NCBI RefSeq assembly: GCF_003555545.1 | Contig: NZ_CP032157.1 | Span: forward strand, 4,220,546 to 4,284,545 | Reading direction: 5' to 3' | Source: Paraflavitalea soli | GTDB lineage: Bacteria; Bacteroidota; Bacteroidia; Chitinophagales; Chitinophagaceae | DNA length: 64,000 nucleotides | Shown here: positions 1-64,000 of the stretch, piece after piece | How the letters are laid out: every line of letters starts with the position of its first letter | Position numbering within the stretch: the first letter of the stretch is position 1 | The notes under the pieces: model-generated | Told to the model about the DNA's origin: nothing | Database searches by the model: none | Seen by the model: the letters and a program-made list of their open reading frames with translations, nothing else | Translations under genes and position numbers: made by a program

Positions 1-1
1 G

Positions 2-424
2 ACCACTACCCTACCGCCTTCTATGGAAGATTTTGTGGTACGCAAAAAAGATGGAATGCCGGCTTATCAACTTACCTCGATCGTAGATGACCTGCATTTT
101 GGTGTGGACCTTATTGTACGAGGGGCCGACCTGTGGCCTTGCACGATCGCCCAGCATTACCTGGCCTCGCAACTACCTGCCAATAGTTTTCACCAAACAG
201 CTTTCTTTCACCATGCGCTGCTGACGAATGCAGCTGGCGCTAAGCTGTCTAAGTCAGCGGGAGATACTTCCATTCAATCGCTCAGGAAAGGACATAATAA
301 TTCTTCTGCTATTTATGGTTTACTCAGCAGGACGCTTGGCCTTCAGGAACAAGCTCATAACTGGGAAACGCTGGCAGAACAATTGCCGGACATGCTGCAT
401 CAGCCCCATGGAATTAATGAGTAG
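2..424 (+). CDS. gluQRS: Glutamyl-Q tRNA(Asp) synthetase-like protein, C-terminal fragment (cut by window edge)
   Basis: The reading frame is already open at base 2, so only the C-terminal ~140 residues are present. They contain the class I glutamyl-tRNA synthetase-type segment DLIVRGADLW and a KLSKS signature (KLSKSAGD), the ATP-binding loop of this family. Only about 55 residues follow KLSKS, with no anticodon-binding domain. That fits the truncated GluQ/YadB paralogue, which glutamylates queuosine on tRNA(Asp), rather than full-length GltX. The N-terminal HIGH motif lies outside the window, so the GltX/GluQ choice rests on the short tail. Confidence 0.72.
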   Translation, partial: TTTLPPSMEDFVVRKKDGMPAYQLTSIVDDLHFGVDLIVRGADLWPCTIAQHYLASQLPANSFHQTAFFHHALLTNAAGAKLSKSAGDTSIQSLRKGHNNSSAIYGLLSRTLGLQEQAHNWETLAEQLPDMLHQPHGINE

Positions 425-569
425 TGGCTCCGGCCTTTGGCGGGACCTACCAGTTGGCTTTATCCTTTTTTACAGAATTAGTATTATATTGTCATTCAAA
501 CCGGGTGCCAAACGGTAACCTGCTGGCTTGAACGATTATAATCCTGGGTAACCACTTAAAAACACTGTT

Positions 570-881
570 ATGATCCTCACTATCCTGCTTTCGCTGATGG
601 CTATTAGTTTCATTGCTCATGTATTGATGTTGTTTACCAGCTTTGGTGCTGGCGGCGTTAAGAAAAAACGCTACTTCCTATCACACCTCACGCTTTGGCT
701 CACCGGGATATTTGGTTACGTGATCGCCTGGATCTATGCCGGAAAAGACGTATCTCCTGTTATCGATGTATTTGACACGCCCTTTAAACAATTCCTGATC
801 ATCGTGCTGGCCTTTGCCTTATCGCTGATTGCGCACAGCATTGTAAGGATGTTTGTATTACCGCAATACAAGCGCGCATAA
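570..881 (+). CDS. Small integral membrane protein, unknown function
   Basis: A 103-residue protein with three hydrophobic stretches (about residues 1-20, 36-57 and 72-97) separated by a basic loop (VKKKR near residue 31), so probably three membrane spans. No catalytic or ligand-binding motif is visible. It stands alone between the synthetase fragment and the ModE-like regulator, on the same strand as both. Coding is supported by an uninterrupted hydrophobic frame with typical codon use. Function is not recognised. Confidence 0.6.
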   Translation: MILTILLSLMAISFIAHVLMLFTSFGAGGVKKKRYFLSHLTLWLTGIFGYVIAWIYAGKDVSPVIDVFDTPFKQFLIIVLAFALSLIAHSIVRMFVLPQYKRA

Positions 882-913
882 GCTGTTGACCATAACGGGA
901 AGCCTACCAAAGT

Positions 914-932
914 GTGTACATTTGTTGTACAC
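914..932 (+). promoter_or_regulatory. Inverted repeat overlapping a TAnnTTTG -7 box directly before the ModE-like gene
   Basis: GTGTACA (914-920) and TGTACAC (926-932) form a perfect 7-bp dyad with a 5-bp spacer, and the second arm ends one base before the ATG at 933. A -7 box TACATTTG occupies 917-924, inside the dyad. If transcription starts about 5 nt after the box, the mRNA is nearly leaderless and a bound repressor would cover the promoter. Autoregulation by the downstream gene is inferred. Confidence 0.6.
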
Positions 933-1325
933 ATGAAAAAGCCAATAAAAGCCCTGCTCAAAAAGGGGCACTATAAGGTAAGCGGCAGCCTTTGGATCGA
1001 AGGCAATGGCACGCGCTTTTGGGGACCAGGGCCGGTAGAATTGCTGGAGCATATTGAAACAACAGGTTCTATCAACCAGGCGGCCAAACAGATGGGCATG
1101 TCCTACAAAAAAGCCTGGGAAATTGTAAACAGGCTCAACACGATGACCACCAGCCCGGTGGTGATCACGGCTACGGGGGGTGAGAAAGGGGGAGGTTCTT
1201 CCATTTCAGCGGAAGCAAAAGAAATGATCGCTTATCACCACCAGTTGCGCGAACGCTTCCAGGCCTTTCTGGAACAGGAGACGAAGGCGTTGGGAGACCA
1301 GCAGATGCATGCAACAAAGCGGTAG
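933..1325 (+). CDS. ModE N-terminal-domain (LysR-type winged-helix) transcriptional regulator
   Basis: A 130-residue protein that consists of a winged-helix DNA-binding domain and little else. The segment from about residue 20 (LWIEGNGTRFWGPGPVELL) through the helix-turn-helix TGSINQAAKQMGMSYKKAW matches the N-terminal domain of ModE, including the glycine-rich wing (ATGGEKGGGSSIS). The molybdate-binding TOBE domains of full ModE are absent, so any molybdate response would need another partner. The ATG at 933 is preferred over the upstream GTG at 912 because the promoter dyad sits between them. A di-haem peroxidase and a molybdopterin-domain protein follow on the same strand, which suggests a role near molybdenum or redox metabolism. 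Confidence 0.82.
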   Translation: MKKPIKALLKKGHYKVSGSLWIEGNGTRFWGPGPVELLEHIETTGSINQAAKQMGMSYKKAWEIVNRLNTMTTSPVVITATGGEKGGGSSISAEAKEMIAYHHQLRERFQAFLEQETKALGDQQMHATKR

Positions 1326-1377
1326 CCCCTATGGGGCATAATACACGTTCGATACGATCGCTTGCTACAAAGCGGTT
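1313..1377 (+). repeat. Direct repeat ACAAAGCGGT flanking a small GCCCC/GGGGC hairpin
   Basis: ACAAAGCGGT occurs at about 1313-1322 and again at 1368-1377. A GCCCC-TAT-GGGGC hairpin (1325-1337) begins at the ModE-like stop codon. No T-run follows, so it is not a clear terminator. Similar GCCCC hairpins next to a CAAAG motif recur near 60.0 kb. It may belong to a short dispersed palindromic repeat class. Confidence 0.4.
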
Positions 1378-1453
1378 ATGTAAAGGGCTATGGGAATCTG
1401 GCAGAAGCGTTATATCTTTGAAAATATAACGCATTATACATGCGTACACCCTG

Positions 1454-2533
1454 ATGAAGCGCCCCATTGTTTATACAGGATGCATTCTTTTTATGGTGGC
1501 CTGTTTGTCGGCCATGAGTGTCCACAGGCAAATGGCCAAACCATTGAAACCGGACTATCCCTCCTATTTCGGCAACCGGATATTTATTCCTGCAGATAAC
1601 CCGCTGACGGAAGAAGGGGTGCAGCTAGGCAGGTTTTTATTTTATGAAACAAAGTTGTCGGCCAATAACCGTATTTCCTGTGCGCATTGTCACCAACAGG
1701 AACGTGCTTTTACAGATGGGCTGGCATTCAGCACGGGTGTAGATGGCACCTTAACAATGCGCAACAGCATGTCATTGGCCAACCTGTTGTGGATACGTAA
1801 TTTCTTTTGGGATGGAAGGGCGCAGGGGCTTGAAGCACAGGCGCAGGTTCCGCTCACTGACACGCATGAAATGGGACAACCGCTGGCAACCGCTGCTGAA
1901 AAATTACAAAAGACTAAAAACTATCCCGCACTTTTCAGCAAGGCCTTTGGCACTCCGGTGATCACAGGCGATCGTATCCTCAAAGCGCTGGCACAGTTTG
2001 AGCGAACGCTGATCTCGGCCAACTCCACCTACGACCAATACCTGCGGGGCAGCTACCACCCTACAGCGGCTGAATTAAATGGTATCAACCTGTTTTTTAC
2101 GAATCCCAACGCTGCCACCAATGTACGGGGAGCGGCCTGCGCACACTGTCATGGTGGTCCTAAAACATTCAGTGAACTGTTTCACAACAATGGGCTGGAC
2201 AGTGTGCCGAAAGACGACGGACGGGCCACCATCACGGGCCAATCTATTGACAAAGGAAGGTTCAGGGTAGCCACGCTTCGGAATATAGCCCTTACGGCGC
2301 CCTATATGCACGATGGCCGCTTTACCACGCTGGAAGCAGTGGTGGATCATTACAATGAACACATTCAGCAAAGCCCTACGTTGAGTGTATTCCTGCAAAA
2401 CAACCAGCCAGGCATGCGTGGCAGTCAGCTGGGCTTAACTGCTTCAGAGAAGAAAGACCTCATCGCCTTTCTTCATATGCTCACGGATTCTTCTTTCATC
2501 ACTGATCAACGTTTTTCCAATCCTTTTAAATAA
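1454..2533 (+). CDS. Di-haem cytochrome c peroxidase (CcpA/MauG superfamily)
   Basis: A 359-residue exported protein with two CxxCH haem-attachment motifs (C76-H80 and C229-H233, both CAHCH), the normal arrangement of bacterial di-haem peroxidases that reduce H2O2 in the periplasm using cytochrome electrons. The conserved APYMHDG segment (about residues 282-288) probably supplies a distal haem ligand. The N-terminus is hydrophobic with a Cys at residue 17 (MVAC), so it could be lipid-anchored, though the -3 residue is atypical. Length is normal for the family. It is followed after 6 bp by the molybdopterin-domain gene, so the two are probably co-transcribed. Confidence 0.92.
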   Translation: MKRPIVYTGCILFMVACLSAMSVHRQMAKPLKPDYPSYFGNRIFIPADNPLTEEGVQLGRFLFYETKLSANNRISCAHCHQQERAFTDGLAFSTGVDGTLTMRNSMSLANLLWIRNFFWDGRAQGLEAQAQVPLTDTHEMGQPLATAAEKLQKTKNYPALFSKAFGTPVITGDRILKALAQFERTLISANSTYDQYLRGSYHPTAAELNGINLFFTNPNAATNVRGAACAHCHGGPKTFSELFHNNGLDSVPKDDGRATITGQSIDKGRFRVATLRNIALTAPYMHDGRFTTLEAVVDHYNEHIQQSPTLSVFLQNNQPGMRGSQLGLTASEKKDLIAFLHMLTDSSFITDQRFSNPFK

Positions 2534-2539
2534 CGAAAT

Positions 2540-3046
2540 ATGAAAACTGGCTGCCTTTATATAATACTGCTGCTTGTCTGCTTCTCTTTGCACACGGTAC
2601 AGGCACAGGTAAAAGAAGCTCCCGCTTTTATAAAAGTAACGGGAGAAGTGAAAACACCCTTACAGCTTACGATGACGGACCTCACAAAGATGAAAGCGAC
2701 TATGGCCACGCTGAAAGACCGGGATGGCATTGATCATAGGTATACAGGCATAGCAGTGCAGGATATTCTCAACCAGGCAGGCGTAACTACGGGTAAAGAG
2801 TTGCGCGGAGAAAACCTGTCGAAATACCTGCTGGTGCGTTGTGCAGACGGGTATGAAGTAGTGTTCTCGCTGGCCGAACTGGACTCTGCCTTTACGGACA
2901 GAACGGTGATCCTGGCGTATGAAGTGGACAGCAAACCGCTGGCAGCAGATAAAGGACCTTTCCGCCTGGTAGTACCGGGTGAAAAAAAGCCGGCCCGCAG
3001 CTGCATGCAGGTGGTTGAATTGGTGGTAAGGTTTGCGAAGGAATAA
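2540..3046 (+). CDS. Secreted small molybdopterin-dependent oxidoreductase-domain protein
   Basis: A 168-residue protein with a signal peptide ending near VQAQ (residues 1-22). The rest is a compact version of the sulfite-oxidase-type molybdopterin-binding fold. Characteristic pieces are FIKVTGEVKTPLQLT near the start, YTGIAVQDIL, VRCADGYEVVFSLAEL (its Cys is the candidate Mo ligand) and GPFRLVVPGEKKPARSC near the end. It lacks the dimerisation domain of full sulfite oxidases. Many short homologues have no proven activity, so cofactor binding is inferred. It is tightly coupled to the peroxidase gene. Confidence 0.82.
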   Translation: MKTGCLYIILLLVCFSLHTVQAQVKEAPAFIKVTGEVKTPLQLTMTDLTKMKATMATLKDRDGIDHRYTGIAVQDILNQAGVTTGKELRGENLSKYLLVRCADGYEVVFSLAELDSAFTDRTVILAYEVDSKPLAADKGPFRLVVPGEKKPARSCMQVVELVVRFAKE

Positions 3047-3051
3047 GGAAC

Positions 3052-3146
3052 GGCAATCGGCAGTCGTGAATCGGCAATGCGTCCCGCGGAGCGGGACAAG
3101 TTATGCTTCGATAGCGGATTTCTCCCTGCGGTCGAAATGACAAGGA
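3052..3146 (+). repeat. Composite intergenic repeat, copy 1 (heptamer array plus core)
   Basis: CGGCAATCGGCAGTCG-type heptamer units (3052-3080) are followed by a perfect hairpin GTCCCGC-GGA-GCGGGAC (3081-3097), then the core GCTTCGATAGCGGATTTCTC and a TCGAAATGACA block ending near 3146. The same order of elements recurs near 9.6 kb and inverted near 47.7 kb. The hairpin is an insertion special to this copy. The rest of 3147-3289 is further GATGACAAGGAAG-like repetition and a plain upstream region. Confidence 0.7.
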
Positions 3147-3289
3147 AGGGGAATCGAGATGACAAGGAAGGTAGAGGGTCGAGGATGACATGACTATTTT
3201 TCTTATATTTAGTATGCTAAAAAAGCAATGGATCCACCCTATTCTATCCGTAGAACGTATCGTTATTATTTTACTCCAAAGCTGAAATA

Positions 3290-4075
3290 ATGAAGAAGAT
3301 CACGTTCATCTACCTGCTCGTGTTGGCCGGTATTGTTTTTCTCCAATGTAATACGCCCTCTCCTGCAACGAATAAAAATGCTACGGATACTGCACACAAT
3401 AGTCAAAATGCGCTGGATTGGGATGGCATTTACCGGGGAGTATTGCCCTGTGCAGATTGTCCGGGTATACAAACGACGATCTATCTGAACAGGGACCTGA
3501 GTTTCCTCAAAAAGACAAAATACCTGGGCAAGCCGGATACTGCCTTTGAGTTATCGGGCAAGTTTACCTGGAATACAGCAGGCAATACGATCACGCTCAA
3601 TGATGCTGGCCAGGCAATCAGTTACCTGGTGGGAGAAAATACGCTTACACAGCTGGATATGAGTGGCTCAAAGATCACGGGGAACTTAGCCCCCAATTAT
3701 ATCCTGAGCAAATCAAATTTTGCCATCCTGGAAAGGTATTGGAAGCTGGTAGAACTGAATGGCAAACCAGTACTGGTAGACAGCACTTTCATTAAGGAAC
3801 CGCATATCGTGCTAAAAGATGCAGGTAACCGGATCACAGGCAATGGCGGGTGCAACGGATTTTCAGGCACCTTTGAGGTAGGGCCGCTTAACGGCATCAC
3901 CTTCTCTAAAATGGTCTCTACGGAAATAGCCTGCCCGCAGCTGGACCTGGAATCACAATTCCTGAATGCCTTGCAATTGGCGGATAACTTCACGATCTCG
4001 GCCGACAATCTCGTATTGAACAAGGCGCGGATGGCTCCGTTAGCCAGGTTTAAATCAGTCTCTCATGCACAATAG
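3290..4075 (+). CDS. Envelope lipoprotein with NlpE-like and META domains
   Basis: A 261-residue protein with a lipoprotein signal (lipobox FLQC, Cys20). Residues ~45-130 match the NlpE N-terminal domain: WDGIYRGVLPCADCPGIQT carries the diagnostic GxxPCADCxGI with its CxxC pair, and strands follow. Residues ~148-255 form a META/HslJ domain, shown by YWKLVELNGKP, GNGGCNGFSGTFEV and the Cys in TEIACPQ. NlpE senses surface attachment and copper stress in enterobacteria, and META domains occur in heat-shock and motility proteins. The fusion is therefore probably a stress-related surface lipoprotein. It stands as a single gene. Confidence 0.87.
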   Translation: MKKITFIYLLVLAGIVFLQCNTPSPATNKNATDTAHNSQNALDWDGIYRGVLPCADCPGIQTTIYLNRDLSFLKKTKYLGKPDTAFELSGKFTWNTAGNTITLNDAGQAISYLVGENTLTQLDMSGSKITGNLAPNYILSKSNFAILERYWKLVELNGKPVLVDSTFIKEPHIVLKDAGNRITGNGGCNGFSGTFEVGPLNGITFSKMVSTEIACPQLDLESQFLNALQLADNFTISADNLVLNKARMAPLARFKSVSHAQ

Positions 4076-4129
4076 GACAATGGGCTTGTAAAAGTTTCTT
4101 AATTTAGTTTACCACCAGCCAATTAAATT

Positions 4130-4900
4130 ATGAAAATAGCCACCTATAATGTGAATGGAGTGAACGGCAGATTACCGGTATTGCTTCGCTGGCTCGAGGA
4201 ATCAGCACCTGATGTAGTGTGTCTGCAGGAACTCAAAGCACCACAAGAGAAATTTCCGGAGCAGGCCATCAAAGATGCAGGCTATCACGCCATCTGGCAT
4301 GGACAAAAGAGTTGGAATGGTGTCGCCATCCTGGCCCGCCATGAGCTACCCAAAGAAATAACCAGGGTGCTTCCCGGTGACGCGGAAGACAGTCATAGCC
4401 GGTATATCGAGGCTACTGTCAATGGTATTGTAGTTGGCTGTTTGTATCTTCCCAATGGCAACCCTGCGCCGGGGCCCAAGTTTGATTATAAGCTCAGCTG
4501 GTTTGAACGTTTGGCTGTTCATGCCAAAACGCTACTGGCGCAAAAGAAACCCGTAGTACTGGCGGGAGATTACAATGTGATGCCTACGGAACTGGATGTT
4601 TATAAGCCAGAACGCTGGGTGGATGATGCACTGTTCAGACCGGAAACGAGGGCGGCATTTGCAAAACTGGCGGCGCAAGGGTGGACAGATGCCTTACGCA
4701 CGCTTCACCCCAATGAGAAGATCTATACTTTTTGGGATTATTTCCGGAATGCTTACGGCCGTGATGCGGGCTTACGTATTGATCATTTCTTATTAAGTCC
4801 ACAAATAGCCGGCAAACTGAAAGCGGCCGGTGTAGACCGTCATGTACGGGGATGGGAAAAAACAAGTGATCACGCGCCTGTTTGGATTGAAATTTCATGA
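4130..4900 (+). CDS. xth: Exodeoxyribonuclease III
   Basis: A 256-residue Mg-dependent AP endonuclease / 3'-5' exonuclease for base-excision repair in the cytoplasm. All EEP-superfamily motifs are present: N7 in ATYNVNG, the metal-binding E34 in CLQELK, Y106 in YLPNG, D147 and N149 in AGDYNV, RIDHFLLS near residue 218, and the catalytic D247-H248 in TSDHAPVW. Length is standard. The next gene overlaps its stop codon by 4 bp (ATGA), so translation is coupled. Confidence 0.95.
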   Translation: MKIATYNVNGVNGRLPVLLRWLEESAPDVVCLQELKAPQEKFPEQAIKDAGYHAIWHGQKSWNGVAILARHELPKEITRVLPGDAEDSHSRYIEATVNGIVVGCLYLPNGNPAPGPKFDYKLSWFERLAVHAKTLLAQKKPVVLAGDYNVMPTELDVYKPERWVDDALFRPETRAAFAKLAAQGWTDALRTLHPNEKIYTFWDYFRNAYGRDAGLRIDHFLLSPQIAGKLKAAGVDRHVRGWEKTSDHAPVWIEIS

Positions 4901-5247
4901 ACAGCAAATTGGAAAATTACTACCTCAGTAAACCTGAGCCTTACCAGGGTTGCCTGCTGGCACTTTGCCAACTCATATTAAGCACGAACCCGTCCATTGT
5001 TCACGAGCGTAAATTCCAGATACCCTTCTTTACCTACAAAGGCAAAAAACTTGGCTACCTGTGGCTCAACAGGAAAAAACTCATGCTGGGGTTATGCCTT
5101 GACAAAAGTTTGCAGGATGTAGTGCCTGGCATCAAACCCAAAGACCAGTATGAATCTTTTCAAATTGATCCGGAGGAAGACCTGCCGGTGGAGTTGATCA
5201 CAGAAAGGTTACACTACTACCTGGAACGAATAGACCAGGCAAAATAG
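4897..5247 (+). CDS. DUF1801 (YdhG-like) domain protein
   Basis: A 116-residue protein that overlaps exonuclease III by 4 bp. It has the DUF1801 pattern: a helical start, VHERKFQIPFFTYKGKKLGYLWLNRKKLMLG forming the central sheet, and a C-terminal helix. Structures of this family resemble the frataxin/CyaY fold, but its biochemical role is unknown. Coupling to xth may only reflect shared expression. Confidence 0.8.
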   Translation: MNSKLENYYLSKPEPYQGCLLALCQLILSTNPSIVHERKFQIPFFTYKGKKLGYLWLNRKKLMLGLCLDKSLQDVVPGIKPKDQYESFQIDPEEDLPVELITERLHYYLERIDQAK

Positions 5248-5248
5248 C

Positions 5249-5608
5249 TCAGCGCTGGGTGATCTTCTTTTTATGCATAGCTCCCCATTCCTGAAGGGAC
5301 CTGACAATATGGTGTAGGGTATCGGCATATTCTGTACGTTCGTACTCCACGGATACGACAGCAGTTGATGGATCAACCAGCCGCTTAACAAATCCATTTA
5401 ACTCGAGGTCTTTCAACTCGGCGGACAATACCCGGGCAGAGATACCCTTCAATATCCTTTGTAATTCATTGAATCTTTTCTTTCCATCGGCCAATGCAAT
5501 GATGATCCTTAATTTCCATTTGCCGCCAATTACATACATCGCATCGTCTACCGCATCGAGCGCTTCCATGCATTTGCCACTATTAAGATGAGCCTGAAGA
5601 GTTTCCAT
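5249..5608 (-). CDS. HxlR-family winged-helix regulator, probably redox-responsive
   Basis: A 119-residue protein from the ATG at 5608. The HxlR signature AMYVIGGKWKLRIIIAL is followed by KRFNELQRILKGISARVLSAELKDLELNGFV and a short wing ending in the dimerisation helix. It has one cysteine, Cys13, just before the first helix. That is about where thiol-switch HxlR proteins such as YodB and HypR carry their sensor Cys. The start at 5608 is chosen over 5644 because a promoter (5677-5684) and dyad (5635-5661) lie in between. It is divergent from an azoreductase, the same pairing as YodB-azoR1 in Bacillus, so repression of the reductase until quinone or diamide stress is a reasonable inference. 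Confidence 0.86.
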   Translation of the reverse strand: METLQAHLNSGKCMEALDAVDDAMYVIGGKWKLRIIIALADGKKRFNELQRILKGISARVLSAELKDLELNGFVKRLVDPSTAVVSVEYERTEYADTLHHIVRSLQEWGAMHKKKITQR

Positions 5609-5634
5609 AATCTGTGATTGAGGTGGTATCCTAC

Positions 5635-5661
5635 AGGTTACCACTATCCTTGCAGTAACCT
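5635..5661. promoter_or_regulatory. Candidate HxlR operator
   Basis: AGGTTAC (5635-5641) and GTAACCT (5655-5661) form a perfect 7-bp dyad with a 13-bp spacer. It lies between the HxlR start codon and its TAnnTTTG box, about 10-35 nt inside the expected transcript, a suitable place for autorepression. Confidence 0.5.
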
Positions 5662-5676
5662 TGCGTTTTCGATCAG

Positions 5677-5684
5677 CAAATGTA
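5677..5684 (-). promoter_or_regulatory. TAcaTTTG -7 box for the HxlR gene
   Basis: The minus strand reads TACATTTG, an exact match to the Bacteroidota -7 consensus, 69 bp upstream of the HxlR ATG at 5608. No well-spaced -33 TTTG was found. Confidence 0.5.
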
Positions 5685-5761
5685 CATAGCTTGCACCATC
5701 AAACCTGCGCAGGAATGAGCATGTCGTTATAGCATTTCCTAACTTCTTTACATACAATACA

Positions 5762-6361
5762 ATGAAGAACATCTTGCATGTCACCTCCAGCCCAAGAGGT
5801 GAACATTCCCATAGCATCAGGTTGGCCAACCGCATTATCGACCGGCTTACCGCCCGTTATCCCGGCAGCAATGTACATATCAACGATACGGTTGCAAAAA
5901 ATTATATTCACCTCAATGCTATCCACCCGGTAGCGTACAAAACGCCGGAGTCGGAACATTCACCCGAACAAAAAGAAACTTTGTACAGCTCGGACCTGGC
6001 AGTAAAAGAATTGATACAGGCTGATATTATTGTTATCAGTATCGCCTTGTATAATTTTAACATTCCATCTGCACTCAAGGCCTGGATAGATCACGTAGTG
6101 CGGGCAGGCAAAACATTCAGCTACCAAAGCGGGCAAGCAGAAGGCCTGCTCAAAGGGAAGAAAGTATACCTCGCCATTGCTTCCAATGGGGTTTATTCGG
6201 ATGGCCCCATGAAGCCTTATGATTTTGGGGAGCCTTATCTGCGGTTTATTCTTTCCTTTATGGGGCTTACAGATATTACTACCTACAGGGTGGAAGGAGC
6301 TGGCATTCCGGGGATTATGGAAACGGCCCTGGAGAAAGGATTGGAGAGCGTGGCAGTATAA
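5762..6361 (+). CDS. azoR: FMN-dependent NADH-azoreductase / quinone reductase
   Basis: A 199-residue cytoplasmic flavodoxin-like reductase. The N-terminal FMN-phosphate loop is HVTSSPRGEHSHS; the middle has ALYNFNIPSALKAWIDHVVRAGKTF and the later ASNGVYSDG flavin-binding turn, all typical of AzoR. The enzyme transfers two electrons from NAD(P)H to azo dyes and quinones, avoiding semiquinone formation. It is divergent from the HxlR regulator and followed by a strong terminator, so it is transcribed alone. Confidence 0.93.
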   Translation: MKNILHVTSSPRGEHSHSIRLANRIIDRLTARYPGSNVHINDTVAKNYIHLNAIHPVAYKTPESEHSPEQKETLYSSDLAVKELIQADIIVISIALYNFNIPSALKAWIDHVVRAGKTFSYQSGQAEGLLKGKKVYLAIASNGVYSDGPMKPYDFGEPYLRFILSFMGLTDITTYRVEGAGIPGIMETALEKGLESVAV

Positions 6362-6374
6362 TTGCTATCTTGCA

Positions 6375-6402
6375 GGGTCTTTCGGCTTTGACCGAAGGAC
6401 CC
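6375..6402 (+). terminator. Intrinsic terminator after azoR
   Basis: An 11-bp stem GGGTCTTTCGG / CCGAAGGACCC with one G-T pair and a 6-nt loop starts 13 bp after the azoR stop, followed by TTTATTTA. It separates azoR from the AraC gene at 6419. Confidence 0.85.
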
Positions 6403-6418
6403 TTTATTTAAGCAGGAT

Positions 6419-7339
6419 ATGTATTTTACCAGCCTTCCAGATCATACCAGGCCAGGATTTGATGAAGCCTTGCATTTCAGCAAATTCAGGAAACACAATA
6501 TCATCTTCAATGCCTTCAGCAGCAATAGTCATTGTGATGATCATGTGGGTTGTCTTTCCTTTAAGACGCTGCTCACCGGCGAAGAATGGTATGGCATCAA
6601 CAATTACCGGCTTGCGGTAAGGCCAGGGCAATTCCTGATCCTGAATGATGAGCAAAATTATTCCTGCAGTATTAATAATGGCGAGAAAGCAAAGGTACTC
6701 TCGGTCTTCTTCAAAAAGGAATTCGCCACTGCGGTATTCCAGGATACGCTGAACAGTGAAGAAACGTTGCTGGATAATCCTTTCAACGATGATGGCAAAA
6801 CGCTTGAATTCTTTCAGACGCTCAACGATATAACGCCCGCATTGCAACAGCAGTTGATGGGCCTCATTGCTGCGCTGGACAGCAGTGGATATTCCGAAAA
6901 TATGGTAGATGAGTACCTGGTCTTTTTATTACGCTACCTGATCCACACACAGAAAGCCGCGTCAAAGCAGGTTAAGAACGTACATGCCCTTAAAGCCAAT
7001 ACAAGGACGGAGGTATACAAACGACTATGCATTGCACGGGACATTTTGCACTCTTCCTATATGGACAATCCCGACCTGCCTGCGATCAGTGCGCTCGCCT
7101 GCCTGTCTGTGCCCCAATTGGTAAGGCAGTTCAAAGCAGTTTTTCATACCACACCACATCAATACCTTACGCGTATCAAGCTCGAACGGGCTGCTGAATT
7201 ATTAAAGCATACAGATAAACCGGTACATGAAATCACCTGGTTATGCGGGTTTGAGAATGTCAGCGCATTTTGCCGGGCATTCAAATCAGCCTTTGGGATA
7301 CAGCCGCTTAGCTTTAGAAAAAAAGGCGACCAGCTATAG
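6419..7339 (+). CDS. AraC-family transcriptional regulator
   Basis: A 306-residue protein. Residues ~1-190 form a cupin-like sensing region (LAVRPGQFLILNDEQNYSC is typical). Residues ~205-303 hold two helix-turn-helix motifs of the AraC domain, ending PVHEITWLCGFENVSAFCRAFKSAFGIQPLSFRKK. It precedes a DoxX-like membrane gene and an alpha/beta hydrolase on the same strand, which are its most likely targets. No ligand can be named. Confidence 0.92.
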   Translation: MYFTSLPDHTRPGFDEALHFSKFRKHNIIFNAFSSNSHCDDHVGCLSFKTLLTGEEWYGINNYRLAVRPGQFLILNDEQNYSCSINNGEKAKVLSVFFKKEFATAVFQDTLNSEETLLDNPFNDDGKTLEFFQTLNDITPALQQQLMGLIAALDSSGYSENMVDEYLVFLLRYLIHTQKAASKQVKNVHALKANTRTEVYKRLCIARDILHSSYMDNPDLPAISALACLSVPQLVRQFKAVFHTTPHQYLTRIKLERAAELLKHTDKPVHEITWLCGFENVSAFCRAFKSAFGIQPLSFRKKGDQL

Positions 7340-7489
7340 CAAACATAAACGCCAAAAGCCGGGGCTTTATACCCACTTCCCTATTGTCTGCCTCACCCCT
7401 CAAACTGTCCACTTCAAGGTTTTTCACTTACCCAGCTCCCCGGGATCAAACATCTTTGTGCCATCAAATAATACAAAACAAATAATATC

Positions 7490-7909
7490 ATGAGCACAAA
7501 ATCAACAAAAGCAATTTACTGGGCAGGGGTAGTATTAACCTCCTTATGGTTTGGCACAAGCGGCGTTTGTGAATTGACCAGGAATGCACTAGTATGGGAC
7601 ATCACACTACAATTGGGATATCCTGCGCACTTTATTTATATCCTCGGGGTGGCCAAACTGGCAGGGGTAGCAGTATTGTTAACACCCAACAGGTTACTTC
7701 GTTTAAAGGAATGGGTCTTCGCAGGGGTATTCTTCGACATCAGTTTTGCCTTCTTCTCCAAACTGGCGGTGCTTGGCTTTGCCGCTACGCTCGATGCTAT
7801 AATTGCCTTTGCGATGGTAGCAGTAACCTATACGATGTTCCGGAGATTATATACTGGCACCTATGCCACTGTTGGTTTTCAAAGCGATCGTCGTTTCTCC
7901 AATCAATAA
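7490..7909 (+). CDS. DoxX-like membrane protein
   Basis: A 139-residue protein with four predicted membrane helices (about residues 9-30, 46-64, 72-92 and 97-117). The pattern of a small-residue first helix, then HFIYILGVAKLAGVAVLL and a short basic loop before the third helix, is that of the DoxX-like family. Members are often tied to thiol or oxidative stress, but biochemistry is thin. It lies between AraC and the alpha/beta hydrolase. Confidence 0.82.
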   Translation: MSTKSTKAIYWAGVVLTSLWFGTSGVCELTRNALVWDITLQLGYPAHFIYILGVAKLAGVAVLLTPNRLLRLKEWVFAGVFFDISFAFFSKLAVLGFAATLDAIIAFAMVAVTYTMFRRLYTGTYATVGFQSDRRFSNQ

Positions 7910-7915
7910 CCAGCC

Positions 7916-7923
7916 TATCTTTG
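7916..7923 (+). promoter_or_regulatory. TAtcTTTG -7 box before the alpha/beta hydrolase
   Basis: TATCTTTG matches the -7 consensus and lies 32 bp upstream of the ATG at 7955, giving a leader of about 25 nt. No clear -33 element. Confidence 0.45.
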
Positions 7924-7954
7924 CGAATCATTACAACTTAAAAAATAAAATAAG

Positions 7955-8962
7955 ATGAAACCTATTAATAATACCGACCGCAGTCGCTTTTTGAGCGCTG
8001 CCGCCTTCACCCTCGCCACTACTTTTCTGGGTAGCACTCCATCTGCAGAAGCGCAGACATCCTTTGACCAGATCAAACAGGTGAAAACAGGATTACTCGA
8101 CATTGGTTATGCAGAAGCCGGTCCGGCAGATGGTGAGCCTGTTATTCTATTGCATGGCTGGCCTTACGATATTTACAGTTACAAGGAAGTATCAGGTTTG
8201 CTGGCCGCCAAAGGATACCATGTGCTGGTTCCCTACTTGCGTGGCTATGGTACTACGAAGTTCCTCAAGGCCTCCACACCTCGCAACGGACAGCAAGCTG
8301 CATTAGCAGTGGATGTGATCGATTTCATGGATGCGCTGAAAATTAAAACAGCGATTATTGGCGGTTTTGATTGGGGTGCCCGTACAGCGGATATCGTGGC
8401 AGCTTTGTGGCCAGAACGTACAAAAGCGCTGGTGTCTGTGAGTGGTTACCTGATCGGCAGTCAGCAAGCCAACAAAGCCCCATTGCCGCCCAAAGCAGAA
8501 TTGTCCTGGTGGTACCAGTATTATTTTGCCACCGAACGTGGTCGCCTGGGCTATGAAGCCAACCGCCGGGATTTCGCCAAACTGATCTGGCAAACAGCCT
8601 CACCGGAATGGCATTTCAACGACGCGGAGTTTGCACAGTCTGCTGCGGCTTTTGACAATCCGGATCACGTAGCCATTGTTATCGATAATTACCGCTGGCG
8701 CCTGGGCCTGGTAAAAGGGGAAGCTAAATATGAAGCGCTGGAAAAGAAGCTCGCTACAGGACCGGTTATTACGGTGCCAACTGTTACGCTCGAAGGAGAT
8801 GCCAACGGCGCTCCGCATCCTGCACCCGCAGCTTACGCAGCCAAGTTCACCGGCAAGTACGCACACCACACTTTAACAGGAGGGGTTGGCCACAATCTGC
8901 CGCAGGAAGCGCCGCAGGCCTTCGCCGATGCCATTGTGGAAGCTGCTGGTTATGCCAAATAA
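7955..8962 (+). CDS. Exported alpha/beta hydrolase, epoxide hydrolase/haloalkane dehalogenase-like
   Basis: A 335-residue protein with a signal-like N-terminus ending near AEAQ (residue 34). The oxyanion loop is HGWP (67-70), and the nucleophile elbow GGFDWG places Asp139 where esterases have Ser. Asp is used by epoxide hydrolases and haloalkane dehalogenases. The catalytic His is in GVGHNLPQE (about residue 313). A helical lid lies between about 165 and 260. The substrate cannot be read from sequence. An N-terminal double-Arg is absent, so export would be Sec-dependent. Confidence 0.88.
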   Translation: MKPINNTDRSRFLSAAAFTLATTFLGSTPSAEAQTSFDQIKQVKTGLLDIGYAEAGPADGEPVILLHGWPYDIYSYKEVSGLLAAKGYHVLVPYLRGYGTTKFLKASTPRNGQQAALAVDVIDFMDALKIKTAIIGGFDWGARTADIVAALWPERTKALVSVSGYLIGSQQANKAPLPPKAELSWWYQYYFATERGRLGYEANRRDFAKLIWQTASPEWHFNDAEFAQSAAAFDNPDHVAIVIDNYRWRLGLVKGEAKYEALEKKLATGPVITVPTVTLEGDANGAPHPAPAAYAAKFTGKYAHHTLTGGVGHNLPQEAPQAFADAIVEAAGYAK

Positions 8963-8966
8963 TGGT

Positions 8967-9394
8967 TTATTTATTCCGGTCGCTACTGAAGGAATCCCTG
9001 AACATCTTCCATCCGTTCGGGGTTTTCTTCCATAGCACCAGGAATTTTCCATCATTGATCACCTTATTGTTGACATCAAAGGTGCGCCAGAATCCTACTT
9101 CGGTAACATACTCCACGGCATCGCCAAACACATCGATCGTAATAAACTTACCATTTCTAAGACCCGCTTTATAGTAGGCCATTTTATACAACTCGAGGGG
9201 CGCATCCACCCCACAAAGCGCGGGAGCATTCGCCGGCATGATCCAGCAGTCCTTTGCATACCGGTCGATCAGTATGGAAGAATCTCCTTTAACAAAAGCC
9301 TGGAAATAAAGGCATTGCTCGCTGCTATTTCCTTTTTAGCAGTTTCCAGGTTGGCATTGTTTGTTTCCTGCGCCTGGCCATTAAAAAGCAGCAT
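8967..9394 (-). pseudogene. Frameshifted SnoaL/DUF4440-like (NTF2-fold) secreted protein
   Basis: The minus strand carries an NTF2-like protein split over two frames. The distal part (8967 to about 9310) reads QAFVKGDSSILIDRYAKDCWIMPANAP and continues to the stop, typical of SnoaL-like/DUF4440 proteins. The proximal part, from the ATG at 9394, reads MLLFNGQAQETNNANLETAKKEIAASNA in another frame. The join is near 9303-9312, where one base appears missing. The proximal frame has no ATG ahead of the short hydrophobic leader, so the start may also be damaged. Either a decayed gene or an assembly error is possible. Confidence 0.65.
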
Positions 9395-9488
9395 CAACAG
9401 CAATACGATTTGTAAGAATTGGACTGATTTGCTGGATTATTTTTGGCTGTAGGGAGGAGGCAATGGGGGATTGTTAACAAAGGGAGAA

Positions 9489-9649
9489 GATTTCTCACTC
9501 CGCTGCGCTGCGTTCGAAATGACAGCCAAGGGTATTGGCGCTGCATTCGAAATGACAGAACGTGAGTCGGCAGTCGACAGTCGGCAGTCGGCAATGCGTT
9601 TGCTTCGATAGCGGATTTCTCACTCCGCTGCGCTGCGTTCGAAATGACA
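9489..9649 (+). repeat. Composite intergenic repeat, copy 2, with two identical core blocks
   Basis: A 36-bp block that starts GATTTCTCACTCCGC and ends TTCGAAATGACA occurs identically at 9489-9524 and 9614-9649. Between them are a second GCATTCGAAATGACAG (about 9543-9558), a heptamer array of GTCGGCA/GTCGACA units (9563-9594) and GTTTGCTTCGATAGCG. The internal order (array, TTCGATAGC, GATTTCTC, TTCGAAATGACA) is the same as in copy 1. Confidence 0.75.
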
Positions 9650-9660
9650 AAAAAGGGAGA

Positions 9661-10893
9661 TTACTGCTTGCAGGCCAGTATTTTGTTGGAAATAAGCAAT
9701 TTGTCAGCTGTTGATTTGGTAAGTTCCAGCGCCATTTTAAAATGGGAGATGGCTTTGGCGTTGTCAATGCCGGTGTAGAGCTCTCCCAACAGGGAATGGT
9801 ATAAATGATTACCGGCAAGGCCTATCTTTTCCGCTTCTATGATCGCCTCTTTTTTGCCGTTTGCCTTGGCCAGTGCAAAGGTTCTGTTTAAAGCGGCAAT
9901 GGGGGAATATTCAATCAATAGCAGCTGATTATATAGCTGTAAAATATTTTCCCATTTTTCCTGGGTATCGGCTTTGATGGTATGCCAGTAAGCGATGCCA
10001 GCTTCCAAATGGTATTTTGATATCCTGGTGCCCTGCGAGGCCTGGTTTAAGAAACATTCTCCTTTGGCAATCAATTCCTGGTTCCACAGATCGGTGTCCT
10101 GATCCTGGTACAGGATTATTTCTCCCTGTTGATTGTGTCTTGCGTTGAACCTCGACGCATGAAAGCACATCAAAGACAGCAAGGCATTGACAAAGGGGGT
10201 ATTGGTTTGCTCGTTTTCGACCAGCAGGTAGGTCAGCCTCATGGCTTCCAGGCAAATATCCTCCCGCAGGGTAATATCCTGGCTGGAAGAATAATACCCT
10301 TCATTAAACAGCAGGTACAACACCATCAAAACGGTAGACAGCCGGTCGTCTATTTCGGATAAGGTAGGCTGCTCTATCCTGATCTTTTCCGTCCGCAGCT
10401 TTTCTTTGGCGCGTTGCAGGCGTTTGTAAATAACTGTTTTGTTTGTCAAAAAAGCATGGGCAATTTCATCAATACCAAATCCGCAAAGCAGGTTCAGGGC
10501 CAATCCAATTCTCGCTTCTGCCGGATTACAGGGATGGCAAACAACAAACATCATGGCGAGTTGGCTATCATTAATATTTTTGACAGACAGATCAATCTCT
10601 ATTGCTTCGGAAGCTGTTGCCGTATAGCTTATTTCTTTTGCAATATGCTGTGCAAAAAGGGAGTGACGCTTCAGATAGTCTTTGGTCTTATTTTTCGCTA
10701 CCAGGTAAAGCCAGGCTGCCGGGTTTTCGGGTAATCCTTTTAAGCCCCATAATTCAGAAGCAACCAGGAAGGTGTCGCTTACAATGTCTTCGGCAATTTC
10801 AATATGTTCAATGCCAAATAATTTACAGAGTACAGAAACGATCTTCCTGTACTCTGTTCTGAATAAATGTGGAATAAGCTCTCTTTGTTCCAT
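9661..10893 (-). CDS. ECF-type RNA polymerase sigma factor with C-terminal TPR extension (ECF42-like)
   Basis: A 410-residue protein. Residues ~10-80 form sigma region 2 (FRTEYRKIVSVLCKLFG, then DIVSDTFLVA and PAAWLYLVAKNKTKDYLKR). Region 4 follows at about 125-170 (ALNLLCGFGIDEIAHAFLTNKTVIYKRLQRAKEKLR). The remaining ~230 residues are the helical DUF6596/TPR tail that marks this sigma class. No anti-sigma factor is nearby; as usual for the class, the partner is the YciI/DGPF-domain gene 9 bp upstream in the same operon. The C-terminal tail has been shown in related proteins to be needed for activity. Confidence 0.9.
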   Translation of the reverse strand: MEQRELIPHLFRTEYRKIVSVLCKLFGIEHIEIAEDIVSDTFLVASELWGLKGLPENPAAWLYLVAKNKTKDYLKRHSLFAQHIAKEISYTATASEAIEIDLSVKNINDSQLAMMFVVCHPCNPAEARIGLALNLLCGFGIDEIAHAFLTNKTVIYKRLQRAKEKLRTEKIRIEQPTLSEIDDRLSTVLMVLYLLFNEGYYSSSQDITLREDICLEAMRLTYLLVENEQTNTPFVNALLSLMCFHASRFNARHNQQGEIILYQDQDTDLWNQELIAKGECFLNQASQGTRISKYHLEAGIAYWHTIKADTQEKWENILQLYNQLLLIEYSPIAALNRTFALAKANGKKEAIIEAEKIGLAGNHLYHSLLGELYTGIDNAKAISHFKMALELTKSTADKLLISNKILACKQ

Positions 10894-10902
10894 AGCAAGC
10901 TA

Positions 10903-11253
10903 TCAAGGTACAATGGGGCTGATCTCCCTGATCTCTACATTTCCGCCAATGGCCAAAATGGGGCAACCTTTAGCCAGTTCTGTTGCTACCTCCATGGAAT
11001 CGGCTTTCACGATGCTGTACCCAATAATACATTCTTTAATTTCTGTGTAAGGGCCGTCGGCAATTACATTGTCGGCTTTCAGTACTTTGCCGTCGGGTAC
11101 CAGCCTGTTGCCCCGGTCGGTCAATTTATTTTGGGCAGCAATACCACCTATCCAGTCCATCCACCGCTTTGTATTGGCTTGCATTTCCGTGGGAGAGGCG
11201 GGCTTAGGCATTGTATTATAATCTGTTCTGTATACCAATAAGAAATCTTTCAT
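10903..11253 (-). CDS. YciI-related (DGPF) domain protein, partner of the ECF sigma factor
   Basis: A 116-residue ferredoxin-like fold protein. MKDFLLVYR opens the domain, and the DGPF motif appears as DGPYTEIKECIIGYSIVKADSMEVATELAKGCP, followed by EIREI near the C-terminus. It sits directly ahead of the sigma gene with a 9-bp gap, the standard operon of ECF42 systems. Its role (ligand sensing or a target of the sigma factor) is not established. Confidence 0.88.
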   Translation of the reverse strand: MKDFLLVYRTDYNTMPKPASPTEMQANTKRWMDWIGGIAAQNKLTDRGNRLVPDGKVLKADNVIADGPYTEIKECIIGYSIVKADSMEVATELAKGCPILAIGGNVEIREISPIVP

Positions 11254-11422
11254 GTTGTTTGCAATTTTTAGTTATTAAAAACTAATGACGATCGGGTTGA
11301 CTGGATTGGACAAGCTTTAGGGAATATTTCTCTCCCAGCCCTCCCTTTTTTTGCGCAATCGATTGGCTTCCATCCATGGCCGGTCCGGACCTAACTTCAT
11401 CCTAAACATAAACAATTTCAGC

Positions 11423-12700
11423 ATGACAAATTCTACCAGCAACCGGAATGCCATGGTAATGATCGGCATCCTGTTTTTTGTATTTGGCTTTGTAACCTGG
11501 CTCAATGGTACGCTGATACCCTTCCTGAAGCTGGTTTGTCAGCTGGAAACGGTGACGGAGGCCTTTTTCGTCACTTTCGCATTCTACATGGCCTATTTCT
11601 TCCTCGCCATCCCTTCGGCAAGGATATTACAATCTACGGGGTTTAAAAACGGTATGGCGCTCGGTCTGCTCATCATGGCCATTGGATCATTGGTATTCAT
11701 TCCGGCCGCACATAACAGGAGCTTTGCCTTATTCCTCACGGGGCTCTTTATACAGGGTACGGGCTTATCCCTGCTACAAACGGCTTCCAATCCATACATT
11801 AGTATTATTGGTCCCAACGAGAGTGCGGCACAGCGCATCAGCATCATGGGCATCTGCAACAAAGGCGCGGGAGCGCTCAGTCCCCTGATACTGGGCGCCC
11901 TGATCCTCAGGGATGCCGGTACTTTGGAAAAGGAGATCACGGATACGACCGGTGTTGCCGCCAAAGAGGTGCTCCTGAACGAGTTGGCGGGCCGGGTCAT
12001 CATGCCTTACCTGGTAATGGCTGCCATACTGGTTGTATTGGCGGTGCTTATAAAACGAAGCAGCCTGCCGGAAATAGATACAGCAGCCATGAGTGATGAT
12101 GCTGCTACGACCTCAGGCAGGGAACAGAAAACTATTTTCCAATTCCCCCATTTGTGGCTGGGTGTACTTTGTCTTTTCTTGTATGTAGGGGTGGAAGTAA
12201 TGGCCGGCGACGCCATTGGGATATTTGGTCAAAGCGCCGGCATCAGCCTCGAAACCACCCGCTATTTTACGACCTTTACGCTCATCGCCATGCTGGTGGG
12301 TTATGTGATCGGCATCTTTACCATTCCGCGCTATATCAGCCAGCAAAATGCGCTCAAGCTCTCGGCCATCTCAGGTATACTGTTCAGCATTGGTATCTAT
12401 TTGAGTAGTGGTTATATGGCCATCGTTTTTATCGCATTACTGGGCTTGTCCAACGCACTGATGTGGCCCGCCATTTTTCCGCTGGCGATCAAAGGACTGG
12501 GCAGGCATACGCAAATGGGTTCTGCCCTGCTGGTGATGGGCATTGCCGGTGGCGCCATCCTTCCGCTACTGTATGGACTACTGAAAGACAAATGGCAGCT
12601 TCCCAATGCAGCAGCCTTCACGCTCTGTACCTTGCCTTGCTACCTGTACATCTGCTATTATGCGATCAAGGGACATAAGGCCCGTACACGGCATCTCTGA
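11423..12700 (+). CDS. Sugar:H+ symporter of the FucP/GluP MFS family
   Basis: A 425-residue inner-membrane protein with about 12 helices. The family signature near the start is FFVFGFVTWLNGTLIPFLK, followed by LLQTASNPYISIIGP and the GPxESAAQRIS segment seen in FucP and glucose/galactose permeases. The ATG at 11423 is preferred over 11351, which would add 24 polar residues before the first helix. Its last 35 bp overlap the convergent hydrolase gene. The substrate is probably a hexose or fucose-type sugar. Confidence 0.9.
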   Translation: MTNSTSNRNAMVMIGILFFVFGFVTWLNGTLIPFLKLVCQLETVTEAFFVTFAFYMAYFFLAIPSARILQSTGFKNGMALGLLIMAIGSLVFIPAAHNRSFALFLTGLFIQGTGLSLLQTASNPYISIIGPNESAAQRISIMGICNKGAGALSPLILGALILRDAGTLEKEITDTTGVAAKEVLLNELAGRVIMPYLVMAAILVVLAVLIKRSSLPEIDTAAMSDDAATTSGREQKTIFQFPHLWLGVLCLFLYVGVEVMAGDAIGIFGQSAGISLETTRYFTTFTLIAMLVGYVIGIFTIPRYISQQNALKLSAISGILFSIGIYLSSGYMAIVFIALLGLSNALMWPAIFPLAIKGLGRHTQMGSALLVMGIAGGAILPLLYGLLKDKWQLPNAAAFTLCTLPCYLYICYYAIKGHKARTRHL

Positions 12701-13937
12701 AACTTTTATGGAGCTTCACTTTGTCGAAAGGAACCAATTGGGTAAATAGTACAGCGGTAAGCTCGTTTACAGGATCGATCCAAAACATGGTACTGGCAGC
12801 GCCATCCCAGAAATACTCGCCTACGATGCCATTGTTCTCGGCAGCATTGGCAGGGGGCTGGGTACGCACCGCGAAATCAATACCAAATCCTACGCGGCCT
12901 TTGCTGGGCAGCCACATGCGTTTTGAAACGGTGTCGGACAATTGGTTGGTAGCCATTAATTGCACTGTTGCTGGTTTTAAGATACGCGTTTTACCAAATG
13001 CTCCTTTGTTCACCAGCATTTGTATAAACTTCATATAATCGTCCAGGGTAGTCGTGAGGCCCCATCCACCAGGCTTTAATGCCTGTTCTTTTGTATTGAA
13101 GAAATTAGCTTGTTCATCCGGCACCCGGGTCAATACACCTGCATCGCTGCGGTTATACAGGGCGGCAAAGCGCTTCCTGTCTGCTTCCGGTACGAGGTAA
13201 TGTGTATTGACCATTTTCAACGGATCAAAAATGGTTTCCTGCAGGTATTGATCAAAAGGTTTGCCTGAGATCCGTTCTACCACATAAGCCTGCACATCTA
13301 CGCTGATGCCATAAGCCCATTGGTCGCCCGGATGAAATTCCAATGGCAGGCTGGCGAGTCTTGTGGCCATTTCAGTCAATGTATTGGCAGGGTTTGTAAC
13401 ATCTGCCTTTTTTACCAGGGCCGCTAATGCAGGGATATCATTACCGGCAAACCCGGCCGTATGGCGTGTAAGATCACGAATGGTAATGGGGCGTTTGGCC
13501 GGCTCCAGGATGAGGTTGCCGCTGGCATCTACTCCTTTGTACACTTTCATATTCGCAAACTCTGGCGCGTATTTGGAAAGGGGATCATCGAGTTGGAAAG
13601 CACCTTTTTCATACAAGGTCATGAGTGCTACGCCGGTTACGGGTTTGGTCATGGAGAAGATGCGTACAATGGTGTTGCGATCCATGGGCAATTTTGCTTC
13701 CCGATCGGCATAACCAAAAGCATTGTAGTATACTTCTTTTCCCTTCTCAAAGATCAACGCAGATACACCGGCTATCTTTCCTGAATCAGGAAAGCTTTTC
13801 AAGGTGGCGTCAATACGGCTTTTTACGGCTGCATTGATGATGGGAGGAGGTATGTGATGATCAGCAGGAGTAGGAAACCAGGTAAATGCACTGGCGATAA
13901 GGAGCACAGGCAATATGGCAAGGATAGGTTTACGCAT
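12666..13937 (-). CDS. Exported serine hydrolase of the beta-lactamase class C / esterase family
   Basis: A 423-residue protein from the ATG at 13937, with a signal peptide (MRKPILAILPVLLIASAF). The serine-Lys dyad is in IFSMTKPVTG (SxxK), and the Tyr motif is YGIS in QWAYGISVDVQAYV. A typical KTG is not evident; GFGIDF and EYFWDGAAST occupy the C-terminal strand region. Such proteins are usually esterases or D-aminopeptidases rather than beta-lactamases. The upstream ATG at 13991 is rejected because it extends into a GGGGCG hairpin region. Confidence 0.88.
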   Translation of the reverse strand: MRKPILAILPVLLIASAFTWFPTPADHHIPPPIINAAVKSRIDATLKSFPDSGKIAGVSALIFEKGKEVYYNAFGYADREAKLPMDRNTIVRIFSMTKPVTGVALMTLYEKGAFQLDDPLSKYAPEFANMKVYKGVDASGNLILEPAKRPITIRDLTRHTAGFAGNDIPALAALVKKADVTNPANTLTEMATRLASLPLEFHPGDQWAYGISVDVQAYVVERISGKPFDQYLQETIFDPLKMVNTHYLVPEADRKRFAALYNRSDAGVLTRVPDEQANFFNTKEQALKPGGWGLTTTLDDYMKFIQMLVNKGAFGKTRILKPATVQLMATNQLSDTVSKRMWLPSKGRVGFGIDFAVRTQPPANAAENNGIVGEYFWDGAASTMFWIDPVNELTAVLFTQLVPFDKVKLHKSFRDAVYGPYVP

Positions 13938-13960
13938 CGTTGTATGTTTAATATTGCTTC

Positions 13961-13976
13961 GGGGCGATAGCGCCCC
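13961..13976. repeat. GGGGCG-ATAG-CGCCCC hairpin in the hydrolase leader
   Basis: A perfect 6-bp stem with a 4-nt loop, followed by CTTTG on the plus strand, 24 bp upstream of the hydrolase ATG. It resembles the GCCCC hairpins at 1325-1337 and 60009-60022. Confidence 0.4.
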
Positions 13977-14047
13977 TTTGAAGTTAAACATTTCAACTGA
14001 TTTTTCGCAAATGCCTCCTGCAATCAGGCCTTAACTGGTATCAAGTG

Positions 14048-14458
14048 TTAATGATTTCTCGGGAAGAATACCCTTAGGGACAGCAACAATACATAGGGTA
14101 CCATGGCCACGAAAAATGAGACAAATTGACCATTGCGTTTATTGGGATCGTTGTTCCCGGACTTTTCATACTGATTGCAGATCTTCTCATCATAGCTGTT
14201 GATGATGAAAATATAATAAAAGAGCATGGCAGTGATCACATATACTGATACAGCAAAGGACATGGCCAGAGAGGGGGTAGAGAACCAGGCACGCCGTACC
14301 AATCGTAAAAAAACAGCCTGTATCAACAGTATCCATCCGCCGGCGGAAAAAGATACAATATACATAGCCTGCAATCGTGCAGAAAGGCTGGTCATGCTAT
14401 AACTACGTTCCTGACAGTAGCTGTATATATTAAAATAAACATACGCTAATCTTTTCAC
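14048..14458 (-). CDS. Hypothetical membrane protein
   Basis: A 136-residue protein with three likely membrane helices (about residues 32-53, 62-86 and 110-130) and a polar loop between the last two (SYDEKICNQYEKSGNNDPNKRNG). No family is recognised. A start at Met22 (14395) is equally possible. It is a single gene divergent from the SDR at 14678. Confidence 0.55.
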   Translation of the reverse strand: MKRLAYVYFNIYSYCQERSYSMTSLSARLQAMYIVSFSAGGWILLIQAVFLRLVRRAWFSTPSLAMSFAVSVYVITAMLFYYIFIINSYDEKICNQYEKSGNNDPNKRNGQFVSFFVAMVPYVLLLSLRVFFPRNH

Positions 14459-14648
14459 GGGTAGGGATTTGTAGGGTTATCGGACGCACGGTCTTATAAA
14501 ACGTTTTTTAGCGCCCAACAGGTATGCAATCGGGCAAAATATAACATTCCCAATGGTGGACTTTTTCCCACTTATTTCAGTAGAAATACGGCCTTTAAAA
14601 CAAAGCAAAATCGACCCTTTAAACAAAGTCGAGGGAGTTGCCCCGCTC

Positions 14649-14656
14649 TACTTTTG
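14649..14656 (+). promoter_or_regulatory. TActTTTG -7 box for the SDR gene
   Basis: TACTTTTG fits TAnnTTTG and lies 22 bp before the SDR ATG, giving a leader of about 15 nt. The rest of 14459-14677 shows no gene. Confidence 0.5.
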
Positions 14657-14677
14657 TGCTAACAAAAACAAATTACT

Positions 14678-15694
14678 ATGTCACAGAACAATTATCAGGG
14701 CGCGTTGCAACAACCGCTACAATCGGGATTTACTGCTGCCTCCACCACAAGCGATGTGACCAAAGGCATCGACCTAAGCGGAAAGATCGCCATCGTTACA
14801 GGCGGCAATGCAGGTATTGGTTTGGAAACTACCAAAACACTTGCAGCTGCAGGAGCCACTGTTATAGTGCCTGCAAGGGATATTGAAAAAGCAAAGAAAA
14901 ATCTACAGGGTATTGACAATGTAGAGTTGGAAACATTAGACCTGATTGATCCTGCCTCCATTGATGCATTTGCACAAAAGTTTCTGGCATCGGGCAGGCC
15001 GCTTCATATGCTCATCAACAATGCGGGCATCATGTGGGTGCCCTTGCGCAGGGATAGCCGGGGTATTGAATCACAATTAGCCACCAATTACTTAGCGCAG
15101 TTTCACCTCACTGCCAGGTTATGGCCTGCTTTGAAAAAAGCAAGAGGCGCCAGGGTCATCAATGTATCTTCTTTCGGCCATCAGTTTGCCCCATTCAATT
15201 TCGATGATCCTAATTTTCTTGACCGGGAATACGAAACCTTACAAGCCTATGGTCAATCCAAAACGGCCAGCAATTTGATGGCTGTTGAATTAGACCATAT
15301 AGGGAGGCCTTTTCAGGTTCGCGCTTATTCTCTCCATCCCGGATCGATCCACGGTACTGATCTGGCCAGGGAAGCACCGCTGGAATTGTTTCAGCAATTG
15401 GGTTACTGCGATGACGCCGGCAATATTTTACCCGAAGTAATAGCCAATCTCAAAACGATCCCCCAGGGTGCAGCTACCACTGTTTGGTGCGCCACCAGCC
15501 CGCTACTCAACAATATAGGAGGTGTGTATTGCGAAGATGTAAATATTGCAACATTGTCTCCTGCACCTACCGGCCATATTGATGATGCACAGACATCAAG
15601 CGGGGTACAACTTTATTCATTGGATGAAACAAATGCAAAGCGGCTCTGGAAGTTAAGTGAGCAATTGACAGGAGTAACCTTCCAGGCCAATTAA
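14678..15694 (+). CDS. Short-chain dehydrogenase/reductase
   Basis: A 338-residue NAD(P)-dependent oxidoreductase of the Rossmann fold. The cofactor loop is TGGNAGIG (41-48), followed by NNAG (114-117), the catalytic Ser in NVSS (164-165) and YxxxK (Y191, K195). About 30 residues precede the fold and the C-terminus is extended, as in retinol-dehydrogenase/WW-oxidoreductase-like SDRs. An AraC regulator follows 22 bp downstream on the same strand, probably co-transcribed. The substrate is unknown. Confidence 0.92.
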   Translation: MSQNNYQGALQQPLQSGFTAASTTSDVTKGIDLSGKIAIVTGGNAGIGLETTKTLAAAGATVIVPARDIEKAKKNLQGIDNVELETLDLIDPASIDAFAQKFLASGRPLHMLINNAGIMWVPLRRDSRGIESQLATNYLAQFHLTARLWPALKKARGARVINVSSFGHQFAPFNFDDPNFLDREYETLQAYGQSKTASNLMAVELDHIGRPFQVRAYSLHPGSIHGTDLAREAPLELFQQLGYCDDAGNILPEVIANLKTIPQGAATTVWCATSPLLNNIGGVYCEDVNIATLSPAPTGHIDDAQTSSGVQLYSLDETNAKRLWKLSEQLTGVTFQAN

Positions 15695-15716
15695 ATCAAC
15701 TAAATTCGTATGGAGT

Positions 15717-16535
15717 ATGGAATACCAGGCTAAATATATAACGGAGGATATTAAGCTGTCCTGCTATGAGGACAAACTCTTTAAGTCGGAGATCATGTTC
15801 GAGCAGCATATGCTGGTTTGGTTCATTTCCGGGGAAACAAAAATTGTACAGGCAGAAGGCACTTACCTGTTTAAAAAAGGAGATATCTTTTTAATTCCCC
15901 GGAACCAGCTGGCTACGATCATCAATTACCCCAAAGACGGACAGCCACATAAAACGGTGGTCATGCATTTGTCTACGCAACGGCTACGGGAATTTTATGC
16001 CAACCTGGGGGTGATGCCCAAAACGCCTGGCGCACAAAAGATACGCAGCTTCAGCAACCACCCCTTGTTGGAAAGCTGCCTGGCTTCACTGATCCCCTAT
16101 TTTGAGATGAAAGACCTGCCGGCCAATATTGCGTCGCTGAAAATTACGGAAGCGATCAGTATTCTCAGGGCGATTGATAAAGATATAGATGAGGTGTTGG
16201 CCAACTTTGATGAACCGGGCAAGATCGACCTGGCCACGTATATGGAAAAGAACTTCATGTTCAATATGCCTATGGAGAAATTCGGTTACCTCACAGGAAG
16301 AAGCCTCACCACTTTCAAACGTGATTTCAAAAAAGCATTCAACACCACACCGCAAAAATGGCTTACGCAAAAGCGGCTTGAACTGGCGCATTACCAGTTT
16401 GTGGAGAAACATAAGAAACCCCTGGATGTTTGCTATGAAGTGGGATTTGAGAACCTCTCCCATTTTTCCTATGCTTTTAAAAAGCAGTTTGGCTATGCGC
16501 CAACGGCTTTGCTGGAAGGCAAGGCAAGAAACTGA
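15717..16535 (+). CDS. AraC-family transcriptional regulator
   Basis: A 272-residue protein with an N-terminal cupin-like sensor domain (LVWFISGETKIVQAEGTYLFKKGDIFLIPRN region) and a C-terminal AraC domain: FGYLTGRSLTTFKRDFKKAF, then PLDVCYEVGFENLSHFSYAFKKQFGYAP. It lies 22 bp after the SDR gene, so it probably controls that gene. Confidence 0.92.
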   Translation: MEYQAKYITEDIKLSCYEDKLFKSEIMFEQHMLVWFISGETKIVQAEGTYLFKKGDIFLIPRNQLATIINYPKDGQPHKTVVMHLSTQRLREFYANLGVMPKTPGAQKIRSFSNHPLLESCLASLIPYFEMKDLPANIASLKITEAISILRAIDKDIDEVLANFDEPGKIDLATYMEKNFMFNMPMEKFGYLTGRSLTTFKRDFKKAFNTTPQKWLTQKRLELAHYQFVEKHKKPLDVCYEVGFENLSHFSYAFKKQFGYAPTALLEGKARN

Positions 16536-16551
16536 TCCATCCTGTCTTTGC

Positions 16552-17649
16552 TTATAACTTCACGCGTTGTCCACTGCCGGCAGACTTGTAGATAGCCTCT
16601 ACGATGCGGATATCACGCAGGCCTTCTTCTCCGGGCGCTATCATGGGTTTGCCCTGCATAATGGCCATTGCATCTTCATCCATTTGGGTGGCCTGCTGAA
16701 AAGGTACCTGGTAAGGATGATTGATCTCTCCCAGGGGGCTGCTGCCTTTTTGCCCGTTATAGGCAGAATATGGATTCACTTTAATAATCCCTTTTTCGCA
16801 GGTGATATCGATGAAGTTGATGTTTTCACCAAAGCTCGTTTTGATATCTGCTATCACTCCGCCGGGAAACTCGAGTTTGGCTACGGTAGTTTCATCGAGG
16901 CCGTTCTTGTATATTTCCGGCCGGGTGGTAGAGGTAGTGGCCGACACAATGGCGATGGGTTCCATGCCCGTACCCAGGCGTGCTCCCTGGATGGCATACA
17001 CACCCATATCGTACAATACACCGCCGCCCATTTCTTTTTTCTGCTTCCAGTGGTCTGTACGGTTATCGCGGTAGCCGGCCGCACAGTTTACAGCTTTCAC
17101 CTTGCCCAGGGATTGTTGCTTAATGATACTGCGCCATTCTTTTGTATTGGGTTCGTGCTGTAAACGGTAGCCGATGGCCAGTGACCGTTTGTTCTTACGG
17201 CAGGCATCGATCATTTCCTGGCATTCTTTTTCATTGATGGCCATGGGCTTTTCGCACCAAACATGCTTGCCGGCGTTGGCGGCCCTGATCACATATTCCT
17301 TGTGCATGGATGGCGGCAATACTACATACACCACATCAATATCGGGGTTATTGGCAATGCTATCGAAGTTCTGATAGTTGTAGATATTCTTATCGGGAAT
17401 ATTGTATTTCTTCTTCCAGGCTTCTGCTTTGGCAGGAGTGCCTGTAACAATACCGGCGAGGTAACAGTTTTTGGTTTGCTGTAAAGCAGGCGCCAGCAGG
17501 TCGGTACTATAATAGCCGAGGCCAACAAGTGCAATACCAAGCCGGTCTTTTTTCCGCGGGCCGGAGAATAAGGAGCCAGGTGATAAGAGAATAATGCCGC
17601 TGCCGGCCACTATTTTTTTGAGCGCGTTTCTGCGTGATGGTGAATACAT
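16552..17649 (-). CDS. Tat-exported Gfo/Idh/MocA-family oxidoreductase
   Basis: A 365-residue protein from the ATG at 17649. The N-terminus SRRNALKKIVAGSGIILL has the twin-Arg pattern of Tat substrates, consistent with export of a folded, cofactor-loaded enzyme. The nucleotide-binding loop GIALVGLGYYSTDLLAP is followed by CEKPMA (the family's EKP motif), and MGGGVLYDMGVYAIQGAR supplies the catalytic-region D/H positions. The upstream ATG at 17727 is rejected because it would bury the Tat signal. It probably acts on a sugar or sugar derivative in the periplasm. Confidence 0.88.
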   Translation of the reverse strand: MYSPSRRNALKKIVAGSGIILLSPGSLFSGPRKKDRLGIALVGLGYYSTDLLAPALQQTKNCYLAGIVTGTPAKAEAWKKKYNIPDKNIYNYQNFDSIANNPDIDVVYVVLPPSMHKEYVIRAANAGKHVWCEKPMAINEKECQEMIDACRKNKRSLAIGYRLQHEPNTKEWRSIIKQQSLGKVKAVNCAAGYRDNRTDHWKQKKEMGGGVLYDMGVYAIQGARLGTGMEPIAIVSATTSTTRPEIYKNGLDETTVAKLEFPGGVIADIKTSFGENINFIDITCEKGIIKVNPYSAYNGQKGSSPLGEINHPYQVPFQQATQMDEDAMAIMQGKPMIAPGEEGLRDIRIVEAIYKSAGSGQRVKL

Positions 17650-17788
17650 GGCAAATGGTTTTGTAAGTGATGAGCAATCTACAGAAGGGTAGCCCCTTAC
17701 AGTAAATTTAACACATTTGCCTGGCAAGGCCAGTGGAAACCCCTGGCTGGTTGGTCAAGGCGTCTCAATTATACCGGAAAGGCATGCC

Positions 17789-18127
17789 CTAGGATAAATG
17801 CCGGGCTATTACAGCCGGATCAATAGCATGGTGTGAGGTAGTATAAACCACCTGTTTGTCTTTCAGCAGGATGATCTGGGGCGACTGGTGAGTAACCTGC
17901 AGCTCCTGGGATATGAGGTTGGAGACAGGACGGAAAGCCAATAAATCGAGGTAATGAAAATCTGCCTTTCCTTCTATCAAGCCAAAACCGCTCTGCAATT
18001 TATGCTTTGCATGGGCGCTAATACCGCAGGTGAGGCTGTCTTTGAAGATAATCTGTGGCCGCTCGGTGGAATTTTCCAAAAGGGTGTAAAAGTCTTCCTT
18101 TTCTGTTACGCTATTCCAATTATTCAT
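17789..18127 (-). CDS. ytxJ: YtxJ-family monothiol bacilliredoxin-like protein
   Basis: A 112-residue thioredoxin-fold protein. The active site is TCGIS with Cys34, the single-Cys motif of YtxJ/BrxC proteins. In bacillithiol-producing bacteria these remove the thiol from mixed disulfides. FHYLDLLAFRPVSN and HQSPQIILL complete the fold with the cis-Pro. The ATG at 18127 is chosen because a TAnnTTTG box ends 4 nt before it; the upstream frame to 18217 is composition-like extension. Bacillithiol genes are not in the window. Confidence 0.85.
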   Translation of the reverse strand: MNNWNSVTEKEDFYTLLENSTERPQIIFKDSLTCGISAHAKHKLQSGFGLIEGKADFHYLDLLAFRPVSNLISQELQVTHQSPQIILLKDKQVVYTTSHHAIDPAVIARHLS

Positions 18128-18131
18128 GGTG

Positions 18132-18139
18132 CAAAGGTA
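18132..18139 (-). promoter_or_regulatory. TAccTTTG -7 box placed for a leaderless ytxJ mRNA
   Basis: The minus strand reads TACCTTTG, then CACC and ATG. With the usual ~5-nt distance from box to start site, transcription would begin at or next to the A of the start codon. Confidence 0.6.
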
Positions 18140-18153
18140 CACAATTAGATCCG

Positions 18154-18165
18154 ATGGTGCACCAT
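18154..18165. promoter_or_regulatory. Perfect 12-bp palindrome upstream of ytxJ
   Basis: ATGGTGCACCAT is self-complementary and lies 14 bp upstream of the -7 box, in the -33 region. The half ATGGTGCA is repeated at 18126-18133 over the start codon. This suggests an activator or repressor site; the protein is unknown. Confidence 0.4.
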
Positions 18166-18306
18166 TGGCTGCTGGGCCCCACCCTCCCCGAGCTTTTACA
18201 GGCGCCTGACCAAACAACTTCCTTTATTCGTTATAAAACAATTGGTTATAAAGTAAAAGCAAGCGGCTACCCACCGTTGCCGCCTGCTTTTACATCGATC
18301 GCCGGA

Positions 18307-19602
18307 CTATTGTAATGTAACTTTAACAATATTGCTGATAGCAGGAAGGGTGGTAAATCCATTCGGATTGGGCACCATCTCAATCGGTTTGCTTTCATTG
18401 AGCGGCGTACCTGCCAGGTTGAATTGGGTAATGCCTGCACCGGGATACTGGTTGATGGCAGTGCCATTGTCATATAACCCGATCGTGGAGGAGAGATCTC
18501 CTGGCTGGGTAGCATCCCAACCATTGCCACTACTGGCAAAGAACCAGTCATTGGAGAAACCATACATAGTAGCAATGGCGATCCTGTCGCCCTTAGTGGC
18601 GGTGATCATTTGCGATACCTTACCGCCGGCAGCCTCTCCGCTCCGGGGAAGCAACACCGTGGTGGTGGCCTCTTTGAGGACATATACAGCCTTTACGCCT
18701 GCCTTTGTTTTCAAAGCTGCCGCCAGGATATCTGCGTTGCCTTTTTGCGCCAGTTCCTTCAAACCTTCTCCACGGTCTTTTTCACCTGTCTGATAGAAAG
18801 GGTTCTGCTGGCCATTGTACACGACCACCAGTACGGGCGACAGAGGGGTAAATATGCCTGTTTTCCCTGTCAGGTAAGTGCTCAAAACTGAATTATCGCC
18901 CATTTCTGCAATATTCGTCAAACCGTTGGCCGTTGGTTTTCCTGCACTGTATACAGGCTCGGGCAACAGCAAATTGCCGCCAGCCACATAAGATATAGCC
19001 CATACACCCGGACTGAAAGGTGTTTCATTGGCGGTGCCGCCGGAGTTATTCGAGATTGTTAGCGTAAAGACTGAATTGCCATTGTAAGCAAGGGATAATT
19101 TCATCAATTGCGAAGCGGGCAGGTACGAGTGACCATAATCATCCATTCCGTTTACCTCTTTGATGTTCTTAGTCGCAGCTTCTGCAATACCCGGATGGAC
19201 CACGGATGCACCGGGCAACTGATTCACCCGCGTGCCATTATCCCATAATTTTACCTGGGACGACACATCGCCCGTAATCGGCGTTCCATCATCCATGTAT
19301 AATTTGATACCCGGATTTTCGGGTGCAAAGAAGAGATCATTGCTCCAGCCATACATGGTGGCAAAACTCAGGCGCTGGTTTTTGGCAGCTGAAAAACTGA
19401 TCGTAGTGGATTGGCCGGGCAGGATCACAGGCGGTGTGCCCGTTCCCTTAAAAGTGCCCGATTCTACCAGGGGCCTGCTGTCCAACACGTTTTCAATGCT
19501 GATGGTACCGGCATGCATGGCCGGATCATCGTCTTTGTGGCAGGATGCCAACAACAATATGGCTGAAAGTAAACTGCATGAAGTGAATAAGTTGCGTTTC
19601 AT
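18307..19602 (-). CDS. Lipoprotein with two spondin-type domains
   Basis: A 431-residue protein with a lipoprotein signal (LLLASC, Cys21). Two similar domains follow. The first spans ~35-215 (FSAAKNQRLSFATMYGWSNDLFFAPEN, then LWDNGTRVNQLPGA). The second spans ~225-430 (ITATKGDRIAIATMYGFSNDWFFASS, then LYDNGTAINQYPGAG). The shared ATMYGxSNDxFFA and NGTxxNQxPGA blocks are hallmarks of the spondin_N fold. Such domains bind surface or matrix components in eukaryotes; the bacterial role is unknown. It is divergent from the two-component system at 19725. Confidence 0.85.
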   Translation of the reverse strand: MKRNLFTSCSLLSAILLLASCHKDDDPAMHAGTISIENVLDSRPLVESGTFKGTGTPPVILPGQSTTISFSAAKNQRLSFATMYGWSNDLFFAPENPGIKLYMDDGTPITGDVSSQVKLWDNGTRVNQLPGASVVHPGIAEAATKNIKEVNGMDDYGHSYLPASQLMKLSLAYNGNSVFTLTISNNSGGTANETPFSPGVWAISYVAGGNLLLPEPVYSAGKPTANGLTNIAEMGDNSVLSTYLTGKTGIFTPLSPVLVVVYNGQQNPFYQTGEKDRGEGLKELAQKGNADILAAALKTKAGVKAVYVLKEATTTVLLPRSGEAAGGKVSQMITATKGDRIAIATMYGFSNDWFFASSGNGWDATQPGDLSSTIGLYDNGTAINQYPGAGITQFNLAGTPLNESKPIEMVPNPNGFTTLPAISNIVKVTLQ

Positions 19603-19667
19603 TTGTATTTCATTTTGATCACACAAACCAACAGAAACGGTATCCCAAAGTCATGGCAGAATTGTAA

Positions 19668-19675
19668 CAAAAGTA
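19668..19675 (-). promoter_or_regulatory. TActTTTG -7 box for the spondin lipoprotein
   Basis: The minus strand reads TACTTTTG, 66 bp upstream of the ATG at 19602. No well-placed -33 was found. Confidence 0.4.
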
Positions 19676-19724
19676 TCACAGTGCGCATCCCTTCATTTTA
19701 TTCAGCAACTTTGCTCATTACCTT

Positions 19725-20435
<711 letters not shown>

Positions 20436-20437
20436 CC

Positions 20438-21916
20438 ATGTCGGTAAGAACCATCAAAGGCAACCTGCTCTTCTGGAAAATTGCAGCCGTATTTACCGGG
20501 CTGCTGATCGTTTTGGGGATCATATTTGTGATCATCGCTTCGAGGTTCTCCGGTTCTTATTATATGACTGCGCATCAGGAGTTGTATGGGGATATTGCCC
20601 GGCACCTGGCCACCTTCACACAACCCTTTAAAAATGGCAAGCCCGATACTACCGTCACACACGACATTATTCACTCTACCATGGTGGCCAATCCAAGTGT
20701 GGAAGTTTACCTGCTCGACACCAATGGCGTTATCAAAGACTATGTGGTGCCCGATACTACCGTACAGATACACCAGGTAGATATAGCAAAAGTAAAAGCC
20801 TGGCTGGCAGCAGCCAATAGCCAACGGCCACTGGGTGATAATCCGAAGCAACCCGATGAACCCAGCATTTTCTCCGCAGCACCGGTATTTGAGCAAGGCC
20901 GGCTGGTCGGCTATGTATACGCGGTGCTGGCCAGTGAAAAACAAAAGGCCATCCTGCAATCACTCAGCAGCCACCTGCAAATGCGGCTGTCGGGCTATAT
21001 GTTCTTTGCTGCGCTCATCATCGCATTTATGGTAGGTATCATCACCTTTTTCCTGATCACCGATAGTATCTGCCGTATTGCAGCAGTTGTAAAACGGTTC
21101 AAAGAAGGCGATTATACAGCCCGCATTGACGGTTATGCCAAAGGCAATCTTGGTATGCTTACTGCTACCTTCAACGAAATGGCCGACGAGATCGTGAGCA
21201 ATATGGACAAGATCTCTGCCACCGACAAATTCCGTCAGGAACTTATCGCCAATGTATCCCACGACCTGCGCACCCCCTTGTCGATCATGCAGGGATACGT
21301 GGAAACGCTCACGATGAAAAAAGGACAGCTCACAGAAGCAGAAAAAGACAAATACCTCTCGGTGGTTTTTGACAGCAGCAGGAAATTGTCTGTACTCGTA
21401 GAACAACTTTTCCAATATGCCAAACTGGAAGCCAACCTCATCACCCCGCAAAAAGAATCCTTCCTCATTGATGAACTGGCCTCCGATATCCTGGCCGCCT
21501 ATCAGTTGAAGGCAAAGGAAAGGAATATACGTGTGCAAATGGAAGCAAGCGGCAACCTGCCGCCGGTCTTTGCCGATATTGCCCTTACAGAGCGCGTTTT
21601 ACAGAACCTGCTCGACAATGCATTCAAATTCACACCCGATGATGGCGCTGTTACCATTCAATTAATACAAACGAGCGAAGGGGTCAAAGTGCAGGTGGCC
21701 GATACGGGTATTGGTATTGCCGCCGAAGAACAGGCTTTTATTTTTGAACGGTATCGTCAGTTTGCCGATCAATCGGCTCCTAAGAAAGGTATGGGTATCG
21801 GCCTGGCAATTGTAAAAAAGATCCTCGAATTGCACCAGGTTACCATTGCAGTGACCAGTGAGCCGGGAAAAGGAACAGCTTTCCTGTTTGTGCTCCCCTT
21901 AAAACTGTCAGCCTGA
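20438..21916 (+). CDS. Membrane sensor histidine kinase
   Basis: A 492-residue kinase. Transmembrane helices at ~13-35 and ~187-208 bracket a periplasmic sensor of about 150 residues. HAMP follows (~209-260), then HisKA with H275 (ANVSHDLRTPL) and the ATPase domain with N394 (LLDNAFKFTP), D422 (ADTGIGI) and the GMGIGL G2 box. It phosphorylates the upstream regulator. The sensor domain has no recognised family, so the signal is unknown. Confidence 0.94.
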   Translation: MSVRTIKGNLLFWKIAAVFTGLLIVLGIIFVIIASRFSGSYYMTAHQELYGDIARHLATFTQPFKNGKPDTTVTHDIIHSTMVANPSVEVYLLDTNGVIKDYVVPDTTVQIHQVDIAKVKAWLAAANSQRPLGDNPKQPDEPSIFSAAPVFEQGRLVGYVYAVLASEKQKAILQSLSSHLQMRLSGYMFFAALIIAFMVGIITFFLITDSICRIAAVVKRFKEGDYTARIDGYAKGNLGMLTATFNEMADEIVSNMDKISATDKFRQELIANVSHDLRTPLSIMQGYVETLTMKKGQLTEAEKDKYLSVVFDSSRKLSVLVEQLFQYAKLEANLITPQKESFLIDELASDILAAYQLKAKERNIRVQMEASGNLPPVFADIALTERVLQNLLDNAFKFTPDDGAVTIQLIQTSEGVKVQVADTGIGIAAEEQAFIFERYRQFADQSAPKKGMGIGLAIVKKILELHQVTIAVTSEPGKGTAFLFVLPLKLSA

Positions 21917-21931
21917 GCCTGTCGAAGGCTG
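21909..21931 (+). terminator. Weak hairpin at the end of the kinase gene
   Basis: CAGCCT / AGGCTG arms with an 11-nt loop straddle the stop codon, followed by TTTC only. The loop sequence (GAGCCTGTCGA) resembles a widespread CTGTCGAAG intergenic repeat also seen near 41541-41550, so it may be a repeat and not a true terminator. Confidence 0.35.
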
Positions 21932-21941
21932 TTTCATTCAC

Positions 21942-22445
21942 CTACCAACTTACATGGGCCAGGTAAACAATGCAATAGCTGGCCACACAACAGCAGGTTT
22001 TAACATTAAAAGATTGAAAGAGAGGCTCTTTGCCTCGATTAGTACTTGTGAGCAATAAAGCCAGTAACCAAAAGCCTGCAGAAAAGACAATATCCATCCA
22101 ATCGAACCGGCCATTGGTGATGTGCAGGAGTTGCAATATTTCCAGGATCAGCGCCATCCCTATGGGTACAAATACCAGGCTCCATTGACGATTGCGCACT
22201 TTGAGGTAAAAAAAGCTGGAGGTGATGGTAATGCAAAACACCCATAGGCCTTCCGGCAGGGAATAGACCAGGTAATCCTGTAAAAGCAATGCGGTGGTAA
22301 CTCCGCATTTAATAGCATAGTAATGCTCCCTGGAGATCAGGGCCATAATAACCTGGTTTACCAGGGTCTTTTCTGTCCGGTAAAAAACATAAATAAAGAG
22401 TGAAACCAATAAGGATACAGACAATACGGGAATATGCTTTTTCAA
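21942..22445 (-). CDS. VanZ-like membrane protein
   Basis: A 167-residue protein with four or five membrane helices. The segment PIGMALILEILQLLHITNGRFDWMDIVFSAGFWL is the VanZ-family pattern, with the acidic E(I)LQ and the D-x-x-D following the loop. VanZ proteins affect teicoplanin resistance and phospholipid or lipid-carrier handling; the family is functionally broad. It overlaps the upstream methyltransferase by 4 bp, so the two are co-translated. Confidence 0.72.
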   Translation of the reverse strand: MKKHIPVLSVSLLVSLFIYVFYRTEKTLVNQVIMALISREHYYAIKCGVTTALLLQDYLVYSLPEGLWVFCITITSSFFYLKVRNRQWSLVFVPIGMALILEILQLLHITNGRFDWMDIVFSAGFWLLALLLTSTNRGKEPLFQSFNVKTCCCVASYCIVYLAHVSW

Positions 22446-23032
22446 GGCTTACAAAAGATAAGAAGTTTATAATAAGAACAGGCTCCCAGCTCTGTTTGTT
22501 TCAGTAAGGTGAACTGTTGCAATCCTTTGACCTGGTGCTGGTAAAAAGAGGACCTGAAATGAAAGAGGGCAGACAAGGGCTGAAAAGCCCAATCCACATA
22601 GCGCAGCCAATTGTCAGGCGTAAAATGGTTTAGTATAAACAATTGCCCACCCGGCTTCAATACTTTGTGTACCTGCCCCAATAATTGATCCGGATCTTTT
22701 GTAACAGCCAGTACATGGGATAGCACCACGTAATCGAAAGAGGCTTCTGCAAACGACAGCGCTTCACCATTCATGAGTTGTAATTCGATATGTTTACCCG
22801 CATGCCGTTTTGCTTTATTCAGCATCGCTTCCGAAATATCGATGCCCATGATCTGGTGGGCGGCATACAAGGGTATATGTGATCCATTGCCAATACCGAT
22901 CTCGAGCAGTCTTCCGGGAAGCGCGCTATTCACTTCTTTGATCAGTGTTTTTCTTTGCCCTTTTAAAAAGTAGTTGATGACAGGGTAAAGAAAAGACAGG
23001 CGGTTATAAAAGGCGCTGGTAGAATACTGCAC
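22442..23032 (-). CDS. Class I SAM-dependent methyltransferase
   Basis: A 196-residue enzyme. The SAM-binding glycine loop is LLEIGIGNGSH (motif I, ~43-53), motif II is MGIDISEAML, and motif IV SFDYVVLSHVLAVTKDP is followed by LKPGGQLFILNHF. The SFYNRLSFLYPVINYF-like start and overall length resemble PmtA-type phospholipid N-methyltransferases, but this cannot be decided from motifs alone. It overlaps the VanZ-like gene, a link that favours a membrane-lipid role. Confidence 0.88.
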   Translation of the reverse strand: MQYSTSAFYNRLSFLYPVINYFLKGQRKTLIKEVNSALPGRLLEIGIGNGSHIPLYAAHQIMGIDISEAMLNKAKRHAGKHIELQLMNGEALSFAEASFDYVVLSHVLAVTKDPDQLLGQVHKVLKPGGQLFILNHFTPDNWLRYVDWAFQPLSALFHFRSSFYQHQVKGLQQFTLLKQTELGACSYYKLLIFCKP

Positions 23033-23050
23033 TTGTTCTATTTGTGGTAT

Positions 23051-24409
23051 TTAATTATCCTTGGTGAAGATCCGTATGCCTCCTCCCCGCTTTATGGTCA
23101 TTTGTTTTTTCGCGGCATCAAACTCAATGACTACCGCACCTCCGATTGTAAAGGTATTATCCGCCGTGGCCTCGAGTGCGACCGCTTTTTCTCCGGGTGG
23201 TTGAAAGAACAGTGTTGTGCCCTCCCTGGTGATCGTAAGTTTCACGGGAGCTGCGGTAGTTGAATACACACCGACATATTTGTCCAGGACTTCCAGGCTG
23301 ACCGCGATCGAAGCAAAGGCGGGGACCTCAAAAGACCTGTTATAGTAAATGTCGATAACGCCGCTCATGATATTGCGCACGGGATAGATCTTCGCGTTGG
23401 TGGTGTAGGCAACAGCTAGTTTTTCTTCCGGCAGGTAAGCAAGCCATGCTCCGTTGCTGGAGCTGCCGCCGGTATGGCCGTAGAAGGTCTTACCCGCAAA
23501 CGTGAAAGGCTCCATGCCAAGGCCTTCGCCCTCCCTCATCGTTTTCATCTGATTAAGGCTCGCCGGAGAGATCAACTTCCCGGTAAACAGGGCCTGAATG
23601 AATTGGGCCATCTCAGTGGGTGTTGAAATAATGGCGCCTGCGCCGAAGAGAAGGCTCGAAGGGGGTTCAGACACTTGTTTCCAGTTACCCCCAAGGTCCA
23701 TATAACTAAGCGCTTCATTTTTGTTTACATCAATGTCACCCGTCGCGATATAGGTATCCCGGAGACCGATCCTTGCGGTGATCCTTTCCCTGAGGGCTTC
23801 CTCATAAGGCTTACCGGTCAACTTTTCAATAATAAGGCCCAGGATGGCATAACCGGAATTACTGTAGGCATGCTGTGCGTCTGGCTCAAAATCCGGTGTG
23901 CCTTTGGCAATGATGGCGAACATTTCATCCTTCGTGATGGCGTTCCAGCCAGCTGCGGGCCGCAAATTCTTGTCCAACAGCGCATCATGGATGCCGCTCC
24001 GGTGCCCGAGGATGTGCGCTATGGTTATTTTGCGGGCATTAGCCACCTGCGGGAAGAATTGGTAGAGTGTATCGGTCAGTTTCAGTTTTCCTTCCTCCAC
24101 CAGCTGGAAGATCATCACAGCAGTGTACATCTTGGTGATGGAGGCTATGCGAAACCTGGTCGCTGCAGTTATAGCTTTCTTGCCGGTTTCATTGATCTGG
24201 CTATAGCCGATAGCACGTGTGTACAGCACCTGGCCGTCTTTGGCAATGGTCAGGCTTCCCATGGCTTTATGTTTTTCGGCGAGCCGGTCAAAAAAAGAGT
24301 CGATTTTGGCCTTGTCGAAAGACTGTGTGTACCCGGTGCTTATTTGCAACAGCGCCACCAGTATCAAAAATATTATTTTGTTTTTCATATCGTTAAAAGC
24401 TGTTTTCAT
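23051..24409 (-). CDS. Exported serine beta-lactamase-like hydrolase with C-terminal DUF3471-type domain
   Basis: A 452-residue protein with a signal peptide ending near GYTQ. The catalytic SxxK is in RIASITKMYT (about residue 91), YSN in HAYSNSGYAIL, and HTG in YGHTGGSSSNG, the full class C set. The last ~100 residues (LDKYVGVYSTTAAPVKLTI onward) form the small beta domain common in penicillin-binding-like esterases. The gene begins 9 bp after the membrane-protein gene ends, so it is probably the last gene of that operon. A start at Met8 (24388) is also possible. Confidence 0.9.
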   Translation of the reverse strand: MKTAFNDMKNKIIFLILVALLQISTGYTQSFDKAKIDSFFDRLAEKHKAMGSLTIAKDGQVLYTRAIGYSQINETGKKAITAATRFRIASITKMYTAVMIFQLVEEGKLKLTDTLYQFFPQVANARKITIAHILGHRSGIHDALLDKNLRPAAGWNAITKDEMFAIIAKGTPDFEPDAQHAYSNSGYAILGLIIEKLTGKPYEEALRERITARIGLRDTYIATGDIDVNKNEALSYMDLGGNWKQVSEPPSSLLFGAGAIISTPTEMAQFIQALFTGKLISPASLNQMKTMREGEGLGMEPFTFAGKTFYGHTGGSSSNGAWLAYLPEEKLAVAYTTNAKIYPVRNIMSGVIDIYYNRSFEVPAFASIAVSLEVLDKYVGVYSTTAAPVKLTITREGTTLFFQPPGEKAVALEATADNTFTIGGAVVIEFDAAKKQMTIKRGGGIRIFTKDN

Positions 24410-24418
24410 GGCTATACC

Positions 24419-25663
24419 TTATTTAAACCCAAACAGGAAGGGAAATAAAAACGTTACGATGATGGCCCACAGGCAATAAACGGGCAGGAACCCGGCAATA
24501 GCTTTCCCCACGCTGCCGATAGCAGCTTTCTTTGAAAGCACTTTGAAAAGTTGGGTAATGATCAACAAAAGATTGACCAGGATCAGCACATCACCGCCCA
24601 GTACTGCAGCCCTGTTGGGTGTAATACCTCCTTCCGCAATACGGAACAAAATGGCCGATAACGCAATACCATTTACCACCACGGTTACTACAGATAGCAG
24701 CGTCAGTATCCACATTTCAGCCTGGCTCCTGGTTGTTTTGGTTGATTCGGCAACGGAAAAGAATATGATGGCCATCACGCCCAATAGCAAGGCATTAAAG
24801 ATCAGCAGGAAGTCTCGGTCGTTGTAAGGATTCTTACCGGAATAAATAATGGCAACGAGGTATATGATCAGCATGACCAACACCAGGGGACTGAATATTT
24901 TTGCGATCACCGGCGACACCTTACCAACCAGTTGCGGATTCGTCTGGATAAGGTAAGTGCCAAAGATGGGAGCAGCAGGAAGTCCGAACAGCACAATATT
25001 TTCAAAATAGAATTTCTCAATATGAATACCGATCAGGGAGAAAAGCCCGATAGTGATCGCACTCAGGATACCGGCCGCTATCACAATGAGTGTTGTCATC
25101 ACGATCAGGTCACCATTATAACTTAAATAGCCAAGCCGTTTTTCAACATCATTACGCTGATCATTTACAAAAGCAAATCCTACGGTCGCCCATAAAAAGA
25201 AAGGCAAATGGATGCAGGATAAGATCAACGTGTCGCTCTTCGCTACATTGGGAAGCGTACCGATAAAGATCAACCCGCCCAACATGGCCGCAGCTATAAA
25301 AGCCACTCTACCGGCTGATAACTTATTCTTCCAGGCAAAGTATGCCGCCAACAGGGGGAAGACGGTAAAGCCGACATTCCTGGTATAGAAAAACTCCTCG
25401 TCGATGTGGAACAGTGCCGGTATTTTGGCAATCACACCTCCCACCAGGCAAGCAATAATTACTCCTATCAGTTCTCCTTTTGTACCCCAATTGACCTCAT
25501 CGGTTTGGTAATGCAATCTTTCATACCAGCCATCTGCCAGTATTAATCCTTTAAAGTCCGGGTACACTGCGCTGAAATCCCGCTTAAACTGTCCCTTATT
25601 CGTTCTGTACAAGTGTTCCAGTTCCCGGGGGTCGTTGATATACCTGATAATTTTATCTTTCAT
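24419..25663 (-). CDS. Polytopic membrane protein, possibly DUF4153-like
   Basis: A 414-residue protein. About 60 polar residues (INDPRELEHLYRTNKGQFKRDFSAVYPDF) precede ten or eleven hydrophobic helices. The segment IYSGKNPYNDRDFLLIFNALLLGVMAIIFFSV recalls DUF4153 proteins, but this is tentative. No transport or catalytic motif is clear. It is in a leftward run between a small membrane protein (54 bp upstream) and the hydrolase (9 bp downstream). Confidence 0.7.
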   Translation of the reverse strand: MKDKIIRYINDPRELEHLYRTNKGQFKRDFSAVYPDFKGLILADGWYERLHYQTDEVNWGTKGELIGVIIACLVGGVIAKIPALFHIDEEFFYTRNVGFTVFPLLAAYFAWKNKLSAGRVAFIAAAMLGGLIFIGTLPNVAKSDTLILSCIHLPFFLWATVGFAFVNDQRNDVEKRLGYLSYNGDLIVMTTLIVIAAGILSAITIGLFSLIGIHIEKFYFENIVLFGLPAAPIFGTYLIQTNPQLVGKVSPVIAKIFSPLVLVMLIIYLVAIIYSGKNPYNDRDFLLIFNALLLGVMAIIFFSVAESTKTTRSQAEMWILTLLSVVTVVVNGIALSAILFRIAEGGITPNRAAVLGGDVLILVNLLLIITQLFKVLSKKAAIGSVGKAIAGFLPVYCLWAIIVTFLFPFLFGFK

Positions 25664-25717
25664 GCTGTGTTGTTTTATTACCTGAATAAAGGCTTAGGTC
25701 CTTATGTGCCGGGAAGG

Positions 25718-26053
25718 TCAATTCCAGTAAGTACCGTTTAATCCCAAAACAATCCCCAGCCATAATCCTATGATGAATATCAGCCCACTTAAAATCATAG
25801 CGATGATCTTGTTCAACCTGATCAGGTGGTGAAAATGAACCAGGAAATAGTTGCAAAGACCGCCCATGGCCCCGGCCAGGGGAACGATGATCAGCGGTTG
25901 TATGCGCCAGAATCTCGGCCAGTTTGGATCAGGCGTTCCGGCTGTAAACAGGAAGAAAGAGATCAGTAATAAGCCAATCCCCGCTCCTACCAGCATTCTT
26001 TTAATTAAAGAGGATGGGTGCAGTTGTAATGTTGAGTTATCTTTCTGTGTCAT
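25718..26053 (-). CDS. Small membrane protein
   Basis: A 111-residue protein with three helices (~18-38, ~52-72, ~84-104). Similar proteins in this phylum are sometimes labelled KefB-like, which its size does not support. It is the first gene of the leftward run 26053-23051, and the ACTTTG dyad at 26138-26154 lies 85 bp upstream of its start. Confidence 0.65.
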   Translation of the reverse strand: MTQKDNSTLQLHPSSLIKRMLVGAGIGLLLISFFLFTAGTPDPNWPRFWRIQPLIIVPLAGAMGGLCNYFLVHFHHLIRLNKIIAMILSGLIFIIGLWLGIVLGLNGTYWN

Positions 26054-26137
26054 AATGGTTGTGTTTTAAAAGTATACAGTGAATAAAAGTTATGTTGTCA
26101 GTCTTAAATAAGCAGCTGCCGATTCTATTTTGAAAGA

Positions 26138-26154
26138 ACTTTGTATTTCAAAGT
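26138..26154. promoter_or_regulatory. Shared dyad operator, copy A
   Basis: ACTTTGtatttCAAAGT is a perfect 6-bp inverted repeat. With seven flanking bases it matches copy B at 27202-27218 over 24 bp with one difference. It lies upstream of the leftward gene at 26053. The remainder of 26054-26268 shows no gene. Confidence 0.65.
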
Positions 26155-26268
26155 ACAAAGGCAAAAAAATAGAGGTTATCCTCTCTTCTCCAAATGAAAA
26201 GCAACAAGCATTCCTGCTTCCAGACTCTAAAGGTCTATTGTCTGTTTGTTTTATATCCTGGTTCATGT

Positions 26269-26568
26269 CTATTTCTGTGATTGAATGAGTTTTTCCATGG
26301 CTTTCAGGTGATCATTGAATGCCTTCCTGCCTGGCTTGGTCATGAAATATTTAGTATTAGGTTTCTTCCCCACAAATGATTTCTTCACACCTATAAAGTT
26401 CTCATTTTCCAGTGCTTTCAGGTTGCTGGCCAGGTTACCGTCCGTCACATCAAAATAGTCTTTGAGTGCATTAAAGTCAAGTGTATCATTTACAGCCAGT
26501 ATCGACATAATGCCAAGCCTGATCCTTCGTTCAAACGCCTTATGTAATCCATCGGTTAGCATGCTCAT
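26269..26568 (-). CDS. Winged-helix transcriptional regulator (HTH_34/MarR-like)
   Basis: A 99-residue single-domain regulator. RIRLGIMSILAVNDTLDFNALKDYFDVTDGNLASNLKALENENFI is the winged helix with its recognition helix (DGNLASNLKALE), and KKSFVGKKPNTKYFMTKPGRKAF forms the wing. The start at 26568 overlaps the stop of the membrane gene by 4 bp, so the pair is translationally coupled. It is the best candidate to bind the two ACTTTG dyads. Confidence 0.85.
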   Translation of the reverse strand: MSMLTDGLHKAFERRIRLGIMSILAVNDTLDFNALKDYFDVTDGNLASNLKALENENFIGVKKSFVGKKPNTKYFMTKPGRKAFNDHLKAMEKLIQSQK

Positions 26569-27194
26569 CTTTCGTACCTGTAATGCATGTAAATGCCATA
26601 AATAATATGGACCAGCCCAAAACCTGCCGCCCAGCACAATAACCCGTATTCCACGAACAGGCAGCCGGTCAACCCCAATGCTATCTCGATAAGACCTAAA
26701 CTTCTTACTTCTTCATAAGTATACTTGCTGGCATTGTACAATGCCAGTCCATAAAACAACAAGGAGAAAGGGGCTATGAAGCCAATCAATCCTTTAGTCA
26801 GCAGGATAAGGATCAGCAGCCCGCCTGCCAGTAAGGGAATAGTCATATTGATCAACAACCGCTTAGCGGTAGAATTCCAAAACTTCTCGCCTCTTTTATG
26901 TGCATTCCGGTAGGAAAGAAAAACAGCGGTGCCGATGCTCAGTATCAATACAATGATGGATAAAAAAATAACCATCAACAGGTTGGGCGGCAGATCACTT
27001 ATATTCGTCGAGTTGCTATCTAGTTGTTCAGGATTAAAGCCAAAGAACTGCCAGGCGATCCAGGCGCCTGCCAGGGCATAAATACCTGCCATAACACCTG
27101 CCAGCCCTGAGAGGGACATAAACTTAGAAGAACGCTCCATCATGGAGCGCATCTCCGCAATATCCTGGATATAACCCTGTTCGTCTTCCTGCAT
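26565..27194 (-). CDS. Six-helix membrane protein coupled to a winged-helix regulator
   Basis: A 209-residue protein from the ATG at 27194 (MQEDEQGYIQDIAEMRSMMERSSKF). A short helical N-terminus is followed by about six membrane helices. The longer frame to 27380 is rejected because it runs through the promoter, dyad and terminator. The gene order, membrane protein then small HTH, is frequent in Bacteroidota; the membrane protein may sense a signal and control the regulator, but this is inference. Confidence 0.75.
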   Translation of the reverse strand: MQEDEQGYIQDIAEMRSMMERSSKFMSLSGLAGVMAGIYALAGAWIAWQFFGFNPEQLDSNSTNISDLPPNLLMVIFLSIIVLILSIGTAVFLSYRNAHKRGEKFWNSTAKRLLINMTIPLLAGGLLILILLTKGLIGFIAPFSLLFYGLALYNASKYTYEEVRSLGLIEIALGLTGCLFVEYGLLCWAAGFGLVHIIYGIYMHYRYER

Positions 27195-27201
27195 TGAAAG
27201 T

Positions 27202-27220
27202 ACTTTGTATTTCAAAGTTA
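27202..27220 (-). promoter_or_regulatory. Shared dyad operator, copy B, overlapping a TAacTTTG -7 box
   Basis: ACTTTGtatttCAAAGT (27202-27218) starts 8 bp upstream of the ATG at 27194. The minus strand has TAACTTTG at 27213-27220, so one operator arm lies inside the -7 box. A repressor bound here would block the membrane/regulator operon. Confidence 0.68.
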
Positions 27221-27310
27221 ATGCAAAAACCGGATTCCTGCAAGGCCTGGCTATTTTTTTATTCCCAAACGGTAATTTCTCTATTCCTATGGCGAATGGG
27301 TAAAGGCCTA

Positions 27311-27356
27311 AAAAAGCCCCGTCCCGTGCAGTATACCACACGGGACGGGGCTTTTT
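27311..27356. terminator. Strong bidirectional terminator
   Basis: An 18-bp perfect stem (AAAAAGCCCCGTCCCGTG with its complement, arms 27311-27328 and 27339-27356), 10-nt loop, A-tract on one side and T-tract on the other. It ends the leftward AraC transcript (27381) before the next operon. Confidence 0.93.
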
Positions 27357-27380
27357 TTGATCAGGCACTGAGTTTACCAA

Positions 27381-28298
27381 TCAGTTGAATGACTGCCTGA
27401 AATCCAGGGGCGATACATTGGTCTTTGACTTGAATAACTTACTAAAGGACTGGGGATGTTCAAAGCCCAATTCATAGGCTATTTCACTGACGGACAGATC
27501 GGTGGTCGATAATTTCTCCTTGGCTTTCTCAATGATCCTGTCATGGATATGCTGTTGGGTACTTTGCCCGGTTAATGCTTTCAGTAATCCGCTTAAATAA
27601 TTGGGCGAAACGTTCAATGATTCAGCCACCCATTGAACGGTTGGCAATCCCTTCCCCGCCAGCTCATCGTTGCTGAACCAGGCGGTCAGCAACTCCTCCA
27701 GGCGTTCCAGCGTCCGGTGGTTGGCGATCTTCCTGGTAATGAACTGGCGCTGGTAAAACCTTTCGGAATAAGTAAGCAGCAATTCAAGCTGGGCAATGAT
27801 CACCTTCTGACTGAACTTATCGATGTTTGAATGATATTCCTGCTGAATATTCTGCATAATGCCGCCAATGATCATTTCCTCTTTCTCCGAAAGGAACAGG
27901 GCTTCATTGACCGAGTAGTCAAAATATTCATACTGTTTGATGCCTTTGGCCAGGGGTGTATTCCATAAAAAGTCGGGATGCACCAGCAGCATCCAACCCG
28001 ATTGTTTCAAAGTTGTATCCATTTCTCCCTCAATTCTTAACACCTGGCCCGGCGCCATAAAGAACATAACCCCTTCATTAAAGTCAAAGTCCTGCTGGCC
28101 ATATTTCATCTTCCCATGAAATCCCCGCTTCATGGCAATGGAATAAAAGTCCTTTACATAACCAGGTTCATTGGCCTTTAACCTGGTCACCATGGAGGCA
28201 TCGATCACACTGATCAATGGATGCTCGGGCTTCGGCAATTCCCTGAATTGATGAAACTCACTGATCGTTTTAAACCTGAGAGGTTGCTTATCTGCCAT
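27381..28298 (-). CDS. AraC-family transcriptional regulator
   Basis: A 305-residue protein with an N-terminal sensor region (FFMAPGQVLRIEGE) and a C-terminal AraC domain (SLNVSPNYLSGLLKALTGQSTQQHIHDRIIEKAKEKL, then SVSEIAYELGFEHPQSFSKLFKSKTNVSPLDFRQ). Its ATG lies 12 bp after the stop of the NAD(P)-binding protein gene, so it is co-transcribed with it. Confidence 0.93.
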   Translation of the reverse strand: MADKQPLRFKTISEFHQFRELPKPEHPLISVIDASMVTRLKANEPGYVKDFYSIAMKRGFHGKMKYGQQDFDFNEGVMFFMAPGQVLRIEGEMDTTLKQSGWMLLVHPDFLWNTPLAKGIKQYEYFDYSVNEALFLSEKEEMIIGGIMQNIQQEYHSNIDKFSQKVIIAQLELLLTYSERFYQRQFITRKIANHRTLERLEELLTAWFSNDELAGKGLPTVQWVAESLNVSPNYLSGLLKALTGQSTQQHIHDRIIEKAKEKLSTTDLSVSEIAYELGFEHPQSFSKLFKSKTNVSPLDFRQSFN

Positions 28299-28310
28299 AG
28301 CACAATTTAA

Positions 28311-29210
28311 TTATTGTCCTGCAAAAGCGGCGGCAAATTCCTGCGCAAATGCTGTCATCTTTACCTTGCCAAACTGCTCCGGCCTGTTGCGGTTATAATG
28401 TTCTGACAATAAACCACTGTGCAGGCTGGCATACATTTCTACCAGACCTGCCGCAATTTGCTTATTCATGCCAATGGATACCAGCCTGTTTAATGTTTCC
28501 TCATCGCTGATCAATATCCATTGCAGGTCGGGCTTCCCAATGGCCGCACCTAAAATACGGGCCACTTCATTACCCGTCAGCTCTTCGCTGGCTACATAGC
28601 GTACCTGCCTGCCGGTAAACGGTGTCACCAGCTCTTCAGCCACTGCCTCAGCAATATCGATGGGCGAAACCCATGGTATTACATGATCAGCCCCGTAGTT
28701 GGCTGAGATAACGCCTGCTGCTTTGATCACAGGTATATAAGCCAATAGATTGTAATAGAAGGAAACAGGCCGCATATGGGTAATGGAGATATCCGATGGC
28801 AGTTTGTTCAGGATCTCCTGCACATCATGGGCGCCGAGCAGGATGCCGTTGTCCTTATCCAAATGCGCGCCAATGGTACTAAGATTCACCACACGTTTTA
28901 CACCGGATTGTTCAATGGCCTGTGCATAGTGGTGACCCAGCTTTCTGTAATGCCCCAGCAGGTCCAGGCTTGGATCAAAATAGTTGTTGGGAGGCACCAT
29001 ACAATACACCGCATCTGCCCCGGTGAAAGTGGTCGTAAGAAAAGCTTCGTCCTCCAATGAACCGATGGCCGCCCGGGCGCCCAGGGCTTCAATGTCTTTC
29101 TGTTTGGCCGGCTGACTGCTGATAACCGTTACGGCATGTCCCTGCTGCACCAACCTTGTGGTGAGAGGCTTGCTGATATGCCCCAAAGAACCTGTAACAA
29201 TGATTTTCAT
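28311..29210 (-). CDS. NmrA-like NAD(P)H-binding protein
   Basis: A 299-residue Rossmann protein. KIIVTGSLGHISKPLTTRLVQQGH gives the GxxGxxx loop, and GADAVYCMVPPN, RVVNLSTIGAH and MRPVSFYYNLL are typical of the NmrA/quinone-reductase-2 group of atypical SDRs that often sense redox state or reduce quinones. The ATG at 29210 is chosen because the longer frame passes through a heptamer repeat. It is the first gene of an operon with AraC. Confidence 0.9.
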   Translation of the reverse strand: MKIIVTGSLGHISKPLTTRLVQQGHAVTVISSQPAKQKDIEALGARAAIGSLEDEAFLTTTFTGADAVYCMVPPNNYFDPSLDLLGHYRKLGHHYAQAIEQSGVKRVVNLSTIGAHLDKDNGILLGAHDVQEILNKLPSDISITHMRPVSFYYNLLAYIPVIKAAGVISANYGADHVIPWVSPIDIAEAVAEELVTPFTGRQVRYVASEELTGNEVARILGAAIGKPDLQWILISDEETLNRLVSIGMNKQIAAGLVEMYASLHSGLLSEHYNRNRPEQFGKVKMTAFAQEFAAAFAGQ

Positions 29211-29220
29211 TTTTGCTGTT

Positions 29221-29250
29221 TTTATTGCAGCAAAGCTCCGCAGCAATAAA
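29221..29250 (-). promoter_or_regulatory. Dyad in the 5' leader of the NmrA-like gene
   Basis: TTTATTGC (29221-29228) and GCAATAAA (29243-29250) are perfect 8-bp arms with a 14-bp spacer, 11-40 bp upstream of the ATG. It could be an operator for the AraC protein or an mRNA hairpin. Confidence 0.4.
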
Positions 29251-29264
29251 ATAGCCGGTGTAGC

Positions 29265-29272
29265 CAAATCTA
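29265..29272 (-). promoter_or_regulatory. TAgaTTTG -7 box for the NmrA-AraC operon
   Basis: The minus strand reads TAGATTTG, 55 bp upstream of the ATG at 29210, so the leader would be ~50 nt and include the dyad. Confidence 0.5.
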
Positions 29273-29311
29273 TTGTTCTTGTAGTTGAATATCCGATGTC
29301 CGCTATCCGGT

Positions 29312-29375
29312 ATCGAAGCAAACGACTGCCGATTGCCGACTGCCGACTGTCGACTGCCGATTGCCGATTGCCGAT
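29312..29375 (-). repeat. Composite intergenic repeat, copy 3 (inverted, partial)
   Basis: On the plus strand TATCGAAGCAAACG is followed by at least seven heptamers of ACTGCCG/ATTGCCG type. This is the reverse complement of copies 1 and 2, without the TTCGAAATGACA block. Confidence 0.7.
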
Positions 29376-29380
29376 CAACA

Positions 29381-30682
29381 TTACCGGTTGGTCTCACTTA
29401 CCCAATGAAATGGCCGCTCCGACAAGGGAAAAGGAGCTGTTCGCCTGCGCAGTAACAGGTACATCGAATCCTTATTGGGGTAACTCGTTAATTCCACCCA
29501 GATACTGTCTTTGATATGGTAGTTGAATTGCGCCAGAAAAGTGGAGTCGGAGAAACTGCGTCTCAGAGATATTACCTGCGTAGCGCTGTCAAACTTCGCA
29601 TTGAAGTAGCCGCGGCCATATCGCTGGCGGAAGCGCTTGTCGGTTGTCTTGATACTGCCGTCATCTGTCTTTTCAAATACGATATTCTGCCAGTACAAAG
29701 AATCGGGCTTGCTGATGTCGATCGTATCTCCCAGGGTGGTTTGCTTCACCACATCGTAGATGCCGGAGGGAACAGGTATCGTTCTTGTGACAGCAGAACG
29801 ACGGGCTGCGGCCGTAATCGAATACTCCAGTTGCGAATAGAGCACCAGCGCTACAAAGATCCATTTGGCTGCGATCGCTATGATACGGCCTCTTTTGGAT
29901 TCGTAAGGCCACAGGAACACCGGGCTTGGGGTAGCCTGCAGCTGCACAAAGAAACGGTACAGCCTGGGCATCTCCTGCACCAGCAGGTACAGGCACAAGA
30001 CCACCATCGACATGGAATTGATCTTCACCGGTATATCATAGCTCAGGTTCAACATCATCACATTGAAGAAAACACCGGTAGCGATCAATACCCCCAGGGT
30101 AGCTGTTTTGCGAAAGAGCAAGAGCACGGCTGCCACCACTTCTATTCCCCCCGAGAAGAATTGGTAAGTGGTAGAATAACCTACAAACATCCAGGAGAAA
30201 CGCATGGGCAGGTAATCACCCAATGGTGTGGCAAACTGACTGATACTGGGAAAGGGCATTTGCAGACAGAACAACTTGATGATGCCATAAATAAAGCCGG
30301 TCATAATAATAAAGTACCTGACCCAAAGGCAAAACCAATAGTTGAGTACGGTATAATTTTTTCTTTTGCGGTCCAGCAGCGACCAGATAAGCGTACCGGC
30401 AATAGCCAGGGTAACACTCATACAAACCTCCATCCACTGCTCCGGGTAATCGCCATTACCGTTGGGTGGCAGCGTAGCCGCCGGAATATGGAACAGATGC
30501 GTATTGAAGAAAAGCGCAGTGGCCCTGAATGCGGTGTAGTAGTATCGTATGAAATCGGTGCCGGGCACCACGCTCAGGATACTCCAGGGACCCAGGAAGA
30601 TACAATAGAACAGAAAGAAGAAGCGGAATACTATTCTTTGCCACCAGGCCCAGGGACTGGTGAGGGTTGCAGGGAACTTCAT
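29381..30682 (-). CDS. DoxX-like membrane protein with C-terminal soluble domain
   Basis: A 433-residue protein from Met22 (30682). Residues 1-~290 hold about seven membrane helices with the DoxX/vitamin-K-carboxylase-like spacing (YFIIMTGFIYGIIKLFCLQ, then FSGGIEVVAAVLLLFRKTATLGVLIATGVFFNVMMLNLSYDIPVK). A last helix near 295 leads to a ~115-residue polar tail rich in beta-strand pattern (SATQVISLRRSFSDSTFLAQFNYHIKDS), probably periplasmic. Function unknown; the tail is not part of ordinary DoxX proteins. A start at 30745 is possible but less likely. Confidence 0.72.
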   Translation of the reverse strand: MKFPATLTSPWAWWQRIVFRFFFLFYCIFLGPWSILSVVPGTDFIRYYYTAFRATALFFNTHLFHIPAATLPPNGNGDYPEQWMEVCMSVTLAIAGTLIWSLLDRKRKNYTVLNYWFCLWVRYFIIMTGFIYGIIKLFCLQMPFPSISQFATPLGDYLPMRFSWMFVGYSTTYQFFSGGIEVVAAVLLLFRKTATLGVLIATGVFFNVMMLNLSYDIPVKINSMSMVVLCLYLLVQEMPRLYRFFVQLQATPSPVFLWPYESKRGRIIAIAAKWIFVALVLYSQLEYSITAAARRSAVTRTIPVPSGIYDVVKQTTLGDTIDISKPDSLYWQNIVFEKTDDGSIKTTDKRFRQRYGRGYFNAKFDSATQVISLRRSFSDSTFLAQFNYHIKDSIWVELTSYPNKDSMYLLLRRRTAPFPLSERPFHWVSETNR

Positions 30683-31095
30683 GCGGTTGGTTTGCCCATA
30701 AGATACATAAAATCTCATAAACCGAACTATAGCACGTCGTCCCATTCGGGCACACCGGCCAGTTTCTCCAACAGATTGTCGGGTAAACAGGATCTGCCTC
30801 CGCCTGCTTGCTTGTTCACCTGAAATAAATACTAATGCCCTTTGTCCATTAATGCCCGCCTACTTATTTTTATCATGATGTTAAGAAATCCGGGGCAACA
30901 TAAACATATTGATACATTTCGATGTTTCTATGTATATTTGCAGTCAGCAACGCAGTCACGGCGGCCGCCCTGCTGCAAAAATCCCAACGATCTTATTGCC
31001 TGGTTTACAGCTGCAACACGATGCTACCTGCACCTGAAGCACCTCATCGTGGCATGCCTGAACTAATATATCAAAACATTCAGTTACTCCTATTT
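30683..31095. other. Divergent intergenic region with MFS promoter and ~150-nt leader
   Basis: No gene is supported here. 30683-30900 shows no clear signal. The promoter of the MFS gene lies at 30908-30940, and the leader contains a GC-rich block (30958-30970) and a CACGATG/CATCGTG dyad at 31017-31023 and 31045-31051. Frames that run through it in phase with the MFS gene are probably not translated. Confidence 0.5.
30908..30940 (+). promoter_or_regulatory. Promoter of the MFS efflux gene
   Basis: ATTG at 30908-30911 (-33-like) and TATATTTG at 30933-30940 (-7) with a 21-bp spacer. Transcription would start near 30945, about 150 nt before the ATG. Confidence 0.6.
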
Positions 31096-32319
31096 ATGAA
31101 AAGGTCTATTTACATCATGGCGCTGGGCGCCTTCGGCATTATTACTACTGAGTTTGGCGTCATCGGCATCCTGCCCGCCATCGCCAGGGAATTCAATATT
31201 TCCATCGATACGGCGGGATGGCTGCTGAGTGGCTTTGCATTGACCATTGCATTGACAGGACCGTTCACTACCCTGCTCACCGCAAAAATCAATCGTAAAC
31301 TGATCATGTGCCTGGTGCTGGCCATCTTTGTATTATCGAATGTACTGTCCGCCTTCTCTACCAGTTTTGCCATGTTGATGATCGCCCGCATTTTGCCGGC
31401 CTTCCTGCATCCTGTATTCTGGGCCGTAGCCACAGTAGCAGCCTCCAAACAGGTAGATCCCAAAGATGCGCCCAAAGCAGTATCGGTGGTATTAGGAGGC
31501 TTGAGTATCGCTACCGTACTGGGTGTGCCCATTACTACTTATGTGGCTGATCTGTTCAATTGGCAGGCATCCTTCTTCCTGGCCGGTATCATTAACCTGG
31601 TGGCTTTTGCTGCCCTGGTTTTCCTGGTACCCTCTATGCCCGTTACAGAAAAAACCTCGGTCAAAAACCAGCTCGTTATCCTGCGCAAAGGTCAGTTATG
31701 GGTCAACCTGGTGGCCACCCTCATCATGATTGCCGGCATGTTTGCCACCTATGGCTACCTGGCAGAATATTTAGGGAAGATATCCCACATGAGTGGTGGG
31801 CAGATCAGCCTCATGCTGTTGCTGTTTGGCGGTACCGGTATTGTGGGTAACTGGCTCACCGGTATTGCCCTGAGCAAAAATGTGCTGCTGACTACCCGCC
31901 TGTTCCTGCTTTCACTCATCCTCATTCACTTTGCTGCTTACACCTTTGGTGGTTTGTTTGTTCCCATGGCCATCATCATCTCCATATGGGGTTTTATCCA
32001 TACCGGAGGCTTTCTCATCGGACAAACACGCTCTACCTCCGTGGCGCCGGAAGCGCCTGAACTGGCGGCCAGCCTGATGGTATCTTTCGGTAATGCCGGC
32101 GTTACGCTCGGCACCCTGCTGGGCGGTTTTATTATTACTGCTTTCGGTGTGCAGGAAGTGATCTGGGTTAGCTCCCTCCTGCTCCTGATCACCTTCGGCC
32201 TCACCTTTGTAGTAGTTGGTAAGAAAAAGGCGGCTGCAGAAGAAGCGCAGGAGGAAGTCACAGCAACCAATACAGCAACCATTGACATAGAGGAAGCTGA
32301 ACAGGTAGCAGTAGGATGA
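31096..32319 (+). CDS. DHA1-type MFS efflux permease (AraJ/YdhP-like)
   Basis: A 407-residue transporter with 12 helices. The first helix carries FGIITTEFGVIGILPAIAREF, the signature of sugar/drug efflux DHA1 proteins. RILPAFLHPVFWAVATVAASKQV and FIHTGGFLIGQTRST are further family segments. A hydrophilic acidic tail of ~40 residues (EEAQEEVTATNTATIDIEEAEQ) is unusual. The start at 31096 places the first helix next to Met; 30922 would add leader-derived residues. Confidence 0.9.
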   Translation: MKRSIYIMALGAFGIITTEFGVIGILPAIAREFNISIDTAGWLLSGFALTIALTGPFTTLLTAKINRKLIMCLVLAIFVLSNVLSAFSTSFAMLMIARILPAFLHPVFWAVATVAASKQVDPKDAPKAVSVVLGGLSIATVLGVPITTYVADLFNWQASFFLAGIINLVAFAALVFLVPSMPVTEKTSVKNQLVILRKGQLWVNLVATLIMIAGMFATYGYLAEYLGKISHMSGGQISLMLLLFGGTGIVGNWLTGIALSKNVLLTTRLFLLSLILIHFAAYTFGGLFVPMAIIISIWGFIHTGGFLIGQTRSTSVAPEAPELAASLMVSFGNAGVTLGTLLGGFIITAFGVQEVIWVSSLLLLITFGLTFVVVGKKKAAAEEAQEEVTATNTATIDIEEAEQVAVG

Positions 32320-32337
32320 TAATATTTACAGACTGAA

Positions 32338-32931
32338 TTAAGGATTCTTCTTTGTGAACCGGTATATAGCCGTGTAGGCAACATTGGTTGTCTCACCGGC
32401 GTTCACCGGTAATTGGGCCGGTGCTTTTCCACCTGTCGTGGCTATGCGTTGAATATAAGCTACGTTGGCAAAGATGCCCGTTGCTACTTTACCCGTTTTA
32501 GGCATCAACAGCAGCCAGTCAATACCCGCCGGGTCGGGACTCGCCGCCGTTTTAGCAGGTGTGAATGCCTGTCCGTATATGGAATCCGTTACACCGGTCA
32601 GTTGCCAGCTAGGGCCGGCGGAGTGTGTGCCTACCCTGGCATTGGTTATATCATAAAGTACGGCTTCAGGGGCTACAAACACCCACTCATACGTAGCAGG
32701 ATCACTGCCTGCTTTTTGTTGCGCCTTATACTTTTGAACACCTTCTGCATAATAAGTTGCTACCCTTGTATTGCCTTTAGGCAGGTTATCAGGCAGCTCG
32801 ATCGCAGCCGGGATCACCAGTTGCTCACTTTCAGCAATATACCAGGCAGGTGGATGGGTATCTGTTTCTTTATCTTTTTTGCAGGCCAACATGGCCGTTG
32901 CCAACAGGGCAGACAATAAAATGAATTTCAT
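32338..32931 (-). CDS. DUF3455 lipoprotein
   Basis: A 197-residue protein with lipobox MLAC (Cys17). WVFVAPEAVLYD, GPSWQLTGVTDSIYGQ and WLLLMPKTG... VAYIQRIATTGGKAP form the DUF3455 pattern. The family is common in soil bacteria and fungi and has no known function. Convergent with the MFS gene, 18 bp apart. Confidence 0.85.
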   Translation of the reverse strand: MKFILLSALLATAMLACKKDKETDTHPPAWYIAESEQLVIPAAIELPDNLPKGNTRVATYYAEGVQKYKAQQKAGSDPATYEWVFVAPEAVLYDITNARVGTHSAGPSWQLTGVTDSIYGQAFTPAKTAASPDPAGIDWLLLMPKTGKVATGIFANVAYIQRIATTGGKAPAQLPVNAGETTNVAYTAIYRFTKKNP

Positions 32932-33152
32932 ATAACTATCTCGTTTTTTATTCATGGTTAATTAATTATTAGGAACATCTCCATGTTCTCTGTTTCTAAG
33001 ATCGAAAGTAGCGCTATTATAAAACAGGAAATATGCCCGATACAGGGGATGACAAGCAACCACCCTGTCCGGATCAACCCGCCATAAAGTCTACATTACA
33101 CCCGCTCTTTCAATCATATAGACAGTAGTTTTACAACCTAAAAAGTATAACC

Positions 33153-33599
33153 ATGAAAAAACACGACTTCACTACTACATTAATAGTAGATCAAACGCCC
33201 ACGCAGGTTTTTAATGCCATCAACAATCCCCTGCATTGGTGGCCGGGAAAAATAAAAGGCAGTGCAGCAAAACTTCATGATGAATTCACTTACCAGTATG
33301 AAGACCTTCATCTGTCAAAGCAAAGAGTTATTGAAATGATCCCTGATCAAAAAGTAGTATGGCTGGTTACAGAAAGTGCCATCAATTATGCGGAAGACAA
33401 AAAGGAATGGACTGGCACAAAAATAAGTTTTGAGATCACGCAAAAGGATAATAAAACTCAACTCCGTTTTACTCACTTTGGATTAAATCCTGCTATTGAG
33501 TGCTTTGAAAGCTGTTCAATGTCTTGGACGCAAATTATTCAGCAAAGTTTATCCAGTTTGATCACCAACGGTAAAGGCATCAAGCTTGTTTTAGCCTAA
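33153..33599 (+). CDS. SRPBCC (START/Bet v1-like, AHSA1) domain protein
   Basis: A 148-residue protein. TTTLIVDQTPTQVFNAINNPLHWWPGKIKGSA opens the fold, and KVVWLVTES, TKISFEITQKDNKTQLRFTHFGL and the long C-terminal helix complete the AHSA1-like hydrophobic-ligand cavity. Ligand unknown. Single gene; 32932-33152 and 33600-33802 show nothing certain. Confidence 0.88.
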   Translation: MKKHDFTTTLIVDQTPTQVFNAINNPLHWWPGKIKGSAAKLHDEFTYQYEDLHLSKQRVIEMIPDQKVVWLVTESAINYAEDKKEWTGTKISFEITQKDNKTQLRFTHFGLNPAIECFESCSMSWTQIIQQSLSSLITNGKGIKLVLA

Positions 33600-33802
33600 A
33601 TATTCCTGCATCCACTCTTTTCCCCTGCAGCACACCAGGCCCGGACCGCTACTGGCGCCCTGCGGTGCTTGCAAGGGATTATTTTTCCTATTGTTACAAC
33701 TTATCAATCCTTTAATACACTTTATCGAATAAATACTACCAATTACGCATCACCAATAGGTAAGGCCTCTCGTAAGGACTACTTTAGCAGGAAATAATAA
33801 GC

Positions 33803-34372
33803 ATGTTGTTCTCTCCTTTTAACAACCGGTCTTTGTGGTATTGTACCTGCCTGGCCTTTTGCCTTTTAATAGGAGGCTGTATGACTACCCCTCCGGAAAG
33901 ATATTTCGACCTGGCCGTTCTAAATGCCAACATGCTCAACGGTATATCCAATGATGGGACTATGCCTGAGCTCACCTATCCTTCCGCAAAAATGGTTGAT
34001 GGCAATAAAGATAAAACGGTGGTGATGAAGCGCAAGGAAATGATGGACCAAAAGATCCTATTCCTGGAACAAAACTTTGAAAAGCTGCAGGACCTGAAAG
34101 AAACGCCGCAAACAAAAGAGATGTTGCAAACTGCTATAGCATTGAATAAGTATGTGATCGCCATTTACAAAAATGAGTACCAACAACTGGCGAAGTTATA
34201 TGATGACGGCGCCCCAGCCACGCAAATTAAAGCCATGGCCCAGTCCATCCACGACAACTATTACACTACCTACGAAACGCTTTTTAATAAACTGATCAGC
34301 ACAGGAAAAGCATATGCCGCCCAAAATAATATCGAGGTAAATTGGGGAATACAAACCAGCCCATCAAAGTAA
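33803..34372 (+). CDS. Putative lipoprotein, unknown function
   Basis: A 189-residue protein with a signal ending LLIGGC (Cys26). The mature part is mostly helical with a polar, Lys/Met-rich pattern (VVMKRKEMMDQKILFLEQNFEKLQDLKE, then NKYVIAIYKNEYQQLAKLYDDG). No known family is recognised. Coding is supported by the lipobox and uninterrupted frame. Confidence 0.7.
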   Translation: MLFSPFNNRSLWYCTCLAFCLLIGGCMTTPPERYFDLAVLNANMLNGISNDGTMPELTYPSAKMVDGNKDKTVVMKRKEMMDQKILFLEQNFEKLQDLKETPQTKEMLQTAIALNKYVIAIYKNEYQQLAKLYDDGAPATQIKAMAQSIHDNYYTTYETLFNKLISTGKAYAAQNNIEVNWGIQTSPSK

Positions 34373-34444
34373 TATTTAATGGCCCAATAGGCCGGTGATG
34401 CAGAGTTAAAAGAATGTATATATTAGGGAATTGGCTTTTTACAG

Positions 34445-34452
34445 TACATTTG
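34445..34452 (+). promoter_or_regulatory. TAcaTTTG -7 box
   Basis: TACATTTG lies 16 bp upstream of the ATG at 34469, giving a leader of about 12 nt. Confidence 0.5.
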
Positions 34453-34468
34453 GCCACGACCCTTCTTT

Positions 34469-34744
34469 ATGACAACGACTACCTTACTTTACTTCGGAAA
34501 AGCAATTTGTACCATTGTAGGCTGGGCAGGATCAATAGCCTATCTCCTGGGTTATCTCCTGCTTACCATGAAGAAACTGAAACCCGACAGCAAAACTTAT
34601 CATGTACTGAATGTGGCAGGCGCCATAGGCCTTACGATCAATGCCATTCTTTTACAGGACTTCCCCAATATAGCGGTCAATGTAGCCTGGGGCGTCATAG
34701 CCGTAGTGGCCATCTGGTCTATTACGCGACGGAAACAAAGTTGA
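34469..34744 (+). CDS. CBU_0592-like small membrane protein
   Basis: A 91-residue protein with three helices. GWAGSIAYLLGYLLLTMKKLKPDSKTYHVLNVAGAIGLTINAI is the pattern of the CBU_0592-like family, with the conserved Asn near the second helix. The 3' end overlaps the convergent TetR gene by 23 bp. Biological role unknown. Confidence 0.75.
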   Translation: MTTTTLLYFGKAICTIVGWAGSIAYLLGYLLLTMKKLKPDSKTYHVLNVAGAIGLTINAILLQDFPNIAVNVAWGVIAVVAIWSITRRKQS

Positions 34745-35327
34745 GCAGCGCCAGTGCCTGGTTTTTATATTGCGCCAGTTTTACCTGGTATTCTTTCTTG
34801 TCCGTAACGAGGCTTAGATAATAATAAGCGCCATCCACCATTACGAATATAAGGTCTGCTGTCACCGCAGGGTCTTCTATCTCCAGCAGCCCTTGTCTTT
34901 TACATTCGCCGATCAGGACAGCCAGGTTCAGCCGGAGCGTATCCAGCAGTTTTTTATATTTCTCTTTGATCGTCTTATTGCGGAAGGCAAGCGCATAACA
35001 GCTATAGGAAACACTGTCATCAAACAACGTATTCCACTTCTGCGAAAAGATATTATCGATCACCTTTAGTAAGGCCGTTTCAGCACTCTCCTCTGATTCT
35101 TTGGGTAATTTATAAATAAGCAGGTATTTATCCAGGATGTATTCGATCAGCCCATACACCAGCGCTTCCCTGGTCTCAAAATAATGCATGACCAGGCTGG
35201 GATTAATATCGATAACGGCAGCGGTTTTAGCGACCGATGCATTCTCCAGACCTTCTTTTTTAGCCAGTTTATAAAAGGCCTTGATGATCTCCCGCTGGCG
35301 CTCTTCCTTCAGGCTTTTTCTTCCCAT
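34722..35327 (-). CDS. TetR/AcrR-family regulator, divergent from a SusCD operon
   Basis: A 201-residue protein from the ATG at 35327. The N-terminal helix-turn-helix is REIIKAFYKLAKKEGLENASVAKTAAVIDINPSLVMHYFETREALV, as in TetR proteins. The C-terminal ~145 residues form a ligand/dimer domain that is not diagnostic. Upstream lies a perfect 26-bp palindrome between it and the SusC gene, so it is probably the direct repressor of that operon. The longer start at 35420 is rejected because a TAnnTTTG box lies in between. Confidence 0.9.
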   Translation of the reverse strand: MGRKSLKEERQREIIKAFYKLAKKEGLENASVAKTAAVIDINPSLVMHYFETREALVYGLIEYILDKYLLIYKLPKESEESAETALLKVIDNIFSQKWNTLFDDSVSYSCYALAFRNKTIKEKYKKLLDTLRLNLAVLIGECKRQGLLEIEDPAVTADLIFVMVDGAYYYLSLVTDKKEYQVKLAQYKNQALALLNFVSVA

Positions 35328-35356
35328 AAAAGTTGTGTAGTTGGTTTTGTAGCTGA

Positions 35357-35364
35357 CAAATATA
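35357..35364 (-). promoter_or_regulatory. TAtaTTTG -7 box for tetR
   Basis: The minus strand reads TATATTTG 30 bp upstream of the ATG at 35327. Confidence 0.55.
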
Positions 35365-35471
35365 GGCACGCAAACGATTGTTAACGTATGGATAACAACA
35401 AAATAAATAAATAATTCCACTACCGGCGCCCGGATTAAGGAATTGTAAAGTTTTTGTTAGTAAATTAATAA

Positions 35472-35497
35472 ATTAATTGAATGATCATTCAATTAAT
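35472..35497. promoter_or_regulatory. Perfect 26-bp palindrome, candidate TetR operator
   Basis: ATTAATTGAATGA (35472-35484) is followed without spacer by its exact reverse complement (35485-35497). The core TTGAATGATCATTCAA resembles known TetR-family operators. It lies 145 bp from the tetR ATG and 93 bp from the SusC ATG. A near-consensus -7 box CATATTTG for SusC follows at 35520-35527. Confidence 0.8.
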
Positions 35498-35589
35498 CTA
35501 TGCCGGAACTTAATAGTTGCATATTTGTGACTGAATTCCCGGCAGGGATCAAAGACGATATTTTTTATTCCCAAAACATCATTTCAACC

Positions 35590-38500
35590 ATGAAAAAAGC
35601 TGCTTCACTTGCGATCCTTTTTTTCGTGCTTTGTGCTACTGGTCTTGCCCAGAATATTACGGTAAGAGGCCATGTCAGGTCGGGCACAGACAGCACCGTT
35701 ATTACCATGGCGTCTGTCGTTGTGAAAGGCGCCTCAAAAGGTACCACCACCAATGCGGAAGGCTTATTCACGATCTCTGCAGCACCCAATGCCGTGCTGG
35801 TCTTTTCTTCCCTTGGATTTGTTCAGCAGGAGATTGCCCTCAACGGCCGGTCAACGATTGATCTCTACCTGCAGCAATCAGAAGGCACCCAATTGAATGA
35901 GGTAGTGGTTACTACCGCGCTGGGTATCAAAAAACGCCAACAGGCATTGGGCTACTCCGTGCAGGAAGTGAGCGGCGAAACAATGGCCAAAGTAAAGTCG
36001 GCCACCGCAGTAGGCGCCCTCACCGGCAAAGTGGCAGGCCTGAATGTACTGAACACCACCGACCTCTTTCAAAATCCCGGTATCTCCCTGCGTGGCAGAA
36101 CACCATTGATCGTTATTGACGGCATTCCCGATCCCAATGCAGACCCCTATAAGCTCAATGCCGATGATATTGAAAGCATCAGCGTATTGAAGGGCACCGC
36201 CGCCGGTGCCTTGTATGGAGCCCTGGGTGTTAACGGCGCCATATTATATACCACCAAAAAAGGGAAAAAAGGAAAACTGAATGTGGAAGTCAATTCTTCT
36301 ACCATGTTCCAAACCGGCTACACCAAAGTGCCCAAGGTGCAAACCCAATATGGAAATGGCGATGCCGGCAAGTATGCCTACGTAAACGGCTCCGGCAATG
36401 GTACCGAAGGCGGTGGCTGGATATGGGGACCCAAACTCGACCAGCGCGATCCGACCACGCCAAGTGGCTTTTATGAGACCACCCAATACAACAGCCCTGT
36501 AGATCCCAATACGGGTAAACTGGTTCCTTTGCCCTGGGTGTCCAGGGGTCGGGATAATATCAAAAACTATTTCCGCACCGGTATCCTGTCTACCAATAGC
36601 GTGTCCGCATCCATAGGAACCGACAAAGGTTCTTTCCGCGTATCCGCTTCCCATATTAACCAAAAGGGAGTAGTGCCCAATACAGGCGTAAATAACTCCT
36701 CGTTCTCCATAGGTGGTAATTATATGCTCACATCAAAACTGAGTGTAGATGCCAAACTTACCTTCAACAAAGAGTACAGCAACAACTACCCCACTGTTGG
36801 TTATGGTCCGCCCAATATCCTGTACAACCTGTTACTGTGGATCGGCCCCGACATCGATATCCGCGACCTGAAGAAATACTGGCTGCCCGGCAAGGAAGGT
36901 TTACAACAGCGCAATTATAATTTGTCGTGGTACAACAACCCTTACTTTGTAGCCAATGAACTGCTCAACGGATACAAGCGCGATAACAATTTCGGCCAGG
37001 TGTCCTTTGATTACCAGTTCAACAAAGACTTCTCTGCCAAACTGCGTACCGGCTTCAACCAGTTTGCCACCTTCAAGGATGTGAAGGAACCCTATAGTTA
37101 TATAGCCTATGACTATATTTCAAAAGGCAATTATGCCACCACCCAGGCCAATTATTTTGATCTGACCACCGACCTGATCTTGAATTACAAACACGAGTTT
37201 AGCGACAAGTTCAACCTGTCTGTCACAGCAGGCGGCGCCAATACCTACAGGAATGAAAAATCGGTGTATGCTTCTACCGACGGACTTACCATTCCGGGCT
37301 TCTACAACCTCACCAATTCCATTAACCCCGCTGTGACCTCCAACTACCTTCGGGAACGCAGAACAGCCAGCGCTTATGGTATGGTGGACATCGAGACCCT
37401 CGGTTTCCTGTACCTGAATTTTACCGGCCGCTACGACAAGACCTCCACGCTGCCCGTAAAGAACAATGGTTACTTCTATCCCTCCGCAGGTGTATCCGCT
37501 GTGTTATCCGATGTACTGAAAATGCCATCAGCAGTTTCCTTCCTCAAACTGCGCGCTTCCTGGGCTAAGGTGAATACTGGTTTCATTGGTGATGGAGGCG
37601 ATCCGTATGCACATATTACTACCTATTCAATTGGCAACAAATGGAACAATGTGCCTTCCCTCGCATGGCCCACCACCGCTATATCACCCGACCTGGTGCC
37701 TGCTACTGTACAATCCGGTGAATACGGTATCGTAGCTTCTTTCCTCAAGAACCGCATCAGTGTGGACGCTACCTTTTTCCGGAACCGCGATTATAACAAC
37801 TTTGTAAACGTACCTCAATCACAAAGCAGCGGCATCACCTCTGTCTTAAAGAATGCCAATGAGTATATCCGCCGTGGATGGGAATTTGTAGTAAGCGGCG
37901 TACCCGTGAAAAACAAACGTTTCAGGTGGGAAACAGCCATCAACTTCAGCAGCGTGCACCGCTGGTTGAAAGATGCAACCGACAGCCCCGATGGTTATAT
38001 TGGTAATATCAAGGAAGGCGACCGTACAGACAGGATATTTATATCCGCCGCCCGTACACCCGATGGCCAGGCTATTTATAACTCCAATGGTATGCAGGCC
38101 ACTTCGCCTTATGCCCAGTATTTCGGCAATGACGATCCCGATTGGATCTATGGATGGCAAAATACATTCAGCTATAAGAACCTCTCCCTTACCTTCTCCG
38201 TGGATGGCCGCTTAGGCGGACTGATCTACTCCACTACCAACCAAAAAATGTGGTGGGGCGGCACAGCACCCGGCACGGTAACACAATACCGTGATGATGC
38301 CAATGCCGGTAAAAACACTTACGTTGGACCAGGAGTAGTGGTAGAATCAGGTACGGTTCAATATGACAGTCACGGCAATATCACTTCCGATACCAGGAAG
38401 TTTGCCCCCAACACCACACCTGTTAACTACATCAGCTTTATGCAAACCACCAGCGGGCAGATGCTGAACAACTATTTTTATTACAGCGGCACCTATTTGA

Positions 38501-38700
38501 AGATGCGCGAGGTGGTGTTGACCTACAACCTGCCTGCCAAAATAACCCGTGGCATTTTCAGCGCGGCCTCTGTATCCTTCATTGGCAATAACCTGTTCTT
38601 ACTGGCGAAGCTGCCCAATGTAGACCCCGATGCAGAAAGCGACAATTTACAAACGCCGTCCATGCGCAGCATGGGTGTAAACATCAATCTTAAATTTTAA
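35590..38700 (+). CDS. SusC/RagA-family TonB-dependent outer-membrane transporter
   Basis: A 1036-residue protein from the ATG at 35590. Signal peptide ends near GLAQ; a CarboxypepD_reg-like domain (~22-105) precedes NEVVVTTALGI, the SusC linker before the plug. The plug has TAVGALTGKVAGLNVLNT and LIVIDGIPDPNADPYKLNADDIESISVLKG, a compact version. The beta-barrel ends in MGVNINLKF with the aromatic C-terminal residue needed for barrel assembly. It carries ligand captured by SusD across the outer membrane, powered by TonB. It is the first gene of a three-gene operon. Confidence 0.95.
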   Translation: MKKAASLAILFFVLCATGLAQNITVRGHVRSGTDSTVITMASVVVKGASKGTTTNAEGLFTISAAPNAVLVFSSLGFVQQEIALNGRSTIDLYLQQSEGTQLNEVVVTTALGIKKRQQALGYSVQEVSGETMAKVKSATAVGALTGKVAGLNVLNTTDLFQNPGISLRGRTPLIVIDGIPDPNADPYKLNADDIESISVLKGTAAGALYGALGVNGAILYTTKKGKKGKLNVEVNSSTMFQTGYTKVPKVQTQYGNGDAGKYAYVNGSGNGTEGGGWIWGPKLDQRDPTTPSGFYETTQYNSPVDPNTGKLVPLPWVSRGRDNIKNYFRTGILSTNSVSASIGTDKGSFRVSASHINQKGVVPNTGVNNSSFSIGGNYMLTSKLSVDAKLTFNKEYSNNYPTVGYGPPNILYNLLLWIGPDIDIRDLKKYWLPGKEGLQQRNYNLSWYNNPYFVANELLNGYKRDNNFGQVSFDYQFNKDFSAKLRTGFNQFATFKDVKEPYSYIAYDYISKGNYATTQANYFDLTTDLILNYKHEFSDKFNLSVTAGGANTYRNEKSVYASTDGLTIPGFYNLTNSINPAVTSNYLRERRTASAYGMVDIETLGFLYLNFTGRYDKTSTLPVKNNGYFYPSAGVSAVLSDVLKMPSAVSFLKLRASWAKVNTGFIGDGGDPYAHITTYSIGNKWNNVPSLAWPTTAISPDLVPATVQSGEYGIVASFLKNRISVDATFFRNRDYNNFVNVPQSQSSGITSVLKNANEYIRRGWEFVVSGVPVKNKRFRWETAINFSSVHRWLKDATDSPDGYIGNIKEGDRTDRIFISAARTPDGQAIYNSNGMQATSPYAQYFGNDDPDWIYGWQNTFSYKNLSLTFSVDGRLGGLIYSTTNQKMWWGGTAPGTVTQYRDDANAGKNTYVGPGVVVESGTVQYDSHGNITSDTRKFAPNTTPVNYISFMQTTSGQMLNNYFYYSGTYLKMREVVLTYNLPAKITRGIFSAASVSFIGNNLFLLAKLPNVDPDAESDNLQTPSMRSMGVNINLKF

Positions 38701-38736
38701 TGCCTCGCCATACAGAAGCATACAAAACAAACTAAG

Positions 38737-40215
38737 ATGAAACACATATATATTATCGCATCCATTGCAGTGGCGATATCCCTCCCTGCCTGCAAAAAGT
38801 TTGAGGACTTCCAGGAGAATCCCAACAACCCTACCGTGGCCGACCCGGCCCTGCTGCTGCCCAGAGTAGAACAACAGGCCTTCAATATTATTTCAGCCGA
38901 TGCAGCCCTTGCCAGCCGCTACCTGGTATACACACAGGGAGCCAGTAATGCCCAGTATTATGGCTGGCAAAGAGGCGGCATGAGTTATGGCAATATCAGT
39001 CAGGTGGTGAAGATGGAACAGGAAGCAGTCCGGATCGGCAAACCCAACTATCGTTATATCGGCAAGTTCCTGAAAGCCCATTTTATCCTGGAAATGACAC
39101 AGCGCCTGGGCGATATCCCGTATTCAAAAATGATGCAGTCAATGATGAACAGCACCTTTGATTCTGCTTCTACACGCCCCCTCTACGACAACCAGGAGGC
39201 GATCTATAAAGGCGTACTGGATGAATTAAAACTGGCCAGCGACTCTTTAACAGCCGACCAGTTGGCTATTAATGGTGACCTGATATACAATGGCAGTGTT
39301 GACAAATGGAAGAAGCTGATCAATGCTTATACCCTGCGCGTATTGATGAGCCTGTCGAAGAAGGAAAGCAGTACCGTGCTGAACATTAAGCAACGGTTCA
39401 ACGACATTGTATCCAACCCCGCTAAATATCCTTTATTAGGTTCCAATGCCGATAATGGTCAATTGAAGTATTATAATATCACCGGTAACCAGTACCCTTA
39501 TTATAATAGCAATTCCATGAAGACGGACTATTACCTCGACAGTTCATTTGTAAAGGTGCTGAAAGACCTGAAGGATCCCCGGTTATTTGTATATGGCCTG
39601 CCTGCCACCGCTACCGGTTTGCCTGAAGGAAATTTCGATGCCTATGATGGATTGGTAGGAAGTCAGGCATTGGCCTACAATACTGCCAAAAGAGGTCAGG
39701 GCAAAGCTTCACAGATCAACAAGCGGTATGCTTATGAAGCAATCAACGAACCCAGCGTATTGATGAGCTATTCCGAGCAGCAGTTCATATTGGCCGAAGC
39801 CGTTACAAGAGGCTGGATCACCGGTAACGCCGATGCCTGGTACAAGCAAGGCATTGAAGCAGCCCTGGTATTTTCGAACTTTAATAATACCTATGCAAGC
39901 AGTGCCATTGTTAATTACCTGGCACAGCCGGCAATCACCCTGCAGCCAGCTACTGCCATTCAGCAGATCATTACCCAGAAATACATCAGCCAGTTCATGA
40001 ACACAGGCTGGCAGGCCTTTTTCGAACAACGCCGCACTGGTTTTCCTGTTTTTGAAACCGCCGGGCCCGGTGTATTAAATGGCGGTAAGATCCCTAAAAG
40101 ATGGATGTATCCCACCGACGAGTTCAACAACAACCGGGTGAATGTAGAGAATGCTGTGAAAAGCCAGTTTCCGGGTGGCGACAACATCAATGAGGTGATG
40201 TGGCTGATCAAATAA
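38737..40215 (+). CDS. SusD/RagB-family surface lipoprotein (SusD-like_2 type)
   Basis: A 492-residue protein with lipobox SLPAC (Cys19). FEDFQENPNNPTVADPALLLPRV near the N-terminus and LAEAVTRGW...AEAWYKQGIEAAL-like helices are of the SusD-like_2 group, with the C-terminal FEQRRTGFPVF and YPTDEFNNNRVNVENA. It forms the lid of the SusC transporter. It starts 36 bp after SusC and overlaps the frame of the next gene only by alternative start. Confidence 0.94.
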   Translation: MKHIYIIASIAVAISLPACKKFEDFQENPNNPTVADPALLLPRVEQQAFNIISADAALASRYLVYTQGASNAQYYGWQRGGMSYGNISQVVKMEQEAVRIGKPNYRYIGKFLKAHFILEMTQRLGDIPYSKMMQSMMNSTFDSASTRPLYDNQEAIYKGVLDELKLASDSLTADQLAINGDLIYNGSVDKWKKLINAYTLRVLMSLSKKESSTVLNIKQRFNDIVSNPAKYPLLGSNADNGQLKYYNITGNQYPYYNSNSMKTDYYLDSSFVKVLKDLKDPRLFVYGLPATATGLPEGNFDAYDGLVGSQALAYNTAKRGQGKASQINKRYAYEAINEPSVLMSYSEQQFILAEAVTRGWITGNADAWYKQGIEAALVFSNFNNTYASSAIVNYLAQPAITLQPATAIQQIITQKYISQFMNTGWQAFFEQRRTGFPVFETAGPGVLNGGKIPKRWMYPTDEFNNNRVNVENAVKSQFPGGDNINEVMWLIK

Positions 40216-40247
40216 AAATATTACTTTCAATTATGAACGGTTTAATT

Positions 40248-41483
40248 ATGAAGAAATACCAGCTTGTACTCTTGTTAATGACCATCGGATCGGGCGTAAT
40301 GGCCCAGGGTAAAAAAGTGTTGTTTGTGATCGTTGATGGCATTGCCGCCGATGTGATCGAAAACCAGCCTACCCCATTCCTGAAGTCAATAGCAAAAGTG
40401 GGAGGATTTACCCGCGCACATGTAGGCGGAGAAAGAGGCGGTTACTCACAAACCCCCACTATCTCTGCCGTAGGCTACAACTCCTTGCTTACCGGCACCT
40501 GGGTCAACAAACACAATGTGTGGGACAATGATATTGCTGCGCCCAACTACCATTACTGGACCATCTTCCGTTTTTTTAAGCAACAATTCCCGCAAAAGAA
40601 AACTGCTGTTTTCTCCAGCTGGCTCGACAACAGGACCAAACTGGTGGGCGAGAACATGCCGGAAACCGGCAACCTCACGCTCACACACCATTTCGACGGG
40701 CTTGAACTGGATACCGCACAATATCCGCACGACAAAAAACGTGATTACATGCATCAGATAGATGAAGCCGTAGTGAACAATGCCGTCGATTACATCAAAA
40801 AAGAAGCCCCCGATCTTTCCTGGGTATACCTGGAATACACAGACGACATGGGGCATGCCCATGGCGACAGTCCGGAATATTTCAGGGCCGTAGACCTGAT
40901 GGACAAGCAAATGGGTCGGTTATGGGAAGCCATACAATACCGGCAAAAGCAGTTTAAAGAAGACTGGGTAATTTATATTACCACCGATCATGGCCGGGAT
41001 GCCAAAACAGGCAAAGGCCACGGTGGTCAGTCAGATCGCGAGCGCAGCACCTGGATCGTTACCAATGCCAAAGGATTGAATGATTATTTCAAGTCCGGCA
41101 ATCCAGGCATTGTAGATATTATGCCCTCCATGGCCCGTTTCCTGGGTTTGCAAATTCCACGTGCCCAACTGATGGAAGTGGACGGCATTCCTTTAACCGG
41201 CACTATCTCCGCCACCGATGCACAAGCTGCATTGGACAATGGAAAACTGGAAGTCACCTGGAAAGCCACTTCTACCAAAGGCAAGGCAAAGATCTGGGTA
41301 TCCACCACCAATGCTTTTAAAGAAGGCAAGGAAGACAAGTACCAGTTACTGGCCACCGTTCCTGTAGCCGCTCAAAAAGCCGTGATCGACGTAAGCGCTT
41401 TGCCTTCCGGTTTCTACAAAATAGTCATCGAGGCAGATCACAACACCCTCAACAGATGGGTGGTGGTGAAGCCAAAGAAATAA
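40248..41483 (+). CDS. Exported type I phosphodiesterase/nucleotide pyrophosphatase-like phosphatase
   Basis: A 411-residue protein from Met at 40248, with a signal ending VMAQ. Alkaline-phosphatase-superfamily metal motifs are VIVDG (D30), YTDDMGHAHGD and TTDHGRD. By ungapped comparison with the PTKTFPN loop of type I phosphodiesterases, the nucleophile is Ser73 in PTISAVGY rather than Thr. The last ~85 residues (LEVTWKATSTKGKAKIWVST to the end) form a separate beta-sandwich-like domain. It is the third gene of the SusCD operon, so it probably removes phosphate or a phosphodiester from an imported or surface-bound ligand. Starts at 40200 and 40233 are less likely. Confidence 0.88.
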   Translation: MKKYQLVLLLMTIGSGVMAQGKKVLFVIVDGIAADVIENQPTPFLKSIAKVGGFTRAHVGGERGGYSQTPTISAVGYNSLLTGTWVNKHNVWDNDIAAPNYHYWTIFRFFKQQFPQKKTAVFSSWLDNRTKLVGENMPETGNLTLTHHFDGLELDTAQYPHDKKRDYMHQIDEAVVNNAVDYIKKEAPDLSWVYLEYTDDMGHAHGDSPEYFRAVDLMDKQMGRLWEAIQYRQKQFKEDWVIYITTDHGRDAKTGKGHGGQSDRERSTWIVTNAKGLNDYFKSGNPGIVDIMPSMARFLGLQIPRAQLMEVDGIPLTGTISATDAQAALDNGKLEVTWKATSTKGKAKIWVSTTNAFKEGKEDKYQLLATVPVAAQKAVIDVSALPSGFYKIVIEADHNTLNRWVVVKPKK

Positions 41484-41556
41484 CCTGTTCTTAAGGGTGG
41501 GTCGCCCTTCGGGGGCGGCTCACCCTGATCTCGCCGAAGAACTGTCGAAGCCGTCT

Positions 41557-41604
41557 AATAAAAAACGCCTCCCCTGTACCTATGCAGAGGAGGCGTTTTT
41601 TATT
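41557..41604. terminator. Strong bidirectional terminator between convergent operons
   Basis: A 16-bp perfect stem (AATAAAAAACGCCTCC and complement, arms 41557-41572 and 41589-41604) with a 16-nt loop, A-tract and T-tract on either side. It ends the phosphodiesterase operon and the GH16 transcript. Confidence 0.93.
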
Positions 41605-41610
41605 GATCAC

Positions 41611-42471
41611 TTACTTCTTCTGATACACCCGTACATAATCCACCTCAAACCGCTGCGGGAAATCCGTGTTGGAAGCATCACCCCCATTCATCCCGCCTAT
41701 CGCCAGGTTCAGCAGCATATAATGTGGCTGACGGAAGGGATTGAAACCACTGCCATCTTTATTGTTCAGCTTGTCCAGCGCTACTTGATTGAGCAGCACA
41801 TCATCCAGGAACAGCGCTATATGATCCGCTGTCCAGTCCATACGCCATACATGAAATTGGCTCGCCCATTTTTCACCACCCAATGAATCGATGGCAAAAA
41901 TATTGCTGAACCATTCCGCTTTGCGGTCGGGGCCCAGACAGGCAATATTGGCCAGCAGCTTGCCGCGGTAATATTCCATGATATCGATCTCTCCATTGCC
42001 GGGCCAGGGTTTATCATTGCCCAGCGTCCACCAGGCGGGCCAGATGCCTGCTTTGATGCTGATCCTGCCCCGCATTTCAAAGCGGCCATACAACCACGAT
42101 TGTTTGCCCCGCGTAAGCAGACAGGCAGCCGTATAGTCAATCGTAGGCCGGCTGCGCCGCCAATCCTTGCTGCCCTCCGTATACCGGGGATTAGGCTTTT
42201 GCTCACGCCGGGCCTCGATCACCAGCTGACCGTTCTTACACACTGCATTCTCCGGTTGGTACCATTGCCACTCTTCATTGCGCACAAAGCCTTTTTCATA
42301 GCCCCAGTTAGTGCTATCCGCAGCACCATTGTGGTTAAATTCATCTGCCCACACCAGCTGGTATCCATCCGCCGCATATTTGCCGGCCACCTTTTGCGTA
42401 TTACCACAACCCGCCATCGCCACAGGTAGCGCCGCAATAGCCAATATCTGAAATAGTTGCTTCAAGATCAA
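41611..42471 (-). CDS. Glycoside hydrolase family 16 lipoprotein
   Basis: A 286-residue protein with lipobox MAGC (Cys22). The GH16 active site is GEIDIMEYY with E161 as nucleophile, D163 as helper and E166 as acid/base. LVWADEFN starts the jelly-roll and AGIWPAWWTL precedes the active strand. GH16 enzymes cut beta-1,3/1,4-linked glucans or galactans (retaining mechanism). With neighbouring GH2 and GH43 genes, a beta-galactan substrate is plausible. It is the last gene of the operon. Confidence 0.94.
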   Translation of the reverse strand: MILKQLFQILAIAALPVAMAGCGNTQKVAGKYAADGYQLVWADEFNHNGAADSTNWGYEKGFVRNEEWQWYQPENAVCKNGQLVIEARREQKPNPRYTEGSKDWRRSRPTIDYTAACLLTRGKQSWLYGRFEMRGRISIKAGIWPAWWTLGNDKPWPGNGEIDIMEYYRGKLLANIACLGPDRKAEWFSNIFAIDSLGGEKWASQFHVWRMDWTADHIALFLDDVLLNQVALDKLNNKDGSGFNPFRQPHYMLLNLAIGGMNGGDASNTDFPQRFEVDYVRVYQKK

Positions 42472-42477
42472 ATAAGT

Positions 42478-45612
<3,135 letters not shown>

Positions 45613-45633
45613 TTATTTATTGCTGGTCTTTAA

Positions 45634-47652
45634 TTATTGCTTGCTATCACCTGCACCACCTGGTCGTGCAGCGGGTTTTCTTGCCGGGCTTTTGAGCCTT
45701 ACACCTTTATGCGTTGGTTGTACCTGCCTGATGCTCCCATCAGGGTTAAATTCCATTTTATCAATACATACCTCCCGGTTGTACCCCGCCGCTTTGCCCA
45801 GGTTGATGCCATTGGGATAGGAGAACCGGTGATACACAATATACCACTCATCTTTGCCAGGCACCTGGATCGTAGAATTGTGCCCCGTAGCATAAATACC
45901 CTGCGCCGTATCTTTGGCGATCACCAGGTTATTGGCCGGTACAGTGATTTTCCCAAGCGGGGCATCCGACCTGCCATACCGCACCCGGTAATCAGCATCA
46001 CGCGTATCATTTTCCGACCATAGGAAATAATAGACGCCCTTTCGGTACAGCACATGCGTCCCTTCCCGGAAGCTGCCGTCCGGTGTCAGTATTTGAGTAG
46101 TCCCCGGTTTTATGGAAACCATATCCTCATTCAGTTCTGCCCCCGCCATATAGCCATTGCCCCAGTACAGGTACGACTTGCCTGTCTTTGGATCTGTAAA
46201 CACATCCGGATCTATCTGCTGGCCGCCCTTCACCCCTTCCGGGCGCTGGTCAATAAGCGGTTTGCCCGCATCCACAAAAGGCCCCGTGGGAGCATCACTC
46301 ACCGCCACCCCTATTTTCTGTGCCGCCGTGAAATAATAAAAGTATTTATACTGGCCGTTGATCTTTTTTTCCGTGATCGTGGGTGCCCAGGCATTCCTGT
46401 TGCCCCACCGTACATCCCTGGGCAGGTCAAGGATCACCCCTTCGTCTTTCCATTGTACCAGGTCCGTTGAAGAAAAGGTTTTGAAATAAGTGCCCGACCA
46501 GCCTGTAAAACCATCACTGGTGGGATAGATATAATACTTCTTTGTCTTTTCCGAATACAGGATATCCGGATCAGCATACTTGCCATCCAGTACCGGGTTG
46601 TGCGCACCCTGGAGGCGCACACTGCCCCATTGGGCGTTCAGCCGGTCCGCCTCGGCAGCAGTAATCGAGATAATCGTACCGTGGCGCGGATGGAAATTCA
46701 TCGTTACTCCTTCATCTACTATCTTGAAATGTTCCAGGTCACTCGTTTTCGTAAACTGGTATTTTCCTTTCGTGTACACATCGTACATCAAAATATAATC
46801 GTTGCTGTTGTTGAGTTTGAACACACCGGCCCCTTCCACCGGGTCCGTCGTTTGCTGTATATATTCATCACGCAGCACATAACCTGCTGTGAGTTTGTCA
46901 GACACAGCCACCTTCAGGCCCGCCGTACGGGCTCCCTCCGTCTTAAAGAACAGGTAATACTTACCGTCTTTGTGCACAATGTCGCCATCGATACAAGCCC
47001 CGTTGCCCGGCTCCACAAACAATTGCGTTGGTTCCGTGGCGAGGTCTGTAAAGTCTTTATTGGCATAGGCATAATAGATCTTATCCGGATCATGCCCGTG
47101 TTTCATGGAAAAATAGATCAGGTATCGGTCCGTTGCTGCATCATAAATGGTTTGCGGCGCCCATACGCGCAGCAGGCTGTCATGGCCGGCAAATCGTTGT
47201 TGGATATTTACTACCGCCGAGGTCCAGTGAATGAGGTCCGTCGATTTGAGCAATACCATGGCCCGGTTGGAGTTCCAGCCTTTGGCCGAAACCATATCCG
47301 TAGCAACCAGGTAAAAAGTTTTGTTATCCGCCCCACGCAGTATATGCGGATCACGGACACCGCCGGTAGAACTAATAGCAGAGGAAGCGATGATCGGTTG
47401 ATCACCATTCAGCGCCTGGTAGTGATAACCGTCTTTGCTGAGCGCAAAGCGGATCTGTTCTTCGCTTTTGTCATTGCCTGTAAAATAAGCAAAGAGGTAG
47501 GCCTCGTAGGGAGCTTCATGAGCGGCCTTTTTAGAGGGCCCCTTGTTGTTGGACTGCGCCAGTACTGCTGTCCCCAACAACAGGGCGGTACAAAGACATA
47601 CTATACTTCTCAGGACCATGATAATAAAGGGTAGACTTTTTTTATAGAACAC
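45634..47652 (-). CDS. Bimodular glycoside hydrolase, two family 43-like five-bladed propellers
   Basis: A 672-residue exported protein (signal through VLAQ). Propeller 1 (~48-340) shows D101 in GGVRDPHIL, D224 in CIDGDIVHKDG and E273 in DPVEGAG. Propeller 2 (~350-655) shows D361 in YADPDIL, D481 in IDPDVF and E530 in FREGTHV. Both thus retain the GH43 triad of base, pKa modulator and acid, although the first is more divergent. A short Pro/Arg/Lys-rich tail follows. The family commonly removes arabinofuranosyl or galactosyl units by inversion. The start may instead be Met12 (47619). Confidence 0.9.
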   Translation of the reverse strand: MFYKKSLPFIIMVLRSIVCLCTALLLGTAVLAQSNNKGPSKKAAHEAPYEAYLFAYFTGNDKSEEQIRFALSKDGYHYQALNGDQPIIASSAISSTGGVRDPHILRGADNKTFYLVATDMVSAKGWNSNRAMVLLKSTDLIHWTSAVVNIQQRFAGHDSLLRVWAPQTIYDAATDRYLIYFSMKHGHDPDKIYYAYANKDFTDLATEPTQLFVEPGNGACIDGDIVHKDGKYYLFFKTEGARTAGLKVAVSDKLTAGYVLRDEYIQQTTDPVEGAGVFKLNNSNDYILMYDVYTKGKYQFTKTSDLEHFKIVDEGVTMNFHPRHGTIISITAAEADRLNAQWGSVRLQGAHNPVLDGKYADPDILYSEKTKKYYIYPTSDGFTGWSGTYFKTFSSTDLVQWKDEGVILDLPRDVRWGNRNAWAPTITEKKINGQYKYFYYFTAAQKIGVAVSDAPTGPFVDAGKPLIDQRPEGVKGGQQIDPDVFTDPKTGKSYLYWGNGYMAGAELNEDMVSIKPGTTQILTPDGSFREGTHVLYRKGVYYFLWSENDTRDADYRVRYGRSDAPLGKITVPANNLVIAKDTAQGIYATGHNSTIQVPGKDEWYIVYHRFSYPNGINLGKAAGYNREVCIDKMEFNPDGSIRQVQPTHKGVRLKSPARKPAARPGGAGDSKQ

Positions 47653-47710
47653 TATCAGAAAAAATACCAGCCTGCCAAATGACAGGCTGGTACATTATTA
47701 ACTACTTCTT

Positions 47711-47837
47711 TGTCATTTCGAACGAAGCAAAGCGGAGTGAGAGAGCTGCTATCGAAGCAAACGCCTTCGAAGCAAACCCCTTCGAAGCAAAGGATTGCCG
47801 ACTGCCGATTGCCGATTGCCGATTGCCGACTGCCGAC
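47711..47837 (-). repeat. Composite intergenic repeat, copy 4 (inverted) with 15-bp and 7-bp tandem arrays
   Basis: In plus-strand order: TGTCATTTCGAACGAAGC and GCGGAGTGAGAG (the core, inverted), then about three 15-bp units based on TTCGAAGCAAACGCC (47751-47793), then six heptamers of ATTGCCG/ACTGCCG (47794-47837). It lies in the SusD-GH43 gap within the PUL operon, so it is transcribed. Confidence 0.75.
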
Positions 47838-47845
47838 ATCTTCGA

Positions 47846-49756
47846 CTACTGCTTCGACTCATCAGCTACCGCTTCCTGCCAGGTCTTCCACATTTCTACA
47901 GTAGCGTCGTACCCATTGTAACCGGGATTCTGGTGCAGTTTAGCGCCATTATTGGCATTGATCGCATTCTGTTGCGGAATCGGCCAGTTGATATTGTGCG
48001 GTGCAAGAGTATAAGAACGACCCTTCACCACCACTTTACCCTTATTGTAATAGTTATTATAAGCCGTTATGCGATTGAACCAATAGCTCTTTTGCTCCAG
48101 CGTGGGTACTGTATACGTGTTGCCCCACTCGTCCGCCTTGCCGCTCAGCGCCAGGCAATACGATACACGGCTCATTTCTGTAAAACGCCATTCTTCCATA
48201 TTCAACTCCCGCGCACGCTCGTCCATGATCTCGCCAATGCCAACCGTGGTATACAGCTGCGTACAGCCGGCACGTTGACGTACCTTATTCACATCCGCTA
48301 CAGCTTGATCAGCCTGCCCGTTGTAAAACTTGGCTTCAGCGCGCAACAGGTAGGTTTCTGCCAGGCGGAAACAATAGAGGTCGCCGGCGCCGCCACGGTG
48401 GTTCACTTCAGTCTGAGACCCTGTTTCAAGAGGATCTTCAATATAATATTTGTAGTGCGGCCAGTCAAACCAGTTACGAACCGTATCCGCGCACAGGATC
48501 TTTGCACCATCATACAACCGCAGGTTCTTGCCATACCAGGCAGGCACTGTTACATCGTTATACTTGAGCGAATCCATCCTTGCCCAGTTGCCCACCGTGC
48601 TGTTGTGGCGCAGGTCACCCGCATCATTTACACCGTTCACAAACCATACATCATTGGTCGCATAATAAGTAGGACGAATATGCGCAATACCCCTGCCTAT
48701 CCCGCGCATATAATCCGTAGCCTCCCGATAGTTGCCACTGTTCTTAGCTATATATTTTATAGCCTGCTGTCCACCCGGTGTAGTCGTTTGGTTATTGTCC
48801 AGGAAGGGCAGCCAGTTACGCATCGAGTTCATCTTCACCATCGACTGCGTTCCATTTCGGTTAGGCATCACCAATATCACTTCTTTGTTGGCTGCGATCG
48901 CCTTGTTTTCCGGGCGATGCAGGTCCCAGATCACATTGCGCGTGATGGGCCATACAGCCGGATAAGGATTGATGAAGGAACCGAAATTGTTTGTCATCAA
49001 CGAATAACCTGAACTGTTGATCAGGATATCAGCCTGATCGATCGCTTTCTGCCACTGACCCGTTGCCAGGTAACACTTGATCAGCAACTGGCGGCAGGCC
49101 CCTTTGTTGACCAGGCCAATGAGGTTGGCGCTCGTCTGCGCAGGCACATATTCCACTGCTTTTTCCATATCCAACGTGATCATTTTCAGTATCTCTTCAC
49201 GTGGCGTACTCTTATAGTTCAGCTTGGGCGAAGCCAGGATCTTCGTTACCAGCGGCACATCTTTAAACTCGAAAGCAAGCGCCAGGTATCGGTAGGCGCG
49301 ATGGAATAGCGCACGGCCAATATAGCCTACTTTGGTAACCGAATCGAGGTCCGGCACTTTGTCAATATACGTCAGGATCGTATTGGCATATTTAATACCG
49401 TTGTACGTCTCATTCCAGAAATAATAGTTGCGTTCTGCATAATCATTAGGCGTCAACCGCGTAGCAATGTCTGCATAGATATTGCCATCGTCCGTCTTAC
49501 TGGCCACTGCCACATCCGAAAACATATATTCCGTACTGATGGGCAAACCCAGATCCTGGTACGAAAAGTACGTCCAGTAAGAACGCAGGTGCCGGTCACA
49601 GGTAGCCATGGCTGCATCCAGACCACCTTTTGTATTGAATGTTTCATCCGGAATGTAGAATGACAACGGATCCGGTTGCAGGTAAGATTTGCTACAGGAA
49701 GACAGCCCCGCCATCACACCTGAGAACAGTATTATTTTAAATAGATTCTTTTTCAT
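47846..49756 (-). CDS. SusD/RagB-family surface lipoprotein
   Basis: A 636-residue protein with lipobox LSSC (Cys21). The RagB-type TPR segments are clear: YIGRALFHRAYRYLALAFEFKDVPLV, YCFRLAETYLLRAEAKFYNGQADQAVADVNKVRQRAG and a C-terminal ERARELNMEEWRFTEMSRV. It forms the glycan-binding lid of the SusC encoded 12 bp upstream. Confidence 0.95.
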   Translation of the reverse strand: MKKNLFKIILFSGVMAGLSSCSKSYLQPDPLSFYIPDETFNTKGGLDAAMATCDRHLRSYWTYFSYQDLGLPISTEYMFSDVAVASKTDDGNIYADIATRLTPNDYAERNYYFWNETYNGIKYANTILTYIDKVPDLDSVTKVGYIGRALFHRAYRYLALAFEFKDVPLVTKILASPKLNYKSTPREEILKMITLDMEKAVEYVPAQTSANLIGLVNKGACRQLLIKCYLATGQWQKAIDQADILINSSGYSLMTNNFGSFINPYPAVWPITRNVIWDLHRPENKAIAANKEVILVMPNRNGTQSMVKMNSMRNWLPFLDNNQTTTPGGQQAIKYIAKNSGNYREATDYMRGIGRGIAHIRPTYYATNDVWFVNGVNDAGDLRHNSTVGNWARMDSLKYNDVTVPAWYGKNLRLYDGAKILCADTVRNWFDWPHYKYYIEDPLETGSQTEVNHRGGAGDLYCFRLAETYLLRAEAKFYNGQADQAVADVNKVRQRAGCTQLYTTVGIGEIMDERARELNMEEWRFTEMSRVSYCLALSGKADEWGNTYTVPTLEQKSYWFNRITAYNNYYNKGKVVVKGRSYTLAPHNINWPIPQQNAINANNGAKLHQNPGYNGYDATVEMWKTWQEAVADESKQ

Positions 49757-49768
49757 TGCTCAAATCGT

Positions 49769-52700
49769 TTAGAAGGTTGCATTTAATCCAAAAGTAAAGA
49801 TCCTGGGGGCCATACCCGACCGGAAGATCTGTCCCGCATCGCCGCTCGTATTGAAGGTTTCCATATCGCCATAGTGCCAATCTTTCTCCTTCGTCCAAAG
49901 CGCTACGTTACGCACACTGGCAAATACCTTTATTTTCTCAACGCCGACCTTTGACAACAGTTTTTTATCCAGCGTGTATCCCACCGTTACGTTTTCCAGG
50001 CGGATGAAGCTACGGTCATACAATTTGCCGGGTGCATTTGAACCCGTACCTACAGGACCTCTCGCATCCAAACGGGCATAGCTATTCGTAGGATTATCCA
50101 GCGTCCAGTATTCTTTTTTCCATTGGTTCGCCTGGTTCGTCACCAGCGAAGTACCATTGTCCTGGTTCAGGTAAATACCCACCAGGCTCTTATGGCCCCA
50201 ATAAGAATACATGTTGAACGAGAAGTTGAAATTCTTATACGTGAAATCATTCCTCATCGACCACATGATCGGAGGCGCTGTTTGTCCCAGGAACTCCTTA
50301 TCGTTGTCATTATAATAAGACGAGAGAGCTGGGTTGGTCGCATTTACTTTGTCATCAGCCGTGTAGTTGTTGGCTACTTTGGGATCACCGGGGCGTTGGT
50401 TATAGATAGCCGCTTCTGCTACTTCGTTTTTCTGCCAGATACCAGTTACCCGGTAGTTCCAGATCGTGCTGATCGGCTGACCAATAAACCAGTTATTAGG
50501 TATTACATCCCTTTCTCTGGTAGAGATCACATTGCCCTGACCATCCAGGATGTCCTGGTACTCATAGTACAGGTGCTTGATCGTGTTCTTGTATTTGGAA
50601 AAACCAAAAGTCGTATTCCAGGAGAAATCGCGGTTCTTGATGTTCACCGTATTGATGCTCAGCTCAAAACCCCTGTTGTCCACTTTACCAAGGTTCGTAG
50701 TGATGCTGGAAAAACCAGTGAAATCAGGCAGCGTACGGTTCATGATCATCGCCACCGTAGGCGTAATATAATAATCGATGCTACCCGTGATGCGGTCGTT
50801 CAGGAATCCGAAATCGAGGCCCACGTTGAATGACTCTGTTTTTTCCCAGGTCAGGTTGTTGTTCGCCAACCGGTTCATAAACAGGTACAGGAATTCTTTC
50901 AGGTTACCGCCATTATCGAGGTAGCCCATTGTACCGCCGCCACCAACAGTCAGGTTGGCCACCGCAGTATAAGGATCCGCCAATGAGCGGTTACCGTTCT
51001 GTCCCCACGATGCACGCAGTTTACCCGTGCTCATAGGCTCCCATTTGAAGAAGCTTTCATTCGAGAACGTCCAGGCACCTGCAATGGAAAAGAAGTTGGC
51101 GCGGGGATTGGAATTACCAAAGGCAGAATAACCATCCCGGCGGAAAGAGGCCGTCAGCATATAGCGGTCATCGAATGAATAGAACAACCGCGCCAGCATA
51201 CCATCCGCCGTTTCCTTCGTGTCTTCCGAATCAAAAGTACTTCTTGCCTTGTCCCCGTTCTGCGTTTCATGCAGTCCAAGCGCGTCACTCGGCAGGATAT
51301 TGCGTGCTTCTATCCGGTCCTTCCAGGATTGACGGTTCTCCGCTTCCTGTACCAGCGTCACCGCTACACGGTGCTTCTTGGCAAAAGTGTGTTCCCAGTT
51401 GATCGTATTGTTGAGCGACCAGTCGAAACGTTGCGTCTGCTCGCGGTTCACCAGGCCATTGTTCGCTGTCCAGTCAGGATGCCTGGCCGATTCGAAATAA
51501 CGGTCACGGAATGTTTGGTACCGCGGAGAAGCGTTGAAAGAGTAAGTAATATTGAAAGGCAGTTTTACCTTGGCGTTCAGGATAGCATTGAATACCGTGT
51601 ATCCTTTATCCAGGTCCATATACTGGCGGTCAAAGTCGTAGTTATAGCCCAGGTTATTCGTACTGCCATCACCTTGTGGATGCCAGGCCAGCCTGCCATC
51701 GGGCAGGTAATAGTTGGCAAAAGGTGAATTGCGCAGCGATTGTTTTTGCCAATCTACCGCCAGGTTGCCATCCGTACGGTTCTGGAAGTTGATGTTACCG
51801 CCTACTTCCAGCCATTTGGCGATCTTGCCTTCCACCTTCATATTGGCGCGGATAGCCTTATAATCATCCCCGCGGATCGGGCCCTGGTTGCTGAGGTAAC
51901 CGAGCGACATATAATAGTTCATATTGTCGCTGGCGCCGGAGGCACTGAGGTTATAATCCTGGTTGATGCCCGTACGGAAAGAATGATCCTGCCAGTTGTA
52001 GGTCTTACCCGCCACATAATTGTTCAATGTTACATCCGACATCGCCAGGCGCTTGCCATAGATCGAAACATCATTGTCAGTAGGCAGGTTGGTACTATAG
52101 GCTCTCCACTGGTCGATCGTAATGCCATATTTGGCCAGGTTCTCAGGTGTTGGGTTTTCAAAGTAACCCGGCCTTTTATTAGTACCCCAGCCAGATAACG
52201 GAACCTGGTAGGCTTCATATTGACCCGTCGCTGCGTTTACCCCAAAGGTGGCCGCCTTATACCAGTCTTCCCGGTACTGAATATAACCTTCAGGACCAAA
52301 TACGTCCCGGTTACCGGCCTTGGTAGAGATACCCAGGTTGCTCGTGAAGTTGATCCTCGGTTTACCTTTCTGCCCTCTCTTTGTAGTAATGATCAGTACA
52401 CCATTGGCCGATTTGGCGCCATATACCGCAGCCGCCGAGGCATCTTTCAACACGTCAATCTGCGCAATATCATCCGGGTTGATCTCCGACAGTTCCCCGT
52501 AGAAGATCATACCATCCAGTACCAGCAACGGGTCATTGTGCCCGGCATCCGTATATACCGAACGCTGACCGCGGATCTGGATAGAGCCGCCGCCCTTACC
52601 GTTGGGATCGAGGCCTACGCTCAGACCGGGTGTTCCCCGCACGATATCCTGTACCGTATTTGGGTTCTGGTCCGCAATCTTATCCGGACGTATCTGCGTA

Positions 52701-53110
52701 ATGGCGCCGGTAAGGTCCTTTTTGCGGGCCTGGCCGTAACCGATCACCACCACTTCGTTCAGCGATTGGTTCGTTACCTCCAGCCGCAGCGATAGGTCGC
52801 CCGTAGCGGGAACAGTAACAGTTTGCGTAACATAACCGGTGAACGAGAAGGAAAGCTTGCTGTTGACAGCAGCTTCCAGTGTAAAATGGCCCTTGTCATT
52901 GGTAGATGTTCCCGTTGTTTTACCGGCTAATGTGACAGAAACACCCTGCAGCGGTAGGTTGGTAGAAGCATCTGTGACAGTGCCGGAAACCTGCCGGTCC
53001 GTTTGTGCCAGCATCGTCAGTGGCGCTAAAAACAAGGCTGCCAGGACCAGGGCAATCATACCGGGTCTTGGTTTAACAAGCGTTTGCATAAAGCATTTAG
53101 TTTTTTTCAA
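49769..53110 (-). CDS. SusC/RagA-family TonB-dependent outer-membrane transporter
   Basis: A 1113-residue protein. Signal to about residue 36 (MLAQ), then the CarboxypepD_reg-like domain (VSGTVTDASTNLPLQGVSVTLAGKTTGTSTNDKGHF...), then LNEVVVIGYGQARKKDLTGAI and a plug with QDIVRGTPGLSVGLDP and PDDIAQIDVLKDASAAAVYGAKSANGVLIITTKRG. The barrel ends IFTFGLNATF with a C-terminal Phe. First gene of the leftward PUL operon. Confidence 0.96.
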   Translation of the reverse strand: MKKTKCFMQTLVKPRPGMIALVLAALFLAPLTMLAQTDRQVSGTVTDASTNLPLQGVSVTLAGKTTGTSTNDKGHFTLEAAVNSKLSFSFTGYVTQTVTVPATGDLSLRLEVTNQSLNEVVVIGYGQARKKDLTGAITQIRPDKIADQNPNTVQDIVRGTPGLSVGLDPNGKGGGSIQIRGQRSVYTDAGHNDPLLVLDGMIFYGELSEINPDDIAQIDVLKDASAAAVYGAKSANGVLIITTKRGQKGKPRINFTSNLGISTKAGNRDVFGPEGYIQYREDWYKAATFGVNAATGQYEAYQVPLSGWGTNKRPGYFENPTPENLAKYGITIDQWRAYSTNLPTDNDVSIYGKRLAMSDVTLNNYVAGKTYNWQDHSFRTGINQDYNLSASGASDNMNYYMSLGYLSNQGPIRGDDYKAIRANMKVEGKIAKWLEVGGNINFQNRTDGNLAVDWQKQSLRNSPFANYYLPDGRLAWHPQGDGSTNNLGYNYDFDRQYMDLDKGYTVFNAILNAKVKLPFNITYSFNASPRYQTFRDRYFESARHPDWTANNGLVNREQTQRFDWSLNNTINWEHTFAKKHRVAVTLVQEAENRQSWKDRIEARNILPSDALGLHETQNGDKARSTFDSEDTKETADGMLARLFYSFDDRYMLTASFRRDGYSAFGNSNPRANFFSIAGAWTFSNESFFKWEPMSTGKLRASWGQNGNRSLADPYTAVANLTVGGGGTMGYLDNGGNLKEFLYLFMNRLANNNLTWEKTESFNVGLDFGFLNDRITGSIDYYITPTVAMIMNRTLPDFTGFSSITTNLGKVDNRGFELSINTVNIKNRDFSWNTTFGFSKYKNTIKHLYYEYQDILDGQGNVISTRERDVIPNNWFIGQPISTIWNYRVTGIWQKNEVAEAAIYNQRPGDPKVANNYTADDKVNATNPALSSYYNDNDKEFLGQTAPPIMWSMRNDFTYKNFNFSFNMYSYWGHKSLVGIYLNQDNGTSLVTNQANQWKKEYWTLDNPTNSYARLDARGPVGTGSNAPGKLYDRSFIRLENVTVGYTLDKKLLSKVGVEKIKVFASVRNVALWTKEKDWHYGDMETFNTSGDAGQIFRSGMAPRIFTFGLNATF

Positions 53111-53492
53111 AATGGTAATTACAGTTTTCGTTTGTTGACCGGATCGTTGCTATCATGGCAGGTCCGGCAGAGAATATACTTATATAAAAGAAAAAAAGAT
53201 TTGACCAATTGATCAAGGAGGAAGAAAAGGTGAGTAAAAAACGGGTTGTTGATAAAGGCGCTGGGGCCGATCCAATATGTTTGATCTTTTCATATACGCA
53301 AGCGATTTAGGGGTGTCCCGAAGAGCATAGGTGTAGATGCGATTCAATCGTTAAATCGATCACAATTTAATAGCAACCAAACGCGAATATAGGGGGGCTA
53401 TTTTGATAAAAAGGGGGCATTCTTGCTTGTTGACATACTTCAAAACTACGTCATTATATTATAAAATATTGACAATCAATAAATAGGATCTT
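53111..53492 (-). other. Intergenic leader between the hybrid sensor and SusC, no gene seen
   Basis: 382 bp of AT-rich sequence. One -7-like box TAGTTTTG lies at 53441-53448 on the minus strand, which would give a leader of about 330 nt. An imperfect palindrome TTGACCAATTGATCAA is at 53201-53216. Binding sites for the hybrid sensor are expected in this region but cannot be identified by eye. Confidence 0.45.
53441..53448 (-). promoter_or_regulatory. Possible TAgtTTTG -7 box for the PUL SusC
   Basis: The only TAnnTTTG match in the SusC upstream region on the minus strand. A TTG occurs 24 bp further upstream, longer than the usual spacer. Confidence 0.35.
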
Positions 53493-56400
53493 TTACCGGG
53501 CAGGTTCGTCCCGTTTCACCACCTTCTCGTTGAGCTGGTATTGCTTGCCCATATACCGGCGGTATTTTTCAATATAGGCAGATGGCTTCATGCCAAACAG
53601 GCTGGTAAAATGCTTACGGAAATGTTTAATATCACTGATCCCTACCATAAAAGCTGTCTCAGATATATTATAATTGGTATTAATAAATAATTCTGCCGCC
53701 TTGCGCAGCCGGATGAACCGCACAAAAGCATTCGCAGGCTGCCCCGATACTGCCTTGATCTTTTTGTTCATTTTTGAATAACTCATACCCAGTTCCCTGG
53801 CCAGCGTCACGATCGAGAATTGGTCATCGTCGAGATGCGCTTCCACAATGCCGATACAATTGTCCAGGAACTCCTTGTAATCCGTCGATATCTTGTAAGG
53901 ATTGTGCTGGAAAGTGATCTCATTATAAAAGTATTTCTGCAGGTTGTTCCGGCTTCTCAACAGCGCAGCTACCCGGGCTATCAGCAGGTCTTTCTCAAAG
54001 GGCTTGGAAATATAATCGTCGGCCCCTCCTTCTACCCCCCGCAGCCTGGCTTCTGTGGAAGCATTACCCGTTACCAGTATCACCGGAATATGCCCCAGCG
54101 CGCTATCTCCCTTGATCCGCTGGCAAAGTTCTATGCCCGTCATCTCCTGCATCACCACATCACTGATAATAATATCCGGCTGGTACTGGTGCGCCATTGT
54201 AAGCGCTTCCTCCCCGCTTTGAGCTTCATACACCGAAAACTGTCCCTTGAACAGTTGCCGGATATATTGCCGTATCTCTGCATTGTCATCCACCACCAGG
54301 ATACTCCGGCTTTCCGTAGTGAGCGGCGTATGAGCCTGTTGCAACTCCTCGTCATCCTCTTCCCCGGCCGTTGCTTCCGGCAGCTCCTCGATGATAGCAT
54401 TACTTTCTACCCGTTCTTCCACGATCTCCTGGCCGGCCAGGTGCTCCACCCCCAACGGCAACTGCACAAAGAACGCAGTTCCCACCCCGGCTTCCGTAGT
54501 ATAGTCGATCACCCCCTTATGCGCTTGCACGAAATGCTTTACCAAAAACAGGCCGATACCAAACCCCGCCTTCGCTGTATTGGCCTGGTAAAACCTTTCA
54601 AACAGCTTTTCCCGCGCATGCCGCGGTATGCCGGGACCGCTGTCCCTGATCTCGATCCGCACACACCCTTCTTCCACCGTTACATGAAACCACACTTTCC
54701 CCTCATTGGGTGTATACTTAAAGGCATTCGACAACAGGTTATAAAAGATTACTTCCAGTTTTTCCCGGTCCGCATAAATGACCAGTTCCTCCTCATCATC
54801 CAGGAACAACTGGTATTCGATCTTTTTCGCCTTGGCCACCTGCGTAAATGAGTTGTAAACTTCTTTCGTGAGCGCCGTCAGGTCTATCTTCGAGATCTTG
54901 AGCCTGTCCAGTTCACTGTCAGCCTTTTGAAACAACAACAGCTGGTCCACCAGGCGCAGCATCCGGCCCGCATTCTGGTAGATCAGCCGCAGGTCTGCCG
55001 TATTCGTTCCCCCCTCTTTGTTCTTGATGAGGTCCTTGATAGGATTCAACACCAGCGTCAGCGGTGTCCTGAATTCGTGCGAGATATTTGTAAAAAAAGC
55101 CTCTTTTTTATGATTGAGCTCCCGCTCCTTTTCATTGATCACTCTTTGCGCTTCCAGCTCAGCCTCTCCTTTTTCCTTTTCCGCTTTGGCCAGCTCCAGT
55201 TCCGTTTCACTGCGTTGCCGCTCCGCCTTTTCCAATCCCAGCAAGGCCTCACTTTTTTCTCTTTCCGCACGTTCATTGTCCCCGTTCAGCCTGGCGATCT
55301 GCACCTGGTATTCCAGGCGCGTTTGCCGCGCTTTATAAGTTAAATAGAGGTATAAAACACCTATCCCAATGCAGGCATACAACAGGAAAGCCCACCAGGT
55401 GCGATACCAGGGTGGCAGCACCGTGATCTGAATGATCGTTTGCCGCGTATTCCATACACCCGCTGCATTCGTCGATTTGATATACAGCGTATAGCTGCCT
55501 TCCCGCAGGTTCGTATAGTTGGCCGTTCTGATCTTACTCGTATAGTTCCAGTCCTTATCCCATCCATCCAGGAAATAGCCGTACCTGATCTTTCCAGGCG
55601 AAGAATATTCCAGCGCCGCAAAATCAACCGACACCACCGCCTTATTATAAGGTATGTGAAGGCTGCTGATATGATGGTCACTGATGCCATTTATATAGCC
55701 ATCTTCATCCGATACAAGACGGTTGTTCACCCGCAGCCCCGTAATGAGTACCGGCGGCATGAAATTGCGGGGTGCAATATTGCCCGGATCAAACAACACA
55801 AACCCATTAATGCTGCCAAAGACCAGTTCGCCGGAACGCAACCGCAGCGCAGCACTGTAAATAAACTGGTTGCTCGGCAATCCATCACTCTGGTAATAAT
55901 TCGTAAACTTCTTTTGCGTCGCGTTGAAACACGAAAGCCCATTGAACGTACTCAACCAAAGATCGCCCCGCCCGTTTTCCGAAATGTTCAATACAGAATT
56001 GTTGCACAGACCGTCCGCATCACCATACCGCGCGATGACCTTTCCCCCTGCCCGGTCAAACAGTACGATCCCCCCGCCTTCAGTACCCAGCCAGCAATTC
56101 CCCTGTTTATCCTCATAAATAGCCCGCACTGGTTTCCCTATTTCAAAGTACTGGTGCTTTTTATTTTGCCGGTCGATCCTGATCAACTGGTGCGAATTAC
56201 CAGCCCACAACACCCCATTCCTATCTTCCAGGATAGAAATAAGATCATACAACACCTGGCCGAATACTTCAAACCGGTTGGCCTTTTCATCATACCGGTA
56301 TAATTTTCCACTGCCAAAGCTCGTAGCCCACAGCGTATTTTCGTGGTCCATACACAACTTCCATACATTCCTGTTCTCAATACCCGTGCTATCGTTTACA

Positions 56401-57731
56401 CACCGGTAATGTTCAAACTGCCCCGACCTTTTGTTGAATTTATTGATCCCTCCCCCAAAAGTGGCCACCCATACCTGCTGGCGGTTGTCTTCGAGGATAC
56501 TGGTGACCATATTGCTGCTCAGCGAATGCGGATTAGCAGCATTATGCCGGAAGTGTTCGAACTGATTTGTTTTCCGGTTCCAGATGCTCATACCCCCGCC
56601 ATCCGTACCGATATACAAGTTGCCGCCCCCATCTTCAAAAAAGCAGGCAGCAAAATTGTTGACCAGGCTATTGGAATTGAGCGGATCATGCGCGATCGTC
56701 CGGAACTGGCTGATCTGCGGATCGATGATATTCAATCCTCCTTTCAGCGTGCCCATCCAATGCCTCGATTCATTGTCGTGGTAAATGACCGTAACAGACT
56801 CACTGGAAAGCGAGCGGCTGTCTTCTCCCGGTAAAATATAGGTAAGTTGTCCCGTAGCCGGATTGAGGATGTTGACCCCGGCCCCCTCCGTACCGATCCA
56901 TAGATTTCTTTCTTTATCAAAAGATAGCGAAGCAATATTGTTGGAGGAAAGTTTCCCTTGCTCCGCACTGTACGTTTTTACATATCCCATGCCCGTTATC
57001 GAAAATTGGTGCAGCCCATTGGCGCTGCCTACCCAAAGATGGTCTTCGCTATCCGATACAAACGTGTTCGCAAATTTGATGGCGCTGCTCACCAGTTCTA
57101 CTTGTTGTGTCCCATAATTATACCGGCATAGTCCCGCGCCCGATACAAACAGCCACACCCGTTGCTGCTGATCGATCTCTACATCCACACCATATTCAAC
57201 CCCCTGTATCGTTCCCCCTTTCACCGGAATTTGGATCGCCGTATTGGCGCCGGCCCGTTGTACCATCAGCCCCCTCCCATTCGTGGCAATAAATACATTG
57301 CCCTTATCGTCCGAAGCAACCTGGTTTACATTGGCCGTGATCTTTTGCCGTGTTTTGGAACCATATGGGAAGAAAAAGGCAGGTGAGAAATTGGAAGTGA
57401 GATCATTGTAAATACTCAGGCCCTGGCCCGTACCCACCCACAGCTTCTTTTGCTGGTCCTGGTGGATGGAATAGATATAATTGTGTGGAAGCGAAAGGGA
57501 ATCATTTTGCTTGTTGCGGAACACCTTAAACTCATAACCATCATAGCGGTTGAGCCCATCAAAAGTGCCGAACCAGATAAAGCCGTCCCGGTCCTGGTAA
57601 ATGCAGCGTATCGAGTTGTTAGACAGCCCTTTCTCTACCCCCAGCCGTATAATTCTTGGATGATCAGCTCCTACAACTAACTGAAACAAAAGGACACAAA
57701 AAATGGAAGCAACGAATTTCCGCATGTTCAT
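53493..57731 (-). CDS. Hybrid two-component sensor-regulator (HTCS) of the polysaccharide utilization locus
   Basis: A 1412-residue single-protein sensor. A signal peptide (1-21) is followed by two periplasmic Reg_prop propellers (~30-650, repeats such as LWIGTEGAGVN, VWVATFGGGIN) and a Y_Y_Y domain (~690-770). One membrane helix (~779-800) leads to a long charged coiled coil (~803-875). HisKA has H885 (NISHEFRTPL); the ATPase has N998/N1002 and D1030 (DSGPGI); REC has D1148-D1149, phospho-acceptor D1191 and K1243; an AraC DNA-binding domain ends the protein (~1295-1395). HTCSs bind an oligosaccharide in the periplasm and activate the adjacent SusCD operon. Confidence 0.96.
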   Translation of the reverse strand: MNMRKFVASIFCVLLFQLVVGADHPRIIRLGVEKGLSNNSIRCIYQDRDGFIWFGTFDGLNRYDGYEFKVFRNKQNDSLSLPHNYIYSIHQDQQKKLWVGTGQGLSIYNDLTSNFSPAFFFPYGSKTRQKITANVNQVASDDKGNVFIATNGRGLMVQRAGANTAIQIPVKGGTIQGVEYGVDVEIDQQQRVWLFVSGAGLCRYNYGTQQVELVSSAIKFANTFVSDSEDHLWVGSANGLHQFSITGMGYVKTYSAEQGKLSSNNIASLSFDKERNLWIGTEGAGVNILNPATGQLTYILPGEDSRSLSSESVTVIYHDNESRHWMGTLKGGLNIIDPQISQFRTIAHDPLNSNSLVNNFAACFFEDGGGNLYIGTDGGGMSIWNRKTNQFEHFRHNAANPHSLSSNMVTSILEDNRQQVWVATFGGGINKFNKRSGQFEHYRCVNDSTGIENRNVWKLCMDHENTLWATSFGSGKLYRYDEKANRFEVFGQVLYDLISILEDRNGVLWAGNSHQLIRIDRQNKKHQYFEIGKPVRAIYEDKQGNCWLGTEGGGIVLFDRAGGKVIARYGDADGLCNNSVLNISENGRGDLWLSTFNGLSCFNATQKKFTNYYQSDGLPSNQFIYSAALRLRSGELVFGSINGFVLFDPGNIAPRNFMPPVLITGLRVNNRLVSDEDGYINGISDHHISSLHIPYNKAVVSVDFAALEYSSPGKIRYGYFLDGWDKDWNYTSKIRTANYTNLREGSYTLYIKSTNAAGVWNTRQTIIQITVLPPWYRTWWAFLLYACIGIGVLYLYLTYKARQTRLEYQVQIARLNGDNERAEREKSEALLGLEKAERQRSETELELAKAEKEKGEAELEAQRVINEKERELNHKKEAFFTNISHEFRTPLTLVLNPIKDLIKNKEGGTNTADLRLIYQNAGRMLRLVDQLLLFQKADSELDRLKISKIDLTALTKEVYNSFTQVAKAKKIEYQLFLDDEEELVIYADREKLEVIFYNLLSNAFKYTPNEGKVWFHVTVEEGCVRIEIRDSGPGIPRHAREKLFERFYQANTAKAGFGIGLFLVKHFVQAHKGVIDYTTEAGVGTAFFVQLPLGVEHLAGQEIVEERVESNAIIEELPEATAGEEDDEELQQAHTPLTTESRSILVVDDNAEIRQYIRQLFKGQFSVYEAQSGEEALTMAHQYQPDIIISDVVMQEMTGIELCQRIKGDSALGHIPVILVTGNASTEARLRGVEGGADDYISKPFEKDLLIARVAALLRSRNNLQKYFYNEITFQHNPYKISTDYKEFLDNCIGIVEAHLDDDQFSIVTLARELGMSYSKMNKKIKAVSGQPANAFVRFIRLRKAAELFINTNYNISETAFMVGISDIKHFRKHFTSLFGMKPSAYIEKYRRYMGKQYQLNEKVVKRDEPAR

Positions 57732-57770
57732 TAAAAAATAGCATTCTACAGCCCGGGATCACTATCCTGT

Positions 57771-57778
57771 CAAATGTA
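57771..57778 (-). promoter_or_regulatory. TAcaTTTG -7 box for the hybrid sensor
   Basis: The minus strand reads TACATTTG, 39 bp upstream of the ATG at 57731, giving a leader of about 35 nt. Confidence 0.5.
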
Positions 57779-57827
57779 CAGTTAATCCCATTACGCCATC
57801 CCCTAAAGAAGGGCCTATTTTTTAATG

Positions 57828-59141
57828 TTATACTATCGCATTCAATATCAATACCCCAGCAAGACCGATAATGGAAATCACCGTTTCCATCACCGTCCAC
57901 GATTTCAGTGTTTGGGGCAAAGACAACTGAAAGAACTCCTTAAACATCCAAAAACCAGAGTCATTAATATGAGAACCAAACACACTACCTGCTCCTACTG
58001 CCAGCACCATCAGTTCCGGCGATACATTACCCGCCGCTAGTAAAGGCGCCACCACACCCGCCGCCGTAATGCCCGCCACCGTGGCCGAGCCGATCATCAC
58101 CCGCAGGAAGGCCGTCACCACCCAGGCAAATAACAAAGGCGGCATATCCCACTTGCTGCTGAAGGTGGCAATATAAGTACCCGTTCCGCTGTCCACCAGC
58201 ACCTGCTTAAAAACTCCGCCCGAAGTAATGATCAGCAAGATCATAGCAATGCCGGCGATGGAATCCGTCAGCAGCTGCATCATCTGTGTCATCGTCTTAC
58301 CAGCCGTCTTTCCCAATTCAAAGATCGCCAGCAGTACAGTGATCAGCAAAGCAATGACAGGGTCGCCTATAAATAATAAGATCGATTGTAATACATTTCC
58401 TTTCTCCAGAAAATGACCAGCCGCCACCGCCAGCGCGATCAACAGCACCGGCATCAGCGCAAACAATAAACTGGAAGCCACCGAAGGAAGTATTTTGCTG
58501 TTGCCCGCAACTGCTGTTAAGGCCTCGTCCTGTGCCTTCGTTGTTGTATGTTGCAGCAGCCTGCCCAGCAAAGGCCCCGCTACGATCACCGCCGGGATCG
58601 CCAATATAATTCCATACATCAGCACCAGGCCCATATTCGCATGAAAGGCTTTTACCAGCACCACAGGCCCCGGATGCGGAGGAAGAAAACAATGCGTGGT
58701 GCTTAACGAAGCAGCCATGGGGATCACGATATACAACAAGGGCAATCCCGTTTTCCGCGTCAGCGCCACCACCAGCGGCACCAGTATCACAAACCCCGCA
58801 TTATAATAAAGCGGAATGCCCATTAAGAAACCCGTCAGCAATACCGCCCATTGAATATGCTTCGGCCCAAAAGCCCTGATCAGCGTGGAGGTGATCTGTT
58901 CTGTAGCCCCCGTCACTTCCAGTATCTTGCCCAGGAAGGCGCCGAGACAAATGATCAACGCCAACCCTCCCAGCGTACTGCCTACTCCTTTTTCGATAGA
59001 GGCCAATAACTGGTCAGGCTGCATCCCCAGAAATAGACCAGCCAGTATAGCTACGATCAGTAAGGAAATAAACGGACTTACTTTCTTCGCAGAAAGGAAT
59101 ATCTGTAGCGCAATGGCAAGCAGAATAACCAGTATCGTCAT
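57828..59141 (-). CDS. GntP-family gluconate/aldonate:H+ symporter
   Basis: A 437-residue permease with about 12 membrane helices. GVGSTLGGLALIICLGAFLGKILEVTGATEQI, GIPLYYNAGFVILVPLV and AASLSTTHCFLPPHPGPVV are the GntP/GntT signature segments. It imports gluconate or related hexonates/pentonates. Its ATG is 3 bp after the FAH-family gene, so the two form one transcript. Substrate among aldonates cannot be fixed from sequence. Confidence 0.93.
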   Translation of the reverse strand: MTILVILLAIALQIFLSAKKVSPFISLLIVAILAGLFLGMQPDQLLASIEKGVGSTLGGLALIICLGAFLGKILEVTGATEQITSTLIRAFGPKHIQWAVLLTGFLMGIPLYYNAGFVILVPLVVALTRKTGLPLLYIVIPMAASLSTTHCFLPPHPGPVVLVKAFHANMGLVLMYGIILAIPAVIVAGPLLGRLLQHTTTKAQDEALTAVAGNSKILPSVASSLLFALMPVLLIALAVAAGHFLEKGNVLQSILLFIGDPVIALLITVLLAIFELGKTAGKTMTQMMQLLTDSIAGIAMILLIITSGGVFKQVLVDSGTGTYIATFSSKWDMPPLLFAWVVTAFLRVMIGSATVAGITAAGVVAPLLAAGNVSPELMVLAVGAGSVFGSHINDSGFWMFKEFFQLSLPQTLKSWTVMETVISIIGLAGVLILNAIV

Positions 59142-59144
59142 GCG

Positions 59145-59972
59145 TTATTGTACCGTGTTTACGAGCGTTCCGATAGGAAAAATGGTAATGGCGATTTCGT
59201 CGCCGCTTAGCAAAGTAAAATTACTGCCCGGCACAATCCCTGTTCCCGTCATGATCAGACAGCCATCAGGGAAACTGCATTCCCTGAATACGAAAGATAC
59301 CAATTCTTCCGGCGTTCTTTTCAATTGGCTGATCAAAACATCTCCCTCATAAGCCTTAGCGCCTTTACGGCTAATGACCAGGTTGATATTCGTATCCTTA
59401 TTAAGCGGTTCATTCGTAACATAGATACAAGGCCCCAGTGCCGCACACCCATCATAGGTTTTTGCCTGCGGCAGGTAGAGCGGATTCTCCCCTTCAATAC
59501 TGCGGCTGCTCATATCATTGCCGATCGTATAGCCGACTATCTTACCAGAAGTAGTCACCACCAAAGTCAGTTCAGGCTCCGGCACATCCCAGTCACTGTC
59601 CTTGCGAATGCGCACCAGCCCGCCATGACCAACGATACGATGATACGTAGATTTAAAAAACACCTCCGGCCTCGTTGCTTCATATACTTTAGCATAGAAA
59701 TCAGCGCCGCCGCCAGCTTTACTTTCTTCCTGCCGGCCAATCTTACTGCGCAGGTACGTAACCCCACAGGCCCACAATTCCTGGTGCCTGCTCATAGGTG
59801 CCAGCACATCCTTGATCAAACTGCTATCTCCTTTCGGCAATGTCTCCGCAAGTTTACTTAGCTTATCAAACAGCTCATCATCATTCACCAGCTTCTCCCA
59901 GGGCTCATGGACTGCATAATAATGGCCATTCTTTTCAATAACTGCTCCTTCTTTGGTGTTATATAGTTTCAT
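59145..59972 (-). CDS. FAH-family hydrolase/dehydratase, probably 2-keto-3-deoxy-sugar-acid dehydratase
   Basis: A 275-residue protein. The FAH-fold core has [28 protein letters not shown] (the acidic metal ligands), [36 protein letters not shown] and [18 protein letters not shown]. This arrangement is that of the 2-keto-3-deoxy-pentonate dehydratases (XylX/KdaD type) in the fumarylacetoacetase superfamily. It would convert the product of the neighbouring IlvD enzyme to alpha-ketoglutarate semialdehyde. Hydrolase alternatives exist; the gene context decides in favour. Confidence 0.85.
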
Positions 59973-59992
59973 ATGGTGTTAAATCTTTTTTG

Positions 59993-60075
59993 TGTCAAAG
60001 GGTTTTCTGCCCCTTTAGGGGCTACAGCTTTGTAGAGAGAAACGTATCAAAGGGTTTTGTGCGCTGTAGGCGCAC
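59993..60075. repeat. Twin CAAAGGGTTTT units, each with a small hairpin
   Basis: A 17-bp unit containing TCAAAGGGTTTT occurs at 59993-60009 and 60045-60061. Hairpins GCCCC-TTTA-GGGGC (60009-60022) and GTGCGC-TGTAG-GCGCAC (60059-60075) follow each. A CGTTGCC-type array then occupies 60095-60120. This lies in the FAH-IlvD gap. Confidence 0.5.
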
Positions 60076-60121
60076 TCCTCTGGACGTCGCCCCCTCGTTG
60101 CCTTTATGCCTCGTTGCCTCC

Positions 60122-61846
60122 CTAATGCGAATCCCTCGTCACCGTCGATCCCGAACTACCCTGTAAAAAATCCAGGTCTGCCCCTTTATCAGCTCCCAAT
60201 ACATGTTTAATATAAAGGCTCACATACCCCCGGCTGGCCGCTGGCGTAGGCGCCACCCAAGCGGCCCTTCGTGCAGACAACGCTTCCTCACTCACATCCA
60301 GGTGCAACCGGCGCTCCTCCACATCAAGTTCGATCATGTCCCCGTTTTGCACCAGCGCAAGCGTACCGCCAATAGCGCTTTCCGGCGACACATGCAGTAC
60401 CACCGTACCATACGCTGTGCCACTCATTCTGCCATCCGAAATACGCACCATATCCGTAACTCCTTTTTGCAATAGCTTTTTAGGAAGCGCCATATTGCCC
60501 ACTTCTGCCATACCGGGATAACCAACCGGCCCCACGTATTTCAATACCATCACACAGCTTTCATCAATGTCCAGGTCCGGGCTGTCGATCCGCGCATGAT
60601 AATCTTCAATGCTTTCAAACACCACCGCCCTGCCCCGGTGTTTCATCAGCGCAGGCGTGGCAGCCGATGGCTTCATCACCGCCCCGTTCAAAGCCAGGTT
60701 GCCTTTCAGCACCACACAACCCGCTTCCGGCATAAATGGACTGGCCAAAGTACCGATCACCTGTTCATTATAGCAGCTACAGTTCTCCCGCACATTCTCA
60801 TGGTGGTTCTTACCTGTAACCGTTACCACTTTTTTATGCAGGTGATCCTTCAGCTCGTTCAAGATCACCGGCAGTCCGCCCGCATAATAAAAGTCTTCCA
60901 TCAAATATTTACCCGAGGGCATCAGGTTCAACAGCATGGGGATCTTGCTACCGATCGTATCAAAATCTTCAAGCGCCAGTGGTACACCCATCCTGCCTGC
61001 GATCGCCAACAAATGGATAATGAAATTGCTGGAACCGCCTACTGCTGCATTCACCACGATCGCATTCTCAAAGGCCTCCCGCGTAAGTATCTTATCAATC
61101 GTCAGGTTCTCTCTTACCATCTCCACGATCCGCCGGCCACTAAGTTGCGCCATTTGCTTTTTCCGGCTATCCGCCGCAGGTATAGCTGCAGCACCAGGCA
61201 AAGTGAGGCCCAGCGATTCCACCATACAGGCCATTGTGCTTGCCGTACCCATCGTCATACAATGCCCGATACTCCGGCTCATACAACTCTCCGCAAATTC
61301 ACAGTCTTCGGCCGTCATTTTTCCCGTTTTCATGTCCTCATCAAACTTCCACACATGCGTACCCGAACCAATTTCCTGTCCCTTGTATTTTCCATTCAGC
61401 ATCGGACCACCGGGCACTACGATCGTTGGCAGGCCCACACTGGCAGCCCCCATCACCGTAGAAGGTGTTGTTTTATCACATCCTGTTAACAGTACGACCC
61501 CGTCTATCGGGTTGCCCCGGATGCTTTCTTCCGTGTCCATACTCGCCAGGTTGCGAAACAACATCGCCGTTGGTTTCAGCAGCGTCTCTCCCAGGCTCAT
61601 CACCGGAAATTCCAACGGAAAACCACCCGCTTCCAACACTCCCCGCTTTACCATTTCTGCATGTTCCCGGAAATGCGCATTACACGGTGTCAGTTCACTG
61701 AACGTATTGCAAATGCCGATCACCGGTCTGCCATCAAACAGGTCATTGGGCATACCCTGGTTCTTCATCCAGCTCCTGTAAATAATGCCGTCTTTGTCTT
61801 TCCTGCCAAACCAATCGTGGCTCCTCAGTTTTTGCTGGTCACTCAT
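60122..61846 (-). CDS. IlvD/Edd-family sugar-acid dehydratase, L-arabinonate dehydratase-like
   Basis: A 574-residue protein from Met13 (61846). SHDWFGRKDKDGIIYRSWMKNQGMPNDLFDG and ICNTFSELTPCNAHF are the pattern of L-arabinonate/D-xylonate dehydratases. Cys55, Cys123 (TGCDKTTPS) and Cys196 (IGHCMTMGTAS) have the spacing of the three [2Fe-2S] ligands known from the rhizobial L-arabinonate enzyme. It dehydrates an aldonate to a 2-keto-3-deoxy acid. It is followed by the FAH and GntP genes. Specificity within the family remains uncertain. Confidence 0.92.
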   Translation of the reverse strand: MSDQQKLRSHDWFGRKDKDGIIYRSWMKNQGMPNDLFDGRPVIGICNTFSELTPCNAHFREHAEMVKRGVLEAGGFPLEFPVMSLGETLLKPTAMLFRNLASMDTEESIRGNPIDGVVLLTGCDKTTPSTVMGAASVGLPTIVVPGGPMLNGKYKGQEIGSGTHVWKFDEDMKTGKMTAEDCEFAESCMSRSIGHCMTMGTASTMACMVESLGLTLPGAAAIPAADSRKKQMAQLSGRRIVEMVRENLTIDKILTREAFENAIVVNAAVGGSSNFIIHLLAIAGRMGVPLALEDFDTIGSKIPMLLNLMPSGKYLMEDFYYAGGLPVILNELKDHLHKKVVTVTGKNHHENVRENCSCYNEQVIGTLASPFMPEAGCVVLKGNLALNGAVMKPSAATPALMKHRGRAVVFESIEDYHARIDSPDLDIDESCVMVLKYVGPVGYPGMAEVGNMALPKKLLQKGVTDMVRISDGRMSGTAYGTVVLHVSPESAIGGTLALVQNGDMIELDVEERRLHLDVSEEALSARRAAWVAPTPAASRGYVSLYIKHVLGADKGADLDFLQGSSGSTVTRDSH

Positions 61847-61895
61847 ATTCGTACGTTTATTCTTTTCACTCCATCTCCCCACCTTCCCATCTCAC

Positions 61896-61948
61896 CAACT
61901 TCTCAACTTTTCAACCTATCAACCTTCCAACCTATCAACTTCTCAACA
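61896..61948. repeat. CAAC-rich tandem array
   Basis: Seven- and eight-base units of the TCAACTT/TCAACCT kind, at least six copies, upstream of the IlvD start. Low complexity, not coding. Confidence 0.6.
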
Positions 61949-61956
61949 TCCGCCCC

Positions 61957-62017
61957 CTGTATTCTGTATTATTCTGTATTCTATATTCTGTATTCTGTAT
62001 CCTGTATTCTGTATTCT
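61957..62017. repeat. CTGTATT heptamer tandem array
   Basis: About eight 7-bp units of CTGTATT with variants CTATATT and CTGTATC and one extra ATT. It touches the SusD stop region at 62021. Confidence 0.8.
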
Positions 62018-62020
62018 TCC

Positions 62021-63562
62021 TCACGGCTTATCCCACCACACCCTTGTACTCAGCTTATCCGGCCCCTGGTTCGTGATCGCTTTATTCAGATTCTCCGTAT
62101 TCACACTCAACTCCGAAGTAGGATAGGTAAGCCGCCTGATAAAAGTACCGTTGGGCACATCCGGATTATTAGGCTGCCCGTATGGATTGGGCGTCAGCGC
62201 CGGGAAGCCGCTCCTTCTAAAATTAGCGAAAGCTTCCGGACCATTCAAAAATGAAGCGATCCAGTATTGCGTATTGATCTGCTGCAGTTCACTGCCCGCC
62301 ACAAGCGGATTGGCAGCTACATACGTATCGCGGGCCGCAGCGCTCACCGCCGAATTAGGATCGTACACCACCATCTGATCCATATGCGCACGGATCCCCT
62401 CCGCAAAATATTGCTCCGCCGTACCCGTGGTCACCCATCCTTTCAACCGGGCTTCCGCCAGCAGCAGGTTCGTCTGTGCAGCAGTGACCAGAAATACCGG
62501 CGAAGAGATCTTCACTATCCTGCGGCGGTCCACCTGGCTGTAACCATAAAAACTGGGCAGGCCATCCGCGGTGGCCGAAGCACCGATCGTGCCATTGTCT
62601 TTCCCGATCGGCATACCAATTTGTTTCGTAGGGTCAGTAGAGCCCACCGCCACCGTTTGCTCCGCACCGCTCGTGGCGCCCACATACCGGATAGCAATGG
62701 CCTGCAGACGTGGATCATTGGTATTTTTCAGCTGGTCTACAAACGGCTTGGTGAGGTAGAAATTAGCAGCCTCAGGACCGTTAAGCGTACCACCGATAGG
62801 CTGCGTGAAATTCGCATCGTGACGGATATAGGCATTGTCCGCATTGGAAGTAATAACTCCCCCGGCCACAGCTGCCTGTACAGCACTTTGCGCTTTAGCA
62901 GCATCTACCTTAATAAGCCGCATACCCGCGCGCAGCAACAATGAATAGGCAAATTTCTTCCACTTGGCCACATCCCCTGCATACAACAGATCACCCGTTT
63001 CAATAATGCCCGCCGGGTTCAGCGCCGCAGCTGCATCCGTTAACTCCTGGATGATCTTGGGGTAGATATCCTGCTGACGGTCGTATTTTGGAAAGAGTAC
63101 ATGACCTGTCATACCTGCCCCGCCTTCCGTATACGGTATATCACCAAATTCATCCGTGAGGATCATAAATACATACGACTGATAAATACGCGCCATCTGG
63201 TACATATTGCTCCTGGCTGTATTTTCCTTGGCACGTGCCAGCGCGTCACTCGTATTCTTGATCACACTTTGGTAGTAGGCTGTCCACAAGGGCTGCGTGG
63301 TCACATCCCGGCTGTCCTGGTTGAAATTGGCCCCCGCCAGCACACCGCCGTTGGGCGTTACCATTTGCTGTACAATACCCACGTCAAACACCAGCGACTT
63401 TACAGGAAATGAAGTATTGATGATGCCCTGGTTCAACAACAACGCCGGGTCCAGCCCCGTGGGATTTGTTTTATTCACGTTCAGGTCCGACAGCCCCTTT
63501 TCACAGGACACTGCCACCGCCATGAATAAAAAGAGTAAACTATAATGAAGTATCTTTTTCAT
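62021..63562 (-). CDS. SusD-like lipoprotein (SusD-like_2 type)
   Basis: A 513-residue protein from the ATG at 63562, with lipobox AVSC (Cys20). LNVNKTNPTGLDPALLLNQG, FGDIPYTEGG and LLAEARLKGWVTTGTAEQYFAEGIRAHMD are typical of the SusD-like_2 group, as in the 38.7-kb copy. It lies on the same strand as the partial SusC to its right and the dehydratase to its left, so it may belong to the same transport/catabolic unit. Confidence 0.93.
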   Translation of the reverse strand: MKKILHYSLLFLFMAVAVSCEKGLSDLNVNKTNPTGLDPALLLNQGIINTSFPVKSLVFDVGIVQQMVTPNGGVLAGANFNQDSRDVTTQPLWTAYYQSVIKNTSDALARAKENTARSNMYQMARIYQSYVFMILTDEFGDIPYTEGGAGMTGHVLFPKYDRQQDIYPKIIQELTDAAAALNPAGIIETGDLLYAGDVAKWKKFAYSLLLRAGMRLIKVDAAKAQSAVQAAVAGGVITSNADNAYIRHDANFTQPIGGTLNGPEAANFYLTKPFVDQLKNTNDPRLQAIAIRYVGATSGAEQTVAVGSTDPTKQIGMPIGKDNGTIGASATADGLPSFYGYSQVDRRRIVKISSPVFLVTAAQTNLLLAEARLKGWVTTGTAEQYFAEGIRAHMDQMVVYDPNSAVSAAARDTYVAANPLVAGSELQQINTQYWIASFLNGPEAFANFRRSGFPALTPNPYGQPNNPDVPNGTFIRRLTYPTSELSVNTENLNKAITNQGPDKLSTRVWWDKP

Positions 63563-63650
63563 AATCGAAATTGTTAGAATGAATGTTTTTGAATGCATCT
63601 GTCACCCTCTCCTCAGGCAGCCTATCGCCCTTTCACTTTGCCTTTCTTAC

Positions 63651-63684
63651 TCGTTGCCTTTATGCCTTGTTGCCTCGTTGCCCT
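63651..63684. repeat. CGTTGCC/TTTATGCC tandem repeat
   Basis: TCGTTGCC, TTTATGCC, TTGTTGCC and TCGTTGCC units follow one another in the SusC-SusD gap. The same units occur at 60095-60120. Confidence 0.6.
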
Positions 63685-64000
63685 TTAAAACTTAATATTC
63701 AAATTCAACCCCAGGCTCCGCGTAGTAGGCAGACCGGGCGATTCCAATCCAACCTGGTTATCCGAACCAAAACCAAATGTTTCAGGATCGATATTGTCCA
63801 CCCACTTCTTCAACACCAATACATTGTTGGCCACAAAATCAAGCTTCAAACCTTTGATAGGCCATTTGGCTGGAACGTGTTTCGTAAAGTCATAACCGAT
63901 CGATAACTGCCGCAACTTCCAGTAACCACCATTATACACCACCGGTTCCACAATCTGCTGCGTGCGCAGGTGCTCCCAATAAGTTTGTACAGCCGCCACC
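63685..64000 (-). CDS. SusC/RagA-family transporter, C-terminal fragment (cut by window edge)
   Basis: About 105 residues of the barrel end: YWEHLRTQQIVEPVVYNGGYWKLRQLSIGYDF, GLKLDFVANNVLVLKKWVDNIDPETFGFGSDNQ and the terminal SLGLNLNIKF. This is the standard C-terminus of SusC proteins. It pairs with the SusD-like gene 122 bp downstream. The N-terminal part lies beyond the window. Confidence 0.9.
   Translation of the reverse strand, partial: VAAVQTYWEHLRTQQIVEPVVYNGGYWKLRQLSIGYDFTKHVPAKWPIKGLKLDFVANNVLVLKKWVDNIDPETFGFGSDNQVGLESPGLPTTRSLGLNLNIKF

Follow-up and report, generated by a model that had tools for sequence, protein, structure and literature searches.

The closest described counterparts of the locus studied here are the PUS loci (PusCD) of Flavobacterium johnsoniae, in which, as set out in the text of that report, a SusCD-type transporter shares an operon with exported phosphodiesterases or phosphomonoesterases and with no carbohydrate enzymes (PMC8115612). 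They were named after their induction by phosphate depletion, and the regulators described in that text are PhoBR, joined by a FecR-like regulator in PUSII; the main text never uses the word TetR (PMC8115612). Among the matches listed in our literature search, with subscription journals mostly outside, no description of TetR control of a SusCD operon was recognized from titles and the beginnings of abstracts, and the string 'tetr' appears in the accessible text of PMC11381880 and PMC11300592 only in 'tetramer' and a vector name. With SusCD loci under HTCS or ECF sigma control the present locus shares a SusCD-led operon and a regulator encoded alongside, but it has a one-component regulator and a DNA palindrome rather than a sensor in the membrane or a sigma factor with its anti-sigma partner. 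A further reference point is BetI, the choline-sensing TetR repressor, which is likewise a TetR-type regulator with weak similarity in the C-terminal half, whereas the protein considered here carries a TetR_C_37 C-terminal domain. Unlike PUS, the operon of Paraflavitalea is coupled to a TetR gene and its predicted operator. Judged by its genes, it would work like a PUS operon with a dedicated TetR protein, which was not met in the literature searched.

The window, i.e. the whole 64-kb stretch of DNA that was analysed, comes from Paraflavitalea soli (Chitinophagaceae). The initial annotation had described a TetR gene divergent from a SusC-SusD-phosphodiesterase operon, with a perfect 26-bp palindrome between them, and the coordinates bear this arrangement out:

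34469..34744, + strand: small membrane protein of the CBU_0592 family, its 3' end facing that of the TetR gene (NF047864, 49 bits; cut-off 25)
34722..35327, - strand: TetR-family regulator, 201 aa (Pfam TetR_C_37, PF18665), start placed at the conserved MGR
35357..35364, - strand: candidate -7 box of the TetR gene, TATATTTG, read from the sequence, about 108 bp from the palindrome
35472-35497, no strand: candidate operator, perfect 26-bp palindrome ATTAATTGAATGA/TCATTCAATTAAT with a conserved 18-bp core at 35476-35493
35520..35527, + strand: candidate -7 box of the SusC promoter, CATATTTG
35590..38700, + strand: SusC/RagA-type TonB-dependent outer-membrane transporter, 1036 aa (TIGR04056, 491 bits; cut-off 368)
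38737..40215, + strand: SusD-type surface lipoprotein, 492 aa (PF12771 SusD-like_2, 239 bits)
40248..41483, + strand: exported type I phosphodiesterase/nucleotide pyrophosphatase-like enzyme of the alkaline phosphatase superfamily (PF01663, 73.8 bits; cut-off 23)

The start of SusC was set to 35590, where the signal peptide begins (the mechanical open reading frame opens earlier, at 35500), and the protein contains CarbopepD_reg_2 and Plug domains according to Pfam. By eye, the N-terminus of SusD has a lipobox-like LPAC, and the phosphodiesterase has a signal peptide without a lipobox. The further claim that there is no glycoside hydrolase holds for the SusCD operon but not for its surroundings, since a GH16/GH2/GH43 locus with its own SusCD and an HTCS-type regulator lies convergent next door (41611-57731). 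A CBU_0592-type homolog stands beside TetR in 29 of 35 loci at the level of open reading frames, and tblastn adds five of the remaining six.

The regulator scores 142 bits against PF18665 (cut-off 27), and PF00440 (TetR_N) is absent from its profile matches at E 0.001. Its AlphaFold model (pLDDT 87) finds TetR structures as best PDB matches; by profile and predicted fold the protein is thus assigned to the TetR family, TetR_C_37 subfamily. The orthologs, which are 42-81% identical, share the invariant N-terminal MGR as well as invariant acidic and aromatic residues, and the next matches in the same genome reach 25% identity (E 5e-5) and 32% (E 3e-4). An identity with BetI was rejected because the scores fall far below the cut-offs of the BetI equivalogs (36.5 bits against 201.3 for TIGR03384 and 37.6 against 118); PF13977, with 25.6 bits, also stays under its cut-off of 27. 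Many TetR structures match the model about equally in the fold search, so the choline and trimethylamine complexes 4kwa and 4nel among them serve as a lead and no more. In a profile comparison the protein is closer to 3crj (60 bits) and to 3whb, which regulates fatty acid metabolism (43 bits), than to choline-bound 4kwa (26 bits), a point against a choline-type ligand.

At up to three mismatches the 26-bp palindrome is unique in the window, and no match occurred in 100 dinucleotide shuffles. Its 16-bp core TTGAATGATCATTCAA occurs exactly once in the 8.44-Mb genome and five times at up to two mismatches, compared with once for the reversed control pattern; of the four inexact places, the one inspected (L002) falls within a long open frame. 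The half-site pattern ATTGAANNNNNNTTCAAT is found at 67 places with up to one mismatch (12 for the reversed control) and, without mismatch, at two, including the operator. Among the places inspected, the regulator thus has one clear predicted target in its own genome, and it may have more.

When the palindrome was sought beside TetR and SusC genes in related genomes, as proposed in the initial annotation, 38 of the 40 loci whose TetR is an ortholog carried the pattern ATTGAAyGnnCrTTCAAT, matching it at 14 or more of its 16 fixed positions. The consensus behind this count was derived from the same loci, and not every locus is independent, because L034 and L052 share a metagenome-assembled genome and L041 is nearly identical to L042. 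The pattern reaches as far as Cellulophaga, where TetR is 42-44% identical. Independent of the consensus are two loci found afterwards (L096 and L097), the TetR-negative genomes and 16 loci that have the phosphodiesterase but no neighbouring TetR gene. The pattern is absent at all 16 of the latter, which were hand-picked in 15 genomes from 60 enzyme-bearing genomes and include three (L130, L136, L139) whose genome carries TetR elsewhere. Without mismatch it is present in 11 of 21 TetR-positive family genomes versus 1 of 223 TetR-negative ones, and this single occurrence is within an open reading frame. At one locus (L056 of genome G145; the only such case, and its assembly is fragmented) TetR is not divergent from SusC, and the operator is kept about 220 bp before the SusC frame. 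Neither a second perfect site in G085 (L089) nor a site inside an open frame in G060 (L090) pointed to a clear second target. Perfect symmetry is not conserved, as most relatives have quasi-palindromes with a free 2-bp centre. Because the element is conserved across genomes, the palindrome is very likely the operator of the adjacent TetR protein, and the proposed control through it gains strong support from the genome comparison, the specificity controls and the one natural rearrangement.

Promoters of Bacteroidota have the -7 consensus TAnnTTTG. In 18 of 36 loci a relaxed box, [TC]AnnTT[TC]G, begins 26-30 bp past the operator core, compared with a mean of 0.34 and a maximum of 3 in mononucleotide shuffles, the spacing range having been picked after looking at the loci. 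For the -7 box of the TetR gene no good -33 partner was seen on reading the sequence. The 18-bp core stops about 26 bp before the SusC -7 box and abuts the core promoter without covering it, so that activation would be geometrically possible; in some loci the palindromes are lengthened to 26-32 bp and reach the -33 region.

The window phosphodiesterase is weakly similar to ENPP5 and to a bacterial phosphodiesterase-nucleotide pyrophosphatase, and eight residues (D30, S73, D199, D200, H203, D247, H248 and H258), with the Asp and His residues as candidate metal ligands, are invariant across 12 homologs. The PF01663 domain and these candidate ligands fit a nucleotide pyrophosphatase/phosphodiesterase (NPP). 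NPPs have a Thr nucleophile and an Asn; in the alignment Ser73 lies near the nucleophile and Gly-Tyr takes the place of the NPP Asn-His, in a region where the model is of low confidence. A profile search with TIGR03396, the phosphocholine-specific phospholipase C, gave no match in this protein. The fold search returned generic alkaline-phosphatase-superfamily structures; the fifth-ranked match, human ENPP7 with phosphocholine, was set aside, as the matches are generic and the active-site part of the model is uncertain.

Which enzyme accompanies SusCD varies from locus to locus. A phosphoesterase within the SusCD operon, in place of the carbohydrate enzymes and thus as in PUS, is present in the window and in 31 of the 36 readable TetR loci (truncated loci L034, L036, L052 and L064 left out), compared with none of 19 control SusCD operons. 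The controls come from 20 SusD operons hand-picked among high-scoring matches in the same genome, one of which has no same-strand gene within 400 bp. Of the 19 scanned, one was another SusC and two had no Pfam match, so that an overlooked enzyme is conceivable there; the scan used E 1e-5 for controls and 1e-3 for most variant enzymes. Five loci (L031, L046, L054, L056, L061) have an operon without a phosphoesterase. Four kinds were found, namely phosphodiesterase, calcineurin-like, phosphocholine-specific phospholipase C (TIGR03396 well over cut-off in L059, L060 and L063) and a propeller type; a PF00149 phosphoesterase, as in variant loci of the TetR set, is also reported for PUSI in the F. 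johnsoniae text (PMC8115612). When the enzyme label is placed on the TetR tree, which additionally leaves out L051, at least 10 changes are needed. In several loci SusC identity drops to about 30% and extends over the N-terminal part only, and the transported compound may therefore differ. In L057 the gene after the phosphodiesterase encodes an e(P4)-family 5'-nucleotidase (TIGR01533, 284 bits; cut-off 216). Homologs with 62-81% identity take the same position in L128, L130 and L132, three loci without an adjacent TetR gene. At two loci without TetR (L128, L134) the same phosphodiesterase occurs with SusC and with genes that look FecR-like by eye. In these comparisons the predicted operator is conserved and coupled to TetR and SusC, and phosphoesterases interchange beside them.

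We consider it likely that the TetR protein represses the SusC-SusD-phosphodiesterase operon and is relieved by a phosphodiester substrate or product. A TetR dimer would sit on the palindrome, adjoining and probably overlapping the SusC -33 region, and keep the operon off; SusD would capture and SusC import a phosphorylated compound, the exported phosphodiesterase would cleave it to release phosphate and/or the alcohol moiety, and the substrate or a breakdown product reaching the cytoplasm would bind TetR and release repression. In this scheme we infer that TetR binds DNA, that it represses and does not activate, that a ligand relieves it, and that the compound is transported. The exchange of one phosphoesterase for another while TetR and operator stay the same supports import of a phosphorylated ligand, which had been suggested before, and it is plausible that the ligand itself induces the operon. 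The more specific suggestion of a nucleotide sugar or phospho-glycan found no specific support. Our best guess, a tentative one, is a phospholipid head-group ester or its product of the phosphocholine/choline or ethanolamine type, as the phospholipase C in three loci and the weak kinship of TetR to choline-binding regulators lend phosphocholine-type head groups some support, and the fold matches to a TetR solved with choline or trimethylamine and the invariant acidic and aromatic residues of the regulator would suit a cationic head group; nucleotides are possible in view of the e(P4) 5'-nucleotidase after the phosphodiesterase in four loci.

That the palindrome arose by chance, or has another role such as a hairpin, is highly improbable: it is A+T-rich and its perfect form is missing from most relatives, but sequence and intergenic position are kept in the 38 loci and are specific to those bearing TetR. 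It is rather improbable that TetR activates the SusC promoter, or does so as well as repressing it. Where the spaced box is present (18 loci), the operator core sits upstream of the -33 region and not on the -7 element, and the TetR-type LuxR of Vibrio harveyi reportedly both activates and represses; however, TetR proteins are mostly repressors, and the lengthened palindromes of some loci extend into the -33 region.

Nucleotide or dinucleotide salvage, in which the enzyme would cleave NAD, FAD or nucleotide sugars as a nucleotide pyrophosphatase and TetR would sense a nucleoside or base, we regard as unlikely. The small number of sequence relatives found with a solved structure belong to the nucleotide pyrophosphatase/phosphodiesterases, and the e(P4)-family enzymes would fit; but the NPP similarity is weak, the aligned nucleophile region PTISAVGYN is unlike NPPs, and phosphocholine-specific phospholipase C under the same TetR and operator in three loci is hard to accommodate. 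An ordinary phosphate-starvation (PUS) operon under PhoBR, merely fine-tuned by TetR, also seems doubtful. It would agree with the F. johnsoniae PUS loci, described in that text as SusCD with phosphodiesterases induced by phosphate depletion (PMC8115612), yet the element conserved before SusC is the putative TetR operator, and the same enzymes after SusC near genes that resemble FecR by eye in some TetR-less loci (L128, L134) also argue against it.

Beyond the favoured repressor reading, it is conceivable, though speculative, that TetR and the operator, usually together with the CBU_0592-type protein, make up a portable cassette that senses a single breakdown product common to phosphodiesters, most likely a cationic lipid head group (choline, phosphocholine or ethanolamine), under which Bacteroidota repeatedly placed different SusCD pairs and phosphoesterases. 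Phospholipid scavenging would then be triggered by the substrate and not by phosphate hunger. The enzymes changing under a constant regulator amount to a natural experiment on what TetR senses, and the 18-bp element offers a direct handle for ligand screens and for finding further targets. In the literature found, as far as those texts go, SusCD uptake of organic phosphorus is a phosphate-starvation response; if the conserved one-component switch holds true, phosphoesters would be to some Bacteroidota a nutrient with its own signal, possibly as a source of carbon or nitrogen besides phosphorus.

The locus in the window and its neighbours are laid out as follows.

34469-34744, tail-to-tail with the TetR gene: CBU_0592-family small membrane protein
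34722-35327, minus strand: TetR gene
35472-35497, between the TetR gene and SusC: perfect 26-bp palindrome
35520-35527: candidate -7 box CATATTTG of the SusC promoter (pattern match)
35590-38700, plus strand: SusC
38737-40215, plus strand: SusD
40248-41483, plus strand: exported type I phosphodiesterase
41611-57731, convergent neighbour: carbohydrate locus with GH16, GH2 beta-galactosidase, GH43, SusD, SusC and an HTCS-type hybrid regulator

The perfect palindrome that the initial annotation had placed between the TetR gene and SusC is indeed present. The window holds no second copy at up to three mismatches (0 in 100 shuffles), and the 16-bp palindrome core TTGAATGATCATTCAA has one exact place in the 8.44-Mb genome. 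Likewise, no close TetR paralog is found in this genome, the next matches showing 25% and 32% identity (E 5e-5 and 3e-4).

TetR orthologs occur in 21 of 244 Chitinophagaceae genomes (E 1e-15) and, phylum-wide, in 5 of 395 sampled genomes at E 1e-30, the own genome counted. A scan of named genomes yielded 25 TetR loci, from genera including Terrimonas, Niastella, Puia, Filimonas, Paraflavitalea, Pseudobacter, Chitinophaga, Flavihumibacter, Pedobacter and Cellulophaga; judging by coordinates, eight of the 21 TetR-positive family genomes duplicate records of named loci. The 40 loci studied thus comprise 25 named, 12 other family and two phylum-draw loci plus the window. Sites were scored against the consensus ATTGAAYGNNCRTTCAAT, which has 16 fixed positions, and called at scores of at least 14. 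Such a site is present in 35 of 37 relatives (loci L029-L065), the misses being L046 (Pedobacter) and L064 (truncated), each with a diverged palindrome in the corresponding intergenic region instead. The window operator scores 16, and two loci obtained once the consensus was fixed (L096 and L097) score 15 and 14. The search beside TetR in relatives that the initial annotation had proposed therefore recovers the operator in 38 of 40 TetR loci. Among 36 sites picked by operator score, the ATTGAA/TTCAAT half-sites are near-invariant, with A+T flanks and two variable central bases. In Cellulophaga, which belongs to a different family and has a TetR 42-44% identical, the site reads ATTAATTGAACrTTCATTCAATTwAT, and the operon runs phosphodiesterase-SusC-SusD.

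The zero-mismatch operator pattern matches 12 of 244 family genomes, i.e. 11 of 21 TetR-positive versus 1 of 223 TetR-negative ones (Fisher p ~1e-12); the single TetR-negative match (L090) sits within an open reading frame, and of the 244 genomes a single one matches a reversed-pattern control. More family genomes carry the phosphodiesterase than carry TetR (60/244 at E 1e-90). None of 16 phosphodiesterase loci without adjacent TetR, three of them in genomes bearing TetR elsewhere, has an operator score of at least 14 (best 13), and therefore the operator tracks the TetR locus and not the enzyme. At some of the loci without adjacent TetR (L128, L134), SusC, SusD and phosphodiesterase adjoin FecR-like genes, as judged by eye. 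From this cross-genome comparison, the assignment of the palindrome as the probable TetR operator is close to certain. Genome G085 carries a second perfect operator distant from its TetR locus (L089, position 8237); it ends 18 bp ahead of an open frame for a 192-aa exported-looking protein, and a phospholipase C-like gene (by eye) lies 3.4 kb off on the other strand. The own genome has one zero-mismatch ATTGAA-N6-TTCAAT besides the operator (L067, G000:C1:6663743-6663760), and 67 places at up to one mismatch, an excess over 12 for the reversed control.

With regard to the promoter served, locus L056 (genome G145) is informative, albeit as one case in a fragmented assembly: TetR is no longer divergent from SusC, the small membrane protein intervenes, and the operator (11531) precedes the SusC frame (11768), not TetR. 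The Bacteroidota -7 box has the consensus TAnnTTTG. A box resembling it, [TC]AnnTT[TC]G, begins 26-30 bp past the operator core in 18 of 36 loci (mononucleotide-shuffle control: mean 0.34, maximum 3), while the fullest 5-bp bins elsewhere hold 6 (0-4 bp) and 5 (15-19 bp, Cellulophaga loci included). Since the range was picked post hoc and the loci are related, this spacing is support, not proof. The box position implies that the operator core abuts the -33 region. The default reading is repression by obstruction of the SusC promoter; activation of that promoter by TetR is possible. Two operator sites 92-241 bp apart occur in five loci (L041, L042, L043, L055, L060) and could serve both promoters.

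A phosphoesterase lies within the SusCD operon in 31 of 36 readable TetR loci, four of the 40 being cut by contig ends. The PF01663 phosphodiesterase accounts for 17 loci, window included (relatives assigned at 48-78% identity), and calcineurin-like PF00149 enzymes for eight (L041-L043, L045, L053, L065, L096, L097), the assignment of L042, L043 and L053 resting on 82-98% identity to proteins that were scanned; a 128-aa gene separates SusD from the phosphoesterase in L041-L043. Three loci have a propeller plus PF04185 phosphoesterase (L032, L040, L051) and three a phospholipase C (L059, L060, L063), all passing the phosphocholine-specific TIGR03396 cut-off (751-759 versus 580 bits); L059 has an extra PF03372 enzyme. 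The exceptions include L031, where a phospholipase C gene lies on the opposite strand two genes off, and L046, with an esterase on the opposite strand. No phosphoesterase adjoins SusCD in L054 and L056, the latter sequence ending shortly after. In L061 (2746-3039, genome G008) SusC is reduced to a 97-aa remnant followed by unrelated genes, with TetR and operator retained upstream; a phosphodiesterase homolog is on a different contig of G008. As a control, 0 of 19 genes after other SusD genes in the own genome match a phosphoesterase family, two of these matching nothing. The phosphoester theme of the TetR/operator SusCD loci is strong. In L044 and L059 SusC falls into two open frames, through frameshift or assembly error. 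Calcineurin-like phosphoesterase and PF01663 phosphodiesterase share loci L134, L140 and L096, which suggests one pathway. The CBU_0592-family membrane protein is a near-constant TetR partner, more constant than any single enzyme, and a homolog adjoins the phosphodiesterase in L129, a locus without adjacent TetR.

When enzyme labels ('none' included) are placed on the TetR tree (35 rows), 10 changes are required, against a minimum of 4 and a mean of 16.7 after shuffling. For the calcineurin-like label, no fewer than two changes are forced by supported branches, with many deeper forks open. TetR and SusC are uncoupled as well, as the TetR of L054 is 73% identical, yet its SusC matches over the first 199 residues only, at 33%.

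The predicted TetR model (pLDDT 87) resembles many TetR structures, and its best 12 fold matches include a Saccharomonospora protein with trimethylamine (4nel), benzamidine (4jnn) and choline (4kwa). In profile scores, 3crj reaches 60 bits, the fatty acid metabolism regulator 3whb 43 and 4kwa just 26; BetI models match weakly, below cut-off. W98, N99, F102, D103, D104, Y108, Y111, D165, Y168 and Y170 are invariant in 23 aligned orthologs, which come from phosphodiesterase, calcineurin-like, propeller or no-enzyme loci and from no phospholipase C locus. The acidic and aromatic ones among these would fit a cationic group, e.g. choline. In TetR locus L057, and in L128, L130 and L132 without adjacent TetR, the gene immediately after the phosphodiesterase encodes an e(P4)-family 5'-nucleotidase; this counts against a choline-type ligand and suits nucleotides, or stepwise cleavage from diester to monoester to phosphate.

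The closest described systems are the phosphate utilisation systems (PUS) of Flavobacterium johnsoniae, in which, according to PMC8115612, phosphate depletion induces SusCD-like complexes together with phosphodiesterases or phosphatases; PUSI enzymes belong to PF00149 and PF16670, and PUSII has a FecR-like regulator. The words 'TetR' and 'repressor' are absent from the main text of that paper, and titles and abstract openings gave no published account of a dedicated TetR and operator at such a locus. The window locus likewise combines SusCD with a phosphoesterase and works like a PUS; true membership depends on a phosphate response. Judged by its conservation across genomes, the predicted unit of TetR, operator and SusCD operon is a real, conserved regulatory unit. 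The locus type itself is already known; the new element is its dedicated TetR/operator regulation.
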